NCBI GenBank assembly: GCA_023251155.1
Contig: JAHEZH010000011.1
Location: 1 to 59,366 of the forward strand
Source of the DNA: Flammeovirgaceae bacterium
GTDB taxonomy: Bacteria > Bacteroidota > Bacteroidia > Cytophagales > Cyclobacteriaceae
Direction of reading: 5' to 3'
Length of the DNA stretch: 59,366 nucleotides
Each line of letters starts with the position of its first letter. Position 1 is the stretch's first letter. Positions 1-59,366 of this stretch are shown in pieces. Both the position numbers and the translations under genes were made by a program. The notes below the pieces were generated by a model. It made no database searches and was not told where the DNA came from. It saw only the letters and a program-made list of their open reading frames with translations.

Positions 1-166
1 TCTCCGGTCTGGTTAGGAATTCGTCTCTGCTCCTTCTCATAAACCGCCTGTAAATGAAGTATGCCTTATTGATTTTAACAATACCCCTTGAGGCATTAAA
101 TTGCACGATCCTGCTTCCGGTATCCAGCATCAAACATCAATAGTTTCCATTACCTTGTACTACTTT
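1..166. other. window-edge stretch, no supported gene
   Basis: This edge segment has no reading frame I can support. A minus-strand frame opens at the ATG complement at 38-40 and runs off the window edge after about 13 codons, which is too little to judge. The sequence just before the next gene has no obvious Shine-Dalgarno motif, as is usual in Bacteroidota. Confidence 0.4.
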
Positions 167-946
167 ATGAAAAACAAGAAAGATATTCGCCTTGCCGTGC
201 TCATTGATGCCGATAATATTCCTTACTCTAACATAAAAGGAATGCTGGAAGAAATAGCCAAATACGGTACTCCTACCTTCAAACGCATCTATGGAGATTG
301 GACGAAACCCACACTAACAGGATGGAAAGGGGTATTACTCGAAAGTGCCATCACTCCTATTCAGCAATACAGTTATACCACAGGCAAAAATGCCACCGAC
401 TCTGCCATGATCATTGATGCGATGGATATTCTCTATAGTGAGAAAGTCGATGGCTTCTGCATTGTATCCAGCGACAGTGATTTTACACGGCTGGCCATGC
501 GGCTGAGAGAAGCAAGTATGATGGTGATCGGATTAGGTGAGCGCAAGACACCCAATCCATTCATTGTAGCCTGCGATAAGTTTATTTATCTCGAGATATT
601 AAAACAACCTGCTGTGATCACGGCGGTGACCGAATCTAAACCGGGTAAAAAGAAAGAAGTAAAGATCGCCGCGCCTGAACCAGAAGTACTGAAGAAAGTA
701 GATGCCAAAACCATTACACTCATCGCCTCATCCATTACCGACCTGGCAGATGATAGCGGCTGGGCTTTCCTGGGTGAGGTGGGAAATCTGATCCTGAAAA
801 AGAAACCCGACTTCGATGCGCGTAACTATGGCTTTGAACGGCTGGTGCCATTAATCAAGAGCATTGATCAGTTCGAAATTGATAAAAGAGAAACGGAGAA
901 AAAAAACGGGAAGCTTATCTTTGTACGTGTAAAGACAACCAGTTGA
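167..946 (+). CDS. NYN-domain ribonuclease-like protein with C-terminal OST-HTH/LOTUS domain
   Basis: A 259-residue soluble protein. The N-terminal half is a PIN-like NYN (LabA/DUF88) domain with the expected acidic residues in LIDADN, DSAMIIDAMDIL and IVSSDSDF. A basic linker with a KKK run near residue 180 leads to a C-terminal OST-HTH/LOTUS-type domain (DDSGWAFLGEVGN onward, roughly residues 195-255). In the family NYN domains are metal-dependent nucleases and LOTUS domains bind RNA, so an RNA-processing role is likely; the target is unknown. The frame stays open upstream to 101, but the ATG at 167 begins the conserved domain (MKNKKDIRLAVLIDADN) and the upstream residues look non-coding. 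It converges on the M28 peptidase gene with only 13 bases between the stops. Confidence 0.85.
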   Translation: MKNKKDIRLAVLIDADNIPYSNIKGMLEEIAKYGTPTFKRIYGDWTKPTLTGWKGVLLESAITPIQQYSYTTGKNATDSAMIIDAMDILYSEKVDGFCIVSSDSDFTRLAMRLREASMMVIGLGERKTPNPFIVACDKFIYLEILKQPAVITAVTESKPGKKKEVKIAAPEPEVLKKVDAKTITLIASSITDLADDSGWAFLGEVGNLILKKKPDFDARNYGFERLVPLIKSIDQFEIDKRETEKKNGKLIFVRVKTTS

Positions 947-959
947 TGCTCCTGCCTGC

Positions 960-2441
960 TTATCTCTCCAGTTTGAATCCCTCATCCACTTTCGGCCGTT
1001 CAGTCGTATTGCCTATGGCCCATCCGGTCAGGTACATCCATTGCGTTACTTTCAGGAGCTTAGGGTAATTGATGGTTTTTGCCTCATCCGCGGGAGTATG
1101 ATAAATCGGGTGCAATAGCGAGGTATAAAAGATAGCGGGAATTCCCACGCGCGCATAAGGCATGTGATCGCTACGGAAATAAAATCCTTCCGAATGGTCT
1201 GTCTTATCCCACTTCACATCAAGTTTGAATTGGGGTCCTGCATCATTGGCCTCCAAAGCGGCAGCTACCAGATCGGATGAATTTTTATGAGGTGATTGCG
1301 AACCCAATAGTGCCATACTGTCGGGATGATTCTGACCAATCATATCTGCATTCAATACCGCTGCGATATCTGCTTTGGGAACACTTGGAAAGTTAGCAAA
1401 CCAGCGTGAGCCAAGCATGGATCTTTCCTCGGCACCATGCCATACAAACAGAGCCGACCGTCTGGCGGGCTTCTTCCTGAACGCACGCGCTATTCCCAGC
1501 AATGCCACACTGCCACTTGCATTATCATCCGCTCCGTTATAGATGGAATCGTTATTTACCGCCGAACGGATACCATCGTGATCATGGTGCGCACTGAACA
1601 ATACATATTCCTTTTTAAGTTTTGCATCAGTTCCTGGAATTTTGCCTACGATATTTACGGAAGGGTATTCAAAACTTTCAATGACTAGCTTAATCGTTAC
1701 TGTCGGTGTGGTTTTGAAAAAATCATGTTCAGAAGTATGCAGCCAAAGTGCAGGAACGGCCGATGATAGTACGGCTTGCTGTGCCGAAGGAACATCCACC
1801 CGGTAATTTCCTCTTTGCAATACCGGAGCAATGGCATTCCAGTTTTTTTCTGCTTCCTCATCACCAATCAAAATAATAGCTGCTACTCCTTTATTGATTA
1901 GCGCTGGTGCATATTTTTGATATACTGAACGGAAGTACCTGCGCCCCGGAATAGATACATTTTGATTAATACCTTGTGATGATACCGGCACTACGGCAAT
2001 CTTATCTTTAAGATCGAGGTTCGCAATAGCGGCAAAGTCGGCAATATAAACGGTAGGTGCTGCAACCGAGGCTGCGGCACTTATCATAGGCAGTGCATCC
2101 TTGAAAATAAGATAACTGCGGTCACCTGCAGTAACACTACTGTTCAATGAAGACAAACGTGTTCGCTGTAACGAAAAGAATTGAAAGAAAGTACCATCGT
2201 CTCCGGCCGGCTCAAGACCCGCCAATCGCACTTGCTCTGCCAGCCAAACAGATACCTTCAATTCATCGAGAGTACCGGATTCTCTACCTTTAAAACGATC
2301 GTCAGCCATAGCATACAGATCTCTTTTCAGCTCTTCCATTTTAATGACATCAACGGCTCCGGTAGTTGGTTTCTGTTGAGCCGGAATTTCTGAAGAATAA
2401 AAAACACACAGCGTGATCAGCAGGAAGAAATACAACTTCAT
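960..2441 (-). CDS. exported M28-family zinc metallopeptidase
   Basis: A 493-residue protein with an N-terminal signal peptide (hydrophobic residues 3-20, cleavage near PAQQ), so it acts in the periplasm or outside the cell. The catalytic part is a co-catalytic two-zinc aminopeptidase domain of family M28. The ligand motifs are intact: HHDHDG (about residue 286), GADDNASG (about 304), the EER general-base segment (about 338), LNADMIG (about 363) and IYHTPADE near the C terminus. The segment between about residues 130 and 250 fits a PA-domain insertion, as in many secreted M28 enzymes. It probably trims N-terminal residues from peptides. The gene is monocistronic and diverges from the HYR-adhesin operon. 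Confidence 0.9.
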   Translation of the reverse strand: MKLYFFLLITLCVFYSSEIPAQQKPTTGAVDVIKMEELKRDLYAMADDRFKGRESGTLDELKVSVWLAEQVRLAGLEPAGDDGTFFQFFSLQRTRLSSLNSSVTAGDRSYLIFKDALPMISAAASVAAPTVYIADFAAIANLDLKDKIAVVPVSSQGINQNVSIPGRRYFRSVYQKYAPALINKGVAAIILIGDEEAEKNWNAIAPVLQRGNYRVDVPSAQQAVLSSAVPALWLHTSEHDFFKTTPTVTIKLVIESFEYPSVNIVGKIPGTDAKLKKEYVLFSAHHDHDGIRSAVNNDSIYNGADDNASGSVALLGIARAFRKKPARRSALFVWHGAEERSMLGSRWFANFPSVPKADIAAVLNADMIGQNHPDSMALLGSQSPHKNSSDLVAAALEANDAGPQFKLDVKWDKTDHSEGFYFRSDHMPYARVGIPAIFYTSLLHPIYHTPADEAKTINYPKLLKVTQWMYLTGWAIGNTTERPKVDEGFKLER

Positions 2442-2825
2442 AAACAGATTCGGGTTAATAAATTGAAAGGTAAGCGCTCATTGAGTGATCTTATCCGGAT
2501 ATTATGTAAGTGGATGATTGCATAACATTGTTGTCGATTTAAGGAGCGTTTTGAAGTGTATAAACGGGTAAGGAAGCACTCCTACGATCACTTGAATATC
2601 AGCCATGATCGTAAAGCGATGTTCCCCACCGCCGTTGTTACCATAGTATTAACTTCTTCTCTGCCAACAAATTCCATTTGCAGCTAAGCAAAAATTATTA
2701 TATTTAGCACAAATTATATTTTTTAAAAAGGATATTTTTTACGGTTAGTGAGTGGTCCTTGCAGAAGTTGATCCTCACCGGCTGATGTACCAAAACACCT
2801 TTAAGTCAGTACGACACCCTTACCT
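2442..2825. promoter_or_regulatory. divergent intergenic region with a candidate promoter for the adhesin operon
   Basis: This 384-base AT-rich gap separates the divergent peptidase and adhesin genes. On the plus strand TTTG at 2677-2680 and TATATTTA at 2699-2706 sit 18 bases apart, close to the Bacteroidota -33 (TTTG) and -7 (TAnnTTTG) elements, and would drive the adhesin operon with a 5' leader of about 110 bases. On the minus strand, ATGTAAGTGG at 2504-2513 resembles half of the LytTR-type site described for the chemosensory island, with TACCTTTC 31 bases closer to the peptidase gene. The second half-site is poor there, so that is only a weak candidate. Confidence 0.4.
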
Positions 2826-5753
2826 ATGACCCAACGATTCCTCTTCGTAGTAAGTGGAAGAGGCAGATTATTTATGCTCTGCCTGATGTTGCTTCTGGCA
2901 ATAGGAAAAGGATATTCTCAAACGGGATGTAACTGTCCTGCTACATCTCCCACTGCCACATGTAGTCCTTGCGCAGGTGGCTTAACAAGCTTAGTCGTAA
3001 GATGGAACGGTGTCGTTGCGATAGCCTCCGCTTCGGACAACTCTGGCAATCTTACGGTTTCGGTCCTCTCTAATGTCTTAACCATTACCAAACTGCCTGC
3101 AGGGACTCCGTTCGATGGAAATGTAACCATTGCTGTTACTGCGGGATTACCATTAGGCACTGAAACAATTACTACTTCATGTGCCGGTATGGTTCAGCAA
3201 GGCACTGTCATCGGTAATTTAACTGTAGTATCCGGCGCCAGTGTGGCTGGGCCGCTTTGCTGCTCATCTGTCGATCAGGACCATGTTCTACCCACGATAA
3301 CGTGCCCGTCGGGCTTTGATGTTTATGTGGTTGGCGGCTGTAGTTTTGTTGTCCCGGATTACAGAAGTCTGGCAAATGCAGCTGATAATTGTGGTGTTGC
3401 ACCTACGATTACCCAATCTCCTGCTGTAGGAACCGTACTTACCACTATAGGTACCGTGCAGTCCATCACACTTACTGCTACCGATAAATTCGGTAATGCA
3501 AGAAACTGCAGCTTCAACATTACCTTAAAAGATAACATCGCTCCCGTTATCACCTGTCCGGATGATTTTGATGTATATAGCGATGCCAGTTGTTCGTTTA
3601 CCTTACCTGACTACACAGGCCTTGCTATTGTTAACGACAACTGCGGTGCAACCGTTACCCAATCTCCTGCTGTTGGCACTGTATTAGGTGGTGTGGGTAT
3701 TTCGCAACTGATTACATTAACAGCGAAAGACGGCACAGGAAATACGTCTTCCTGTTCATTTACCATCACGGTAAAAGACAATATACCTCCTTTCATTTCC
3801 TGCTCTGCTGATTTTGACGTATTCACCGATACGAACTGCCAGTTTACCATTATTGATTACACGGGATATGGTGCAGCCACGGACAACTGCGATGCGAACG
3901 TAACGATTACGCAATCGCCTGCCATCGGCACAGTGATTAGCGGAAGCAGCCAGGTGATTACACTGACAGCCACCGACGATTCAAATAACTCATCGACCTG
4001 CTCCTTCACCATTACATTGAAAGATAACATTGTTCCGGTTATCACCCATTGCCCGGCTAACGTTTCATTATCTGTCGATGCCAATTCATGTACTGCCATA
4101 GCTACATGGACTTCCCCCAATGCTAATGACAATTGTGGAATCAGCAGCTTCCTGCCAGACCATAATTCAGGAGATGCATTTCCATTAGGTACAACCACAG
4201 TCACCTATACGGCAAAGGATGCAGCCGGAAATACCACCACCTGTAGTTTTACCGTAGAAGTAACGGATCAGATTAAACCCGTTCTGTTTGACTGTCCTTC
4301 TGATATCACGGTGAATTCAGGAGCAGGATGCCAGGCCATTGTGACGTGGAATGCTCCTACCGCAACGGATAATTGCAGCACCCCTTCGTTAGTGAGCGAC
4401 CACCTTTCGGGAAGTATATTTGCTGCCGGCACTACCCCCGTAATGTATACAGCAACAGATGCTTCGGGCAATATCACTACCTGCAGCTTTAATGTAATCG
4501 TCAAAGATCTCTCTGCTCCCGTATTTAGTGGTTGCCTTTCAGACCGTACTATTACTGCCGAAACGGATTGCAAGACCACGGTATCATGGATCGAACCAAC
4601 AGCTATGGACGACTGTAGTACTGCCACCATAACCAGTACGCATCACACAGGCGATGAATTTGATACCGGAACTACCCGCGTAGTTTATACCGCTACCGAT
4701 GCTGCCGGTAATACGTCCAGTTGTTCATTTAATGTGATTGTGGTTGATCATGTAGCTCCCGCCATCAAATGTATTGACGATGTAACCGTTCTTGCCGGAA
4801 ATGCCTGCGGAGCCACTGTTTCATGGACAGCACCGCAGGTAACGGACTGTTCCTCCGTGACACTAACGAGTAGTCCTGCTATGGGTAGCTTCTTCTCCGT
4901 GGGCACTACGAATGTCACTTATACTGCTACCGATGCAAGCGGTAATTCTTCTACCTGTACATTCAAAGTAACAGTAGAAGACAAAACCAAACCGGTATTC
5001 TCCAATTGCATTACCGAAATAAAAGCAGCTACCGATCAATCCTGCAAAGCCATAGTACGATGGACCGCTCCTATCGCAACGGACAATTGTGGCACACCTG
5101 CCATAACAGCCAGCCACTCATCAGTGAGCGAGTTTACCATTGGCACTACGCAAGTAACGTATACCGCTACCGATGCAGCGGGCAATACTTCACAATGCCA
5201 GTTCAATGTTATTGTTACCGATGGTAACATCCCAACCATTACCAATTGCCCTGCTGATATTAATTTAAAAGCAAATGAATCAGGCAAAGTCATGGCCACC
5301 TGGACCGAACCTACTACATCAGTCTTCTGTGGCACGGCTACCCTTACTTCCACTCACAAACCCGGTGACGAGTTTACGATTGGTGCCAATGAAGTAATCT
5401 ATACCTCAACGAGTAGTTCTGGCATCACGTCAACCTGTTCGTTCTTTGTGAATGTAGCCTATAAAGAAGTTACCTATGAGGTAAGCCAGCTCATTACGCC
5501 AAACGGAGATGGAGTGAACGATGTTTGGGAACTCAAAAACATTGAGCTGTTTAAAGACAACAAAGTCACGGTGGTGGATCGCTGGGGAGGAGTCATCTAC
5601 ACTGCTACCGGGTACAACAACACCACCGTATCATGGAATGGAATGAACGAAAAGGGTATAGCAGCCCCTACAGGTACCTACTTCTATACCATCACTGTAA
5701 AATTCAGAGACACTACGGTAGATAAAAAAGGTTTTGTAGAACTGGTTCGATAA
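2826..5753 (+). CDS. HYR-repeat surface adhesin with type IX secretion type-B C-terminal sorting domain
   Basis: A 975-residue secreted protein: signal peptide (residues 1-32, ending GYSQ), a Cys-rich unique segment to about residue 155, about nine HYR (hyalin) repeats to about residue 870, then a gliding-motility/CHU_C type-B sorting domain. The repeats begin with variants of ITCPxDFDV, share a TDNCG-type turn, and end TYTATDAAGNTSSCSFNV. The C terminus shows LITPNGDGVNDVWEL, then VVDRWGGVIY and PTGTYFYTI, hallmarks of T9SS type-B cargo. HYR domains are immunoglobulin-like and usually adhesive. Type-B cargo such as SprB needs a PorP/SprF partner in Flavobacterium, and one follows 2 bases downstream. 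Long reverse-strand frames inside this gene come from the biased repeat composition and are not genes. Confidence 0.93.
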   Translation: MTQRFLFVVSGRGRLFMLCLMLLLAIGKGYSQTGCNCPATSPTATCSPCAGGLTSLVVRWNGVVAIASASDNSGNLTVSVLSNVLTITKLPAGTPFDGNVTIAVTAGLPLGTETITTSCAGMVQQGTVIGNLTVVSGASVAGPLCCSSVDQDHVLPTITCPSGFDVYVVGGCSFVVPDYRSLANAADNCGVAPTITQSPAVGTVLTTIGTVQSITLTATDKFGNARNCSFNITLKDNIAPVITCPDDFDVYSDASCSFTLPDYTGLAIVNDNCGATVTQSPAVGTVLGGVGISQLITLTAKDGTGNTSSCSFTITVKDNIPPFISCSADFDVFTDTNCQFTIIDYTGYGAATDNCDANVTITQSPAIGTVISGSSQVITLTATDDSNNSSTCSFTITLKDNIVPVITHCPANVSLSVDANSCTAIATWTSPNANDNCGISSFLPDHNSGDAFPLGTTTVTYTAKDAAGNTTTCSFTVEVTDQIKPVLFDCPSDITVNSGAGCQAIVTWNAPTATDNCSTPSLVSDHLSGSIFAAGTTPVMYTATDASGNITTCSFNVIVKDLSAPVFSGCLSDRTITAETDCKTTVSWIEPTAMDDCSTATITSTHHTGDEFDTGTTRVVYTATDAAGNTSSCSFNVIVVDHVAPAIKCIDDVTVLAGNACGATVSWTAPQVTDCSSVTLTSSPAMGSFFSVGTTNVTYTATDASGNSSTCTFKVTVEDKTKPVFSNCITEIKAATDQSCKAIVRWTAPIATDNCGTPAITASHSSVSEFTIGTTQVTYTATDAAGNTSQCQFNVIVTDGNIPTITNCPADINLKANESGKVMATWTEPTTSVFCGTATLTSTHKPGDEFTIGANEVIYTSTSSSGITSTCSFFVNVAYKEVTYEVSQLITPNGDGVNDVWELKNIELFKDNKVTVVDRWGGVIYTATGYNNTTVSWNGMNEKGIAAPTGTYFYTITVKFRDTTVDKKGFVELVR

Positions 5754-5755
5754 TC

Positions 5756-6685
5756 ATGAAGGAGCTGAGACACACTATACAATCATTCCTTGTCCTATCG
5801 CTACTCTTCGTACTGACGGGTAATGGCGCTGCTCAGCAAAAAGTACAGTTTACACAATACATGTTCAATGGACTAGTCATCAACCCCGCCTATGCCGGTG
5901 CGGATGAAGCATTGAGTCTCACATTTATTCAGCGCAGTCAATGGACCGGGGTGGAGAAAGCACCCAGCACACAAACATTAACCGGCCACACCTTGTTCAG
6001 GAAAAAGCAAGTGGGGCTTGGACTTACGTTGGTTAATGACCGCATCGGCGTTCATCAGAACATCAATGCCCTGACCAGCTATGCCTATCATATCCGGGTG
6101 GGAGAAAAATCGTATCTCTCAATGGGTTTGCAGGGAGGTATCAAAAGTTTCAAATCGGATTATGCATCGCTGGCAAGTTCATCAAACAATGATCCGGCGA
6201 TTAACAGCCTAATATTATCTAAAACTTATTTTGATCTGGCAGCAGGTATCTATTATCGAAGTCCCCGATTACATATCGGCATCTCCGCACCTGAGTTGAT
6301 CCCTCAATCGTACACCATCAACGACACCTTGAGCATCCGCTTAAGCAAAGCGAATTTCTTTTTTTTCTCTAAATATAAATTCACGCTCAGTGAAAATTAC
6401 GATCTTGAACCGAGTGTATTGATTAAGTATCTTGATGGAGTGCCTCTCTCCTACGATGTCAACTTAAGTATGATCTACCGAAAGGTGCTGTTCCTTGGGT
6501 TTTCCTATCGAAAGAAAGAGTCGGTTGATTTTATTTTAAAAGCACAAGTAACCAAGCAGCTACAAATTGGATATGCCTACGACTATCCCATTGGAGTGGT
6601 GTCACAGCTGACGAATGGCTCGCACGAATTAATGGTGAACTACCTGTTCCGTTACGTCCAAAAAAATGTAATCTCTCCACGGTGA
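5756..6685 (+). CDS. PorP/SprF-family type IX secretion outer-membrane protein
   Basis: A 309-residue outer-membrane beta-barrel with a signal peptide (residues 1-26, ending GAAQQ) and the family signature FTQYMFNGLVINPAYAGA just after it, followed by FIQRSQWTGV and GLGLTLVNDRIG. In F. johnsoniae SprF is needed for secretion and surface attachment of the type-B cargo SprB. The position 2 bases after a type-B adhesin implies a dedicated cargo/partner pair. The barrel ends with an aromatic C-terminal strand (LMVNYLFRYVQ). The next gene follows after one base, so translation is probably coupled. Confidence 0.92.
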   Translation: MKELRHTIQSFLVLSLLFVLTGNGAAQQKVQFTQYMFNGLVINPAYAGADEALSLTFIQRSQWTGVEKAPSTQTLTGHTLFRKKQVGLGLTLVNDRIGVHQNINALTSYAYHIRVGEKSYLSMGLQGGIKSFKSDYASLASSSNNDPAINSLILSKTYFDLAAGIYYRSPRLHIGISAPELIPQSYTINDTLSIRLSKANFFFFSKYKFTLSENYDLEPSVLIKYLDGVPLSYDVNLSMIYRKVLFLGFSYRKKESVDFILKAQVTKQLQIGYAYDYPIGVVSQLTNGSHELMVNYLFRYVQKNVISPR

Positions 6686-6686
6686 T

Positions 6687-8309
6687 ATGAAACGGGCCCT
6701 ATCCATTGTCGGACTGTTAGCAATGATCTCGTGTAGCCAGGCGTGGTGCCAGGAAACTATTTTCACCCTACTAAAGAAGAAGAGCAGACTTGCTGATGAG
6801 TATTATCAGCATAAAAATTACCAGGCAGCCGTTTCTATTTATGAAAAGCTATATAAAAGAGACCCGCTGTCCACTACACTACCGGTTAAAATAGCCAGAA
6901 GCTATTATTTCTTAAAGGAATACAAGAAAGCGATCTCCGCTTTTGAATCGAAGCGAAACCATCCGGACGAAACTACCGAAGATCTGTTTTATTATGCAGA
7001 GTCTGTCTCGGCAACGGGCGATTACAAAAAAGCGATATCCATCTATCGGGAGTTTTTAAAGAAGAAACCCGACGATGCCATCATCACGCAAAAGATATGG
7101 CGGCTGAATAACATCCAGTATCTCTACGAAGATTCGCTTCACTATGCGGTAAGGTCCATTTCACTAAACACCACCAATGGAGAATTGTGTGCGGTTCCTT
7201 ACAAAAACGGGTTGCTTTATCTTTCCAATCGCAAGGAAGCACAGATAGTGGAAAAAACCGATGGCCGGACAGGCAAGCCATTCTACAAATCCTACTATTC
7301 AGTAACGGTAGCTGACAGCATTAAACAAAATATACTGGCTTATAAAAAAGCAACGCTCTTTGGCAGAAATTTATACTCCGGCCTGCATGCAGGGTCAATG
7401 GCTTTTTATCAGCATCAGAAGAAAATGATATTGACTTCCACCGGTCAGCGTACAAAAGAAACCGGATTACGTACCCTTCAACTCTTTTTTGCCACCGAAC
7501 AGGAAGGTCATTGGGAGATCACGCACTCCTTTCCGTTCAACAGCAATGCGTATTCCATCTCGGATCCGACTATCAACGAAGCAGGAACCGTACTCTATTT
7601 TTCGTCGGATATGAAAGGGGGCTTTGGCGGAAAAGACATTTACCGTTCTTACTACCAGAATAATCAATGGACCAGGCCCGAAAACCTGGGGGATGCCATT
7701 AACACACCTTACGATGAAGCCTATCCTTTTCTATACAAGGATAACACACTTTATTTTTCTTCCAACGGACATCCGGGTTTAGGTGGGCTTGATATTTTCA
7801 AAGCACCCCTTCAGGGAAAAGAATTGGGCGAAGTCGTAAATGCCGGATACCCTATCAATACCCAGGCCGATGAATTCGGGATCACCATCGACTCCTTAAG
7901 TACCCATGGCTATTTTTCATCCAACAGAAACAAAGGTGGATTTGACGATGACATCTTTGAGTTTGATATTGATCTTCAGACTTATCCATTGGAAATTTCC
8001 GGATGGATGAAGTACAAAGAATTTAACTGGAGCGAGCACTCCGAACTTAAAGTGTTTGCCAATGCTGAGTTTTTCCTGATTGACAATCTGCGCGATGTCA
8101 TTGTGCAGCACGGCTATACCGATGATACCGGAAATTTCACCTGGACCATTCCTTATTTCAGTAAGTACCGCATACGCGTGGTTGGCCCGGAAAATGACGA
8201 GCATGTGGTCAGTCTTGAAATTCCTACTTCACGGAAGATGCTGAGTAAACATGAAGTGGTGATTGTGAAGGATGCCTTTAAGGCCATTGAAAATCAGAAT
8301 AAAAAATGA
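6687..8309 (+). CDS. exported TPR/PD40-propeller protein of a PorP/SprF operon, without an OmpA domain
   Basis: A 540-residue protein with a signal peptide (about residues 1-21, SCSQAWCQ; a lipoprotein is possible). TPR-like helical pairs occupy about residues 30-150 (YYQHKNYQAAVSIYEKLYK is typical). A PD40/WD40-like beta-propeller follows to about residue 430, with repeats such as GTVLYFSSDMKGGFGGKDIY and TLYFSSNGHPGLGGLDIF. The last 110 residues look like a small beta domain. Proteins of this plan usually accompany PorP/SprF and normally end in a peptidoglycan-binding OmpA domain; that domain is absent here. It may be a periplasmic scaffold between the outer-membrane partner and the kinase encoded next, whose start overlaps its stop by four bases (ATGA). 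Confidence 0.85.
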   Translation: MKRALSIVGLLAMISCSQAWCQETIFTLLKKKSRLADEYYQHKNYQAAVSIYEKLYKRDPLSTTLPVKIARSYYFLKEYKKAISAFESKRNHPDETTEDLFYYAESVSATGDYKKAISIYREFLKKKPDDAIITQKIWRLNNIQYLYEDSLHYAVRSISLNTTNGELCAVPYKNGLLYLSNRKEAQIVEKTDGRTGKPFYKSYYSVTVADSIKQNILAYKKATLFGRNLYSGLHAGSMAFYQHQKKMILTSTGQRTKETGLRTLQLFFATEQEGHWEITHSFPFNSNAYSISDPTINEAGTVLYFSSDMKGGFGGKDIYRSYYQNNQWTRPENLGDAINTPYDEAYPFLYKDNTLYFSSNGHPGLGGLDIFKAPLQGKELGEVVNAGYPINTQADEFGITIDSLSTHGYFSSNRNKGGFDDDIFEFDIDLQTYPLEISGWMKYKEFNWSEHSELKVFANAEFFLIDNLRDVIVQHGYTDDTGNFTWTIPYFSKYRIRVVGPENDEHVVSLEIPTSRKMLSKHEVVIVKDAFKAIENQNKK

Positions 8310-10387
8310 ACGGCATGTACCCCAAAAACAGGAACGGCTCTGTATTCGTACTGATCCGTATTTATGCCTTGCTGCTAATTCAACTCATTGGAGTTACTGC
8401 TTACGCACAGGAGAAGCACTCCATCCAGATGAAAACATTTGACCTGCAGTTGGCCCCCTATACCAATATTGAAGTGTCCGTCAATGATAAAAACTATGTA
8501 TCCATGGGGGCCAAGGGCATCGCTTTCATTGAACTGACTAGTGCCGAGCTTCCTGTCAGAACAATCAAAATAAAAAACGAACGACTTGAAGCGGCCTCAT
8601 GGAATTACAGTAAAGGAACATTAGAGATTATTGTTCGGACTAAAAGTTATCAGATTGCGAACATCATCGTAAAAGAAGAGAACCTACCTGCACCCAATCT
8701 TAAAGTTGTCTTCAAAGGACGAAAGACCACAACAGTCACAACAAATAAAGAAGGCAGAATTGAAATACCTATTGCATTGGATGAAAAAATCACCTCGGCC
8801 AATCAGTTCTCTATTGACGGGTACAGGATGATTCGTTTCGCTTTTTCTTCACCTGATTATTTACTTACGATTGACAAGATTGTACTTGCCACGCCTGCAG
8901 AACCCCCAACAGAGCAGGTAAAACCGGAAACCCCAAAAGACTACTTCAACGATTTTGATTTATCAAAACTGGATTCCATTCAGTCGCTCACCGTATTCTA
9001 TACCATTTTCAAAGATCTCGATCGCAAAGATCTTAGCGCAGAGCAACGGCAACGCGTGGACGCCAAATTCAATGAGCTGGTTTTAAAACTGGAGAGCTCA
9101 GCCCAAACGCAGGGTATAAAACCGTTTATCGGGAAAATAAATGACTCCACCGTTTTAGCTGCAGATGTCCGCACGTTGATTGCACTGGCCAAACAGGAAG
9201 GGGAAACATTAGTGGATCAGCGCTCGGAATTCGATCAGAAACTAAAAGTAATCAGTGATAAGCTATCCGGTGGTATTACCAACCTTGATGAAGCTACCCG
9301 GAAAAAATTACTGAACGATCTTACCCTACTGGAACAGATATTAGTGCAGAATGAAAGTCGTTTTTATAAAAATCAAAATGACTACCGGTCACTGATTAAT
9401 TCCATCAAAGAAAAGTATTTCAACATGGAAGATCTGGAGCAGAAGCTTACCGCCAGCGAAACACAGCGATTGGAGGAGCAGCAACTATTTCGCCAGCGCC
9501 TGATTGGTATTTCGGTAATTGTACTTGTATTTGGTCTGCTCATTGTCATGCTCATTTACTTTAGTGCCGCGCTGCGCAAGCAGAAGAAAAAACTGGAAGC
9601 TGCCAATGAAGAGATCAAACGCATCAATGAAAACCTGGAATCCATCGTATTTGCCCGAACCCGTTTACTTGAATCAGCGAACAAAGAGCTGGATACTTTC
9701 CTGTACCGCGCCTCGCACGATATGCGCACTCCCGTACGATCGGTATTAGGTCTTTGTAACATTGCCAGCCAGATTGCCGAAGATGAACCCAAAGAACTGA
9801 TTGGACGAATTGTTGATACCACCATGAGTATGGACCGCCTGCTGAAGAAACTCAGTATTATCAGCGAGATCAATCAGCCCAGCAACTTCTCAGCTATCCG
9901 CCTGCTGGAAGTTTTCGAGCAGGTACACTATTCGTTTCGCCGAACAATTGAAGAGCATAAAATCAATTTTACGATTGTATGCCCCGAGGATCTGGCCATT
10001 TACTCCTACCCTAACCTGGTTGAAACCATCATCAGTAACATCACCGAAAACGCACTGTATTACAGTTCACTCAACGGCAATCAGAAGGCAATCGTAGAGA
10101 TTAAAGCCGAGCGCACTGATGATATGGTATCCGTTCAGATACAGGACAATGGCGTTGGGATCAGTGACGAGATCAAAGAAAAAGTCTTTGACATGTTCTT
10201 TAAAGGCACTGAATTTTCTAAAGGTAATGGATTGGGATTGTACATCGTACAAAAGGCACTGGATGCGCTGGAAGGCAAAGCCAGAGTGGAGTCAGTACCC
10301 GGTCGTTACACGATATTCGTGCTCATGTTTCCGATCCGGCCAACGATAAAGTTACAAGACGAAAAGCAACTGGCAGCGCATACCTAA
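8306..10387 (+). CDS. membrane sensor histidine kinase at the end of the adhesin operon
   Basis: A 693-residue kinase. A signal peptide or first membrane segment (about residues 14-34) precedes a large extracytoplasmic region. That region contains a carboxypeptidase-regulatory-like beta fold (LPAPNLKVVFKGRK onward) and a long helical stretch, and is followed by a membrane segment at about 392-420 (ISVIVLVFGLLIVMLIYF). A coiled coil leads to HisKA with phospho-acceptor His471 in YRASHDMRTP, then HATPase_c with N box ITENALYY, G1 box DNGVGI and G2 box KGNGLGLYIV. All catalytic motifs are present. No receiver gene lies in the operon; the nearest is at 12696. The ATGA overlap with the PD40 gene implies coupled expression and suggests that it senses the state of the secretion or adhesion machinery. 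Confidence 0.9.
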   Translation: MNGMYPKNRNGSVFVLIRIYALLLIQLIGVTAYAQEKHSIQMKTFDLQLAPYTNIEVSVNDKNYVSMGAKGIAFIELTSAELPVRTIKIKNERLEAASWNYSKGTLEIIVRTKSYQIANIIVKEENLPAPNLKVVFKGRKTTTVTTNKEGRIEIPIALDEKITSANQFSIDGYRMIRFAFSSPDYLLTIDKIVLATPAEPPTEQVKPETPKDYFNDFDLSKLDSIQSLTVFYTIFKDLDRKDLSAEQRQRVDAKFNELVLKLESSAQTQGIKPFIGKINDSTVLAADVRTLIALAKQEGETLVDQRSEFDQKLKVISDKLSGGITNLDEATRKKLLNDLTLLEQILVQNESRFYKNQNDYRSLINSIKEKYFNMEDLEQKLTASETQRLEEQQLFRQRLIGISVIVLVFGLLIVMLIYFSAALRKQKKKLEAANEEIKRINENLESIVFARTRLLESANKELDTFLYRASHDMRTPVRSVLGLCNIASQIAEDEPKELIGRIVDTTMSMDRLLKKLSIISEINQPSNFSAIRLLEVFEQVHYSFRRTIEEHKINFTIVCPEDLAIYSYPNLVETIISNITENALYYSSLNGNQKAIVEIKAERTDDMVSVQIQDNGVGISDEIKEKVFDMFFKGTEFSKGNGLGLYIVQKALDALEGKARVESVPGRYTIFVLMFPIRPTIKLQDEKQLAAHT

Positions 10388-10446
10388 ATAGCGATTGAAG
10401 GTGCTGTAAAATTCACGTATAGCCTGTTCAAATGCGGAACATTATT

Positions 10447-10454
10447 TACATTTG
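10447..10454 (+). promoter_or_regulatory. candidate -7 promoter element
   Basis: TACATTTG matches the Bacteroidota -7 consensus TAnnTTTG exactly and lies 38 bases before the next start codon. The -33 region has only a weak TGTT, so the call rests on the -7 box. Confidence 0.4.
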
Positions 10455-10492
10455 AGAGTTGTATACTCCCCAAACCAGCCTGCTGATCAGCT

Positions 10493-11188
10493 ATGTTTCA
10501 ATACTACACCCCTGTTTTTCTTTTACAGATTTTCTGTTTGTATCATGCGTACCGCCATAACTCAGAACAAAAGTGGTATTGGCTGATCATCTTTTTTCCT
10601 CTTGGAGGCGGGCTCATCTACCTGTATATCCATTTCTACAATCGCTCTACTATCGATATCATTACCGAAAACGTAAAGGGGGTGGTGATCACTGACTATC
10701 GCATCAACCAGCTGGAGAAAGAGATGAAATTCAGCGATAGCATCAAAACCAAAACAGCATTGGCCGATGAATACGTGCGTGTAGGCAGATACAAAGATGC
10801 CATCGACTTGTATACCGATTGTGCGCAGGGCTTTATGGCCGATGATATCTCGCTGCTATTAAAGCTTACTCAAACTCATTTTCTGCACACCGATTATGAA
10901 TCGTCCGTGAGCTATGGCAAGCAACTGGAAAAGGAAAAAACATTTAAAAACAGTAATGTTCGGGCAAGCTATGCATGGGCTCTTCATTATACCGGAAAAT
11001 CGGAACAGGCAGAAGCCATCTTTAAAGATATGGATAGCTCGTTCACCAACTATATGCCCCGGACGGAATATTGCAAATTTCTTCTGGCCAGCCAGCGCAC
11101 GGAAGAAGCGAAAAGTAAACTCCATGAGTTGATTACCGAATTTGATCACATGAAAGGCCCTGAACGCAGATTACAAAAAGGGATATAG
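10493..11188 (+). CDS. TPR-containing membrane protein with PLDc_N-like N-terminal anchor
   Basis: A 231-residue protein of unknown function. The N terminus has two hydrophobic segments (about residues 5-20 and 28-47; WYWLIIFFPLGGGLIYLYI) that resemble the small membrane module at the N terminus of cardiolipin-synthase-like proteins (PLDc_N). The rest is a soluble helical region with TPR-like pairs (about residues 80-210; YVRVGRYKDAIDLYTDC). A short N-terminal membrane anchor with cytoplasmic TPRs suggests a scaffold. No catalytic motif is visible. It appears to have its own promoter, 38 bases upstream. Confidence 0.75.
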   Translation: MFQYYTPVFLLQIFCLYHAYRHNSEQKWYWLIIFFPLGGGLIYLYIHFYNRSTIDIITENVKGVVITDYRINQLEKEMKFSDSIKTKTALADEYVRVGRYKDAIDLYTDCAQGFMADDISLLLKLTQTHFLHTDYESSVSYGKQLEKEKTFKNSNVRASYAWALHYTGKSEQAEAIFKDMDSSFTNYMPRTEYCKFLLASQRTEEAKSKLHELITEFDHMKGPERRLQKGI

Positions 11189-11301
11189 AATGAGATTAGA
11201 GCGCTGTATGATACGATCCAACGCAAAACCGCCCGATAATCCTGACGTTATTTGAAAAAAAAGGGCGAAAACCTGATATTTTCGTTATCTTGGTTTGAGC
11301 C

Positions 11302-12699
11302 ATGATCAAATCTCTGTACAAACCAGCTACTCCTGATCATCGGGGTGTCATTACGCTTCTGCTGGTCATCATCGCATCCTCCGGGCTTTTAATTCTGATT
11401 AACTATTTCACCATCAAAACCCTTTCGGCTGTCAGAGCATACACCGAAGGCGAATCGAGCTATAGCAAAGGACAGAAAGATGCGAGCCGCAATCTGATCA
11501 GCTTTACCGAAACCGGCGATAAGAAGTTCTGGATCAAATTTGAAGAAGAGATTGCCGTTCCGCTGGGCGACAGTATAGCACGTGTGGCACTGACCGCACA
11601 TCTTCCCGACTCCCTTGCCAGAAAAGGGTTCATCCAGGGGCTTAACCATCCGGACGATCTTGATAATATGATCTGGCTCTTTCATCATTTTAAAACTATT
11701 TCTTTCATGAAAGACGCCATCCAAATATGGAAGGAAGCGGATGGATTGGTTGCCCGGCAGCAAAGTTTGGGGTATTCCATCTATCCTGAAGTAATACAAG
11801 AAACACTGTCGGAAATGGAAAAGGTGGAAGTCATCAGCCAGATGAATCACTTAAACAACGAACTGACCGTGAAAGAGCTCGCTTTTGCAGGTCTGCTCGG
11901 GGAAGCGGCACGAACAATCAGCCGGCTTCTCTTCTACGCCAATTTTCTTTTTACGGTGGTTATCATTGGCAGTGTAAGCTTTTATGCGTCCAAAATCATC
12001 AGACGCCTGCGCGAAAAGAACCAGGCACTCATGCGCACCAATCTTGAACTGGATAAGTTTGTGTACAGCGTATCGCACGACCTTCGGGCACCCATCACCT
12101 CACTGAAAGGGCTTATCAGCATAGCACGTGACGAAGAGGACAGGCAGGAAATACACCGCTACTGGGGTTTAATGTTGAACAGCCTCAATAAGCAGGACCA
12201 GTTTATCAAAGATATCATCTCCTTCTCCAGAAACAAGCGGGCTGAAATTGAAAACGAAGAAGTAGACCTGAAACTGGTGATCAATGAAGTCCTGGAACAA
12301 CTTCGCTTTATGAATGAGCGAAACGAAGTGCAGGTGGACCAGACTATTTCAGCCCATCAATTCAGAACCGATGCGGTGAGACTGAAAATCGTACTGAGCA
12401 ACCTCATCTCCAATGCCTTCAAATATGGTGATCCTGAGAAACCAGTGCAACGGATACAAATCAAAAGCTATCGGCAGCTGCACACCATCGCCATTGAAAT
12501 CTGCGATAATGGTATTGGAATAGATAAAGAATACCAATCGCAAATATTTGATATGTTTTTTGTTACTTCACATAGTAACAAAGGAACCGGTCTGGGGCTT
12601 TATATTGTAAAGGAGACGGTAGAGCGACTGAAAGGAAAAATCATGGTAGAGTCCACACTGGGAGCAGGTACCAAATTTATAGTGAGTATACCCGTATGA
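11302..12699 (+). CDS. membrane sensor histidine kinase
   Basis: A 465-residue kinase with membrane segments at about residues 15-38 and 210-235 flanking a mostly helical sensor domain of about 170 residues, like a four-helix or CHASE3-type input. The HisKA box YSVSHDLRAPI carries His259. HATPase_c shows LISNAFKYG (N box), CDNGIGI (G1) and NKGTGLGLYIV (G2). Catalytic motifs are complete. Its stop overlaps the start of a single-domain receiver by four bases, which defines a two-component pair. A TATCTTGG at 11286-11293 just before the ATG could be a -7 element, but that would leave an almost leaderless message. Confidence 0.92.
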   Translation: MIKSLYKPATPDHRGVITLLLVIIASSGLLILINYFTIKTLSAVRAYTEGESSYSKGQKDASRNLISFTETGDKKFWIKFEEEIAVPLGDSIARVALTAHLPDSLARKGFIQGLNHPDDLDNMIWLFHHFKTISFMKDAIQIWKEADGLVARQQSLGYSIYPEVIQETLSEMEKVEVISQMNHLNNELTVKELAFAGLLGEAARTISRLLFYANFLFTVVIIGSVSFYASKIIRRLREKNQALMRTNLELDKFVYSVSHDLRAPITSLKGLISIARDEEDRQEIHRYWGLMLNSLNKQDQFIKDIISFSRNKRAEIENEEVDLKLVINEVLEQLRFMNERNEVQVDQTISAHQFRTDAVRLKIVLSNLISNAFKYGDPEKPVQRIQIKSYRQLHTIAIEICDNGIGIDKEYQSQIFDMFFVTSHSNKGTGLGLYIVKETVERLKGKIMVESTLGAGTKFIVSIPV

Positions 12700-13091
12700 A
12701 TTCTCCGGCTGATACACAATACCTTATCATTGATGACAACGAGATCGACCAGCTCGTTACAGGAAAACTGCTTCGAACCAAGCTGGGAGCTACACGCATT
12801 CAGGTATTTAATAACGGAAAAGAAGGTCTTGACTGGATGATGGGAAATGCTGATCCCAATTTGGCCATTGTTGTTTTTCTGGATATAAAAATGCCCATGA
12901 TGAACGGTTTTGAATTTATGGATCGCTTTAAAAAACTAAGCGAAAATATAAAAAGCCGCTCCCGCATATTCATGCTTTCATCCACTCTTGATCCGGAAGA
13001 AATAGAACGCGCCATCCGCTACGAGCACGTAGATACTATCCTCGAAAAACCGCTATCCATTGACCAATTAAGTAATCTGACCAGCAACTAA
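12696..13091 (+). CDS. single-domain response regulator
   Basis: A 131-residue CheY-like receiver: acidic pair in LIIDDNE, phospho-acceptor Asp in FLDIKMPMMNG, switch Ser/Thr in FMLSSTLD and conserved Lys in ILEKPLS. There is no output domain, so it acts by protein contact or as a phosphorelay intermediate. ATGA overlap with the upstream kinase gene identifies its partner. Receivers of this type are common next to HisKA kinases in Cytophagales. Confidence 0.92.
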   Translation: MNSPADTQYLIIDDNEIDQLVTGKLLRTKLGATRIQVFNNGKEGLDWMMGNADPNLAIVVFLDIKMPMMNGFEFMDRFKKLSENIKSRSRIFMLSSTLDPEEIERAIRYEHVDTILEKPLSIDQLSNLTSN

Positions 13092-13208
13092 CGCACGGAA
13101 GTAATCATTCCGGTTCATGTTCGGGTGCTGCTGTCCACAGAGACCATCATGAGTAGCTGGATTGAATAAAAATGACTACCTTAGTGGCCTTACATACAAT
13201 TTAAAGCC

Positions 13209-14357
13209 GTGCTGGTTCGTTTTAATCTTCGGCTGGCTTATTTAATCCCTCCCATTTTGAAATCTTCCATATCGTTTTCCCGCACCAAGCTCGATTTTTC
13301 TGCCACGCTCAATAAAAGAGTAAACGAATACTTCAGGGTCAATAATATCAGCCGAACCGGCAATAGTGAAATGGTCATTAAAACCATTTTCATGTTTTTA
13401 CTCTACTTTGTTCCGTATGCGTTGATCATCAGCAATACGGTTACATCTCCCCTGCTACTGATCGCAATGACGGTACTGATGAGCATTGGTGTAAGTGGCA
13501 TTGGACTATCCGTCATGCACGATGCGAATCATGGAGCGTATGCCAAAAAAGTATGGGTAAATAACCTGATTGGTTATTCATTAAATCTGATCGGAGCCAA
13601 TTCGTTTAACTGGAAGATGCAGCATAATGTAATGCACCATACGTATACCAATGTGCATGAAGAAGATGAAGACATTGTATCACGTGGAGTTTTGAGACTT
13701 ACTCCTCATTCGGAATGGAAATACATTTACAAATTCCAACATGTGTACGCGTGGTTCTTATACGGGCTGCTTACCATCATGTGGATGCTGGTGCGCGACT
13801 TTGGAAGGTTGATTAAATACCAACGAAACGGGTTGGCCAAAAAGCATAAAGCCAGTATGGGCAAAGAGTGGGTGATTATGATCGTAACCAAGTTAGTATA
13901 TATCGGATACATTTTTGTATTACCCTTACTCCTTACTGATTTAAGCTGGTGGCAGATTTTGCTGGGAATTTTAACCATGCATTACATCGCCGGGTTTATG
14001 CTGGCCATTATTTTTCAACCTGCCCATGTTATTGAAGGAACAGAATTCCCCTTACCTGATGATGACCGGGTATTGGAAAACAACTGGGCCATCCATCAGC
14101 TGTTAACAACGACCAACTTTGGCAATCGCAGCAAGTGGTTTTCGTGGTATGTGGGGGGATTGAATTTCCAGATTGAACATCACCTGTTTCCCAATATTTG
14201 TCATGTTCACTACCGTAAAATTGCAGACATCGTAAAAGCAACCGCTCTGGAATTTGACCTGCCTTATAAAAGTTCGACCACCTTCCTTAAAGCATTACAA
14301 AGCCACGCACGATTACTCAAAGAATTAGGGAAACGGCCTGTTACCAGTATTCAATAA
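13209..14357 (+). CDS. membrane fatty-acid (acyl) desaturase
   Basis: An integral-membrane di-iron desaturase with the three histidine boxes intact: HDANHGAY, QHNVMHHTYTN and QIEHHLFPNICHVHY. Paired hydrophobic segments occur at about residues 60-110 and 225-265. It introduces a double bond into acyl chains and so tunes membrane fluidity. The start is uncertain: the frame opens at GTG 13209, but the first 16 residues look unlike the family, and a TTG at 13257 (MKSSISFSRTKLDF) would give a more typical N terminus. TACCTTAG at 13182-13189 is a plausible -7 box. Confidence 0.88.
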   Translation: MLVRFNLRLAYLIPPILKSSISFSRTKLDFSATLNKRVNEYFRVNNISRTGNSEMVIKTIFMFLLYFVPYALIISNTVTSPLLLIAMTVLMSIGVSGIGLSVMHDANHGAYAKKVWVNNLIGYSLNLIGANSFNWKMQHNVMHHTYTNVHEEDEDIVSRGVLRLTPHSEWKYIYKFQHVYAWFLYGLLTIMWMLVRDFGRLIKYQRNGLAKKHKASMGKEWVIMIVTKLVYIGYIFVLPLLLTDLSWWQILLGILTMHYIAGFMLAIIFQPAHVIEGTEFPLPDDDRVLENNWAIHQLLTTTNFGNRSKWFSWYVGGLNFQIEHHLFPNICHVHYRKIADIVKATALEFDLPYKSSTTFLKALQSHARLLKELGKRPVTSIQ

Positions 14358-14370
14358 TTAATCTGTGCTT

Positions 14371-14844
14371 CTAAAATGCCCAATCGGGTAAAGAAGTGTG
14401 TGGGTTAAATAACTCACTCACATAATAGGCTCTTCGGTTTACGTACCATTGTCCCCCATTAATCTGCAGGCGTGAATCCATCAGACTTTTGGCGCATTTA
14501 TATTGCTGTCCTATCATGGAATCATCGTGTGTACGATGAAGGAATAAATGCCCCAGTTCATGATAAACCAACGCCTCCGGAATTAACTTGTATCCTTCAC
14601 TCTCTTTTTCGATCACGATGGATCTGGTCGCATAATAGGTCATTCCCTGTGCTTCACCTTCCACCGAACCAAAGCCAATTCGAAAATTTTTATCCTCAAT
14701 ACTAATTCCTCTTTTAGCTGCCTCTTCAAAGAAAGTAGTGACATATCCGCTCAATTCCGGATCGATGTACGTTTCCGTTTCTTCTGCTTCTGAGAAACAA
14801 CCTGATAAACCAATCGCCACGATCAAAACTAAAATGAACCGCAT
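14371..14844 (-). CDS. lipoprotein with HExxH zinc-metallopeptidase motif
   Basis: A 157-residue protein with a lipoprotein signal (lipobox LSGC, Cys16), so anchored in the cell envelope. YHELGHLFLHR supplies a classic HExxH motif near residue 95, with acidic residues downstream that could complete a zinc site. It is shorter than most named families and I cannot place it in one. Its stop faces the desaturase stop across 13 bases. Confidence 0.75.
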   Translation of the reverse strand: MRFILVLIVAIGLSGCFSEAEETETYIDPELSGYVTTFFEEAAKRGISIEDKNFRIGFGSVEGEAQGMTYYATRSIVIEKESEGYKLIPEALVYHELGHLFLHRTHDDSMIGQQYKCAKSLMDSRLQINGGQWYVNRRAYYVSELFNPHTSLPDWAF

Positions 14845-15031
14845 GTTCTTCTGTGCTTATTGCTGATGCAGAGAAGTAATCAATTGCTGTACCTTGTCGG
14901 GAATGGGTTAAAGATTATGGATATGGCACTATATTGCCGTATGTGTTGATTTTTTTTCTCAGCACCGGTAAAACCACAAAAAGCATTGATGAAAAATATC
15001 CCGAATAGGCGTTGTAATAAGCGGAAGCGGG
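14845..15031. other. short intergenic region, no gene seen
   Basis: It separates two minus-strand genes. It is AT-rich, with an eight-T run on the plus strand near 14950. I see no convincing hairpin terminator and no open frame. Confidence 0.3.
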
Positions 15032-16243
15032 TCAGATCATGAGCACGAAAGCCAAAGCGGCAAAGTTTCCCTTTTGAAAGGTGACACCATCCGTAAAGCC
15101 ATTATTGCCATGTCCCTCCTGCCAGATGTAATGTGCGCTGAGTTTGCAGGTTTTTTTATTCAGGTACCAATTGACTCCCGCATCATACATGCGGTCATGG
15201 CCTGAAAACTGTGCACCACCTTCTCCGGTAAAATCCATTATCATAAAGGAAGGCTCAAGAAAATACTTCTTGGCCACAATCACATTATAACCTGCGCGAA
15301 TATGCCCTGTGCGCATAGTATAATTTGTACCTTCTATACGTCGTTCCATGAAATTCCATTCTCCATCCAGATTCAGGTTTTTAAAGTTCAGCAATACATC
15401 CCATCCGGTACTGCGATTAGTCCTGAAGATATCGGTCTTACCTTGCTGTGAGCTGTAGGCACTTAATGTAATCCCTTTCCGTTTGCTGTAATAGTTGTTC
15501 GCATCGTAATTAATAGCATAGGTTTTCATTTCCGGATCACCTATAGTAAACATCACCCGTTCTACTGTAAGCGGACTCCATAAAATACCTGTTGATTCCG
15601 CCATGTTCTTCTGATCGGCAGCCGTTGTGTTGTTAGTGAATATACCCGCATTATAACCAACGGTAATAAGTCCTTTGCTTTTCATCCCTCCTACATTCAC
15701 ACCGGTAGTACGCCCATAATTTTTACCGGTGATATGCTGACGAATATACGTCTGTGAGGGTGACTTATCCAATGAATTAACAACCAAATCTCCAGTGATA
15801 CATTCCCGACTAAACTGAGGTTGGAAATATCCGGTGGTTACATTAATCCAGTCATTCTTCGTTGCCTTCCAGGTCACATAAGCATCAAGAATACCCAGCG
15901 TACCTGTATTTGTTCCTCCGCGCACAGCACTGAATTTATCCTTACCCAGATTATCGTATTGAATTGTCAGTACGTAGCTGAGTCGCTTGTAGGGTTTGCC
16001 TTTAAAGCCGATCCGCGCACGTCTGGCCATAAAGCTTACACGATCACCCACTCGTTGCAGCGGACTGTTCGCGATTACCTGGGCCCGTTCATTCATTGAA
16101 TACGTACTCCATAACTGAAGGCTGGCAGTAGGCTGCACGAACTTAAAAAGACTATCGGGCTTGGACCAGTAACTTTCCTGGGCTTCGGCCGAATGCCACA
16201 TCACCACGACGGATACTGCTGCGAGCAGGATGATTTTTTTCAT
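15032..16243 (-). CDS. OprO/OprP-type outer-membrane porin
   Basis: A 403-residue protein with a signal peptide (residues 1-21, ending AEAQ) and a beta-barrel pattern of alternating residues with aromatic girdles. It fits the phosphate-selective porin O/P family: ARIGFKGKPYKRLSYVLTIQ, an inner WINVTTGYFQPQFSRE segment, and a C-terminal strand ending FAALAFVLMI. It should allow diffusion of small anions or another solute; the substrate cannot be read from sequence. Its start overlaps the stop of the upstream sensor gene by four bases (ATGA), so porin and sensor are translationally coupled. Confidence 0.85.
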   Translation of the reverse strand: MKKIILLAAVSVVVMWHSAEAQESYWSKPDSLFKFVQPTASLQLWSTYSMNERAQVIANSPLQRVGDRVSFMARRARIGFKGKPYKRLSYVLTIQYDNLGKDKFSAVRGGTNTGTLGILDAYVTWKATKNDWINVTTGYFQPQFSRECITGDLVVNSLDKSPSQTYIRQHITGKNYGRTTGVNVGGMKSKGLITVGYNAGIFTNNTTAADQKNMAESTGILWSPLTVERVMFTIGDPEMKTYAINYDANNYYSKRKGITLSAYSSQQGKTDIFRTNRSTGWDVLLNFKNLNLDGEWNFMERRIEGTNYTMRTGHIRAGYNVIVAKKYFLEPSFMIMDFTGEGGAQFSGHDRMYDAGVNWYLNKKTCKLSAHYIWQEGHGNNGFTDGVTFQKGNFAALAFVLMI

Positions 16244-18354
16244 GACAGGTGAAGTTCAGTCTTGCCGTGTGCGTGGCCATTATTATATCCCTTTCCTTGA
16301 GCTGCACCAGTGGTTGCATGGAGTAAAGGCACGTTCATTTTTATTGCCTGCTGATTGTATAATTCAATCGCCAGGTTCTCATTCGTCAAATGGTAGCGTG
16401 CACCAATGTATTTTGTCACAATGCCGTTTTCATTCTTCACAGGAACGATAGTGGCATCTACCCAATAGTGACTGCCGTCTTTCGCTTTGTTCTTTACAAT
16501 GCCCTTGAAAACATTTCCACTTTTGATGGTCTCCCAAAAAATCCGGAACAACTCTTTCGGCATGTCGGCATGACGAAAAATGTTATGTGGCTTACCAATA
16601 AGCTCGCCGCGGGTGTACTTGGATACCTCACACAGTTTATCATTCACTAGTAAGATATTTCCATGGATATCGGCTTCGGACAAAATCGTCGTGAGGGCAA
16701 ATACATTTTCGCGTACCTGCAGATCATCCTGCATTTGTCTGTTCTCCTCAATCTGACGAGCCATTTGTTCCTGTGTAGCCGACAGCTCTTCCATATTCTG
16801 GCGCATCTCTTCTTCCTGCGCTTTCAGTTCTTCTGACATTTGCTGACTTTGCTCCAGCAATGTCTTTGTATTCTCATTCACCTGCACTGTGGATATCGTA
16901 CTCGCAATGCTTTCCGCTACTTTTTCTATGAAGGTGATCTCATGATCCGCAAATACCCTGAACGAAGCCATCTCTAACACACCATATACGGTATCATTAT
17001 GCATGAGTGGAACAAGTATGATCGTACGTGGCAATGCCTGACCTAATCCGGAAGTGATGCGGATATAATTTTCAGGTACTTCTCTCAAATGAATCGTATT
17101 ACGCTCAAGCACACATTGTCCTGCAAGTCCATCACCAAAATCAATCGTACGGTTGATGAATTTTCTTTTTTCGTACGCATAGGCGGCAGCGAGTTCCAAT
17201 GAATCTTTTTGCTGACCGGATACAATGAACAACGCGCCCTGGTTTACCTTCAGGTATTTCACCAATTCTTTCAACACTTCATCAGCAAGCGTTTTTGTAT
17301 TGGTGTTATTTCTGCGAAGTACCTCACCCAGCTTGGCAAGACCTTCATTCGCCCAGTCCCGCATATTCTTTTCTGTTTCAGCAGACTTAAGATTATCGCG
17401 CATCTCTACCAGTTCCGTACCTAATATATCTTCCTTACTCAATGGCTGAAATGCAAGATCAAGATTTCCCTGACCAATTTCCTTGGCAAAGGAAGTGTAC
17501 TGCTTCAATCCATCTACCAGTGAATTCAATGAGGCCGTCATATCCCCTACTTCATCTTTACGTAAGCTATTGACATGATCTACCTGCTTGCCTTGTGCCA
17601 GTTCTTTTAGTTTTTCCTTAATCAACACAATAGCATCCGTAAGTTTCGTACTGAAGTAGAATGAAACTGATAATCCAATGGCAAGTATCACCACACCAAT
17701 GGTGATAATCGTTATAATCGTATTCCTGATCTGACCCGTTAACTCCTCTTTCTTCTTTGCTACCGCAGCATCGATCTGATCCGTATAAAAACCAGTAGAG
17801 ATAATCCAGCCTAATGGCTTGTATAGTCTTGAATACGAGATCTTATTGATCACTTCTTCACTTCCCGGTTTCTTCATGGTATATTCCACGTACGCGTCAC
17901 CGTTTGCATTGGCCAGTTCTGATCGTACCTGATAGATATTCCTTCCTTTCTCTTTCTCTACATTATGTTTGGCATCACTTAACACCTGGCCTTTCAGGTT
18001 CGCCTTCTCTGCATGCATGAGCATCGTAGGATGAGGCAACTTGTTATCCGTCACCCAGAAGTAACCTTCTCCTTTATCAAAGCGGATTTTTGACAACTGG
18101 ATCAGGGCTTCCTCCATAGTGTTCTCTTGTGTGGTATCCTTAGTTAGCTGATGTTGAGTTTCAACAACTCCATAAGCAATATCGGTGATGTGCTTGAGGT
18201 ATAATTTCAACTTTGAGAATTCCTCGCTGCGGTATTGCTCCATATCAGCCTGAGCTGTCGAATTGATTTTGTAGATGGCCAAGGAGCCAATTAATGTTGC
18301 CGGCACTAATAACGCCAGGCTAATCATCAATGCAATTTGCAGTTTTAATTTCAT
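16240..18354 (-). CDS. Cache-HAMP-GAF-PAS membrane sensor without an output domain
   Basis: A 704-residue protein: membrane segment (about 8-28), periplasmic single Cache domain (about 35-205; GEGYFWVTDN and YKPLGWIISTGFY are diagnostic), second membrane segment (about 215-240), HAMP (about 240-300), GAF (about 360-500), a coiled coil with AQEEEMRQNMEELSATQEQM (about 525-555) and a PAS domain (about 570-670). There is no kinase, methyl-accepting, cyclase or DNA-binding domain. It may pass ligand state to other proteins through its coiled coil. The tail is His/Gly-rich (NGHAHGKTELH). Upstream lies a strong LytTR-type site with a -7 box (18385-18453), and the porin gene is coupled downstream. 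Confidence 0.85.
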   Translation of the reverse strand: MKLKLQIALMISLALLVPATLIGSLAIYKINSTAQADMEQYRSEEFSKLKLYLKHITDIAYGVVETQHQLTKDTTQENTMEEALIQLSKIRFDKGEGYFWVTDNKLPHPTMLMHAEKANLKGQVLSDAKHNVEKEKGRNIYQVRSELANANGDAYVEYTMKKPGSEEVINKISYSRLYKPLGWIISTGFYTDQIDAAVAKKKEELTGQIRNTIITIITIGVVILAIGLSVSFYFSTKLTDAIVLIKEKLKELAQGKQVDHVNSLRKDEVGDMTASLNSLVDGLKQYTSFAKEIGQGNLDLAFQPLSKEDILGTELVEMRDNLKSAETEKNMRDWANEGLAKLGEVLRRNNTNTKTLADEVLKELVKYLKVNQGALFIVSGQQKDSLELAAAYAYEKRKFINRTIDFGDGLAGQCVLERNTIHLREVPENYIRITSGLGQALPRTIILVPLMHNDTVYGVLEMASFRVFADHEITFIEKVAESIASTISTVQVNENTKTLLEQSQQMSEELKAQEEEMRQNMEELSATQEQMARQIEENRQMQDDLQVRENVFALTTILSEADIHGNILLVNDKLCEVSKYTRGELIGKPHNIFRHADMPKELFRIFWETIKSGNVFKGIVKNKAKDGSHYWVDATIVPVKNENGIVTKYIGARYHLTNENLAIELYNQQAIKMNVPLLHATTGAAQGKGYNNGHAHGKTELHLS

Positions 18355-18384
18355 CGTAAATCGGGGGTTAGTCCAATCGTATTA

Positions 18385-18453
18385 CAATAGTACGATATTA
18401 AAAAGCCGTTTTTCAAAACAATGAGCAAGTGGAATTACTTGCTTAGCAAGTGG
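18385..18453 (-). promoter_or_regulatory. LytTR-type direct repeat plus promoter (site A) for the sensor/porin operon
   Basis: On the minus strand CCACTTGCTA (complement of 18444-18453) and CCACTTGCTC (complement of 18423-18432) form a direct repeat with a 21-base period. The -7 element TACTATTG (complement of 18385-18392) follows after 30 bases, and a TTTTG lies about 21 bases before it. The sensor ATG is 30 bases beyond the -7 box. The same layout recurs at three more places on this strand. That is the geometry of a LytTR activator site; the regulator assignment is inferred. Confidence 0.7.
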
Positions 18454-18486
18454 AAAAACAGTTGTAAGGAAGCACCTACTGCCTGC

Positions 18487-19551
18487 CTAGAAATAGGCAA
18501 CTACCCGTTTGGGCATCTCCTGAAGGGCCATCACCTGGTCAGCGGCTCCCAGCCTGATGGCTTCCTTCGGCATGCCGAACACCACACTTGATTTTTCATC
18601 CTGTGCAATGGTCTTTGCCCCTGCCGTCTGCATGTTTAGTAACCCATCGGCGCCATCGCGCCCCATGCCCGTCATGATAATACCTACTGCGTTCTGTCCG
18701 GCATGTTTGGCTACGGAATTAAATAACACATCAACGGATGGCTTATGCCGGTTGACCAATTCACCATCGCGCACTTTAATAAAATATTTTGCACCGCTAC
18801 GGTACAATTCCATATGTCGTCCACCGGGAGCGATATAGGCATGACCTCGCATCACGCGTTCACCATCTGTTGCTTCTTTCACTGTTACTTCACAAATCGT
18901 ATTGACCTGGTCGGCAAATGACTTGGTGAAACCGGCAGGCATGTGCTGGGTAATTAATATACCGGGGCAGTTGGCCGGAATACTACGCAAAAAAAAACGC
19001 AACGCTTCCGTACCACCCGTGGAAGCCCCAATGGCAATGACCTTATCCGTTGTTTTATAGATCGGTGAGTTTGGATTGGTTGGATCGGGCTTCACTCCTG
19101 CTGCGTACTCCACACTTGGCTTATTCATCGCCGTTTTTCTTACCGGTACCATACTCGCTGCTTTGATGGCGTCCGTTATGCGGATCTTCGATTCTTCCAG
19201 ATGTTCTTTTGTATTTCGTATCTCTGACTTCGCTACAATTTCAATGGCTCCTAATTCCAATGCACGCAAGGCAAGATGACTTCCATTCTGTGTAAGGCTG
19301 GAGATGATTACTACCGGCACCGGATATTGAGCCATCAGCGATTTCAGAAATGTAAGTCCATCCATGCGCGGCATTTCCACATCCAGTGTAATCACATCCG
19401 GTATTTCACTGCGTATTTTCTGTGCGGCAAAATACGGATCGGCTGCGGTGCCCATCACCTCCAGCTGCGGATCAGAATTGATGATCTCTGTCAGTGTCTG
19501 CCTGACCAGGGCCGAATCGTCACATACCAAAACCTTTATGGATTTCTTCAT
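18487..19551 (-). CDS. cheB: chemotaxis protein-glutamate methylesterase CheB
   Basis: A 354-residue two-domain enzyme. The N-terminal receiver (residues 1-120) has the CDDS acidic pair and phospho-acceptor Asp57 in LDVEMPRMDG. The C-terminal methylesterase/deamidase (about 165-354) has the catalytic IGASTGGTEAL, ITQHMPAG and MTGMGRDGADG motifs. It removes methyl groups from receptor glutamates when phosphorylated by CheA. The start overlaps the end of cheD by 32 bases, so expression is coupled. Full length and all catalytic motifs are present. Confidence 0.96.
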   Translation of the reverse strand: MKKSIKVLVCDDSALVRQTLTEIINSDPQLEVMGTAADPYFAAQKIRSEIPDVITLDVEMPRMDGLTFLKSLMAQYPVPVVIISSLTQNGSHLALRALELGAIEIVAKSEIRNTKEHLEESKIRITDAIKAASMVPVRKTAMNKPSVEYAAGVKPDPTNPNSPIYKTTDKVIAIGASTGGTEALRFFLRSIPANCPGILITQHMPAGFTKSFADQVNTICEVTVKEATDGERVMRGHAYIAPGGRHMELYRSGAKYFIKVRDGELVNRHKPSVDVLFNSVAKHAGQNAVGIIMTGMGRDGADGLLNMQTAGAKTIAQDEKSSVVFGMPKEAIRLGAADQVMALQEMPKRVVAYF

Positions 19552-20023
19552 TGATCTCTGCTGCTGTTTTTACCAGCAAGCGCATACGCACTTTGCCAGT
19601 AGATGTATTAAAAACTATTTTCCTTCCGTAACTCCCTCCCACGTGCTTCGCGGCAACGTGAATATCAAATTCCTTCAGCACCGATAGCGCCATTTCCACA
19701 TTGCGTATTCCAATGCGGAACAGATCATTATTCTGGTACAATGAATTACAACCGCCAAATACTTTCGCATCCAGTTGCTCAATGCACGACTTTCTGTTGA
19801 GCATCGATTTGATAAGCATACGGGTGGCGGATAATCCGCGATCGGCATTGCCTGTATCTTCTTCATTGCCCGGTAGCAGGTAGTGATTCATTCCTGCCAG
19901 GTGTGTCTGTTTATCCCAAAGGCAAACCGAAACACAGGAACCCAATACCGTGCTGATGAGCAGCGGTGCAGACGAGACCACAAACTGTCCGGGGAACAAG
20001 GTATGCTTTCTTAGTTCACTCAT
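19520..20023 (-). CDS. cheD: chemoreceptor glutamine deamidase CheD
   Basis: A 167-residue CheD homologue. The catalytic Cys lies in TVLGSCVSVCLWD and the His in LAGMNHYLLPG, with a downstream KVFGGCNSL segment typical of the family. It deamidates receptor glutamines and in other bacteria cooperates with CheC; no cheC is visible here. The gene overlaps cheR by four bases (ATGA) and cheB by 32 bases, forming a cheR-cheD-cheB adaptation operon. Confidence 0.94.
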   Translation of the reverse strand: MSELRKHTLFPGQFVVSSAPLLISTVLGSCVSVCLWDKQTHLAGMNHYLLPGNEEDTGNADRGLSATRMLIKSMLNRKSCIEQLDAKVFGGCNSLYQNNDLFRIGIRNVEMALSVLKEFDIHVAAKHVGGSYGRKIVFNTSTGKVRMRLLVKTAAEINEEIHKGFGM

Positions 20024-20865
20024 CCGTTGAATTGATACACCGTAGGACGTACCTGTGTCAAAGGCAATTTCATGCCCATGATGGATTCGCTATGCCCCAG
20101 AAACAAAAGTCCGCCAGGTCGCAGATGCGTGCAAAACTTCCTGATTACTTCCTCTTGCGTAGGCTTATCAAAATAGATGAGCACGTTACGACAAAAGATA
20201 ATATCGTAATCACTCTTCAACAAGCCAAAACTGGTATCCATCAGGTTGATGCGCTTGTATTGTATCTTCTTGCGATACTGCGGCTTTATTCTGGCCAGGT
20301 TAGAATTCGTTTTGCTGCGAAGAAAATAATTTCTCTTCCATTCCATAGGGATAGCAGCAAGACGATCTAAGGTATAAATACCGCTGAATGCCGATTGAAT
20401 AACACGAAGCGAAATATCACTGGCCAGTAAACTATAATTCAATACGGGATTGCGCTTCTTAAACTCTTCCAGCACCATGGTCAGCGTGTAGGGCTCTTCA
20501 CCGGTAGAGCAGCCTGCCGACCATATTTTAAGATTAGTATGTTCCGCCAGGTAAGATGGTAAAAATTCACCTGACAGGTAAGAGAAATGAGCTGGCTCAC
20601 GGAAAAAGTCCGTTTTATTGGTCGTAATCAGATCGATCACATGAAAGAGTTCGGTCTGCTTTCCGTGGTCACTGAAAATATAATCCAGAAATTCTACATA
20701 CGAATTCATACCCAGGCTCTTAATCTTTTTATTGAGCCTGCTTTCAAGCATCGATTTCTTTACGGGTGGAAGCTTGATACCATATTCCTGAGTTACATAG
20801 CTGCTCAGTCGATCAAAGCTGTCCTTATCTATGCGTATAAAAGCGTTTACGCTGGGGGCGTCCAT
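20020..20865 (-). CDS. cheR: chemotaxis protein-glutamate methyltransferase CheR
   Basis: A 281-residue SAM-dependent methyltransferase. The N-terminal helical CheR domain contains TTNKTDFFRE. The catalytic Rossmann domain has the SAM-binding IWSAGCSTGEEPYT, IIFCRNVLIYFD and FLGHSESI. It methylates glutamates on the chemoreceptor encoded upstream. It is the first gene of the adaptation operon. The upstream region holds a partial LytTR-like half-site (AAGTAAGTGT at 20918-20927) with TACTTTAA 29 bases downstream, a weak promoter candidate. Confidence 0.96.
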   Translation of the reverse strand: MDAPSVNAFIRIDKDSFDRLSSYVTQEYGIKLPPVKKSMLESRLNKKIKSLGMNSYVEFLDYIFSDHGKQTELFHVIDLITTNKTDFFREPAHFSYLSGEFLPSYLAEHTNLKIWSAGCSTGEEPYTLTMVLEEFKKRNPVLNYSLLASDISLRVIQSAFSGIYTLDRLAAIPMEWKRNYFLRSKTNSNLARIKPQYRKKIQYKRINLMDTSFGLLKSDYDIIFCRNVLIYFDKPTQEEVIRKFCTHLRPGGLLFLGHSESIMGMKLPLTQVRPTVYQFNG

Positions 20866-20945
20866 AATCGCTTTGGTTAGTTAAAGTAATTTTCTAAAAT
20901 CGTTGAACGGAATGTAAAAGTAAGTGTCCGCGGATAACGTTACCG

Positions 20946-20971
20946 AAGTGCTGTTATCCTGCGGAGCACTT
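20946..20971. repeat. inverted repeat between the chemoreceptor gene and cheR
   Basis: AAGTGCT at 20946-20952 and AGCACTT at 20965-20971 form a perfect 7-bp stem with a 12-base loop, in the 147-base gap after the chemoreceptor stop. There is no T run on either side, so it is not a clear intrinsic terminator. It could mark an RNA-processing or partial termination point between the two che transcripts. Confidence 0.4.
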
Positions 20972-21012
20972 AACCCCCTCAGCTTTACAAAAGCAAAGGA
21001 GGTACTTATAAC

Positions 21013-23166
21013 TTAAAATTCAGTGAAGTCACTATCCGAAACCGAATCATCCAGCTTCAGATCAAAACCCTTGATGTCATCCGCGTGACCGTTACCATTG
21101 CTGGAAACATTCACCTCCGCACGGCTCACCGGCTTGCGGCTTTTGGTGGTACGTGTCGATGACTTAGCTACCTTCGTCCGGTTATCTAATTTGAAGTAGC
21201 TCACTGCTGCCTTCAGTTCTTCGGCCTGGCTGCTCAGCTCTTCTGCGTTGGATGACATCTCTTCCGCTGCCGAGGCATTACCCTGCGTAACACTGGATAA
21301 TTGCTGTATCGCACCATTCACTTGTTCGGCACCTGTGTTTTGTTCCACGCTTGCAGCCGCAATTTCCTGAACCAGTTCCGCCGTCTTGTTAATGTCCGGC
21401 AATGTATTCGTCAGCATCTCTTTTGACTCCTGTGCTGACTTCACGGTCTTTGATGAGATCTCTGTAATCTCGGCAGCCGCTTTCTGACTTCTTTCCGCCA
21501 GCTTGCGTACTTCCGCAGCAACTACAGCAAAACCTTTTCCATGTTCACCGGCACGGGCAGCTTCTACGGCTGCATTCAAGGCAAGCAAATCGGTCTTGGA
21601 CGCAATCTCTTCGATGATGGCAATGCGCTCAGCAATAGTAGTGATGGCTTCCACGGTACCAGATACGGACTGGCTGCTGACCTGAATATCCTTTGCTGCT
21701 TTATTGGCAATCTTCTCTGTCTCACGCGAGTTGTCGGTGTTCTGCTGAATGTTAGCCACCATCTGCTCCATGGAAGAAGACACTTCTTCCGCTGCACTCG
21801 CCTGTTCTTGCGCACCTTGCGACATTTGTTGCGAGGCCGAAGCTACCTGCTGCGAGGCGGCGGAAACATTTTCAGCACCGTTATAGATTGAGGTGGCTAT
21901 CTCACGAAGGTTAACCACCATTTCTTCCAATGCCTGGTCCAAATCTCCGCCTTTATTTTTAATGCTGGCAAAGTCAATCGTTAAGTCACCTTTCGAAACG
22001 CGTTTGGCTACATCGACAGAGCTACGCAATTTCTCGATCATGAATTGAAGTTCCCTCAGCATAAAACCAATTTCGTCTTTCTTGTCGGCATTGACATCGG
22101 CAGAAAAATCTCCTGCCGCAATTTTCTTGATGGCCACGGTAGCCTGCCCCAGTGAAGACATGACATCCTTCAACAACCAGGTAGCTACTAAAATACCCGT
22201 CACAATGGCCAGGAGAATAACAATGATCATGGTGGTCACTACACTGTCATACATATCATCCGTATCTTTTTGATCTTTGGCAAGCTGAACATTAATGATG
22301 TCGTAAATCTTAGCAATCACCCCATCTGCCTGGTCATCGATGGCTTCGCCTTGCGTGACCGAAATCTCTTCTGCCTTAGCTCCGGAATTGGTCTTTGCCA
22401 AAGCCCTTACCTGCAAGTGAAAAGTGTGGTAGGTGGAATATTGTGCTTCAAAATTGTCGAACAATGATTTTACCTCACCGCTGAGTTGGTGATCAAGCAA
22501 TGCGGCTTTCTCTTCCACCACCTTTTCGGCTTCACCCACCTGTATCATGTGCTTGTCCAGATCATCGTCTGTCTTCGCAATAATCATATCGCGCTCAATC
22601 GAGTTGATTTCGGAAATAGCCTGTTTCAAATCAAGCAACGACTTGACTAATTCTTTGGAGCCAAGCTGACCGCCAATTTGGTTGAGCGTTGCCATCACCC
22701 GCTGGTATGCATTTCTTGATTCATTGTCCGCAATCTCCTCGGCTTTGATTTCTGTATTTTGTGTCGCAATACGCTGCACGTTTTGCTGCACGATGAAGTA
22801 TTCTTCCAGAATTGCTTTCAGTGATTTCACCAGCACCAGTGTTTCACCATCACTGATGCTTTCCATCTTCTCAATATTTTCGTTGATCGACTTGATTTCT
22901 TTATCAATCGTTCTTCCGATTTCAATCATTTTCTCATCATCTACGGTAGCAATCATGTTTTTCTGATCGCGTGAAATGGCGGTGATGTCGTGCTTGATCT
23001 GGCCGATCAGCAGCACTTTGTGTGAAGTGACGTTGGTGATTTCGCTCATGCGTTGGTTCATCTCACGGAATCGGGCAAAGGCAATCGAAAAAATCACAAT
23101 CATCAATGCAATCAGCACCGAGAAAGCCATGATCAGTTTCTTACGGATAGTCATGTTTGTTAGCAT
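21013..23166 (-). CDS. methyl-accepting chemotaxis protein (chemoreceptor)
   Basis: A 717-residue class I receptor: membrane segment (about 8-28), a long helical four-helix-bundle-type periplasmic domain (about 30-305), a second membrane segment (about 310-333; [16 protein letters not shown]), HAMP and a HAMP-like linker (about 333-440), then the methyl-accepting signalling domain. The hairpin tip [19 protein letters not shown] that contacts CheA and CheW is intact. Gln/Glu-rich stretches flanking it ([30 protein letters not shown]) are plausible methylation sites. An alternative ATG is four codons in. It is the only classical receptor in the window and lies just downstream of cheW. Confidence 0.95.
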
Positions 23167-23182
23167 TGTACTTGGGGGGTTA

Positions 23183-23665
23183 TTAGTTTAATGATTTATT
23201 AAGTTCAGTTACATCGCTCATCGAAAACACTTTTCGAATGTCCATGATCAGCGTAATGTCTCCGTGGTTATTCACCAGGCCGGTAATGGGCGCTGATGTT
23301 TTATAATTTTCAAACTCGGGCGCTTCCTGGATTTCCCGGGATGACAGTTCGATTACTTCTTTCGCCACATCCACCATCGCTCCGATCTGCAGGCTCTTCT
23401 CATCCCCATCCTGGATATCAAGAACAAGTACACGGCTTTTTTTGGTGGTTTGTGTTTTCGGAAGACCCAGTTTCTGTTTGGTGTCCAGCAAAGGCAAAAC
23501 GCGACCGCGAAGGTTGATAATACCCAGCATGTACTCCGGTGCGTGAGGCACTTTGGTAATTTGTTCCAGCTCCACCACTTCCTGAACATGATCTACCGGC
23601 AAGGCAAATTTTTCATCACCGAGGGTAAAGGTCAGGTAAGCCTTGGAAATATTTTCAATATTCAT
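23183..23665 (-). CDS. cheW: chemotaxis coupling protein CheW
   Basis: A 160-residue single CheW domain: [21 protein letters not shown] at the N terminus, [16 protein letters not shown] in the receptor/kinase interface, and a C-terminal [14 protein letters not shown] strand. It bridges the receptor tip and CheA. It lies 11 bases after cheA and 16 bases before the receptor gene, consistent with one operon. Confidence 0.95.
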
Positions 23666-23676
23666 ACGTAAGTGAA

Positions 23677-25680
23677 TTAATTTTGAGACAATAAGAATAA
23701 GCGATAAGGATCAAGTACCAGAGCAAGGCTTCCGTCACCCAGTATCGTACTGCCTGATATAAAATCCTGGTGTTGATAAACTTCACCCAGCGGTTTCAGT
23801 ACTGTTTGCATTTTGCCTTCAATGCGATCAACGGCAAGTCCTTTTTTTACACCATTGATGGTAATCGAAATGACATCGGCCGTTTTGGGAGCCACATCCA
23901 TGATCCTGAATTCCTTACGCAGTGAAAACACGGATAAAGGCTCCTCATTCACCATCACCATTTTATTTACGTTCTCTTCCCGGTCCAGTGATTCATAGCT
24001 GATCCGATCAATGCGGTCCACCACATTCATCGGCACTACGTAACGCGTGTTGGCAACACGCACAAGTAGTCCTTCGATGATGGAACGGGATAAAGGAAGC
24101 TTGATATGAATAGAAGTTCCTTTCCCCGGAACACTTTTAACCGTAACGTGACCTCGCAAATCGTTTATCTTTTGCTGCACCACATCCATACCTACACCGC
24201 GACCAGATACATCGGAGATAACCGAAGCCGTTGATAGTCCGGGATGGAAAATCAAACCAAGAATTTCTTCTTCTGTGAGTTCGGCCTCAGCATCCACAAC
24301 ACCTTTCTCGATCGCTTTCTTCAACACACGCTCTTTATCGATACCCTTTCCATCGTCACTGATGATCAGGTTGGCAAATGAGCTGGAATTAAATGCTTTC
24401 AGCTTAACCGTTCCGTGTTCTGATTTGCCAGCTGCCTTTCGCTCCGAAGGTTTTTCAATTCCATGATCAATCGAATTACGGATGATGTGAATCATCGGCT
24501 CGGTCATTAACTCGATCACATCCTTGTCCATCTCCGTCTCCGCCCCTTCCGAAATGAAGTTTACCTTCTTATCCAATGTCTTAGACAGATCACGAACCAG
24601 ACGTTTGAATTTGGTGACAAGGGTTTCAATCGGTACAAGCCCGATCTCGAGCGAAGTATCGCGCAGGCGGTAGGTAATCATTTCCAGTTGTTCCGTTACT
24701 TCCGTCAATGCCACGGAGTTCACCTTGGCCGATGCCGTTGACAATTGCGCCTGCAGAATGATCAGCTCACTAATCCAGTTAAGCAAGTCATCGATCTTGC
24801 GTTTGCTTACTTTGATATAACTATCATTGGCAACGCGTTTCTTCGATGTGGCGGATTCCGTTTCTTCTTCCTCATTTTCCTGCTGACCAAACGAAGCCAG
24901 GCGAAGAGCTATAATGGGTTGAAGCTTTTCCATCTCAACAGCATTACTTCCAAGCGAATCAAGATAAGCTACGAACTCAGGCTGCTCGAATAAATCGCAG
25001 GGCGTTAGCTTGGTATAGTTAACGGTACATTCATTTTCAACAAACAGGAAATAGCTTTCCAACTCTGCCTGCGGCGTAGTGGTAGTCAGAAACAATTCCC
25101 AGGAAATGATCTCACCCGAGTCTTTCTTCAGCAACTGCGTACGCGATGTACCCAATGCTTCCATATCCTGAATGATAAACACCAGCGGATGATTACCATC
25201 GGCGGTAATAGAGATAGTGGGTTGAATGCGGATCAGAAATGTAGCCAGCTCATCTTTTTCGATAGCGGCAACATTCGTCAGCGAATTTTCCATTTCCCGT
25301 TCGGATGACTTGAGGAAATCAATCGCAATCTTGAGATGATCTTTCAGTGCATCAGCATTCAATATCTTGTCGGCATCTTTCTCTTTAAAAAGATCGCGTA
25401 CTTTATCGAACGCATGGAGCGTGATGCTGATCAGCCCATCATTGATTGGCATCTTGCCCTGGCGGACAAGATCATACAATGTTTCCAGGTGATGAGCGAG
25501 TTCACCAATGGTAGGAAAACCAAACATGTTGGCTCCCCCCTTGATGGTGTGCATCGTACGGAAGACTTGCTCAAGAGGTGCTGATGCCTGCGGATTGGCC
25601 TCCAGTTGCAGGAGGCCTTCGTCCAGTTCATTCAGCAGATCCAGCGCATCTTCGACGAAACGCTTTTGGTTACTATCCAT
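23677..25680 (-). CDS. cheA: chemotaxis histidine kinase CheA
   Basis: A 667-residue kinase when started at ATG 25680, where the Hpt domain begins (MDSNQKRFVEDALDLL). The open frame continues to 25746 but would then run deep into cheY. The Hpt domain carries His44 in TMHTIKGGANMFG. A poorly conserved middle region (about 150-310) follows, where a CheY-binding P2 domain would lie. Then come the dimerization domain, HATPase_c with HIIRNSIDHGIE, DDGKGID and GRGVGMDVV, and a C-terminal CheW-like P5 domain. All catalytic motifs are intact. Start and stop of cheA and cheY overlap by 8 bases. Confidence 0.95.
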   Translation of the reverse strand: MDSNQKRFVEDALDLLNELDEGLLQLEANPQASAPLEQVFRTMHTIKGGANMFGFPTIGELAHHLETLYDLVRQGKMPINDGLISITLHAFDKVRDLFKEKDADKILNADALKDHLKIAIDFLKSSEREMENSLTNVAAIEKDELATFLIRIQPTISITADGNHPLVFIIQDMEALGTSRTQLLKKDSGEIISWELFLTTTTPQAELESYFLFVENECTVNYTKLTPCDLFEQPEFVAYLDSLGSNAVEMEKLQPIIALRLASFGQQENEEEETESATSKKRVANDSYIKVSKRKIDDLLNWISELIILQAQLSTASAKVNSVALTEVTEQLEMITYRLRDTSLEIGLVPIETLVTKFKRLVRDLSKTLDKKVNFISEGAETEMDKDVIELMTEPMIHIIRNSIDHGIEKPSERKAAGKSEHGTVKLKAFNSSSFANLIISDDGKGIDKERVLKKAIEKGVVDAEAELTEEEILGLIFHPGLSTASVISDVSGRGVGMDVVQQKINDLRGHVTVKSVPGKGTSIHIKLPLSRSIIEGLLVRVANTRYVVPMNVVDRIDRISYESLDREENVNKMVMVNEEPLSVFSLRKEFRIMDVAPKTADVISITINGVKKGLAVDRIEGKMQTVLKPLGEVYQHQDFISGSTILGDGSLALVLDPYRLFLLSQN

Positions 25681-26050
25681 TGCTGATCGCGTTTTCGATC
25701 TGTGCGAAAAACGTTTCGGCACGATACGGCTTTTTAATCCATGCACTCAGTCCTGCATCTTTGGCGGCACGCATTTTATCCGGATTCGATTCTGTCGTCA
25801 AAAAAATCACAGGTACCTTAGCGACTTCCGGATGGGTCTTGATTTTTTTCAACAACTCATATCCGGTGCAATCAGGCATGTTATAGTCGGTAAGCACAAG
25901 ACTTACTTCTGCATAATTGTCACTCAATACATTGAAGGCTTCATTGCCATTGGCTGCACTCAACGTGCTATAGCCTTTTCTTTCCAGTGTTTCACAAACA
26001 AACTGGCGAATACTTGTAAAATCGTCAACTACTAAGATTGTCTTTTTCAT
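25673..26050 (-). CDS. cheY: chemotaxis response regulator CheY
   Basis: A 125-residue receiver: VVDDFTS acidic pair, phospho-acceptor Asp in LTDYNMPDCTGYE, switch Thr in FLTTES and Lys in IKKPYRAE. Position before cheA with an 8-base overlap supports CheY. No flagellar switch gene is in the window, so its target is probably a gliding component or another effector rather than FliM. The outer-membrane pseudogene ends 40 bases upstream, so cheY may be read from the LytTR-type promoter at 26991-27059. Confidence 0.92.
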   Translation of the reverse strand: MKKTILVVDDFTSIRQFVCETLERKGYSTLSAANGNEAFNVLSDNYAEVSLVLTDYNMPDCTGYELLKKIKTHPEVAKVPVIFLTTESNPDKMRAAKDAGLSAWIKKPYRAETFFAQIENAISNG

Positions 26051-26090
26051 CTTGGGGGATTTTAATTATACGTGATATTAGATTACTGAA

Positions 26091-26967
26091 TTAATAAGCA
26101 GGCTCAATAGAGAGATAGATAAAACCACCTCTGTTTTCAAATTCGCCATTGCTAAAATTGATCGGCATACCTAAGCCGGGCACAATTTGTACTTTACCTA
26201 TATCCAGCGCAAAGCGAAAGCCGGGATTGATAATGGTTGAATTATCTTTGACCAGGGAACCGTCATCCTCAATGGCTTCACCAAAAGTAGACAGGTATTC
26301 TACCATGATATTGAATTTTGGTTTTACCAGCCAGATCACACTTCCGCCCACATTCACTGAACCTAAATGCTTTTACTGCCGTACCATCGGCGGCATAATT
26401 GAAATGATCGGCTTTATTGATAAGGGTATAACCGCCATTGTAGTGCGTAGTGATTTTACTGTTGAGACGTTTGGTAACCGCCAGATTGAACTGACCTCCC
26501 CAACCACCGGCACCTAAACCATAACGTGCATTACCGGTGGGAATGATTACGGTGAAGCGTGGAATAATCAATGCCCACTTGTCTTTACCCCAGATCTGCG
26601 GACGATAGTTGACAACAACATCTCCCAGACCGTTGGTCAGAAATTGCGTGCTCCCGATGGGAGTTAAGCCTTCCGGTTTTTTCTGCGACGCATAGGAAAC
26701 GCCAAAGCTTAACTGATGCTTTACATCGGCCAAGGGAATTTCCTGAGTATACGCGAAAGCAAATTCTTTTCCTGTAAAAATGAAATTGGAGATATGCTGA
26801 ATAACCCCAGACTCTTGGTTGAACGCTTCCTCGATAAACATCGAGTTATCTTCAATGGAAGGCTGACCGTAGTACAGATAGCTGCCTTTCTTCGGGATGG
26901 AATCAGCTACTTGTGCCTGAGTGCTCAGGCTAAGAATCAATAAAGAAGCGAGTAAACAATGTTTCAT
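26091..26967 (-). pseudogene. frameshifted outer-membrane beta-barrel (transporter-like) protein
   Basis: Two overlapping frames together encode one outer-membrane protein of about 290 residues. The first starts at ATG 26967 with a signal peptide (MKHCLLASLLILSLSTQAQ) and barrel strands up to TAVKAF. The second frame continues with GSVNVGGSVIWLVKPKFN and ends in a typical terminal strand (GGFIYLSIEPAY). The two join if one base near 26364 is removed, so there is a single-base frameshift: recent inactivation, phase-variation-like slippage or a sequencing error. The residues fit putative outer-membrane transporter barrels of Bacteroidota. It is the first gene after LytTR-type site B and precedes cheY by 40 bases. 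Confidence 0.7.
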
Positions 26968-26990
26968 CTTTTTTGGGTTAGTTGATGAAA

Positions 26991-27059
26991 CAAAGGTCTG
27001 TACCTCACCTGCAGGACTTGTCCACATTGAGTAAGTGGAGCTGGCTATCCTCTAACTGG
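26991..27059 (-). promoter_or_regulatory. LytTR-type direct repeat plus promoter (site B)
   Basis: Minus strand: CCAGTTAGAG (complement of 27050-27059) and CCACTTACTC (complement of 27029-27038), 21-base period. After 30 bases comes GACCTTTG (complement of 26991-26998), close to TAnnTTTG. The ATG of the outer-membrane gene is 24 bases beyond the -7 box. The distal half is close to AgrA-type LytTR half-sites (ACAGTTAGG). The site may also drive cheY-cheA-cheW-mcp downstream. Confidence 0.65.
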
Positions 27060-27275
27060 CAGGTTTTACTTATCCGGAGAATTGAAACTAAAATTTCTAC
27101 GCAAGAAGCAAGTAAGATTGAATTAGAATTATGTTAAAATCTTATTAGAACTTTATAGTTCCCAGACAGTATTCCGATGAAACAACAGTAATGCCGATGA
27201 AGTGATGATCGTTACTTTAAGTGTACTTTGTAAACAGAGAAATTGGACTTGGTATGAATCCGGATAGGCCCATAA

Positions 27276-27355
27276 TAAAAAAAGGCCTCCGGAAACCACT
27301 CCGAAGGCCAACACCCTAAAACACCTATCCCAAATGAACCGGGATTGCACTTATG
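27276..27355 (-). ncRNA. putative LytTR-controlled small RNA of about 80 nt
   Basis: This minus-strand segment starts 6-7 bases after the -7 element of site C and ends at a strong intrinsic terminator. Read 5' to 3' it holds a small hairpin (ATCCC paired with GGGAT around a nine-base loop), a single-stranded G/U-rich linker of about 17 nt (AGGTGTTTTAGGGTGTT), and the terminator stem. This is a common small-RNA layout. A 65-codon frame from GTG 27350 runs through the hairpin, but the perfect dyad with a T7 run argues for termination. Alternatively it is a terminated leader of that frame. Confidence 0.5.
27277..27309 (-). terminator. intrinsic terminator of the putative small RNA
   Basis: On the minus strand GGCCTTCGGA pairs with TCCGGAGGCC (10 bp, one G-U) around a six-base loop and is followed by seven T residues. 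On the plus strand the same position would be a C-A mismatch and no T run follows the hairpin, so it is directional. Confidence 0.8.
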
Positions 27356-27360
27356 CACTG

Positions 27361-27430
27361 CAATAGTACAATCAAAACATAGAAGTTATAACAGGTAATG
27401 AGTAAGTGGTCGGTATAAATGAGTAAGTGG
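27361..27430 (-). promoter_or_regulatory. LytTR-type direct repeat plus promoter (site C) for the putative small RNA
   Basis: Minus strand: CCACTTACTC twice, identical (complements of 27421-27430 and 27400-27409), period 21 bases. After 31 bases comes TACTATTG (complement of 27361-27368), identical to site A. It is the cleanest copy of the motif, yet no convincing protein gene follows; what follows is the short hairpin-terminated RNA. It begins 26 bases after the stop of the upstream kinase-like gene. Confidence 0.7.
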
Positions 27431-27455
27431 TCAAAAAATGACCTGCCATCATTAG

Positions 27456-28550
27456 TTATAACAGGGGCAATTGACTTTCGCGCTGAATAGGAATCAATGC
27501 AGATATAAGCTGATCATAATCATTGAAGAACTCGATTTTCAATAAGCAATGCAAATGCATCGCTACTTTTTGCGCCGCATAGTAATTCACCAGCAACGGG
27601 TAGCTCAGCATATCATTGTATATGAAAGACGGCCGCTCAATGGCCTTGCGCACCTGCGGGTTTACGGCAAAACCGGAAGCCTTCATCTTGATTTCCAGGT
27701 GATTGTCTTTAATGGAAAAAACAGTCTGTATCTCATTTTTGTTGGTGATGGGCAAACTGAGAACATATAAAAGCAAATTATTCGCAAATGCAGTTACCAG
27801 AAATTCATTCAACCCCCACACCTCCTTTTGTGGAGCAGTGATACGCAGAGAGATGGAGTCCAGCTCGCAGTTATTGGCAAGGGTGCTACGCAGTGCATCT
27901 TTCAAATGGGAGAAATCAACACACCCGCGGGGAGGATGAGGAGTCGCATCGGTATCGGCCAGGTAAAGTAATTTAAACAAGCGTTCATCCAGCTTATCGG
28001 CATGTACCTCAATGAGTTTCACCAAATCATTGATCTCCGTGTCGTCCTTCCTTATTTTGATCAGATTAATTAACCCCTTCACCGTGGCCAGCGGACCACG
28101 AAGGTCATGCGCTGTTCTGTAAATAAAGGCATCCAACTCCCGGGTCTTCTTATACAATTCCCTTTGTAGAAAAGCAGTATCTTCTGATATCTTGATTTTT
28201 ATGATGATGTACCCGTTGATATCACTGATCAGGCCAAGATAAAAACCAGATAGGCTTACGCGAAGATTGAGATTACTCCGGGTAGTGAGCTCTAATGAAA
28301 CATCCTCAAAAAACCCTTTACGAAGTTCTCTTTCGATGACCTTTTTGAAATCATTATGGGTGCTGATGAAATCAATGGACTTATCATGCAGCTCTGCGGA
28401 AGTGTACTCCAGCAAGTCTTCCAGATTCTTACTGACCACTTTGATCCGATAGTCCGCTTGCAAGACAATCGAGTCGACAAAGATCGAAGCAAGCCGTTGC
28501 TTGATTTCTTCTTCAGAGATCAGATAACCAGATATTTCCGGATGATTCAA
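27456..28550 (-). CDS. PAS-HisKA protein with degenerate ATPase domain (pseudokinase)
   Basis: A 364-residue soluble protein. An N-terminal PAS domain (about 20-125) is followed by a convincing HisKA domain with His148 in YRTAHDLRGPLATVKGL. The region where HATPase_c should lie (about 215-364) keeps the length but not the motifs. The N box is replaced by VTAFANNLLLYVL, the DNGxGI box by a segment reading SGFAVNPQVR, and no GxGLGL is visible. It is unlikely to bind ATP normally. It might be a phosphotransfer dimer, a decoy or a structural partner of the neighbouring sensors. The start is a TTG at 28550, since no ATG or GTG lies between it and the upstream stop. Confidence 0.75.
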   Translation of the reverse strand: MNHPEISGYLISEEEIKQRLASIFVDSIVLQADYRIKVVSKNLEDLLEYTSAELHDKSIDFISTHNDFKKVIERELRKGFFEDVSLELTTRSNLNLRVSLSGFYLGLISDINGYIIIKIKISEDTAFLQRELYKKTRELDAFIYRTAHDLRGPLATVKGLINLIKIRKDDTEINDLVKLIEVHADKLDERLFKLLYLADTDATPHPPRGCVDFSHLKDALRSTLANNCELDSISLRITAPQKEVWGLNEFLVTAFANNLLLYVLSLPITNKNEIQTVFSIKDNHLEIKMKASGFAVNPQVRKAIERPSFIYNDMLSYPLLVNYYAAQKVAMHLHCLLKIEFFNDYDQLISALIPIQRESQLPLL

Positions 28551-28667
28551 TGTGTTTTGTCTAAATCTTAACTATTCGCTTCAACTTACTCAAACAATAC
28601 ATCCCTCATGTCTTACTTTTGTTGCCAGTAAAGATTCAGGGCACTTCATTCACCAATGTTGACTTGA

Positions 28668-31004
28668 TCAGACCAATGATCCCTTTTTACTTTTGGCTAA
28701 CTCCAATTCTAGCTTTTGAATACGTGCTATATACTCTTGCTCTGTCTTCTTGAATTTCTCCATTTCAGCAAGCCGTATCTTTTCTACTTCTTCCGCCTTA
28801 AGAGTTACATTTTCCTGTATGGATTGCATTTCTTCCATGTTCTGGCGAAGCTCTTCTTCCTGAGCTTTCAGTTCTTCAGTTTGCTGTTGCGACTCCTTCA
28901 GCAATTGCAGGCGTTGCGTAATGTCATGCGCGATCAGGCTCACTCCTATAATTTCACCTTTTGCGTCTTTCAATGGATTATAAGACACCTGAAAGTCGCG
29001 GTCAAAGTGATGACGATGCGGCTCTTCCACATGCTCTCCGGCAAATGCTTTGATATAGGGTTGCTTAAACTTTTCTTCGGCCTTTTTGTCCCCTTTCGCC
29101 ATGGCAAGCAAACTGGATCCGGGTTCTACGGGTAAGCCGTATTTCGAAAATACGTGTTTAAAAGCCGAGTTTGCCACGACAATGGTGTAGTTCCTGTCAA
29201 TCGTAACCACACAATCAGACATGCCTTCAATCACATCATGGTAGTAACGTTGAAGGTTTTCTGCTTCTTTCTGCGCTTTCACTGTCTGCGTGGTGTCTTT
29301 GGCAAACACGGCAGCTGCGATAATCTCGTTCTTCTCATTGCGCAACGGACTATAAGTGATCACAAAATAAGAATCAAATCCATGAGAATGATATTCTTCG
29401 ATCACCTCAAAAGATTCCCCCTGCAATGCGCGGTCATAATGCGCTTTGAACTTTGGCCACTCCTCTTCACTGAAGATCTTACTCAGATCAAATCCCTTCT
29501 CAATCTTGATGCCCATGCCTGAATAGCTGGCAGACATGGCTTCATTAAAATGGACAACGCAGTAATTACGGTCTACCGAAATGATGGTGTCTTTGGTGGA
29601 ATTGATCATGTCAATCATGTATCGTTCCTTGGCCTGAACCTCATTCAATACACGCTGCATTTCCTCTTGCGTGGCCGAAAGCTCCTCCATATTCTGGCGT
29701 AGCTCTTCCTCCTGTGCCTTTACTTCTTCGGCTTGCTGCTGCGCCTCCGTAGCCAGTCGTTTTGACTCGTTCAACGCAGTGGTGAGCATCGTTACATCTC
29801 GACCGTAAATGGCTGCAGCAAACACTTCTCCGGTAACGGTGCGCAGGGGAGAATAATTGGTGGCGTAGTGAGCGATACTTCCGCCAACATTCAGCTCTTC
29901 AGTAACATCCAGATTTTCACCGGCCAGGGCACGCAGGTAATACGAGCGCTGCTGTTCTTCTTTCTTTTTGTCATAGCTGAATATGGAAAGGATCTCAAAA
30001 CCCTTTTCTATTTGAAATCCCATCGCTTCAAGACCAGACGAGAACGCCTTGTTCCAGCTGATGAGTTTGATATCCCTGTCTACGGTGAAGATCGAATCTT
30101 TGGAAGCGTTCAGTATCTCATTCACATAAGCTTCATTCGCCTGTACTTCCTTCAGCACACGATGCATTTCCTCTTGTGTGGCAGCAAGTTCTTCCATATT
30201 CTGACGCATCTCTTCTTCCTGCGCACGCATTTCTTCCGCCCGTTGTTGCGATTCACCCAACAGCTGCCTGGTGCGCTCACTTATTTTGACAGAAGAAATA
30301 GTTGAAGCAATGCTCTCTCCCAGTTTTTCAACAAACTCAATCTGGTGAGGAAGTATTTTTTCAAAAGAGGCAATTTCGATCACCCCAAATACAGTCTGAT
30401 CTATTTTTAATGGAACAATGACAAGATTACGCGGTAATGCTTCACCCAGCCCGGAAGTGATTCTCATGAAATCGTTAGGCACATCGGTCATGTAAAGTGT
30501 ACTCTTTTCCAACACCACCTGCCCCGCCATACCCTGACCTAACTCGATACGATTGTTCAAATGCTTCTTCCTGTTATAGGCATAGCAGGCCGCCATTTCA
30601 AGATAAACCTCCTTCGGATTGTTATCATTCAAAATGTACAAGGCACCCTGATTGGCGTTCAGGTACTTGATCAGGCTACGGATAATGTTATCGGTGAGTT
30701 CGGCGATATTATCATTTTTTGATCGGAGGATATCGACAAACTGTGCCAGACCTTGCGTTACCCAGTTGCGCTGCTTTTCTTCGTTTGCAAACTGTTTCAT
30801 CTGGTCGCGCATACTGGTCAGCGATGAGGCCAACACGTCCTGATCGGCTCCATGTTCACTGTCAAGGGTGGCATCCAGATTTCCATGCTCAATTTCTTTC
30901 ACAAATCGGGTAGCACTGGCAATTTCACTTTGCTGTTTCTTCACAAGTTGCTGCAAATCAGAAAACTGTGCATTTCTGATTAAAGTATGAGATAAAATCT
31001 TCAT
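28668..31004 (-). CDS. soluble GAF/triple-PAS sensor with repeated signalling coiled coils, no output domain
   Basis: About 778 residues. A HAMP-like or helical N terminus (about 1-85) precedes a GAF domain (about 105-250; ITSGLGEALPRNLVIVPL), then three PAS domains (about 295-405, 450-565, 575-690). Each sensory unit ends in a copy of a coiled coil (AQEEEMRQNMEELAATQEEM and variants), the last being a long C-terminal coil. The GAF and first coil closely resemble those of the Cache sensor at 16240, so the two are paralogues. No kinase, methyl-accepting or DNA-binding domain is present. ATG 31004 is preferred over GTG 31013. LytTR-type site D lies upstream. Confidence 0.8.
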   Translation of the reverse strand: MKILSHTLIRNAQFSDLQQLVKKQQSEIASATRFVKEIEHGNLDATLDSEHGADQDVLASSLTSMRDQMKQFANEEKQRNWVTQGLAQFVDILRSKNDNIAELTDNIIRSLIKYLNANQGALYILNDNNPKEVYLEMAACYAYNRKKHLNNRIELGQGMAGQVVLEKSTLYMTDVPNDFMRITSGLGEALPRNLVIVPLKIDQTVFGVIEIASFEKILPHQIEFVEKLGESIASTISSVKISERTRQLLGESQQRAEEMRAQEEEMRQNMEELAATQEEMHRVLKEVQANEAYVNEILNASKDSIFTVDRDIKLISWNKAFSSGLEAMGFQIEKGFEILSIFSYDKKKEEQQRSYYLRALAGENLDVTEELNVGGSIAHYATNYSPLRTVTGEVFAAAIYGRDVTMLTTALNESKRLATEAQQQAEEVKAQEEELRQNMEELSATQEEMQRVLNEVQAKERYMIDMINSTKDTIISVDRNYCVVHFNEAMSASYSGMGIKIEKGFDLSKIFSEEEWPKFKAHYDRALQGESFEVIEEYHSHGFDSYFVITYSPLRNEKNEIIAAAVFAKDTTQTVKAQKEAENLQRYYHDVIEGMSDCVVTIDRNYTIVVANSAFKHVFSKYGLPVEPGSSLLAMAKGDKKAEEKFKQPYIKAFAGEHVEEPHRHHFDRDFQVSYNPLKDAKGEIIGVSLIAHDITQRLQLLKESQQQTEELKAQEEELRQNMEEMQSIQENVTLKAEEVEKIRLAEMEKFKKTEQEYIARIQKLELELAKSKKGSLV

Positions 31005-31027
31005 GTGGGTCACTTTTTTCGCCTATG

Positions 31028-31096
31028 CAATACTAACCTTCGATTAAAAAAAAACAGGTTAAAATGAGTAAGTGGCGGAATTAATTGAGCGGGCGG
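31028..31096 (-). promoter_or_regulatory. LytTR-type direct repeat plus promoter (site D)
   Basis: Minus strand: proximal half CCACTTACTC (complement of 31066-31075); distal half CCGCCCGCTC (complement of 31087-31096) matches 6 of 10 positions at the same 21-base period. After 30 bases comes TAGTATTG (complement of 31028-31035). The GAF/PAS sensor ATG is 24 bases beyond the -7 box. The divergence of the distal half could make this a weaker site than A or C. Confidence 0.6.
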
Positions 31097-31248
31097 AAGG
31101 CGATTGGAGAGGCAAAGCCTATTTTGAAATCCCACCAAAAAAGCACCTTCTGACAGGTGGTTTCTACATGCGTAAATCAGTACCTGTACAGAATAAAACC
31201 CCGAAAGAACTAAACAAAAAGTAGCAATGACCAATCAGTTGGTCGCAC

Positions 31249-32004
31249 TCAGAGTTTATATCCAATACGATCCAGAAAAGCTTCTTTCTTTCTCTTGGAA
31301 ACATCGAGGGAGGTATCGTTGTTCATGACCACATAGCCACCATCTCCGCGTATGTATTTTTTGATCAGGTTAAGATTGATCAGGTACGAGTGATGTATGC
31401 GAAAAAAGTTACTTTCCGCAAGCATTTCTTCGTATTCCTTAAGTGTGCGGCTTACCAAATGCTTCTTGCCATCCAGCATATGAATGTGAGTGTAGTTACT
31501 TGAAGCTTCACAGTAAACAATATCGTTTACTTTAATAAATATCAATCCATCGGATGTAGGTAATGCCAGCTTGAAGTTTTCTGTATTACCTCCTTTCAGA
31601 TTATCCATCAATTGCTCCAGGCGGCCGGTAATACTTCCACCTATTTTCTTTTCTACTTTCAGTAAAGAAGCTTTTAGTTCCTCAATATCAATAGGTTTGA
31701 GCAGGTAATCAATGGCTGAAAATTTAAATGCCCTGATGGCGTATTCCGAATACGCCGTAGTAAAAATGACTTCAAAGTTAATAGCACTGATTTTATTGAG
31801 CAGGTCAAAGCCTGTTTCGCGCTGCATTTGTATATCCAGAAAAATAACATCGGGCTTGTACTTGTCAATAGCGGCTATGCCTTCTGACACGTTTTGACAG
31901 AGTGCACTCACTTCAACGCCAGTACAAAAGTCTTCGATTAAAATACGCAGGCTTTCCCTGCTCTTCAATTCATCATCGATAATAATGCTTTTCAACATAG
32001 ACAA
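31249..32004 (-). CDS. LytTR-family response regulator
   Basis: A 251-residue LytR/AlgR-type regulator: receiver (residues 1-125) with IIIDDE and phospho-acceptor Asp57 in FLDIQMQRETGFD, Lys in LLKPIDIEE, then a LytTR DNA-binding domain (about 145-250; IVYCEASSNYTHIHM, FFRIHHSYLINLNLIKKY). LytTR domains bind two roughly 9-bp direct repeats one or two helical turns apart, usually just upstream of the promoter. The partner kinase lies 84 bases upstream on the same strand. It is the only LytTR gene in the window and the natural candidate to bind sites A-D. A second in-frame ATG two codons in could be the true start. Confidence 0.95.
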   Translation of the reverse strand: MSMLKSIIIDDELKSRESLRILIEDFCTGVEVSALCQNVSEGIAAIDKYKPDVIFLDIQMQRETGFDLLNKISAINFEVIFTTAYSEYAIRAFKFSAIDYLLKPIDIEELKASLLKVEKKIGGSITGRLEQLMDNLKGGNTENFKLALPTSDGLIFIKVNDIVYCEASSNYTHIHMLDGKKHLVSRTLKEYEEMLAESNFFRIHHSYLINLNLIKKYIRGDGGYVVMNNDTSLDVSKRKKEAFLDRIGYKL

Positions 32005-32088
32005 TAATTCGCGGGTGAAGATATCATTTAAAAAACCGATCTGTGATTGAATGTAAGTATTTACTGTATTCTGAAATAATCAAATTCA

Positions 32089-35000
32089 TTATTCTTTCAC
32101 CCATATTCTCACCTTTGTTCCCTGCGGCCTCTTGTGATCATCATACAAATCCAGAATCTCGAAAGCGATTTTATCCTGCGCATTGATCAGCTTAAGCCGC
32201 TCTTCAGTAAGTGCAGTGCCCATCGATTTATGCTTGAGGAAATTATGATTTCTTAAATCCATAGCGGCAGCTCGGCCTATTCCATTGTCTTCTATCTCAA
32301 ATACGATGGACCCATTTTCCTCCATCACACAGATTTTAAGAAGACCTTTTCCTTCTTTGTTATACAGGCCATGCAGAATCGCATTCTCTACATAAGGTTG
32401 CACCAGTAAAGAAGGAATCTCAATCGCATCCAGATCCAGTTGCCCCACGATCTTCACATCAAAGCTGAATTTATCTTCAAAACGCATCTGCTCCAGCGAC
32501 ACGTAATTGCGGAGTTGCTCCAGCTCTTCCGATAATTTTATTTTATTGCTTAAGGAGTGTGTCAGAATACCACGCACCAGTTTGGAAAAGGTGGACAAGT
32601 AATTGATTGCATTCTTACGGTCATTCTGGGCAATGAAGTATTGAATGGAATTCAGCGCATTGAATATAAAATGAGGATTCATTACCGAGCGGAGGGCCAT
32701 CAGTTTGAGTTCACCAATTTTATTCAATGCTTCGGCAAGCGCTTTCTCTTTCTCTACGCGTTCCGTCACATCTTCGGCAAAAACGGATACGCCCATAATC
32801 TTTCCATTGTCAATAATGGGATTTAAAGAAAAGTCGAAATAAAAACCTCTACTTTGCTCCGAAATTTTGACAGTCTCCCCTGCCAGGGCACGTGTATATC
32901 GTTCAATCCAAGAGGGTCGTAATTCACTCACATCCCCTATCGCACCCACCAAAAGATCGAGGCCATACTCTTGTTGCATGTATTTTCTAAATGGCTCATT
33001 AAATTTGATCAGGCGGAACTCACGATCTACCGACCATACCATGAGCGTAGTATTATTGATCGTTGCGTTCAGATTGGCTTCGCTTTCGATCAGTTTTTCT
33101 TCCGCCTGTTTTTTATCCGTAATATCACGCACCACTATGAGCATGTGATTTTCTTCGTGCAATAAAATACGCTGACCAGAAACGGTTGCAAAAAAAGGAA
33201 TCTTTCCTTTTTTATAGAACCTGGCTTCGTCTGTCATGTAGCCGGTAACCGCGTAGTGTTCGAGAAATTTGTTTCGTTCAGTTTCATCTGCCCAAAGCAT
33301 AAACTCATCACTGGATTTCCCGATGGTTTCTTCACGACTATATCCCGAAAATTCAGTAAGCTTACTGTTGGCTTCCACCAATACTCCATCCTGTTCACGA
33401 AAGATAAGCATCAGGTCAGGGCTCAGATCAAATGCTTTTTCAAATCGTTCTTCGGCTATTCTACGATCCGATATATCACGCACAACAGACAGTATGCATT
33501 TCTGCCCTTCCAGTTCCAGCCTGCTGCTCGATACCAGTACCTGTATATGTCCTCCGTCTTTTCTTCTCCAGGTAGACTCCATATCTACCTGCCCCGATAA
33601 TTCATACTCCTTAAAAAAGGCATTCCGCTCTTCCTCGTACACGTAAAGGTTTAAATCAGCGGCTGACGTTCCTATTAACTCTTCGCGTGTATAGCCCAAC
33701 ATGGCATATGCTCTTTCGTTTACATCCATGATCATGCGGTCTTCTTCCCGCACAATGTTCATCAGGTCAGGGTTATTGCGAAATGCTTTGGAGAATTTTT
33801 CTTCGCTGGCCTTCAGTCGTTCTTCCGATTCCTTCGACATGGTGATATCGAATACTAAACCAACCATTCTCGCTATCCTGTTTTTTTCAAAAACCGTATA
33901 GGCCGTTATTCGTACCCATTTTCGGTAACCGATGGGTGTTCGTACCTGGGCAACAAAATCCAGGTTCGGATATTTCCGATCCAGCACCCCTCGGAATTTC
34001 TCTACAATATGAATTCCACTGTTCTCTTCAAAAAGCGAAAGCACTTCCTGAAAATTCTGACGATCAAAATTCTTATTGACTCCTAAAATATTATACAGCT
34101 CATCCGACCATTCGGTCCGTAATGTGTCTGGCTCAAATTCCCAACTGCCAATTTTAGCTACCTTCTGCGACTGTGAAATGATAAAATCACGCTCCGTAAG
34201 TATCTGCAGATTAAGACCTAACTGTTCATTGATCTGTCGTAATTCTTCTTCGGAGCTAGCCAACTCTTCTTCATGCGCAGAAAGTTCTTCAATCATTTTA
34301 TCCTGACGCTCCAGCAGCTCCTTCAATTCCAATTCGCGGCAGCGCTCTCCTGTGATATCAATCCATCCTCCCAGGGCCCGCAGGGCTTTCCCCTCCGCAT
34401 CCCGCACGATATAACCCTGATCGACCATGTGAGCAACAGTCCCATCCGGCTTGATTATCCGATATTCATCCTTGTATTTATTCTCATCGGAGAGGACTAC
34501 ATTATAAAAATAGTTCAACGCTCTTGACCGGTCTTCCGGATGAATCGCTTTTTCCCACTCTTCAAGTGGCCGGAATTCACTACTCAGCCCGAGATCGTTC
34601 AATGCCGCTTTACCTGCAGTCCATCGTATTTTACCGGAGAGGAAATCCACTTCCCACATCGCAGCGTTCGACACTTCGGAAATGATGCGGAAACGCCTAC
34701 GATCATCTTCCATCGATGTGAGCATTTGGTCCAGTTGTTCTTCACGAAAAAGACGATCGGTGATATCGCACCACACGCCCACTACCATTTCCGCTTCACC
34801 ACTGGCATTGCGCCAGAATTTCATTTTATCCTTGATGTAGAAATACTGATTGGATGCACCCCGAAACCGGTACTCATGTTCAAAAAAAGTGATCGCTGGA
34901 TTTGCCTTTGCTTTCTCATAGCCTTGAGAAGCAGAATCGCGATCTTCTGGATGAATACCCACAACCCAATGGTCGTCCGGCACTCCTTCTATACGCGGGC

Positions 35001-35160
35001 GTATCGCATATTTTACTTTATTTTCATCAGAAGCCAGCCATACCGACCGGTCCTTTTTTACATCCAGAATCCATACCACTTCAGAAGTGATTTCAAATAT
35101 GGAATTGAAAATCTCCTGCGTATTCGGACTATTAAAGATCAACTCATCAAACTTCTCCAC
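32089..35160 (-). CDS. multi-PAS LytS/YehU-type sensor histidine kinase
   Basis: A 1023-residue soluble kinase with no obvious membrane segment. About six PAS domains span residues 10-815, with a coiled coil (LSAHEEELASSEEELRQI) between the second and third. The C terminus is a His_kinase (PF06580-type) domain with His830 in MNPHFIFNALNSIQYF, then HATPase_c with LVQPYVENAILHGL and IEDNGIGR. Kinases of this class pair with LytTR regulators; the LytTR gene follows 84 bases later. The number of PAS domains suggests cytoplasmic signal integration, perhaps redox, small ligands or contact with the output-less PAS/GAF sensors nearby. Confidence 0.93.
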   Translation of the reverse strand: MEKFDELIFNSPNTQEIFNSIFEITSEVVWILDVKKDRSVWLASDENKVKYAIRPRIEGVPDDHWVVGIHPEDRDSASQGYEKAKANPAITFFEHEYRFRGASNQYFYIKDKMKFWRNASGEAEMVVGVWCDITDRLFREEQLDQMLTSMEDDRRRFRIISEVSNAAMWEVDFLSGKIRWTAGKAALNDLGLSSEFRPLEEWEKAIHPEDRSRALNYFYNVVLSDENKYKDEYRIIKPDGTVAHMVDQGYIVRDAEGKALRALGGWIDITGERCRELELKELLERQDKMIEELSAHEEELASSEEELRQINEQLGLNLQILTERDFIISQSQKVAKIGSWEFEPDTLRTEWSDELYNILGVNKNFDRQNFQEVLSLFEENSGIHIVEKFRGVLDRKYPNLDFVAQVRTPIGYRKWVRITAYTVFEKNRIARMVGLVFDITMSKESEERLKASEEKFSKAFRNNPDLMNIVREEDRMIMDVNERAYAMLGYTREELIGTSAADLNLYVYEEERNAFFKEYELSGQVDMESTWRRKDGGHIQVLVSSSRLELEGQKCILSVVRDISDRRIAEERFEKAFDLSPDLMLIFREQDGVLVEANSKLTEFSGYSREETIGKSSDEFMLWADETERNKFLEHYAVTGYMTDEARFYKKGKIPFFATVSGQRILLHEENHMLIVVRDITDKKQAEEKLIESEANLNATINNTTLMVWSVDREFRLIKFNEPFRKYMQQEYGLDLLVGAIGDVSELRPSWIERYTRALAGETVKISEQSRGFYFDFSLNPIIDNGKIMGVSVFAEDVTERVEKEKALAEALNKIGELKLMALRSVMNPHFIFNALNSIQYFIAQNDRKNAINYLSTFSKLVRGILTHSLSNKIKLSEELEQLRNYVSLEQMRFEDKFSFDVKIVGQLDLDAIEIPSLLVQPYVENAILHGLYNKEGKGLLKICVMEENGSIVFEIEDNGIGRAAAMDLRNHNFLKHKSMGTALTEERLKLINAQDKIAFEILDLYDDHKRPQGTKVRIWVKE

Positions 35161-35267
35161 TTCAGGTATAGGTATAAACTTCCTAAATCTAAACTTTTTT
35201 CATTCAATGTTCCTCCGATTTGACAACAGTCAAAATCTTTCGATATTTCGAGATTGCTTTTATCCAA

Positions 35268-36275
35268 ATGCTCAAAATAGATAGCCACACCCACATCATT
35301 CCCAAGGACATGCCCAACTGGAGTGAAAAATTTGGCTATGGCGATTTTATCTACCTCCAACATCATAAAGAAGGGTTTGCCAAGATGATGCGTGGCAACC
35401 AGTTCTTTCGCGAAATCAAAGAAAACTGCTGGCATCCGGAAGTGCGAATTGAAGAATACCAACAGTTCAATACGCAGGTACAGGTCGTTTGCACCATCCC
35501 GGTGATGTTTTCGTATTGGGCCAAACCACTCGATTGTCTTGATTTATCCCGTTTTCTCAATGATCACCTTGCTGCGCTCTCGGAAGATTATCCCAAGCAA
35601 TACATCGGCCTGGGTACCTTACCCATGCACGATACCGAACTGGCGGTAAAAGAACTGGAACGTTGCCGGAAAATAGGACTGAAGGGAGTCCAGATAGGAT
35701 CTAACATCAATGATGAAAACCTGAACGAAGAACGTTTCTTCCCCGTATTTGAAGCCTGTGAAAAGCTGAACATGGCCCTTCTCGTTCACCCCTGGAACAT
35801 GATGGGTGAAAAAAGCATGCAGCGTTACTGGCTGCCGTGGCTGGTAGGTATGCCGGCAGAAACTACCCGCGCCATCTGCTCCATGATTTTTGGAGGGATT
35901 TTTGAACGGCTTCCCAAACTGCGCGTGAACTTTGCGCACGCCGGAGGTTCGTTCCTTACTACCATTGGTCGTATACAGCATGGCTTTGATTGCCGACCCG
36001 ACCTGGTCGCTATTGATAACAACATTCCTCCTAAAAACTACCTGGGCAAATTCTGGGTAGATAGCGTAACGCACGATCCGCTCATGCTGGACTATGTTTT
36101 AAAATCAATCGGATCGAAGCGCATTACGTTAGGATCGGACTATCCTTTCCCTCTGGGCGATCTGGAGATCGGGAAGTATATTGATGAGATGGATTTGAAG
36201 CAGGAAGTTAAAGAAGATATCTATTGCAATGCTTCACTGGAATGGCTGGGGATGACGAAGAACGATTTATTATGA
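35268..36275 (+). CDS. aminocarboxymuconate-semialdehyde decarboxylase-family amidohydrolase
   Basis: A 335-residue metal-dependent decarboxylase of the ACMSD family. It begins KIDSHTHIIPK (metal-binding HxH) and carries VMFSYWAKP, LLVHPWNMM, YWLPWLVGMPAETT, NFAHAGGSF and LGSDYPFPLGDLE, which closely resemble the animal enzyme. ACMSD diverts the kynurenine-pathway intermediate ACMS from quinolinate/NAD synthesis. No other kynurenine gene lies in the window. The frame opens at 35220, but ATG 35268 starts the conserved domain. A TTTG/TATTTCGA pair about 25-50 bases upstream is a possible promoter. The next gene overlaps by four bases. Confidence 0.92.
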   Translation: MLKIDSHTHIIPKDMPNWSEKFGYGDFIYLQHHKEGFAKMMRGNQFFREIKENCWHPEVRIEEYQQFNTQVQVVCTIPVMFSYWAKPLDCLDLSRFLNDHLAALSEDYPKQYIGLGTLPMHDTELAVKELERCRKIGLKGVQIGSNINDENLNEERFFPVFEACEKLNMALLVHPWNMMGEKSMQRYWLPWLVGMPAETTRAICSMIFGGIFERLPKLRVNFAHAGGSFLTTIGRIQHGFDCRPDLVAIDNNIPPKNYLGKFWVDSVTHDPLMLDYVLKSIGSKRITLGSDYPFPLGDLEIGKYIDEMDLKQEVKEDIYCNASLEWLGMTKNDLL

Positions 36276-36904
36276 AACATTTTAACCATTTTATTATTAC
36301 GTGTTTTCTGTTTTTATCCCTGGCGGCAGCCGCTCAGGATAAAGAAATGGAACGCGAGAAGATAAGACAACAGGAAGAACAAAAGAAAAGCGATAAGCAA
36401 CGCGCAGTGAATCGCACCCTGGACTCTGCCGTGTACCTGATGGAACAAGGCGCTTACGCAGAAGCCGATACCAAGTTCATTTATGTATTGAAGAACATAC
36501 GCAGCGTTCCCTCCGACCTCGCTTATTACTTTGGTGAAAACTCCTATCAATTGGGAAAATACAAACAAAGTGTTGATTGGCTGAATAAATACATTCAACT
36601 GAAAGGCACCAATGGTAAGTTCTCCAAACTGGCAGTAGAGCGATTAAAAGTATCAGAAAGCAAACTACTGGAAGAACGACAAAACGCCGTGCAACAAACG
36701 CAGGAAATCCTATCGAGGGATTATGACGTAGATTGTGGGCCTTCCGGTAAAGTGATTTGTCCGGTATGCAGTGGTTCTTCCGTCATTGTAAAGAAAACCT
36801 ACCTGGGCGAAACCTATAAACCCTGCGCCTATTGCAAAAGCGGTTATCTCACGTGTGAGGAATACAACAAGTTACTTCGTGGTCAGTTGAAAACTGCACA
36901 ATAA
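36272..36904 (+). CDS. exported TPR-like protein with C-terminal CxxC pairs
   Basis: A 210-residue protein with a signal peptide (residues 1-22, ending AAAAQ), a charged helical segment, TPR-like helices (about 50-125; YYFGENSYQLGKYKQSVDWL) and a C-terminal cysteine cluster (CGPSGKVICPVC and CAYCKSGYLTC). The cluster resembles DnaJ-type zinc-binding repeats and could bind zinc or form disulfides in the periplasm. Function unknown. It overlaps the ACMSD-like gene by ATGA, so they are co-expressed although no functional link is obvious. Confidence 0.7.
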   Translation: MKHFNHFIITCFLFLSLAAAAQDKEMEREKIRQQEEQKKSDKQRAVNRTLDSAVYLMEQGAYAEADTKFIYVLKNIRSVPSDLAYYFGENSYQLGKYKQSVDWLNKYIQLKGTNGKFSKLAVERLKVSESKLLEERQNAVQQTQEILSRDYDVDCGPSGKVICPVCSGSSVIVKKTYLGETYKPCAYCKSGYLTCEEYNKLLRGQLKTAQ

Positions 36905-37141
36905 AAAAACGCCAAAGCGCACCTGTCAGCGAACGTGTTTTAACTACATCCATGCAAGTATAATATTCTAAGCGGGAGGAGCTGTCTTCAGCATTAAAAC
37001 AGGCAAAACACACCCGCTTCTTATTCAAAAAACGAGGATTTCACTATCAAAAATCAGGTAGCGGCACGTCTTCAAATTCCTTATCTTTGCCACAAGAATT
37101 TATAAAGTAGTGATTAACCTGCAATTGATCCAACACTTTAC
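36905..37141. promoter_or_regulatory. intergenic region with hairpin and trhO promoter element
   Basis: AAGCGGG at 36970-36976 and CCCGCTT at 37013-37019 form a 7-bp stem around a long loop that itself contains GCTGTCTTCAGC. It has no T run and may mark the end of the preceding transcript. TATCTTTG at 37082-37089 matches TAnnTTTG exactly and lies 53 bases before the next start, a likely -7 element for trhO. No good -33 box is visible. Confidence 0.45.
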
Positions 37142-38170
37142 ATGGCATTATACAACCGTATTGATGGTCGCCTTCTCAAGGAGAAGATGCGATCAACACC
37201 CGAAAAAAGGGTCACCATTTCCTTTTACAAATACCACCACATCGCGGAGCCCCATTCCTTTCGTGATGAACTTTACAGAACCTTTGATTTATTAGGTGTT
37301 CTTGGTCGCATTTACATTGCCAGCGAGGGGATCAATGCGCAGATCAGTGTGCCGGAAGCCAACCTCAGTACATTCAAAGAAAAACTGTATGCCATAGAAT
37401 GGCTCAATCAGGTACGGCTGAACATCGCCGTTGATGATAACGGCAAGTCATTCTTCAAGCTAAAAATACTGGTACGCAAAAAGATTGTAGCCGATGGATT
37501 GGATGACAGTACGTTTGATGTCACCAATCAGGGCGTGCATGTAAATGCACAGGAGTTCAACCAGCTTGCGGCCGATCCCAACACAATGATTATCGACATG
37601 CGTAATCATTACGAAAGTGAAGTAGGCCATTTCAAAAATGCGATACTTCCGGATGTAGATACCTTCCGCGAAGAACTACAGGTAGCGGAAGACCTGATGA
37701 ACGAATACAAAGACAAGAACCTGTTGATGTATTGCACAGGGGGTATCCGCTGCGAGAAAGCCAGCGCATGGATGAAGCACCAGGGGTTCAAAAATGTATT
37801 TCAGCTGAATGGCGGTATCATCAAATATGCGCAGGAAGTAAAAGAGCAAGGTCTGGAAAATAAGTTCATCGGCAAGAACTTCGTGTTTGATGAGCGACTG
37901 GGCGAACGTATTACCGAAGATATCATTGCTTCGTGCCATCAGTGTGGCAAACCTTGCGATGATCATACTAATTGCAAAAATGATGGCTGTCACCTGCTCT
38001 TCATTCAATGTAAGGAGTGTGCCGAAAAATACAATCACTGCTGTTCGGAAGAATGCAAGAACACCATTGAGTTACCTGTAGAACAACAAAAGGAAATCCG
38101 CAAAGGAATAAATAAAGGAAGGCAAGTGTTTAAGAAGGGAAGACACGCGTTGAGAGTTAAAAGTGAATAG
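37142..38170 (+). CDS. trhO: tRNA uridine(34) hydroxylase, rhodanese family
   Basis: A 342-residue TrhO/YceA (UPF0176) protein. An N-terminal acylphosphatase-like domain (about 20-110; ASEGINAQIS) precedes a rhodanese domain with active-site loop YCTGGIRCEKAS, then a C-terminal cysteine-rich segment (CHQCGKPCDDHTNC, CKECAEKYNHCC) that probably binds zinc. In E. coli TrhO makes 5-hydroxyuridine at the wobble position of tRNA in an oxygen-dependent reaction. Full length for the family. Confidence 0.94.
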   Translation: MALYNRIDGRLLKEKMRSTPEKRVTISFYKYHHIAEPHSFRDELYRTFDLLGVLGRIYIASEGINAQISVPEANLSTFKEKLYAIEWLNQVRLNIAVDDNGKSFFKLKILVRKKIVADGLDDSTFDVTNQGVHVNAQEFNQLAADPNTMIIDMRNHYESEVGHFKNAILPDVDTFREELQVAEDLMNEYKDKNLLMYCTGGIRCEKASAWMKHQGFKNVFQLNGGIIKYAQEVKEQGLENKFIGKNFVFDERLGERITEDIIASCHQCGKPCDDHTNCKNDGCHLLFIQCKECAEKYNHCCSEECKNTIELPVEQQKEIRKGINKGRQVFKKGRHALRVKSE

Positions 38171-38211
38171 TTAAAAGGAGGAGTACCATTCGCTATTAAC
38201 ATTTAACTATT
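38166..38211. repeat. AT-rich inverted repeat between trhO and mogA
   Basis: AATAGTTAAA at 38166-38175 and TTTAACTATT at 38202-38211 form a perfect 10-bp inverted repeat that begins inside the trhO stop codon region. Extra TTAAC units lie around it. It could be a dispersed intergenic repeat or a weak transcription barrier; there is no GC-rich stem. Confidence 0.45.
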
Positions 38212-38228
38212 AACGATTAATCCAAACT

Positions 38229-38756
38229 ATGATAAAAATAGGTATCATCAACATCTCTGATCGCGCCAGCAAAGGTATCTATGAAGACCTTCCCGGCAAG
38301 GCAATTGTTGATTTACTGAACGAGTACCTAAAAAGTAAATGGGAGAAAGTATATGCGGTAATACCCGATGAGCAAGACCTCATCGAACACACATTAATCA
38401 CTATGGCCGATGTTGATCAATGTTGTCTGATCATTACTTCAGGAGGCACGGGTCCCTCCAAAAGAGACGTCACTCCTGAAGCAACCGAAGCCGTGTGTAA
38501 CAAGATGATGCCCGGATTTGGTGAATTGATGCGCTCAGTGAGTTTGAAGTACGTGCCTACCGCTATCCTGTCGCGACAAACGGCAGGCATACGGAACAAC
38601 ACATTGATCGTGAATTTACCAGGTAAACCAAAATCAATACGCGAATGTCTGGAAGCCGTTTTTCCGGCAATCCCTTACTGTATCGATTTGCTGGAGGGGC
38701 CGTTTCTGGAATGTCATGAAGAGGTGATGAAGCCATTCAGACCTCAAAACAAATAA
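38229..38756 (+). CDS. mogA: molybdopterin adenylyltransferase MogA
   Basis: A 175-residue MogA/MoaB-fold protein: NISDRASKGIYEDLPG at the N terminus, the substrate-binding ITSGGTGPSKRDVTPEA loop, and NLPGKPKSIRECLEA near the C terminus. It adenylates molybdopterin before molybdenum insertion. It supports molybdenum-cofactor use in this organism, consistent with the molybdenum hydroxylase subunit at 54932. The rest of the pathway is not in the window. Confidence 0.93.
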   Translation: MIKIGIINISDRASKGIYEDLPGKAIVDLLNEYLKSKWEKVYAVIPDEQDLIEHTLITMADVDQCCLIITSGGTGPSKRDVTPEATEAVCNKMMPGFGELMRSVSLKYVPTAILSRQTAGIRNNTLIVNLPGKPKSIRECLEAVFPAIPYCIDLLEGPFLECHEEVMKPFRPQNK

Positions 38757-38762
38757 AAAAGT

Positions 38763-39749
38763 ATGGCACGTATCAAATACTATTACGACACGGAAACGTG
38801 TAAATACGAGCGGATCAGAACCAGCACAGGAGATATTATTCTTAACATGCTTGGTATTTTTTCGCTGGCCATGATGATCGCCGGTGCGTTGGTCGGGTTG
38901 CTGTTCTTCAGCAATATTTTTGAATCCCCCAAAGAGCTCATGCTTCGTAATGAAGTGAAAGAGATGGAGTTCTATTATGACAACATGAATGCCGAACTCA
39001 CCCGCCTTGAAAACATCCTGCAGGGACTGGAACACCGCGATGATAACCTGTATCGCAAAGTGCTCGGGGCAGAGCCCATTGATAAATCAATACGTAATGC
39101 GGGTGTTGGAGGTGCAGAACGCTACAAAGAAATACTGGACAAGGAGATCATTCACGAAGATTTGATCATCAAATTAACCAGCACGGTCGATCGTCTGAAA
39201 CGAAAAATCTATATCGAATCAAAATCACAGGATGAAGTAGTGCAGCTGGCCGAGAAAAAGGAAAAACTATTTGCTGCTATTCCCGCCATTCAACCGGTAT
39301 CCAACAAGCAACTCATCGCACTTGCATCCGGCTTCGGTATGCGTGTACATCCTATCTATAAAGTAAAAAAGATGCATGCGGGTATCGACTTTGCCGCTAC
39401 TATCGGAACACCGATCTACGCTACAGCGGACGGTACCATTGATGTCGTGCAGGTTAACTTTAGCGGCTATGGCAAAATGGTAGAGATTGATCATGGCTTT
39501 GGCTACCGAACCCGTTATGCACACATGCATGGTTTTGCCGTGCAGCGAGGCCAGAAAATAAAACGGGGCGAGTTGATTGGATACGTAGGCAATACAGGCT
39601 TATCCACCGCTCCCCATCTTCATTACGAAGTGTTTATCAACGGCACGCACGTTAATCCAATCCATTACTTCTTTAATGACCTGAACGCCACCGAATACGA
39701 AAAACTGGTTGAGCTGGCTTCAGTAGAGAACCAGGCACTAGGGCAATAG
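38763..39749 (+). CDS. M23-family peptidoglycan endopeptidase, membrane anchored
   Basis: A 328-residue protein with an N-terminal cytoplasmic stub, one membrane segment (about 33-58; LGIFSLAMMIAGALVGLLFF), a periplasmic coiled coil (about 60-175) and a C-terminal LytM/M23 zinc peptidase domain. Zinc-ligand motifs are intact: MHAGIDFAA, YRTRYAHMHGF and APHLHYEVFING. It probably cleaves peptide cross-links during wall growth or division. It follows mogA by six bases. Confidence 0.93.
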   Translation: MARIKYYYDTETCKYERIRTSTGDIILNMLGIFSLAMMIAGALVGLLFFSNIFESPKELMLRNEVKEMEFYYDNMNAELTRLENILQGLEHRDDNLYRKVLGAEPIDKSIRNAGVGGAERYKEILDKEIIHEDLIIKLTSTVDRLKRKIYIESKSQDEVVQLAEKKEKLFAAIPAIQPVSNKQLIALASGFGMRVHPIYKVKKMHAGIDFAATIGTPIYATADGTIDVVQVNFSGYGKMVEIDHGFGYRTRYAHMHGFAVQRGQKIKRGELIGYVGNTGLSTAPHLHYEVFINGTHVNPIHYFFNDLNATEYEKLVELASVENQALGQ

Positions 39750-39880
39750 CAACCGCATTCATAAGCCTGATTCAAAATCTGGTATGCTTGTTGTTTAGGA
39801 TATATGAAATAGGATTCTAAATATGCCATCCTATTCCCGTATTCTATCCAAGCAGTAAAACCAATTCTAAACCCTGACTT

Positions 39881-40618
39881 ATGAACATTACAAAGTGGTT
39901 AGCAACTACCCTTTTTTCCTCCACGCTTATTATCACATCAGCCTATGCACAACAGGAACCAGGGCGTGGTTCGGTAACTGTATTTTCTGAAGCCGGTGAA
40001 AATTTCACACTCTACCTCAATGGTGACCAGAAAAATGCAAGCCCCGCAAAACGGGTAGTAGCAGATAATATCACCGAGGTACCTGTCTCTTTCCGTATTG
40101 TGTTTGAAAATGCGGCCACTCCCGTACTCACCAAGAAAGGCCTTCGCGGTGGTACCCATTGCCTTTATTCTATTGTAAAGAATAAAAAGGGGGAACATGT
40201 TCTGAAAATAAATGATTGCAAAGATGAACCTGCCCAGCAAGTAGTGGAGCCAGTTGCTCCTGCCAGTCAGCTTGTAGTATCCGAATCCGTGAATCCGGCA
40301 CCCGCACAATTAACGGCTTCGTATGCCAATGGAATAATTACCATTAATGATGGCCGAACACTTACAGTGAAAAAAGTAAAGGCCAGTGGCATGACTTATC
40401 CCCGGGTGATCATGACTGCACTGACAGGCGCGCAGGCCTCCATCTCTTACGATAATAATGATGAGAAGTACGCCGCCGAAATTCCTTTCTCGTACGAAGT
40501 AAAAGATTATTCCAACAACAATGCCTATCTCACCTTAACGGTAAATGAAGGTAGTGCGGCCAGAACATGGCATGTAAAGTTGCAAAACGCGAACGGCTAT
40601 GACCTAAAAATTGAATAG
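39881..40618 (+). CDS. exported protein resembling the N-terminal part of DUF4476 proteins
   Basis: A 245-residue secreted or periplasmic protein with a signal peptide (residues 1-23, ending SAYAQ). The segment GSVTVFSEAGENFTLYLNG resembles the N-terminal beta region that often precedes DUF4476 in Bacteroidota, but no DUF4476 helical domain follows. Instead comes a Pro/Val linker (about 118-140) and a second beta-rich region. Function unknown. A strong terminator follows. Confidence 0.65.
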   Translation: MNITKWLATTLFSSTLIITSAYAQQEPGRGSVTVFSEAGENFTLYLNGDQKNASPAKRVVADNITEVPVSFRIVFENAATPVLTKKGLRGGTHCLYSIVKNKKGEHVLKINDCKDEPAQQVVEPVAPASQLVVSESVNPAPAQLTASYANGIITINDGRTLTVKKVKASGMTYPRVIMTALTGAQASISYDNNDEKYAAEIPFSYEVKDYSNNNAYLTLTVNEGSAARTWHVKLQNANGYDLKIE

Positions 40619-40642
40619 ACATAAAATAACTACCAGAGGAAA

Positions 40643-40672
40643 AGACAGGTCATCCATGATCTGTCTTTTTTT
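40643..40672 (+). terminator. intrinsic terminator
   Basis: AGACAGGTCAT (40643-40653) pairs with ATGATCTGTCT (40656-40666) with one G-U, followed by a run of T residues to 40672. It ends the preceding gene. Confidence 0.85.
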
Positions 40673-40715
40673 GTACCGTTTTTACATGCCAGTAGTCAAC
40701 TGAGGTGAATAAACC

Positions 40716-40745
40716 TTGCACTTTGCTTACCTCCTGTTATATTAG
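40716..40745 (+). promoter_or_regulatory. candidate promoter for the outer-membrane barrel/CHAT operon
   Basis: CTTG at 40715-40718 and TATATTAG at 40738-40745 are 19 bases apart, the usual Bacteroidota -33/-7 spacing. The ATG lies 14 bases beyond the -7 box, giving a very short leader. Confidence 0.45.
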
Positions 40746-40759
40746 CGGATACAAACCGC

Positions 40760-41713
40760 ATGAGTAAATTTATTCTTATCACCGCACTGGCCCTATCCTG
40801 GTCAGTCGTCTTTTCTCAAGGCTGCAGTGATGCTGGCTTCTGCACAATGGGCGCCATGAAACCCGATCAGCCTTATAACAAAAAGATCGCTATCAAACTG
40901 AGGTCAATGGACATCAGCTTCTATCGCGGTACCACCACGCTCACTCCGATTATTTATGTGGCTACAGCCGATCTAAGTTTCAGCATCGGACAAAAGGCCA
41001 GCCTCCAGGTGAAACTTCCTTACCAGGTGGTACACGGGGCACTCGCCAAAACCTCGGGCGTGGGAGACATCTCTCTTTGCGTAACCCGAAACATCTATAC
41101 TTCCGATCAGTTTGAAATTAATCTTTCCGTGGGTGGAAAAATCCCTACCAATAATTCTGACAAGCAGGATGAAGAAGGTAATTACCTGCCTATGTATTAT
41201 CAAACCAGTCTGGGTAGTTATGATTTGATCACCGGTATATCACTAAAAAGTCGTAAATGGTTAATTGCTACTGGTATTCAGCATCCGTTCAATAAAAACA
41301 ATAACCAGTTTCTATGGAGCCGATGGAAAGGGGGTGATCCTGAAGAGCTGGTTTACATGCAGCGTTATCCACAAGCCAATCAATTAAGAAGAGGAACCGA
41401 TATCATGCTGCGCATCGAACGCAACTTCCGTTTCTCACAATTCAATTACTCCATTGGCGTATTACCCATACTTCGGATCAACAATGATGAGATTGAAAAT
41501 GAAGCAGGCGCCACCGTAAAGCCGCAGGGAGCAAAAGGACTGGCCATGTCCGGCATTGCTACTGTCGGTTATAATTTCAATACGCGTTCCGGTGTGAAGC
41601 TATTGTTAGGTCACGTGGTCAAGTTCGGTGACTTTGTCATTCAGCGCGATCGCAATCCGGATGGACTTACCCGCGAGTTTGTTTCTTCACTCACTTACAC
41701 TTACCGTTTCTGA
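40760..41713 (+). CDS. outer-membrane beta-barrel protein of unknown function
   Basis: A 317-residue protein with a signal peptide (residues 1-19, ending VVFSQG) and alternating beta strands typical of an outer-membrane barrel (SIGQKASLQVKLPYQVV, IATVGYNFNTRSGVKLLLG), ending in an aromatic terminal strand (SSLTYTYRF). The mature N terminus has two close cysteines (GCSDAGFC) that could form a disulfide. It may be a transporter or anchor; no substrate can be inferred. The exported CHAT-TPR gene starts 4 bases after its stop, so the two are co-translated. Confidence 0.75.
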   Translation: MSKFILITALALSWSVVFSQGCSDAGFCTMGAMKPDQPYNKKIAIKLRSMDISFYRGTTTLTPIIYVATADLSFSIGQKASLQVKLPYQVVHGALAKTSGVGDISLCVTRNIYTSDQFEINLSVGGKIPTNNSDKQDEEGNYLPMYYQTSLGSYDLITGISLKSRKWLIATGIQHPFNKNNNQFLWSRWKGGDPEELVYMQRYPQANQLRRGTDIMLRIERNFRFSQFNYSIGVLPILRINNDEIENEAGATVKPQGAKGLAMSGIATVGYNFNTRSGVKLLLGHVVKFGDFVIQRDRNPDGLTREFVSSLTYTYRF

Positions 41714-41717
41714 TTGG

Positions 41718-44486
41718 ATGAAGAACTTTTTATTCGCTGCACTTGCATTCGTTATATTAGGACCAGCTATTGCTCAACGTAAAGCCAGTCCCAAACAGAA
41801 AACAGTCATTGAGAAAGAAATCAATACTCCTAAGGACAATGAGGCACTTCAAAAAGAAACGCTGTTAAAACAGGAAGCTGCACTTCATAAAATTGATCAG
41901 CTCATTCAGTCGAACGAGACCGAGCAGGCACTGGCATTAATCCAAAATGAACTGACTAAAAATCCTTCATCCGGGTTGACGATCGTACTTGAAAATAAAA
42001 AATCCGAAATACTGATCACGCTTGGAAAACTAACCGAAGCCGAAACACTGCTTCTCGCGGTTAAGCAAAAAGATGCTTCTGAATTTTTACAGGCCATAAC
42101 ACTTACCAACCTGGGTAATTTGTATTTGAACAAAGGGCGAAATGATCTTGCCCTGGAATCACTGCAAAGTGCACTCACCAAATTTCAAAACACAGGCCAA
42201 TCCAATACAAAAGAGGCAGCACAATGTCTTGCGAATCTTGCTTTGGTGTACACCTATACCGGTAAATACAATCAGGCCAAAGACAATGGGTTGCTGGCCT
42301 TACAGATTCGTCAGCAATTGTTTGGTGAGAACAGTGAAGAGACAGCCGCATCCTACAATGATCTGGGGCTGGTGTACACCTCTGCCGATCCGGACAAAGC
42401 ACTGGAGTATTATGACAAGGCGCTGCCTATCTATGAGCGATTGCACGGTAACACGCATCCTAAAATAGCGATCGCCAACACCAACTCGGGAATCATCTAT
42501 CGCCAACTGGAACTGTATGGCGATGCCGTGAACAATTTTGAAACCGCATTGGCCATCTGGAAAAAAATCTATCCCGGCGGTCATCCCAATGAAGCCTTTG
42601 TTCTCTCCAATCTTGGACAGACGTATGTCAAGATGAAGAACGTAAAAGCAGCCGAAGAATACTTCCAGAAAGCATTGACGATCTATCAGGCAGCCTATGG
42701 AGCAAAACATCCGGAGATTGCCTCCACACTCAATCAGATCGGTACACTGAAGCTGACCGAAGGAAAGTACGATGAAGCCATTCAGGATTTCCAGAAAGCG
42801 ATCATCGCTAACGTGAACAATTTTAATAACACCAATACCGAAAAGAATCCTGCTATTGTCGATTTCTATAACGGATATGTATTGCTTTATTCCCTTCGCC
42901 TGAAAGCAGAGGCATTAGAGACACGCTATGGCGCCCGGTCTTTAAAGCTAAAAGACCTGGAATATGCCATGGCTTCACTCCACTCCTGCGATACCTTAAT
43001 CGACAACATTCGTCATCACAGCACAGACGAAAGTGATAAGATTGCCCTGGGTGAGCAAGCCAATGAAGTATATGAAGACGGAGTGCGTATTGCGCAATCG
43101 ATGAGCGAAATAACCGTGAATAGTAATTACTATCGTGAAACCGCGTTCTATTTTGCGGAAAAAAGTAAATCGGCAGTACTGCAGGAAGCCATCGCGGATG
43201 CCAATGCAAAGTCCTTTGCCGGCATTCCCCAAGCATTGGTAGAAGAAGAAAAACGAATCAAGTTCTCGCTTACTTTTCTTACCCAGAAGCTGTCACAAAA
43301 ACCCGCCGCTGAGGAAGAAAAGTACCTGCGTGAATCAATCTTCAATCTCAATCGCGAATACAATGAGTTGATCAAAAAACTGGAGAACGAATTTCCAAAC
43401 TATTATAACCTGAAGTATAACCAGGCAGCCCCCACGATTGCGCATCTTCAAAAAGCACTTGATGCAAAAACGGCCATCGTCAGCTTCTTTATCTCCGAAA
43501 GTCATCACCGTATTTATCAATTTATCATTACCAGCAAGAAGTTCACGATCCGTAATCTCACGTTGCCTGATCAGTTTGATCGGCTGGTGAAAGGGTTCAG
43601 TAACAGTTTGTATTATTCGAACAGCAACATCTTCAATGATACCGGGACGCAGCTGAGCAAAATCCTTGCACCTCATCTTGCTTCGGGTATTGAGGAACTG
43701 ATTATTATTCCTTCCGGCAAATTGGGAACACTTCCTTTTGAAGCCCTTCCCTATCGCCGGCCAAAAGACAATGATTTTAATTCAGTGTATTACCTGTCAA
43801 GCCGTTATGCCATCAGTTATGAATTCTCAGCAGGATTGATCGCACAGAAATCACTGGAGCCCGCCGGTTCGGAATCCTCCACCATCTTTCTCTGTGCTCC
43901 GGTTCAGTTTCCTGAAAAAGATAATCTGAATGATTTGCCCGGCACGGAACAGGAAGTAGCCACCATCGCTGGTTTATTTACAGCCGCTGCCACCTCCGTT
44001 GTAAAACATGATGAAGCCAATGAGAGCCGTGTGAAATCCAACGATTTGAAAAATTTCAGCTACCTGCATTTTGCTACCCATGGGGTAGTCGATGAAAATG
44101 ATCCGGAACAGTCGCGCATTTTTCTCAATACCAACAATGAAGAAGACGGAAATCTGTTTGCCGGTGAAATCTATAACCTTGATCTCAATGCCAAACTCGC
44201 TGTACTATCGGCCTGCCAGACAGGGCTTGGAAAACTCTCGAAAGGGGAAGGGGTGATTGGACTATCACGGGCATTGATCTATGCCGGCTCACAAAACCTG
44301 ATCGTATCCTTCTGGAGTGTGGCCGATGAATCAACGGCCTTGCTCATGACTGATTTCTATAAATATCATTTACAGCAAAAGATGAGTTTTCGTAAGGCAC
44401 TTCAGCAATCCAAAATTAAGATGATGAAAGAAGGCAACTTCAGTGCGCCTTATTATTGGGCTCCTTTTGTGCTGATTGGAAATTGA
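41718..44486 (+). CDS. exported TPR-CHAT protein with intact protease dyad
   Basis: A 922-residue protein starting at ATG 41718, where a signal peptide begins (MKNFLFAALAFVILGPAIAQ); the frame is open to 41628 but that part overlaps the barrel gene. TPR repeats of the kinesin-light-chain type span about residues 90-400, a helical linker follows, and a CHAT domain occupies about 620-922. The caspase-like dyad is intact: His788 in FATHGVVDEND and Cys833 in SACQTGLG. CHAT domains are proteases of the separase/caspase clan. A signal peptide implies periplasmic or surface action, unlike cytoplasmic CHAT effectors in defence systems. It probably works with the barrel encoded 4 bases upstream. Confidence 0.85.
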   Translation: MKNFLFAALAFVILGPAIAQRKASPKQKTVIEKEINTPKDNEALQKETLLKQEAALHKIDQLIQSNETEQALALIQNELTKNPSSGLTIVLENKKSEILITLGKLTEAETLLLAVKQKDASEFLQAITLTNLGNLYLNKGRNDLALESLQSALTKFQNTGQSNTKEAAQCLANLALVYTYTGKYNQAKDNGLLALQIRQQLFGENSEETAASYNDLGLVYTSADPDKALEYYDKALPIYERLHGNTHPKIAIANTNSGIIYRQLELYGDAVNNFETALAIWKKIYPGGHPNEAFVLSNLGQTYVKMKNVKAAEEYFQKALTIYQAAYGAKHPEIASTLNQIGTLKLTEGKYDEAIQDFQKAIIANVNNFNNTNTEKNPAIVDFYNGYVLLYSLRLKAEALETRYGARSLKLKDLEYAMASLHSCDTLIDNIRHHSTDESDKIALGEQANEVYEDGVRIAQSMSEITVNSNYYRETAFYFAEKSKSAVLQEAIADANAKSFAGIPQALVEEEKRIKFSLTFLTQKLSQKPAAEEEKYLRESIFNLNREYNELIKKLENEFPNYYNLKYNQAAPTIAHLQKALDAKTAIVSFFISESHHRIYQFIITSKKFTIRNLTLPDQFDRLVKGFSNSLYYSNSNIFNDTGTQLSKILAPHLASGIEELIIIPSGKLGTLPFEALPYRRPKDNDFNSVYYLSSRYAISYEFSAGLIAQKSLEPAGSESSTIFLCAPVQFPEKDNLNDLPGTEQEVATIAGLFTAAATSVVKHDEANESRVKSNDLKNFSYLHFATHGVVDENDPEQSRIFLNTNNEEDGNLFAGEIYNLDLNAKLAVLSACQTGLGKLSKGEGVIGLSRALIYAGSQNLIVSFWSVADESTALLMTDFYKYHLQQKMSFRKALQQSKIKMMKEGNFSAPYYWAPFVLIGN

Positions 44487-44748
44487 GGAGGAAGAGAACC
44501 CGACACAGTCAGTAGTCGTGGTATGGGCCACAACTACTGATGTAATCAGGTACACAGTGATAACGCTATGGCAAAGCTTCTTACTGTGTTTTTGATATCC
44601 CAAAGTAGAAACATCGCTTTCAAATTTCCTATATCGTCAAAGTGGCAACACTTGTAAAAAGGAATAAAATGGCTTTTTTTGCATCAAAAACGCAGAAAAT
44701 GTTATTCCACAAAGAATCCACAGGTTATCCACACGCTGAAACAGAACT
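44487..44748. other. intergenic region with hairpins and a DnaA-box-like 9-mer
   Basis: TCAGTAGTCGTGG (44509-44521) pairs with CCACAACTACTGA (44528-44540) with one mismatch that becomes G-U on the minus strand. ACACAGT (44552-44558) and ACTGTGT (44583-44589) frame a longer loop and are followed by five T residues, a weak plus-strand terminator for the CHAT gene. TTATCCACA at 44725-44733 is a perfect DnaA-box 9-mer 15 bases before the pcm start; one box does not make an origin. Confidence 0.45.
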
Positions 44749-45396
44749 ATGATTGAGGACTCGTACAAACACCGTGGATTACGTAATCAGCTGGTCAAAA
44801 AAATGCGTTTAAAGGGCATTAAAGACGAGCGTGTGCTGGATGCAATCGGTAAAGTACCCCGCCACGTGTTCTTCAATACAGCCCTTCTGAGCCATGCTTA
44901 CGAAGACAAGGCATTTCCCATCGGGGAAGGCCAGACCATCTCCCAGCCGTTCACGGTTGCCTTCCAAAGTGAGAAGCTGGAGATCAAACCGGGTGACAAA
45001 GTACTGGAGATCGGCACCGGATCGGGTTACCAGGCCAGCGTACTGCTGGAGCTTGGCGCGAAAGTATTTACCATCGAATATAACCGGAAGCTTTACGATC
45101 ATACCAAAGACTTTTTGCCTACGCTGGGATACAAACCTATTTTCATTTACGGAGACGGATCGAAAGGATATCCTGCCCGCGCACCGTATGATAAAATCAT
45201 TGTTACAGCCGGTGCACCGGTCATACCGGTAGCGCTCACAGACCAGCTTAAGGAAGGAGGCATACTGATCATTCCGGTGGGTGATCGTACCAAACAAATG
45301 ATGATCAAAATCAAAAAAGAAAAAGGAAAACTGATCAGGGAAGAGTTCGACTATTTTGCGTTTGTGCCGTTGTTGGGTGACGATGGCTGGAAATAA
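44749..45396 (+). CDS. pcm: protein-L-isoaspartate O-methyltransferase
   Basis: A 215-residue PIMT. The SAM site VLEIGTGSGYQASVLLELGA, the motif GEGQTISQPFTVAFQ and APYDKIIVTAGAP are all diagnostic. It methylates isoaspartyl residues in damaged proteins so that they revert to aspartate. Single gene; its stop codon lies inside a minus-strand terminator. Confidence 0.94.
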   Translation: MIEDSYKHRGLRNQLVKKMRLKGIKDERVLDAIGKVPRHVFFNTALLSHAYEDKAFPIGEGQTISQPFTVAFQSEKLEIKPGDKVLEIGTGSGYQASVLLELGAKVFTIEYNRKLYDHTKDFLPTLGYKPIFIYGDGSKGYPARAPYDKIIVTAGAPVIPVALTDQLKEGGILIIPVGDRTKQMMIKIKKEKGKLIREEFDYFAFVPLLGDDGWK

Positions 45397-45426
45397 AAAA
45401 AGCTGCCGTTACCCCTAACGACAGCT
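45395..45426 (-). terminator. intrinsic terminator (minus strand) overlapping the pcm stop
   Basis: On the minus strand AGCTGTCGTTA pairs with TAACGGCAGCT (11 bp with one G-U) around GGGG, then a T-rich run. On the plus strand the same pair is a C-A mismatch with no T run after it. It probably ends the transcript of the small membrane protein at 45572, 145 bases upstream. Confidence 0.75.
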
Positions 45427-45571
45427 CCAACATGGAATGACCTCACGTATGGAACCATTGATCACTCAATGGGATCCAATCCCCTCTACTTTTGCAAATG
45501 CACTTTATCTTTACACTTGCACCTGTCATTCCAGTTTAACCCCAAAAACAAACTCCACTTATTCTATACTT

Positions 45572-45733
45572 CTATTTCTTCATCCAGTCCTCTTTGGCTT
45601 CATCCGTGGCCGTATTGCCGAACTTCTCTGCTGAATCTACCCTTGGAAACAAGTACCGCGACAATAGAACAGCGGCCACTACAAACACAATGAACACCAT
45701 CACTACCGCCAGTCCTATTATCACGAATTCCAT
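45572..45733 (-). CDS. 53-residue single-pass membrane protein
   Basis: A small frame with convincing protein character. Starting at ATG 45733, it has a long hydrophobic N-terminal helix (about residues 3-24), then RYLFPRVDSAEKFGN and an acidic/Trp tail ending EDWMKK. It resembles the 82-residue protein encoded 360 bases upstream in plan and in the motif just after the membrane helix (RYLFPRVDS versus KILFPKLEE). Small subunits of membrane complexes (for example cytochrome-oxidase assembly or decarboxylase gamma types) have this shape, but I cannot name a family. Its own minus-strand terminator follows. Confidence 0.6.
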   Translation of the reverse strand: MEFVIIGLAVVMVFIVFVVAAVLLSRYLFPRVDSAEKFGNTATDEAKEDWMKK

Positions 45734-46091
45734 CAGTCATTTTGATTACAATGATTGAGTAGAGAATGCCGTGCCGCAGCCGATAGATTTTACGAAGACG
45801 GTGAATTCAGCGTGTTTAAAGGGAAACCCAAGTACCTGATCCATTATCTATCTCCCATTTTCGGATAGATAAACCAAAACAGGGAATCGCCATGGCTGCC
45901 CTTGATGTAGAATTAAAAAGGGCTGTCACTAAAAGGCGAAAGTGACAGCCCCGAATTGAAGTGATTTAATTATTGAATATGCCAGCCTCTACTCTGACTC
46001 ATTCAATGTCCTACTCACCGGTTTCCGAAAATGATTCGTTCATCTTCGCCCACGTCACTTCAAAGTCTTTATAAAAAAAGAATGATCTTCG
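45734..46091. other. intergenic region between two small membrane-protein genes
   Basis: It contains a minus-strand terminator (45912-45951) and an AT-rich inverted repeat (TATCTATC at 45845-45852 with GATAGATA at 45864-45871). The inverted repeat could be an operator for the 53-residue protein gene, about 110 bases upstream of its start. I see no further gene. Confidence 0.4.
45912..45951 (-). terminator. intrinsic terminator (minus strand)
   Basis: GGGCTGTCACT (minus-strand complement of 45941-45951) pairs perfectly with AGTGACAGCCC (complement of 45920-45930) around a ten-base loop, followed by TTTTTAATT on the minus strand. It ends the transcript of the 82-residue protein. Confidence 0.8.
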
Positions 46092-46340
46092 TTAATTAGC
46101 GGAATTGCTAATCGGATAGGAAATCTTCCGATATCTCTTTTCAGTGAAACGTTTGATTCGCTGAGGAACATTCATGCTCAGGCCAGTCAATCGTCGTAAC
46201 TGACGCCAGTGCAAACGGGCTGGCGTAGCACTACCGTCTTCTTCCAGTTTAGGAAACAATATTTTTACCAGAAGGTAAGACAAACCGAGGAAAACAGTAT
46301 ACGCTCCCACGATGTATACAAAGATCAATAAAATGTCCAT
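46092..46340 (-). CDS. 82-residue single-pass membrane protein
   Basis: An N-terminal hydrophobic helix (about residues 3-27; LLIFVYIVGAYTVFLGLSYL) is followed by VKILFPKLEED and a basic C-terminal half (RRLTGLSMNVPQRIKRF) likely to lie in the cytoplasm. It shares the helix-LFP(K/R) plan with the 53-residue protein downstream. Function unknown. A long imperfect palindrome lies just upstream of its start, and a terminator follows 140 bases after its stop. Confidence 0.6.
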   Translation of the reverse strand: MDILLIFVYIVGAYTVFLGLSYLLVKILFPKLEEDGSATPARLHWRQLRRLTGLSMNVPQRIKRFTEKRYRKISYPISNSAN

Positions 46341-46345
46341 GGCTA

Positions 46346-46377
46346 TAGTTGTTTTTCTATCCTATAGAAAAAACTAC
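46346..46377. promoter_or_regulatory. imperfect palindrome before the 82-residue protein gene
   Basis: TTTTTCTAT (46352-46360) and ATAGAAAAA (46364-46372) are perfect arms around three bases. The dyad extends outward with small offsets to TAGTT and AACTA. It lies 11 bases upstream of the start codon, where a repressor operator or a 5' leader hairpin would be expected. Confidence 0.45.
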
Positions 46378-46490
46378 GCCAGAGTGTTTTTATGGCGTTT
46401 ACAGCCAAATCAGAAGTGTATTACCCATTATTTTGAGGAGATAATACCCATCTGCTGCAAAAAATTCCTCAGCTGAAGTGATCCTTTCAA

Positions 46491-47786
46491 TCAGAACTGA
46501 AGCAGAAACGATTTGAGTTGACCAAACTCGTTACTCATAGCAATCGTTTTCTTCTCCTTGGAAAGGAATGCATTCAACTTATCGGGCAACGGTAGCTCCT
46601 GCGCCAATACTTCTTCCACCACCTCTTTAAACTTACCCGGATGTGCGGTCTCCAGAAATATGCCGGTAACTTGGGTGTTTGTTTGCTGATACTTCTTCAA
46701 GCCCAAATAGCCCACCGCACCATGCGGATCTAGAATGTAATTATCATTCTTCAATACATTAACCATGGCCGTTTTTGTTTCTTCATCCGTAAAGTGATAG
46801 CCTGTAATATCTTTTTGCATTAGGGGTAAATCGGAATGAAACAAATCAAGCATGCGTGCAAAGTTGCTGGGATTACCCACGTCCATCGCATTGCTGATGG
46901 TTTGCTTTGACGATCGTGGGGCAAATGTCCCCGAGCTTAAATACTCCGGCACGATATCATTGGCATTCGTGGCTGCAATAAATTGTTTTACCGGAAGTCC
47001 AAGTCGCTTGGCGATCAAGCCCGCAGTGAGGTTTCCAAAATTTCCGCAGGGCACAGCAAACACGACGTCCTTCGCATCGGCACCCAGTTGCGCAAAAGCG
47101 CGGAAGTAGTAAAACATCTGCGGAATAAGTCGCGCCATGTTGATGGAGTTCGCTGACGTCAAAAACAGTTTTGCTCTCAGCGCTGCATCCAGAAAAGCTT
47201 CCTTCACCATACGCTGACAATCATCAAACGTACCCTCTATTTCCAGTGCGGTAATGTTTCCCCCCAGTGTAGTGAACTGCTTCTCCTGTATCTCACTTAC
47301 TTTGCCGGATGGATAAAGAACCACTACTCTTGTTCCGGGCACATTTAAAAATCCGTTGGCTACCGCACTACCCGTATCCCCTGAAGTAGCTACCAGTATG
47401 GTCACTTCTTTGTCTTGTTGCCTGGCATAATAGCCGAGCAATCCTGCAAGGAAACGCGCTCCAAAATCTTTGAAGGCCAGTGTTGGTCCATGAAATAATT
47501 CCAGTGAATAGCAGTCACCTACTTTTACCAACGGAGCTTCAAATGTAATGGTCTGATCAATGATCTTCTTCAACGCTTCATCAGGAATATCGCCTCCGAT
47601 CAGGTGACGAGCTACTTCATACGATAGCTGGGGGAAAGATTTACGATGCAGATCGCGAAAGAACGGATCGGCCAAAGGAGAAATATGCTCCGGCATATAC
47701 AACCCGTTATCCGGTGCCAGCCCTTGCAGTACCGCTTCCTTCAAACTTACTCTTGTCTCTTTATTATTTGTGCTGTAAAATTCCAT
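46491..47786 (-). CDS. thrC: threonine synthase
   Basis: A 431-residue PLP enzyme: N-terminal MEFYSTNNKETRVSLKEA, the PLP-lysine segment GPTLAFKDFGARFLAG, the phosphate-binding VATSGDTGSAVANGF and the substrate-loop VPCGNFGNLTAGLIA. It converts O-phospho-L-homoserine to threonine, the last pathway step. It is third in the order thrA-thrB-thrC, with a 183-base gap after thrB that holds a palindrome. Confidence 0.95.
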   Translation of the reverse strand: MEFYSTNNKETRVSLKEAVLQGLAPDNGLYMPEHISPLADPFFRDLHRKSFPQLSYEVARHLIGGDIPDEALKKIIDQTITFEAPLVKVGDCYSLELFHGPTLAFKDFGARFLAGLLGYYARQQDKEVTILVATSGDTGSAVANGFLNVPGTRVVVLYPSGKVSEIQEKQFTTLGGNITALEIEGTFDDCQRMVKEAFLDAALRAKLFLTSANSINMARLIPQMFYYFRAFAQLGADAKDVVFAVPCGNFGNLTAGLIAKRLGLPVKQFIAATNANDIVPEYLSSGTFAPRSSKQTISNAMDVGNPSNFARMLDLFHSDLPLMQKDITGYHFTDEETKTAMVNVLKNDNYILDPHGAVGYLGLKKYQQTNTQVTGIFLETAHPGKFKEVVEEVLAQELPLPDKLNAFLSKEKKTIAMSNEFGQLKSFLLQF

Positions 47787-47969
47787 ATTCTATTCATCAT
47801 CTTAATTACATTACCTCTTTATCCCTTACTCCCTATACCTCGGTCGGTGTCCTCGCCGACCGAAACAATAAACGGATTGGCGGTCTGTGAAAACACTGAT
47901 GGCTACCATTTTTACGATCAATGAGGAGGATTACTTCAATTCATTATTTCGTCAATTGTAATTCGTCAT
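47787..47969. repeat. thrB-thrC intercistronic region with GC-rich palindrome
   Basis: TCGGTCGG (47840-47847) and CCGACCGA (47856-47863) form an 8-bp GC-rich stem with an eight-base loop in an otherwise AT-rich gap. There is no T run, so it is not a standard terminator. It may be a dispersed REP-like element or an RNA-processing site that sets thrC level relative to thrAB. Confidence 0.45.
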
Positions 47970-48899
47970 TCAACCGATAATCTTCGCTCCATCTAAATTA
48001 ATCTGTGACACATGGCTATCGCTGTTCAGGTTGTTTTTAGCAAAGTGCGCCTTCAACACCTGTCCTACTTTTTCAGCCGTATGCTGATCTTTACTCAATG
48101 CAAACATCGTAGGTCCGGAACCTGATATTCCACACCCCAGTGCACCGGCTTCTTTGCATAAGTTTCTCACCTGATCAAAGCCGGGGATGAATAAGGATCG
48201 AATCGGCTCTGCAATCACATCCTGCAATGAGCGACCTATCAATTCATAATCTTCACTCATTAGCCCTACCATCAGCCCTGCCGTATTGCCATTTTGTGTG
48301 ATCGCGTCTTTCAACGAAATCGTTGGTTTCAATACTTTGCGTGAGTCTTCGGTTTTCAATTCCAGGTGCGGATGTGCCAGCGTGCAAAACAATTTTGCTT
48401 TGATGGGCACTTTAATTACGTCCAAAGGAGCATAACCGCGCACCAGCACAAATCCACCCAGCAATGAAGGAGCCACATTATCCGCGTGAGCCGATCCACA
48501 GGCAATACGCTCGGATTCCATCGCATGAACGATCAGTTCGCTACGCGACAGCCGGTCATCAAATAAGGCATTGATCGCCACCAAAGCGGCAGCCGCACTG
48601 GCCGCACTTGATCCCATACCACTTCCCAGTGGAAGTTTCTTTATCAGTTCAATCGCTACTCCCGTTGATTCCTGGATCGCATTGAGGTACGATTGCACCG
48701 CTACACTCGCGGTATTCTTACCTGCCTCCAACGGAAGTCTTCCTCCATCACCGGTGATGCTTTTCATGGTAACACCTGGCGTATCGGTGAGTGTCAATAC
48801 CACCTCATCGCAGGGGGCATCTACTGCAAAACCAAGAATATCAAAACCACAACACACGTTGGCTACTGTAGCCGGTGCTGCCACTTTTACTTTTTTCAT
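47970..48899 (-). CDS. thrB: homoserine kinase
   Basis: A 309-residue GHMP kinase: ATVANVCCGFDILGFAVD at the N terminus, the ATP-binding LPLGSGMGSSAASAAAA and the C-terminal GCGISGSGPTMFAL. It phosphorylates homoserine using ATP. Its start overlaps the thrA stop by four bases (ATGA equivalent), so translation is coupled. Confidence 0.95.
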   Translation of the reverse strand: MKKVKVAAPATVANVCCGFDILGFAVDAPCDEVVLTLTDTPGVTMKSITGDGGRLPLEAGKNTASVAVQSYLNAIQESTGVAIELIKKLPLGSGMGSSAASAAAALVAINALFDDRLSRSELIVHAMESERIACGSAHADNVAPSLLGGFVLVRGYAPLDVIKVPIKAKLFCTLAHPHLELKTEDSRKVLKPTISLKDAITQNGNTAGLMVGLMSEDYELIGRSLQDVIAEPIRSLFIPGFDQVRNLCKEAGALGCGISGSGPTMFALSKDQHTAEKVGQVLKAHFAKNNLNSDSHVSQINLDGAKIIG

Positions 48900-51352
48900 C
48901 TTACTGCGTAATTCCCTATACGTATCACATCGGCAAAAACACCTGCGGCCGTTACACTTGCACCAGCACCGGGGCCACGAATCACCATCGGGCGTTCATG
49001 GTAGCGTTCGGTAGTTAATAAAATAATATTATCGCTTCCTTTCAATGAATAAAAAGGATGATCTACCCCAACACTTGCCAGTGATACCGTAGCCTTGCCA
49101 TTATCCAATACCGCCATGTAGCGCAACTTCTCGTTTTTCTTCTCTGCTTCCTGTCTCATGGTTTCAAAGTAAGCATCATGCGCCTTCAGTTTTGTGAAGA
49201 ATTCTTCTACGGTCTTCGCAGAAGCACAATCTTCCGGCACCAGGCTTTTTACATTGATGTCTTTCAACTCTAATGGAATACCTGCTTCCCTTGAAAGGAT
49301 CAATATCTTTCTGGCCACATCCAGTCCATTGAGATCATCACGCGGATCGGGTTCGGTGTAGCCTTTCTCTTTTGCTTCGCCTACAATCTCGCTGAACTTC
49401 TTATCACCAGAGAACGAACTGAAGATAAAATTCATGGTACCACTCAGCACCGCTTCAATGCGAATAACCTGATCACCGCTGATCAATAAATCATTCAGTG
49501 TGTTAATTACCGGTAGCCCTGCTCCCACATTGGTCTCATACAAAAAGCGCGATCCTCTCTTGAAAGCAGCCTGCTTTATGGCCTGGTATTTCTCCCACGA
49601 TCCCGAGTTGGCTTTCTTATTCGGAGTTACAATCGAGATGTTCGCGTTGAGTATTTCCTCATAATGACTTGTCACCTCTTCGCTGGAGGTACAATCCACA
49701 AATATGCTATTGGATAAATTCAGGCTCTTCATGCGATCAACAAAAGAGGCGATGTTCATGTCTTCGCCTTCGGTATTCTTTCGTTCATTCAGTCCGTTCA
49801 ACTGTAAACCTGCTTCATCAAACAGCATCTTCTTACTGTTGGTAATACCGACCACGTTCACTTCCAGCAAATGCTGTGTGGCCAGTTTAGTGTACTGCTC
49901 ATCAATCATCTTCAGTAATTCCTTACCTATCAATCCTGTACCTACTAAAAACAGGTTAACCACTCGACGATCAGAGAGAAAGAATGCTTCATGTAATACA
50001 TTCAGTGCCTTGGACACATCTGATTCACGGATCACCGCAGAGATATTAAGTTCAGAAGACCCTTGCGCGATGGCATGAACATTAATACCGCTCTTACCCA
50101 ACCCATGAAACATTCTTCCCGAGGTACCCGGGTTGTGCTTCATGTTCTCTCCTACAATAGCAATGATGGCAAGATCACTTTCTACGCGCACTTCATCCAT
50201 TTCATGACCGCGGACCTCGTATTGAAATTCTTTTTCGATCGCTGTCTTGGCCTGCCTGGTCGCATCCGCATCAATCGCAAAACAAATGGAATGCTCGGAC
50301 GAAGCCTGGCTGATCAATATGACATTGATCTTCTCTCGTGCCAGTGCAGCAAACAAACGCATTGATACTCCGACTACCCCCAGTAATCCACTTCCTTCTA
50401 CACTCAGCAAACTTATTTTATTGATGGACGAGATACCTTTAATGATCAATTCTTTTCCGTTGCCATCTTCACCAATGCGTGTTCCGGCAAAAGAAGGATT
50501 GAAGGTGTTCTTGATCCAGATCGGAATATGGTTGACCATAGCAGGCTGCATGGTCGAAGGAAAGATCACTTTGGCACCGAAGTGCGAAAGCTCCATCGCT
50601 TCCTGGTACGTCATCTCCTTCACCGTAAAAGCCTTCTTCACCTTGCGGGGGTCGGCCGTCATCATACCATCTACATCGGTCCATATCTCCAGCGATGAAG
50701 CATTCAATGCTCCCGCCAGAATAGCAGCGGTATAATCCGATCCGCTTCGTCCGATAGTGGTGGTCTCTCCGCTATCTGACGTAGCTATGAAGCCCGTTAC
50801 CACCTGTAGGTCCGTATGAGATTGATAGTGTTCACGAATCAGCTTGTTCGTGATTTCGAAATCTACTTTGGCATGACCGAAGTTACTGTCGGTACGAATT
50901 GTTTTCCGCGCATCCAGGTACTCGCAGGCAATGTTCTTATCGATGAATGCTTCGCTGATAATGTAGGCCGACAGGCGTTCACCAAAGCTCATCACAAAAT
51001 CCAAAGTGCGTGGTGTACGCTCTTTCACCAGGTAGATGCCGTGCAGCACATCTTCCAGTTCGTTGATGGTCGTCTTTACTTTGGCGAGGATAGAACTCTG
51101 ACGCTGCACGGTGACCAAAGCCCGTACGGCATCAATGTGCCGGTCTTCCAGTTGCTTTAAGTTGGTTTTATAACTCTCGTCTCCCGTCCATGCCTGCTGG
51201 CTTAGCTTGATCAGAATATCGGTTACACCTCCGAAAGCGGAGAAGACCAGCGTAATGGGTTCGCCAGTCAGATAAGGTTTAACGATTTCAATAACCGATT
51301 TTATTCGTTCAGGAGTAGCTACTGACGAGCCTCCGAATTTCAACACTTTCAT
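48896..51352 (-). CDS. thrA: bifunctional aspartate kinase / homoserine dehydrogenase I
   Basis: An 818-residue fusion. The aspartate kinase (about 1-300) has VLKFGGSSVATPERI and the TTIGRSGSDYTAAI segment; tandem ACT regulatory domains (about 310-460) follow; homoserine dehydrogenase (about 465-818) has NAD(P)-binding LVGTGLIGKELL, then TPNKKAN and GTMNFIFS. It catalyses the first and third steps from aspartate to threonine and is typically inhibited by threonine. The operon is preceded by a Thr/Ile-rich leader peptide, so attenuation is likely. Confidence 0.96.
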   Translation of the reverse strand: MKVLKFGGSSVATPERIKSVIEIVKPYLTGEPITLVFSAFGGVTDILIKLSQQAWTGDESYKTNLKQLEDRHIDAVRALVTVQRQSSILAKVKTTINELEDVLHGIYLVKERTPRTLDFVMSFGERLSAYIISEAFIDKNIACEYLDARKTIRTDSNFGHAKVDFEITNKLIREHYQSHTDLQVVTGFIATSDSGETTTIGRSGSDYTAAILAGALNASSLEIWTDVDGMMTADPRKVKKAFTVKEMTYQEAMELSHFGAKVIFPSTMQPAMVNHIPIWIKNTFNPSFAGTRIGEDGNGKELIIKGISSINKISLLSVEGSGLLGVVGVSMRLFAALAREKINVILISQASSEHSICFAIDADATRQAKTAIEKEFQYEVRGHEMDEVRVESDLAIIAIVGENMKHNPGTSGRMFHGLGKSGINVHAIAQGSSELNISAVIRESDVSKALNVLHEAFFLSDRRVVNLFLVGTGLIGKELLKMIDEQYTKLATQHLLEVNVVGITNSKKMLFDEAGLQLNGLNERKNTEGEDMNIASFVDRMKSLNLSNSIFVDCTSSEEVTSHYEEILNANISIVTPNKKANSGSWEKYQAIKQAAFKRGSRFLYETNVGAGLPVINTLNDLLISGDQVIRIEAVLSGTMNFIFSSFSGDKKFSEIVGEAKEKGYTEPDPRDDLNGLDVARKILILSREAGIPLELKDINVKSLVPEDCASAKTVEEFFTKLKAHDAYFETMRQEAEKKNEKLRYMAVLDNGKATVSLASVGVDHPFYSLKGSDNIILLTTERYHERPMVIRGPGAGASVTAAGVFADVIRIGNYAVR

Positions 51353-51450
51353 TTTATGATAACTATTTTAAGAAGTAAGAGGAACTAACCTTTAGTAAGG
51401 AACAGTATAAAAACTGTCAGGGGGCGGGTGTTATATAGATATGGCAGGCG
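51353..51450 (-). promoter_or_regulatory. 5' leader of thrA, candidate attenuator structure
   Basis: Between leader peptide and thrA the minus-strand RNA has a GGGGT segment at the leader stop that can pair with GCCCC about 28 bases later. TGACAG and a five-U tract follow, then a small ACAGT/ACTGT hairpin. Upstream, CTACC within the Thr codons can pair with GGTAG at the leader stop, a mutually exclusive fold. This is consistent with terminator/antiterminator switching, but the terminator is not canonical and was not folded by computer. Confidence 0.45.
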
Positions 51451-51540
51451 CTACCCCGTAATAATAATGGTAGATGTAATGCCTGTCGTCATCGTAGTGA
51501 ACGATGTTGCTGATAGGGATATGGTGGTGATCAATTGCAT
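51451..51540 (-). CDS. threonine-operon leader peptide (29 residues)
   Basis: The frame from ATG 51540 to TAG encodes 29 residues with 10 Thr and 6 Ile, including TTMTTG and STIIIT. This composition mirrors the E. coli thrL leader in function (Thr/Ile codon runs before thrABC), though not as a homologous sequence. It lies 98 bases upstream of thrA on the same strand. TTTG (complement of 51577-51580) and TATTATTT (complement of 51551-51558) form a plausible promoter that would give a nearly leaderless peptide. Ribosome stalling at low Thr- or Ile-tRNA would then relieve attenuation. The frame is too short for standard gene finders. Confidence 0.8.
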   Translation of the reverse strand: MQLITTISLSATSFTTMTTGITSTIIITG

Positions 51541-51642
51541 TACTTGCGCTAAATAATAACTAAGCAACGTGCTTTGCAAAATATTTTTAATGATTTTGTG
51601 ATAATTAAATTCCTAACGACTATTAGTTCTTAACTTGCGGCT

Positions 51643-52176
51643 ATGTTACGTAAGCAAAAAACACCTAAGGATTCCTTTGTCAGCATGACCGAACTCGTGC
51701 TTCCCAACGACACCAACACATTGAACAACCTCATGGGCGGACGCCTGATGCACTGGATGGATATTGTATCGGCCATAGCCGGGCAAAAGCACTCTAACAG
51801 TACCGTGGTGACTGCCTCTGTCGATAACATCTCCTTCAAGTCGCCTATCCGATTGGGGAATGTGGTTACACTGAAAGCAAGAGTAACACGAGCCTTCAAT
51901 TCCTCCATGGAAGTGCGTATCGATGTAGAAGCCGAAGACGTTCCTGCGGCACATAAGTTTGAAAGCAATGCTGCCTACTTTACTTTTGTGGCCATTGATC
52001 GCGATGGCAAGCCGGTAGATGTTCCGGAGTTGGTACCGGAGACGGCAGAAGAAACTGAACTCTACAATGGAGCGCTGCGCAGAAGGCAACTACGATTGAT
52101 TTTATCCGGACGAATGAAACCTTCCGAAGCCAACGAACTGCGATCACTTTTTGATATTAAAGAAGCACAGCAATGA
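51643..52176 (+). CDS. acyl-CoA thioesterase (hotdog fold, YciA/BACH type)
   Basis: A 177-residue single-hotdog thioesterase: NTLNNLMGGRLMHWMDIVSA carries the conserved catalytic-face residues (Asn, Gly, Asp), then ASVDNISFKSPIRLGNVV and AYFTFVAIDRDGKP. It hydrolyses acyl-CoA to free acid and CoA. The last 40 residues form a helical tail. It diverges from the thr operon and overlaps the next gene by four bases. Confidence 0.92.
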   Translation: MLRKQKTPKDSFVSMTELVLPNDTNTLNNLMGGRLMHWMDIVSAIAGQKHSNSTVVTASVDNISFKSPIRLGNVVTLKARVTRAFNSSMEVRIDVEAEDVPAAHKFESNAAYFTFVAIDRDGKPVDVPELVPETAEETELYNGALRRRQLRLILSGRMKPSEANELRSLFDIKEAQQ

Positions 52177-52550
52177 GTGTAATGCAAACCTCCACCTACC
52201 AGGAAGAATTGTACAAGATACGTACGCGTGTCTTGGTTATAGTAGGCCGCCCATGGAATGAAATCAGTGAAGACGAAAAAGCATTGCTGAATAAGATATT
52301 AGGATCAGTAAAGCTAACCCTCGCCAAAGTGAATGTGGTCACACTTCCCTCCTTTTCACCGCAGGACTTAAGTGCTTATGGCGCTTCGCGCATGATCGCT
52401 TTCGGAGCGACGTTAAAATCATCCTCCAAGCTCTACGAAAACATCACTACCGATCAGGTTCAGGTCATTGTTGCGGAAGACTTTCATGTGCTTGATGATG
52501 CCAAGAAGAAAAGTTTATGGATAGCATTGAAACAGATGTTCGCCATTTAA
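52173..52550 (+). CDS. small protein, possibly a divergent DNA polymerase III psi (HolD)-like fold
   Basis: A 125-residue soluble alpha/beta protein coupled to the thioesterase gene (ATGA overlap). I do not recognise a named family with certainty. The pattern RVLVIVGRPWNEISEDEK, a following helix, VNVVTLPSF, RMIAFGA and the C-terminal LDDAKKKSLWIALKQMF loosely parallels E. coli HolD (LVMV, a helix, VLQLTP, then a C-terminal AALWQQI helix). This is a fold-level guess; otherwise hypothetical. Confidence 0.6.
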   Translation: MSVMQTSTYQEELYKIRTRVLVIVGRPWNEISEDEKALLNKILGSVKLTLAKVNVVTLPSFSPQDLSAYGASRMIAFGATLKSSSKLYENITTDQVQVIVAEDFHVLDDAKKKSLWIALKQMFAI

Positions 52551-52570
52551 TGAAGGAAAGTCAGTAAGAA

Positions 52571-52613
52571 CTAAAAACACCGTACCATCACTTGTTTAAA
52601 TACTGATGGTACG
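52571..52613 (-). terminator. intrinsic terminator overlapping the HD-domain gene stop
   Basis: CGTACCATCA and TGATGGTACG (positions 52581-52590 and 52604-52613) form a perfect 10-bp stem with a 13-base loop. On the minus strand it is followed by GTGTTTTTAG. The upstream arm lies inside the last codons of the HD gene, so the stop codon sits within the hairpin. Confidence 0.75.
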
Positions 52614-53163
52614 CAGCAATCTTACTTTTCAATCGCTCCGCCAGGTAGTGGTTGCCTTCCTTCAATTCGCTTAGTATCTGCTCCGCCTCCTGGATGTACG
52701 CCTTCTTCTTATCATCCGTCCAATAGTACGGAGGTGCATATAAGTTGGCTATGCGATCGGCCATCTTCACGGCCCATACTTCCTTGGGTTGTTCTTTTAT
52801 CCTGCGCAGGCTGTCTGCCATTTTTGCCTGCTTGTCTTCCATACGGTCGTCTTTAGTAAGCGCCAGTACTCCCTGTGCAATCTCTTCGCCAAACAATTCC
52901 TTCACCTTTTCAAAAGTGAAAGGTGTATCTTCAATGCTGTCATGAAGTAGTGCGCAGGTGAGCGCCAGCCGTGAGTTCATTCCTTCGGAGTAATTCAATG
53001 CGTTGATCACCTCAAAGGCTACACTTCCTATATGATTGATGTATTCTATTTTCTCTCCCTCGTTAGCTCCACCATATTTTTGTCCGTCATGCAACTGCGA
53101 GGCAAGCTGCCATACATTCTGAATTTCATCGATGGACCATTTATTATTATTCATACCTTTCAT
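52588..53163 (-). CDS. HD-domain phosphohydrolase, SpoT/Mesh1-like
   Basis: A 191-residue HD protein: QLASQLHDGQKYGG, YINHIGSVAFEV, LLHDSIEDTPFTFEKV and VKMADRIANLYAPP line up with the metal-binding His, HD and Asp positions of the (p)ppGpp hydrolase domain of SpoT and of Mesh1. It is a stand-alone hydrolase domain, with no synthetase. Likely substrates are alarmones or other pyrophosphorylated nucleotides (inference). ATG 53154 is an equally good start. A terminator overlaps its stop codon. Confidence 0.82.
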   Translation of the reverse strand: MKGMNNNKWSIDEIQNVWQLASQLHDGQKYGGANEGEKIEYINHIGSVAFEVINALNYSEGMNSRLALTCALLHDSIEDTPFTFEKVKELFGEEIAQGVLALTKDDRMEDKQAKMADSLRRIKEQPKEVWAVKMADRIANLYAPPYYWTDDKKKAYIQEAEQILSELKEGNHYLAERLKSKIAAYHQYLNK

Positions 53164-53208
53164 TATCGTTCACATCCATACATCGTTTTTTCTGCTTACC
53201 CGCACAAC

Positions 53209-54714
53209 TCATTCATACCCATACTTTTTTAAAAATGCCTTTCTCAGTGTGACTACTTTTCCGGAATACCTTCCATCAAACCAAATGGCGTGCGGTGCCC
53301 CCTCTAATGTATGAAACTCAAAATCATTAGCTGCCTTTTCCATGCTGTCAGCAAATGCTTTCGCCGTAGCATAACCAACGCTTCGGTCATTCGTTCCATG
53401 AATCAGGAGCATCGGAGGGAGCCCATTCTTCATCAGATGCAGGGGCGAGATTTTTTTTGCCAGGTTTTTGTCATTTAAATCACGCGTTACCCAGTCGGTA
53501 GCCTCTTCTGCATACAGATCATAAACGCCTGCATTCACCAGCAATAGATTAGGGGATGCACTCACGTTCAGATCGTCTGTGGGCTCATTCCATTCATTCG
53601 CCAGTGCAGTGGTTAATACCAGATGTCCTCCTGCCGAATTTCCTGAGGCTACAATTCGGTTAACGTCAATAGCATACTTGTCTGCATTCATACGCAACCA
53701 GCGGATAGCACTTCTGGCATCCTTGACGGCTTCAAAAGGTGTTGTTTCATGCCGGTCGGCAAGCCTGTACTCAACGGACACTCCAACCCATCCCTTTTTG
53801 GCATAACTCGCACAATTATAAAACGCCCATTCCGGATTACCCTTTGTCCAACTGCCACCACTGAAATACACCATCACCGGACTTTTCCTTTTTTTATCAA
53901 TACTATCCGGTAAAAAAAGATGAATGTCTAAATCATAACCGTTCACCGTTTTGTAGGTCCTGATTAAATGGTCCTTCCTCCCATTGACACTTTCACGATA
54001 GACTGAGTCAACTATTTCTTTGTAACGTTCATTCGTACAGGTACTCAGAAATTTACTCACTGCAGTTTCCAGATGTTTACTCCCCCAATCTTCGAGGTGA
54101 GCATTGATGTAATGAAATTGCCAGTACTCTTTACACTGCTGGTTAGTAAAATAAACAGGGAGTAGTGTAAGATAAGCGTCCAGTCTTTTATTATCCGACT
54201 TTTTATAAACCGTTTTACGCAATTCAATGGAAGACTGATGTCGCAGATAACTTTCAATATAGGATTTTACATCCCTGCTGGTTAACAGATCGGGTCTATT
54301 AAAATCAGAAAGGTGTGCATCCAGTTTAGCTTGTGTAGCAACAGACAATCTGGTTTTCTTTCCGGTATGAGTTTCATGAAAATAGGGATAGTCTAAAATG
54401 ATTCCATCGAAGAAATAAACTATATCACGGTGTTCATCGGAAATAAATTTTGAATCTCCCCCTTTTACTAACTGTTCATACACAGCCAGTTCTTTTTCAA
54501 AAGGCTTTCTTAACGAATCGATCTTGTTAAGAAATTGTTTTTCGTTGAGTGAATAGATTTCAGATCGGTGAGGATAATAGCGATCCGAAAATTGATTACT
54601 TACTTTCTTGAGATGAGCCAAATAAACGGCACGAAGCGAATCACTTTTCGGTAGTTGCTGTGCAAAGCTGTTCACTACAGCAAGCAGGATGACAAACAGG
54701 AACGATCCTTTCAT
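53209..54714 (-). CDS. exported alpha/beta-hydrolase (esterase/lipase-like) with long N-terminal extension
   Basis: A 501-residue protein with a signal peptide when started at ATG 54714 (MKGSFLFVILLAVVNSFAQQ); the frame is open to 54786. The C-terminal half (about 275-500) is a serine hydrolase: oxyanion-type YFSGGSW (in place of HGGGW), nucleophile elbow GNSAGGH, the acid in HGTNDRSVG and His in APHAIW. Residues 25-270 are a helix-rich extension without a family I can name (LRKPFEKELAVYEQLVKGG, YIESYLRHQSSIELR). Likely an extracytoplasmic carboxylesterase; substrate unknown. Confidence 0.82.
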   Translation of the reverse strand: MKGSFLFVILLAVVNSFAQQLPKSDSLRAVYLAHLKKVSNQFSDRYYPHRSEIYSLNEKQFLNKIDSLRKPFEKELAVYEQLVKGGDSKFISDEHRDIVYFFDGIILDYPYFHETHTGKKTRLSVATQAKLDAHLSDFNRPDLLTSRDVKSYIESYLRHQSSIELRKTVYKKSDNKRLDAYLTLLPVYFTNQQCKEYWQFHYINAHLEDWGSKHLETAVSKFLSTCTNERYKEIVDSVYRESVNGRKDHLIRTYKTVNGYDLDIHLFLPDSIDKKRKSPVMVYFSGGSWTKGNPEWAFYNCASYAKKGWVGVSVEYRLADRHETTPFEAVKDARSAIRWLRMNADKYAIDVNRIVASGNSAGGHLVLTTALANEWNEPTDDLNVSASPNLLLVNAGVYDLYAEEATDWVTRDLNDKNLAKKISPLHLMKNGLPPMLLIHGTNDRSVGYATAKAFADSMEKAANDFEFHTLEGAPHAIWFDGRYSGKVVTLRKAFLKKYGYE

Positions 54715-54931
54715 TTGCAATAATTTTACTATTAAAAATAAGGAATTATAAGATAGACAGGTACTCTGGGGACGACTGAGCATCACTATTTCTTTCTGCC
54801 GAAAGAGAATGAATTAAAAAAGAAAGGTAAGTCAAAATACCATCCGGATGTTAAAGATTAGTTAACTGGTTAACATTCTTTTACTAACCCCATATTCATT
54901 CGTATCATGTTGTTTCCATCTGTTTTGTGAT

Positions 54932-57082
54932 ATGAGTCATGATACACTAAAGATAAAACGCAGAGATTTTCTTCGCACCAGCACGTGCGTGGGAGGCGGG
55001 CTTCTCGTTTCATTACTCCTCCCCTCACCTTTGAAAGCAGCTACCGTTGAAGAAGCTGCGGTTACATTCAGCCCGTTTTTAAAAATCAGAACCGACAATA
55101 CGATTGAGATTATTCTTTCTAAAGTAGAAATGGGTCAGGGCATCTGGACCACGCTACCTATGCTGCTGGCGGAAGAACTGGACTGCGATTGGCAAAAAAT
55201 AACCATCCGGCACAGCGCATCAGGAAAGGCTGCTGATCTTACAGGGGAACTTGCCCTTCGCTCAACGGGCGGATCTGAAACGATTAAATCGGAATTTGAT
55301 CGTTACCGCACGGCAGGTGCTACGGCAAGGGTAATGTTAGTCATGGCGGCTGCACAGCAGCTGGCCGTAAGCAGCGAAGAATGTAAAACAGAAAAGGGTT
55401 GCGTGATCGCTAACGGAAAGAAACTATCGTATGGCGAACTGGCTTCACGTGCCGCCCTCCTTCCTGCTCCTGACGTTACACTACGTCCCGCATCACAATG
55501 GAGGCTGATCGGCAAGTCTCCTAACAGACTAGATGCTCCTGACAAAATCAATGGCAAGTGTATCTACGGCATCGATATTCATTTTGAAGGGCTTCTTACT
55601 GCCGTTGTCGCCCACCCTCCCGTTTTCGGAGGCAAAGTAAAATCAGTGGATACAACGAAAGCAAAAGAAATAAAAGGTGTCATTGACATCGCGCAGCTAC
55701 CTACCGGCATTGCAGTGATTGCCACCAATTACTGGGCAGCCAGTGAAGGTCGCAAGGCACTTGCAATTACGTGGAGTAACGGCCCTCATGAATCGATTGA
55801 CACCGGCGAGCTCATTCAGCATTACAAAGCCATCACCTCCTCGGAGAAAGGCCGAGTATTCTTTGAAAAAGGAAATGCAGCGGAATCACTTGCCAGGTCT
55901 GCTGCTGTATTACAGGCGGAGTTTTCGTTTCCCTATCTCGCCCATGCACCCATGGAGCCGTTGAACTGTACCGTTAAAATCACGGGTAATCAGTGTGAGG
56001 TTTGGTGTGCTACACAATCACCTCTACTGCATCAGAAAGAAGTAGCCGATTACCTCGGCATGAAGCCAGAGCAGGTAGCCTTTCATACCCCACACATGGG
56101 CGGTAGCTTTGGTCGCAGAGGGTCTTTGTCGGGTGACTGGGTAATGGAAGCTGTATCCATCGCGAAGATCAGTGGCAAAGCCATCAGGATGATCTGGTCG
56201 CGCGAAGATGATATACAAGGTGGTTACTATCGTCCTGCGTATGTTCACCGCGCAACTATAGCCACTGATCACAACGGCCTGCCGGTAGCATGGCAGCATC
56301 ATATTGTTGGCCAGTCGCAGTTTGTGAATACTCCTTTGGAGAAATACATCGCCCCGAATGGCATCGATTATAGTTCGGTTACTGCGGGGGCACCATATAC
56401 CGATACAATCCCTGATGTTTCCTTTGAGTTACACACTACAGTAACAGGCGTGCCTGTTTTGCCATGGCGCTCGGTAGGAAGTACACATACTGTATTTGTC
56501 ATTGAAAGCCTTATCGATGAGCTGGCCCATGTACACAAAACCGATCCGTTGAAATACAGGCAATTTCTGTTGAAAGACCATCCCCGCCATCTGAATGTAC
56601 TGAACAAAGCAGCAGAGAAAGCAGAGTGGGACAAGCCGCTACCACACGGTATCTTCCGCGGAATTTCTGTGTGCGAAGCAATGGGTACTTACCTTTCGCA
56701 GGTAACCGAAATTTCTATTGATACCAACAGGATAAGGGTGCATCGGGTAGTGTGTGCCATCGACTGTGGTATCGCGGTAAATCCGGATAATGTTCGTGCC
56801 CAGATAGAAGGAGGCATCATTTTCGGACTCACCGCTGCACTGTATGGGGAAATCACGATCAAAAATGGCCAGGTTGCACAGCGAAACTTCAACGACTACA
56901 AAATGCTTCGCATCAACGAAACACCGTCCATAGAAGTGCATATCATCGATAGCGGTGAACCACCGGGCGGTGTAGGCGAACCCGGTGTAGCACCCATTGC
57001 TGCGGCAGTGGCCAACGCCGTAGCCTCAGCCACAGGCAAGCGGGTAAGAAAATTACCTATACGTTTGGATGAGTTGGAGTAA
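54932..57082 (+). CDS. Tat-exported molybdenum hydroxylase large subunit (IorB/xanthine-dehydrogenase family)
   Basis: A 716-residue protein with a twin-arginine signal (RRDFLRTSTCVGGG). The molybdopterin-binding domains follow: ILSKVEMGQGIWTTLP, a second-half MGGSFGRRGSLSGDW loop, and the C-terminal GGVGEPGVAPIAAAV with the catalytic Glu. It fits the isoquinoline 1-oxidoreductase beta-subunit type, which hydroxylates N-heterocycles or oxidises aldehydes and needs a 2Fe-2S alpha subunit. No such gene is next to it: upstream is the divergent hydrolase and downstream an FtsX permease. The MogA gene in the window supports cofactor availability. Confidence 0.88.
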   Translation: MSHDTLKIKRRDFLRTSTCVGGGLLVSLLLPSPLKAATVEEAAVTFSPFLKIRTDNTIEIILSKVEMGQGIWTTLPMLLAEELDCDWQKITIRHSASGKAADLTGELALRSTGGSETIKSEFDRYRTAGATARVMLVMAAAQQLAVSSEECKTEKGCVIANGKKLSYGELASRAALLPAPDVTLRPASQWRLIGKSPNRLDAPDKINGKCIYGIDIHFEGLLTAVVAHPPVFGGKVKSVDTTKAKEIKGVIDIAQLPTGIAVIATNYWAASEGRKALAITWSNGPHESIDTGELIQHYKAITSSEKGRVFFEKGNAAESLARSAAVLQAEFSFPYLAHAPMEPLNCTVKITGNQCEVWCATQSPLLHQKEVADYLGMKPEQVAFHTPHMGGSFGRRGSLSGDWVMEAVSIAKISGKAIRMIWSREDDIQGGYYRPAYVHRATIATDHNGLPVAWQHHIVGQSQFVNTPLEKYIAPNGIDYSSVTAGAPYTDTIPDVSFELHTTVTGVPVLPWRSVGSTHTVFVIESLIDELAHVHKTDPLKYRQFLLKDHPRHLNVLNKAAEKAEWDKPLPHGIFRGISVCEAMGTYLSQVTEISIDTNRIRVHRVVCAIDCGIAVNPDNVRAQIEGGIIFGLTAALYGEITIKNGQVAQRNFNDYKMLRINETPSIEVHIIDSGEPPGGVGEPGVAPIAAAVANAVASATGKRVRKLPIRLDELE

Positions 57083-57317
57083 TTCCGCGTTCATAAGTTA
57101 TATCGAAGAGCAGATACCATCATTCTTTTTGTCAACATGAAAGGAACGCTGAATGTCGCGGCCGCTTTGCTGTACCAGGAGCAGTTCCAGTTAGTCCCTG
57201 TTTGATCGGCCGGAAGCATCAATAGCGAACGGCTCTATTCCAATACCGCACAACCTACCGTTCGTAAAAGCTCAATTTCATTGTATTTTACAAATGGCAT
57301 AGGCTTTGACAAAGAAA
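57083..57317. other. intergenic region, no gene seen
   Basis: It separates the hydroxylase gene from the permease gene. A 29-codon frame starts at ATG 57136, but nothing supports it as real. No clear terminator or promoter element was found. Confidence 0.3.
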
Positions 57318-59366
57318 ATGAAATCCCCTACTATGATCAGGAATTACGTTCTGCTTTTCGCTCGCAATCTTCAACGGCAAAAACTATTTTCAATCATCAA
57401 CCTGCTGGGGCTTACCGTAAGCATTGCCAGCACGCTGATCATCTACTTGTATGTAGCGCACGAATTCAGTTATGACCATTTCCATCCGCATAGTGATCGG
57501 CTTTACCGTGTTAACCAGACCCTTATCTGGTCAGAAGATCAAAACACTCAGTTCTCACGCACCGGGCCGGGCGTAGCGCATGCATTAAAGGAAGAATTAC
57601 CCGAGGTAGCGCTCGTATCCAGCTTTCATACTCCGGGCGATTTTATTATCTCCTACGTGGCACCTTCAGGCAAAGTCATTGCCTTTGAAGAAAACAAAGT
57701 GCTTGCCGCTGATTCCAATTTTTTCAGGATCTTCCACTTTCCATTGATCCAGGGCAATGAGGCTTCTGCATTCGCGCAAGCCAATACCCTGGTGATGACC
57801 CGGTCAACCGCCTCGAAGTATTTTGGCGCTGAAAATCCAATCGGAAAAATGGTAAGACTGGGCGGACTCAACGGAAGTGACGGACAGACCTACGAAGTAA
57901 CAGGTATACTTGAAGACGTCCCCGATAACTCCACCATGGATTTCGAGATCTTGTTGTCCATGAAAAGTTTTCCATGGGTTGAGCGCACGCATTGGAGCTG
58001 GGTGTGGACACAACTGGAAACCTTTGTCTTACTGAATCCACAAGCAGACATCGATGTGGTTCGCGAAAAACTAAAAACAATCCCTCGCAAACGGGCAGAA
58101 GAAAGCATCCAGGCGGCAATGGGTATGACCTATGATGAATACATCCGGTCAGGAAAGAAGTGGGAATTATTTCTGCAACCAATTACTTCCCTGCATTTGC
58201 CTGAGCAGCCGGTAACCGGCTCTTTTTCAAACATGGGTAATCGCAAGATCATCTATTCTTTTATCGGTGCAGCCATCTTCATCGTGCTATTGTCGTGTGT
58301 CAATTTTATGAATCTTTCTACGGCACAGTTTACACGGAGAATTAAGGAAGCCAGCGTACGCAAGATTCTCGGATTAGGTAAAAAAGAACTGAGTGTCAGT
58401 TATTTTATTGAAGCATTGGCTTTCTGTTTTATCGCATTGATCAGTGCCTTAGCGCTCGCGCAGTTGCTACTCCCCGGTTTCAACCTCATTACAGGAAAAA
58501 GTCTGGCGTTTAATTTAGTCAGTGATTACACGCTGATCGCAGGGCTATTCGGATTAACCGTATTGATGGCGCTGCTCTCCAGCAGTTATCCGGCCCTGTT
58601 CCTTACCGCTTTCAATCCGGTAAATGCACTGAAAGGAAAATCAAAAGCAGGACGAGAGGGAAATACGTTCCGTAACGGACTGGTGATTTTCCAGTTCAGT
58701 GTTTCCATCATCCTGTTGATTTGCACGGCTATTGTATTTCAGCAGTTAAAATATGTTTCTGAAAAAGATCTTGGTTTTGACCGGGAGAACCTGGTGGTGC
58801 TCTATCATGCAGAAGCCGTGAAGAATGGTGAAAGTCTGGTCAGTGCGATGGAGACGGTGCCCGGTGCCATCAATGCTTCGTGGTGTACATCGGCTCCCCC
58901 CACGGTTTTTGGTGGCGACTCCTTTTCAGCGGAAGGGGTGAACGACCTGAAGTTTCCGCTGGACTACACAATGGCCGATGAGAATTATATCCCCACGCTT
59001 GGAATCAAGATGCGTTATGGAAGAAATTTTCAGGCGGGTAACCCGGGGGACTCCATGCGTGTAGTACTCAATGAAAGTGCAGTCCTTCGTATCGGATGGA
59101 AGCTGGATGAATCGGTAATTGGAAAAAAACTTACCTATCCCAACAATGGTGATCTCGTGCCTTCCTTTGAGGTGATAGGCGTCATTCCTGATTTTAATTA
59201 CAGTTCCATCTCCTTGCCGGTGGAAGCGATGGGAATCTTTCATACCAAAAACAAATACCTGCTTGACGGAGATAAAAAATACCTGATCGTGAAGATTGAA
59301 CCTCAACGCGCAGAAGCCTGGGAAAGAACCATTGCCGGGTTAAAAGAACAATGGAAACTGCTGGCC
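57318..59366 (+). CDS. FtsX/MacB-type ABC transporter permease, cut by the window end
   Basis: An open frame of 683 codons runs without a stop to the window edge; family members are near 800 residues. It begins at ATG 57318 (or ATG 57333, MIRNYVLLFARNLQRQKLF). Features: first membrane helix (about 22-42), MacB-type periplasmic core with ISYDHF-like YDHFHPHSDRLYRVNQT, three FtsX membrane helices (about 310-430; IIYSFIGAAIFIVLLSCVNF), then the second-half helix (GLVIFQFSVSIILLICTAIV) and part of a second periplasmic domain. Cytophagales carry many such permeases, linked to lipoprotein or peptide export and stress response. The ATPase partner is not in the window. Confidence 0.88.
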   Translation, partial: MKSPTMIRNYVLLFARNLQRQKLFSIINLLGLTVSIASTLIIYLYVAHEFSYDHFHPHSDRLYRVNQTLIWSEDQNTQFSRTGPGVAHALKEELPEVALVSSFHTPGDFIISYVAPSGKVIAFEENKVLAADSNFFRIFHFPLIQGNEASAFAQANTLVMTRSTASKYFGAENPIGKMVRLGGLNGSDGQTYEVTGILEDVPDNSTMDFEILLSMKSFPWVERTHWSWVWTQLETFVLLNPQADIDVVREKLKTIPRKRAEESIQAAMGMTYDEYIRSGKKWELFLQPITSLHLPEQPVTGSFSNMGNRKIIYSFIGAAIFIVLLSCVNFMNLSTAQFTRRIKEASVRKILGLGKKELSVSYFIEALAFCFIALISALALAQLLLPGFNLITGKSLAFNLVSDYTLIAGLFGLTVLMALLSSSYPALFLTAFNPVNALKGKSKAGREGNTFRNGLVIFQFSVSIILLICTAIVFQQLKYVSEKDLGFDRENLVVLYHAEAVKNGESLVSAMETVPGAINASWCTSAPPTVFGGDSFSAEGVNDLKFPLDYTMADENYIPTLGIKMRYGRNFQAGNPGDSMRVVLNESAVLRIGWKLDESVIGKKLTYPNNGDLVPSFEVIGVIPDFNYSSISLPVEAMGIFHTKNKYLLDGDKKYLIVKIEPQRAEAWERTIAGLKEQWKLLA

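What the first reader, a model, noticed from the sequence alone, without database searches (positions are those of the whole stretch)
18385..31096. A local LytTR regulon: four intergenic sites with identical geometry across the chemosensory island
Seen directly: four minus-strand intergenic regions (sites A 18385-18453, B 26991-27059, C 27361-27430, D 31028-31096) carry a decamer near CCACTTACTC repeated at exactly 21 bases, then 30, 30, 31 and 30 bases to TACTATTG, GACCTTTG, TACTATTG and TAGTATTG. Known: LytTR regulators (for example AgrA) bind two 9-bp direct repeats about 12 bp apart, just upstream of the promoter, and the Bacteroidota -7 element is TAnnTTTG. Inferred: the LytTR regulator at 31249 with its multi-PAS kinase at 32089 activates the sensor/porin operon, the outer-membrane gene (probably with cheY-cheA-cheW-mcp), the GAF/PAS sensor and a small RNA. 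One LytS/LytTR system setting the make-up of a chemosensory array would be new to my knowledge.
Basis: partly seen in the sequence, partly recalled or inferred. Interest (0 to 1): 0.88.

Follow-up and report, generated by a model that had tools for sequence, protein, structure and literature searches.

The report
LytTR-controlled chemosensory regulon in Bacteroidota
Four promoters around a bacterial chemosensory gene cluster carry the same paired binding site, which recurs beside the same regulator gene in many related bacteria, so one two-component system probably switches on sensors, outer-membrane channels and chemotaxis-type genes together.

Summary
Sites A-D lie exactly where stated, between genes. 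A pattern fitted to them, CCACTTRCTC-N30/31-NANNWTTG, has four matches in the 6.44-Mb genome: A-D. None of 500 shuffles of the window gave four.

Comparative evidence supports the LytTR reading. Under one criterion the composite site lies within 3 kb of the orthologous LytTR gene in 11 of 22 loci (window included), against 1 of 71 non-orthologous LytTR loci and 0 of 29 own paralogue loci. In two Fulvivirga species the site heads a porin-MCP-CheW-CheY-CheA-CheR-CheB gene set; in Chryseosolibacter histidini a degenerate version precedes cheY-cheA-cheW-mcp-cheR-cheB. The dimer centre, about -58, matches AgrA promoters.

Limits: no binding or expression test; 31 LytTR matches in the genome; half the orthologue loci fail the criterion; in a 390-genome sample the pattern matched 1 of 13 carriers and 10 non-carriers, some beside other LytTR genes; first repeats of B and D are weak; the RNA at C is not conserved. 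Most likely an ordinary LytS/LytTR system with unusual targets. New member of a known kind.

The parts
18423..18453 (-). Site A: direct-repeat dimer CCACTTGCTA-N11-CCACTTGCTC (period 21)
18385..18392 (-). -7-like box of site A, TACTATTG, 30 bp after the dimer; ATG 30 bp further on at 18354
16240..18354 (-). Target A1: dCache-GAF-PAS membrane sensor, 704 aa; residues 1-286 resemble the chemoreceptor model CtpM (103 bits, cut-off 900); no MCPsignal or kinase domain found
15032..16243 (-). Target A2: Porin_O_P outer-membrane porin, overlapping A1 by 4 bp (operon inferred)
27029..27059 (-). Site B: CCAGTTAGAG-N11-CCACTTACTC (weak first repeat)
26991..26998 (-). -7-like box of site B, GACCTTTG, 30 bp after the dimer; ATG 23 bp further on at 26967
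26278..26967 (-). Target B1: outer-membrane beta-barrel-like protein (weak Phenol_MetA_deg match); reading frame appears shifted near the 3' end, another frame continuing to 40 bp before cheY
21013..26050 (-). Probable rest of operon B: cheY (25673-26050), cheA (23677-25746), cheW (23183-23665), mcp (21013-23166)
   Evidence: co-transcription inferred from spacing and from the Fulvivirga and Chryseosolibacter loci
18487..20865 (-). cheR (20020-20865), cheD (19520-20023), cheB (18487-19551); membership of operon B not resolved (147-bp gap after mcp)
27400..27430 (-). Site C: two perfect copies CCACTTACTC-N11-CCACTTACTC
27361..27368 (-). -7-like box of site C, TACTATTG, 31 bp after the dimer
27277..27356 (-). 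Predicted RNA of about 80 nt from site C (start inferred), ending in a strong terminator (stem 27309-27284, then seven T); no convincing ORF; not conserved in 62 genus genomes
31066..31096 (-). Site D: CCGCCCGCTC-N11-CCACTTACTC (weak first repeat)
31028..31035 (-). -7-like box of site D, TAGTATTG, 30 bp after the dimer; ATG 23 bp further on at 31004
28668..31013 (-). Target D1: GAF protein with three PAS domains and no predicted membrane segment; 53% identical over 553 aa to a gene in the site-led gene set of G031
27456..28550 (-). Target D2 (probable): PAS-HisKA protein without an ATPase domain recognised by Pfam; a relative of its N-terminal part precedes cheY in Chryseosolibacter
31249..32004 (-). 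Regulator: receiver + LytTR DNA-binding domain; nearest NCBIfam model BtsR (137.8 bits, below its cut-off of 246)
32089..35160 (-). LytS-type (PF06580) kinase with several PAS domains and no membrane segment by a hydropathy scan

Best explanation
A cytosolic multi-PAS LytS-type kinase (32089-35160) and its LytTR response regulator (31249-32004) control a local regulon. The phosphorylated regulator binds, as a dimer, two direct repeats at period 21 whose centre lies about 58 bp upstream of the transcription start, and recruits housekeeping RNA polymerase to a Bacteroidota-type -7 promoter. It thereby switches on, as one set, a dCache-GAF-PAS sensor with a porin (A), an outer-membrane protein with cheY-cheA-cheW-mcp (B), a GAF/PAS sensor with a PAS-HisKA protein (D), and a short terminated RNA (C). 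Shown: the sites, their uniqueness, the geometry and their linkage to orthologues of the regulator. Inferred: binding, activation, the signal, and co-transcription of the che genes.
For: Uniqueness: four genome-wide hits to the A-D pattern, which are A-D. Linkage in the genus: in 62 genus genomes the composite site (<=3 mismatches, N31) gave 9 matches in 6 genomes, each among the 9 genomes (own + 8) with an orthologue of >=59% identity, none in the other 53; reversed control 2; hypergeometric 1.4e-6. Linkage across genera: uniform criterion 11 of 22 orthologue loci (13 sites in 126 kb) against 1 of 71 non-orthologous LytTR loci (1 site in 1,183 kb) and 0 of 29 own paralogue loci in 87 kb (one further paralogue match was not fetched). 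Clade: the 14-row clade holding the window regulator (support 91/91, under the tool's star mark) has 12 rows labelled with a site and 2 weak (labels include G016 and G059, which need relaxed rules). Targets: in Fulvivirga lutimaris and F. kasyanovii the site precedes Porin_O_P, MCP, CheW, CheY, CheA, an RR-type gene, CheR and CheB; in C. histidini a degenerate dimer with N31-TATCCTTG precedes PASHisKA-like, cheY, cheA, cheW, mcp, OEP, cheR and cheB (che proteins 60-78% identical), beside the same amidohydrolase and rhodanese genes. In four genus relatives the site-led genes include relatives of GAFPAS3 and PASHisKA. Geometry: with the -7 box at -12 to -5 (PMC9723704 passages) the dimer centre is -58/-59; AgrA repeats centre near -60 (PMC4227749 passages); canonical LytTR sites are 9-bp direct repeats 10-13 bp apart (PMC11347149 passages). 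Independent hits: 5 of the 11 sites found outside the own genome by pattern alone in 390 order genomes lie just downstream of genes with a Pfam LytTR domain. An ATG lies 23-30 bp after the -7-like box at A, B and D.
Against: No binding or transcript data. The genome has 31 LytTR matches and related half-sites occur next to other LytTR subfamilies, so a paralogue could act at some sites. First repeats of B and D are weak and no -7 box is perfect. 11 of 22 orthologue loci fail the uniform criterion: G016 (period 20) and G059 (3 mismatches in the -7 box) are near misses, L119, L121, L211 and L218 have degenerate candidates, L215 has candidates only outside the 3-kb limit or below the cut-off, and L213, L216, L217 and L219 have nothing convincing. 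The -7 boxes of G012, G062 and G076 have 2 mismatches. In the 390-genome order sample the N31 pattern matched only 1 (own) of the 13 genomes with a match to this regulator at E<=1e-75, and 10 genomes without one; reversed control 2. The tree's label test gives no support for clustering of the site label (500 of 500 shuffles as low; it compares only with the four rows called weak). In the genus relatives no cheA was found in the fetched stretches, and CheW/MCP-like genes only in G059, about 13 kb from the regulator. The dimer alone matches no more often than its reversed control in the own genome (4 and 4); in 58 relatives the counts are 20 and 10. The Y in the pattern was adopted after seeing relatives.
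Confidence: 0.75

Rival explanations
1. The sites are LytTR sites, but another of the genome's LytTR regulators (or several, with cross-talk) is the main one acting on them.
For: 31 LytTR matches in the genome; similar half-sites with the same geometry follow LytTR genes of other subfamilies in other genomes; only 1 of 13 carriers in the order sample matches the N31 pattern.
Against: None of the 29 other LytTR loci fetched from this genome has such a site (a 30th was not fetched), and within the genus the sites track orthologues of the window regulator.
Confidence: 0.12
2. The LytTR protein binds A-D but represses, or acts at only some of them (C a relic, B inactive).
For: CoxC is a LytTR repressor whose operator overlaps the -35 box (PMC11347149, passages including the abstract); B and D have weak first repeats; the RNA at C is not conserved.
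Against: The dimer sits upstream of the core promoter, centre near -58, like the AgrA repeats, and not over it.
Confidence: 0.1
3. The motif belongs to a different DNA-binding factor, and its nearness to LytTR genes is incidental.
For: No binding data exist.
Against: The repeat geometry is the LytTR one; five pattern-only hits in other genomes fall next to LytTR genes; among the 20 window proteins scanned between 13.2 and 38.2 kb Pfam shows no other DNA-binding domain (three of them match no family).
Confidence: 0.03

Closest known systems
BtsS/BtsR (YehU/YehT) of Escherichia coli
   Same: LytS/LytTR pair; BtsR is the closest NCBIfam model to this regulator (137.8 bits). The BtsR motif as I recall it, ACC[GA]CT[CT]A-N13-ACC[GA]CT[CT]A (no call verified it), matches site C exactly, including the 21-bp period.
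   Different: Score is below the BtsR cut-off of 246; BtsS has a membrane input domain and binds pyruvate (PMC10653868, passages), whereas this kinase has PAS domains and no membrane segment by hydropathy; the proposed targets are sensors, porins and che genes, not a pyruvate transporter.
AgrA of Staphylococcus aureus
   Same: Two direct repeats centred near -60 upstream of the promoter (PMC4227749, passages); the FhRhHxS motif is present (FFRIHHS in the window; FYRIHNS, FFRIHNS or FFRVHNS in 8 orthologues).
   Different: AgrA answers a peptide quorum signal (PMC10482373, abstract start in a search listing) and controls virulence functions; here the promoter is of the Bacteroidota -7 type and the proposed targets are chemosensory.
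AlgZ/AlgR of Pseudomonas aeruginosa
   Same: A LytTR-family regulator that activates surface-motility genes, the fimU-pilE type IV pilus promoter (PMC4064291, passages).
   Different: Pilus genes rather than che, porin and sensor genes; the passages seen do not mention a che operon as target.
Chemosensory (che) gene clusters
   Same: CheA, CheW, CheY, CheR, CheB, CheD and an MCP are all present.
   Different: They are interleaved with LytTR-type sites and with porin and GAF/PAS sensor genes. The listings (openly licensed papers only; one search listed 10 of 22) showed no report of LytTR control of che operons.

Membership tests
LytTR response regulator | Receiver domain plus LytTR DNA-binding domain | tested here: met
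   PF00072 E 3e-20 and PF04397 E 1.1e-20 in 31249-32004
LytTR response regulator | FhRhHRS-type motif in the LytTR domain (sixth residue N in AgrA) | tested here: met
   FFRIHHS at 200-206; R202, H204 and S206 invariant in 9 aligned orthologues, window included; motif from PMC4227749 passages
LytTR binding site | Pair of 9-bp direct repeats 10-13 bp apart | tested here: met
   10-bp repeats 11 bp apart (period 21) at all four sites, imperfect first repeat at B and D
LytTR binding site | Bound by the LytTR protein | not testable with these tools
   Only linkage is available
BtsR equivalog | NCBIfam NF008677 score of at least 246 | tested here: not met
   137.8 bits
Bacteroidota sigma-A promoter | -7 box TAnnTTTG | tested here: inconclusive
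   One mismatch at each of A-D; exact in two relatives' sites (L101, L102) and 1-3 mismatches in the other relatives' sites
LytS-type histidine kinase | PF06580 His_kinase domain | tested here: met
   E 8.5e-22 at 819-898; PHFIFNALNSI and VENAILHG visible

The most novel reading that the evidence does not exclude
In a lineage of Cytophagales-like Bacteroidota, a PAS-LytS/LytTR system is a dedicated controller of sensory make-up: it co-induces porins with chemoreceptor-like sensors and the CheA/CheW core, so that the cell sets outer-membrane permeability and chemosensory composition together in response to an intracellular cue. The fixed code (21-bp dimer, 30-31 bp, TAnnTTTG) is general for Bacteroidota LytTR regulators, with half-sites differing between subfamilies, so that LytTR regulons could be read from sequence.
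Probability: 0.4. Interest if true: 0.7.

Novelty: new member of a known kind. Interest (0 to 1): 0.55.

Why it matters
The paper searches listed no link from LytTR regulators to che operons (openly licensed papers only). If true, one transcription factor sets receptors, signalling core and porins together. The promoter geometry also suggests a simple rule for predicting LytTR regulons in a group where one genome can hold 31 LytTR matches.

Tried and rejected
Chance and duplication: rejected by the genome-wide scan, the shuffles and the lack of similarity outside the motif. Rfam matches at gathering score and tRNAs in the window: none. Conservation of the site-C RNA: not found. 6 of 62 genus genomes match at E<=0.01: the own genome in full; four others over 22-36 bases at the terminator's 3' part, T run or beyond; one over query bases 20-46. 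Autoregulation of the LytS/LytTR genes: the uniform whole-window scan lists no site upstream of the kinase gene. Exclusivity of the motif to this regulator's orthologues: rejected, where 10 of the 11 matching genomes of 390 are not carriers at E<=1e-75 and 12 of 13 carriers do not match. Of the 11 distinct sites outside the own genome, 5 follow LytTR genes (L229, L232, L235-L237), 4 are in coding sequence (L233 and L239 in one repeat-rich gene, L238 in another, and L234), and 2 lie upstream of near-identical acyltransferase genes (L230, L231; Pfam on L230 only). A general geometry test near LytTR genes of other subfamilies: period 21 gave 4 of 145 regions with at least 9 of 10 repeat identity, against 3 in total over the 16 other periods; at 8 of 10 or more it gave 5, no more than period 18 (also 5). 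Suggestive only. That test used 58 of the 71 non-orthologous loci (both sides) and 29 own paralogues (one side); 13 loci were left out by hand. The whole-window scan also lists one chance-like match inside mcp at 21759 on the plus strand. The BtsR motif could not be confirmed in print. PBP-like second genes: weak and below the Pfam cut-off in G031 and G076, not detected in G062, others not scanned. No structure prediction was run.
Full report
OBSERVATION. Sites A-D were read directly and measured. Period is 21 at all four; the gap from the second repeat to the -7-like box is 30, 30, 31 and 30. The second repeat fits CCACTTRCTC at every site. The first is CCACTTGCTA (A), CCAGTTAGAG (B), CCACTTACTC (C) and CCGCCCGCTC (D). 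Each -7-like box departs from TAnnTTTG at one position. The pattern CCACTTRCTC-N30/31-NANNWTTG has exactly four matches in the 6.44-Mb genome, A-D, with none for the reversed control; this pattern was fitted to the four sites. A stricter -7 box leaves A, C and D. The dimer alone is less telling: with up to 3 mismatches (which B fails) it finds A, C, D and one more site on contig C77, and its reversed control also gives 4. The window shuffled 500 times gives a mean of 0.002 composite matches and never four.

SETTING. Pfam gives, on the minus strand from right to left: a multi-PAS LytS-type kinase; a receiver-LytTR regulator; [D]; a GAF-PAS protein; a PAS-HisKA protein; [C] and a terminated stretch of about 80 nt; [B]; an outer-membrane beta-barrel-like gene; cheY, cheA, cheW, mcp; cheR, cheD, cheB; [A]; a dCache-GAF-PAS sensor; and a Porin_O_P porin. 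At A, B and D an ATG follows the -7-like box by 30, 23 and 23 bp. The beta-barrel gene loses its frame near the end: another frame continues and stops 40 bp before cheY, so the gap to cheY is shorter than the ORF list suggests. Whether this is a real mutation or a sequence error is open.

LINKAGE TO THE REGULATOR. The own genome holds 31 LytTR matches, so nearness alone does not identify the regulator. A first dimer-only search of 58 relatives gave 20 matches against 10 for the reversed control; three of the genomes it hit (G012, G017, G031) turned out to have the dimer 0.1-2.1 kb from an orthologue of the regulator. In 62 genus genomes, 8 besides the own one carry an orthologue of at least 59% identity. 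Each of these 8 has a dimer near the orthologue under relaxed rules (G016 at period 20; -7 boxes with 2 mismatches in G012, G062 and G076 and 3 in G059). The composite site with N31 and at most 3 mismatches gave 9 matches in 6 genomes, each a carrier, against 2 matches of the reversed control; hypergeometric 1.4e-6. The N30 version lists 6 places: A and D, three shifted readings of sites already counted, and one in G015, a non-carrier. The Y positions were adopted after the first relatives were seen, which favours the result somewhat. One uniform criterion applied within 3 kb finds sites in 11 of 22, against 1 of 71 non-orthologous LytTR loci (whole fetched stretches) and 0 of 29 own paralogue loci (about 1.5 kb each side; one further paralogue match was not fetched). 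Near misses and failures: G016, G059, L119, L121, L211, L215 and L218 have degenerate or distant candidates; L213, L216, L217 and L219 have none that convince. In a tree of 30 rows the window regulator lies in a 14-row clade (support 91/91, not starred by the tool) with 12 rows labelled as having a site and 2 as weak; the tool's label-shuffling test gave no support for clustering (500 of 500 shuffles as low), but it compares the site rows only with the four weak rows.

TARGETS IN RELATIVES. In G017, G031, G027 and G016 the site precedes a gene of 384-435 aa (partly cut in two fetched stretches), a gene of 135-148 aa, then relatives of the GAF-PAS and PAS-HisKA genes and CheR- and CheB-like genes. 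Pfam on the first gene gives only weak outer-membrane-type matches in G031 and G017, and on the second a weak PBP_like_2 match in G031. In G012, G062, G076 and G059 the site precedes a gene of about 360 aa, a gene of 156-167 aa and a 532-aa relative of the GAF sensors (HAMP and GAF found in G076); the first gene of G076 is 36% identical to that of G031. That these first genes are outer-membrane barrels is inferred. In Fulvivirga lutimaris and F. kasyanovii the site precedes a Porin_O_P gene, an MCP, CheW, CheY, CheA, a response-regulator gene, CheR and CheB (Pfam on part of them, the rest by similarity to the window's proteins). In Chryseosolibacter histidini (L119), which shares the neighbouring amidohydrolase and rhodanese genes, a degenerate dimer (L119:10780-10810) with N31 and TATCCTTG precedes a PASHisKA-like gene, cheY, cheA, cheW, mcp, an OEP gene, cheR and cheB, with che proteins 60-78% identical to the window's. 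The common theme is an outer-membrane-type gene together with a chemoreceptor-like sensor. Control of the che core itself is supported in the window, Chryseosolibacter and Fulvivirga, and not in the genus relatives.

GEOMETRY. Taking the -7 box as -12 to -5 (PMC9723704, passages), the dimer spans about -74/-73 to -44/-43, centre -58/-59. AgrA's promoter-proximal repeats centre near -60 (PMC4227749, passages). LytTR sites are described as 9-bp direct repeats 10-13 bp apart, with most regulators binding upstream of the -35 region as activators (PMC11347149, passages). The closest NCBIfam model is BtsR, whose motif, as I recall it, matches site C exactly; I could not confirm the motif in the papers held.

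GENERALITY. In 390 order genomes the composite N31 pattern matched 11 genomes (reversed control 2 matches, in G071 and G432). Only the own genome among them is one of the 13 carriers at E<=1e-75. Five of the 11 distinct sites outside the own genome lie directly downstream of genes with a Pfam LytTR domain from other subfamilies. Near non-orthologous LytTR genes, period 21 upstream of a -7-like box stands out at 9 of 10 identity (4 of 145 regions, 3 in total at 16 other periods) but not at 8 of 10 (5, as at period 18). The architecture is therefore probably general for LytTR promoters in this group, and the half-site is partly shared between subfamilies. This supports the LytTR reading but weakens the claim that this one regulator alone uses the site.

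MECHANISM. Most likely a cytosolic signal sensed by the PAS domains (no membrane segment by hydropathy) leads to phosphorylation of the regulator, dimer binding and activation of A-D. Binding, activation and signal are inferred. The RNA at C has no counterpart in 62 genus genomes beyond short stretches and may be a regulatory RNA, a relic or a by-product.

LITERATURE. Searches joining LytTR with chemotaxis, gliding, methyl-accepting chemotaxis, regulon, binding site or Cytophaga hutchinsonii (the last listed 10 of 22 papers) showed no report of LytTR control of che operons in titles and abstract starts; passages of two listed papers were checked. Only openly licensed papers were searched.

VERDICT. 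A well-supported prediction of a canonical LytTR regulon with unusual targets; new member of a known kind.

Noticed in passing
window 26090-26400 (-): The outer-membrane beta-barrel gene after site B loses its reading frame near the end; another frame continues to 40 bp before cheY. Real mutation or sequence error.
   Followed up: partly
G000 contig C77:11386-11455 (L100:9387-9456, +): A fifth composite site in the own genome, after an RNase HII gene and about 100 bp before a TANGO2-like gene.
   Followed up: partly
L101:10886 (-) and L102:5914 (+): In two relatives (G031, G017) a second site with a perfect -7 box precedes similar small lipoprotein-like genes of about 50 aa.
   Followed up: partly
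window 28668-31013 and 16240-18354; L087:10331-13294: GAF/PAS sensors without a recognised output domain share a helical motif like AQEEEMRQNMEELSATQEEM, which resembles an MCP signalling tip by eye.
   Followed up: no
window 27456-28550: PAS-HisKA protein with a good H-box by eye but no ATPase domain called by Pfam; possibly a pseudokinase or phosphotransfer protein. NCBIfam finds weak PhoR-like similarity.
   Followed up: no
L134, L147, L148: Near other LytTR genes, a different half-site (TTTCAGAAA-like) repeats at 21 bp and ends 30 bp before a -7-like box, hinting at subfamily-specific half-sites in one geometry.
   Followed up: partly
L087:9866-10312, L097:10317-10787: Small (148 and 156 aa) proteins with weak PBP_like_2 matches, below the Pfam cut-off, sit between the first gene and the sensor gene of the site-led sets in G031 and G076.
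   Followed up: no
L235, L236, L237: In three genomes of one genus the site lies between a LytS-LytTR pair and an ORF of 122-146 aa that resembles a lone LytTR domain (Pfam on L235 only).
   Followed up: no
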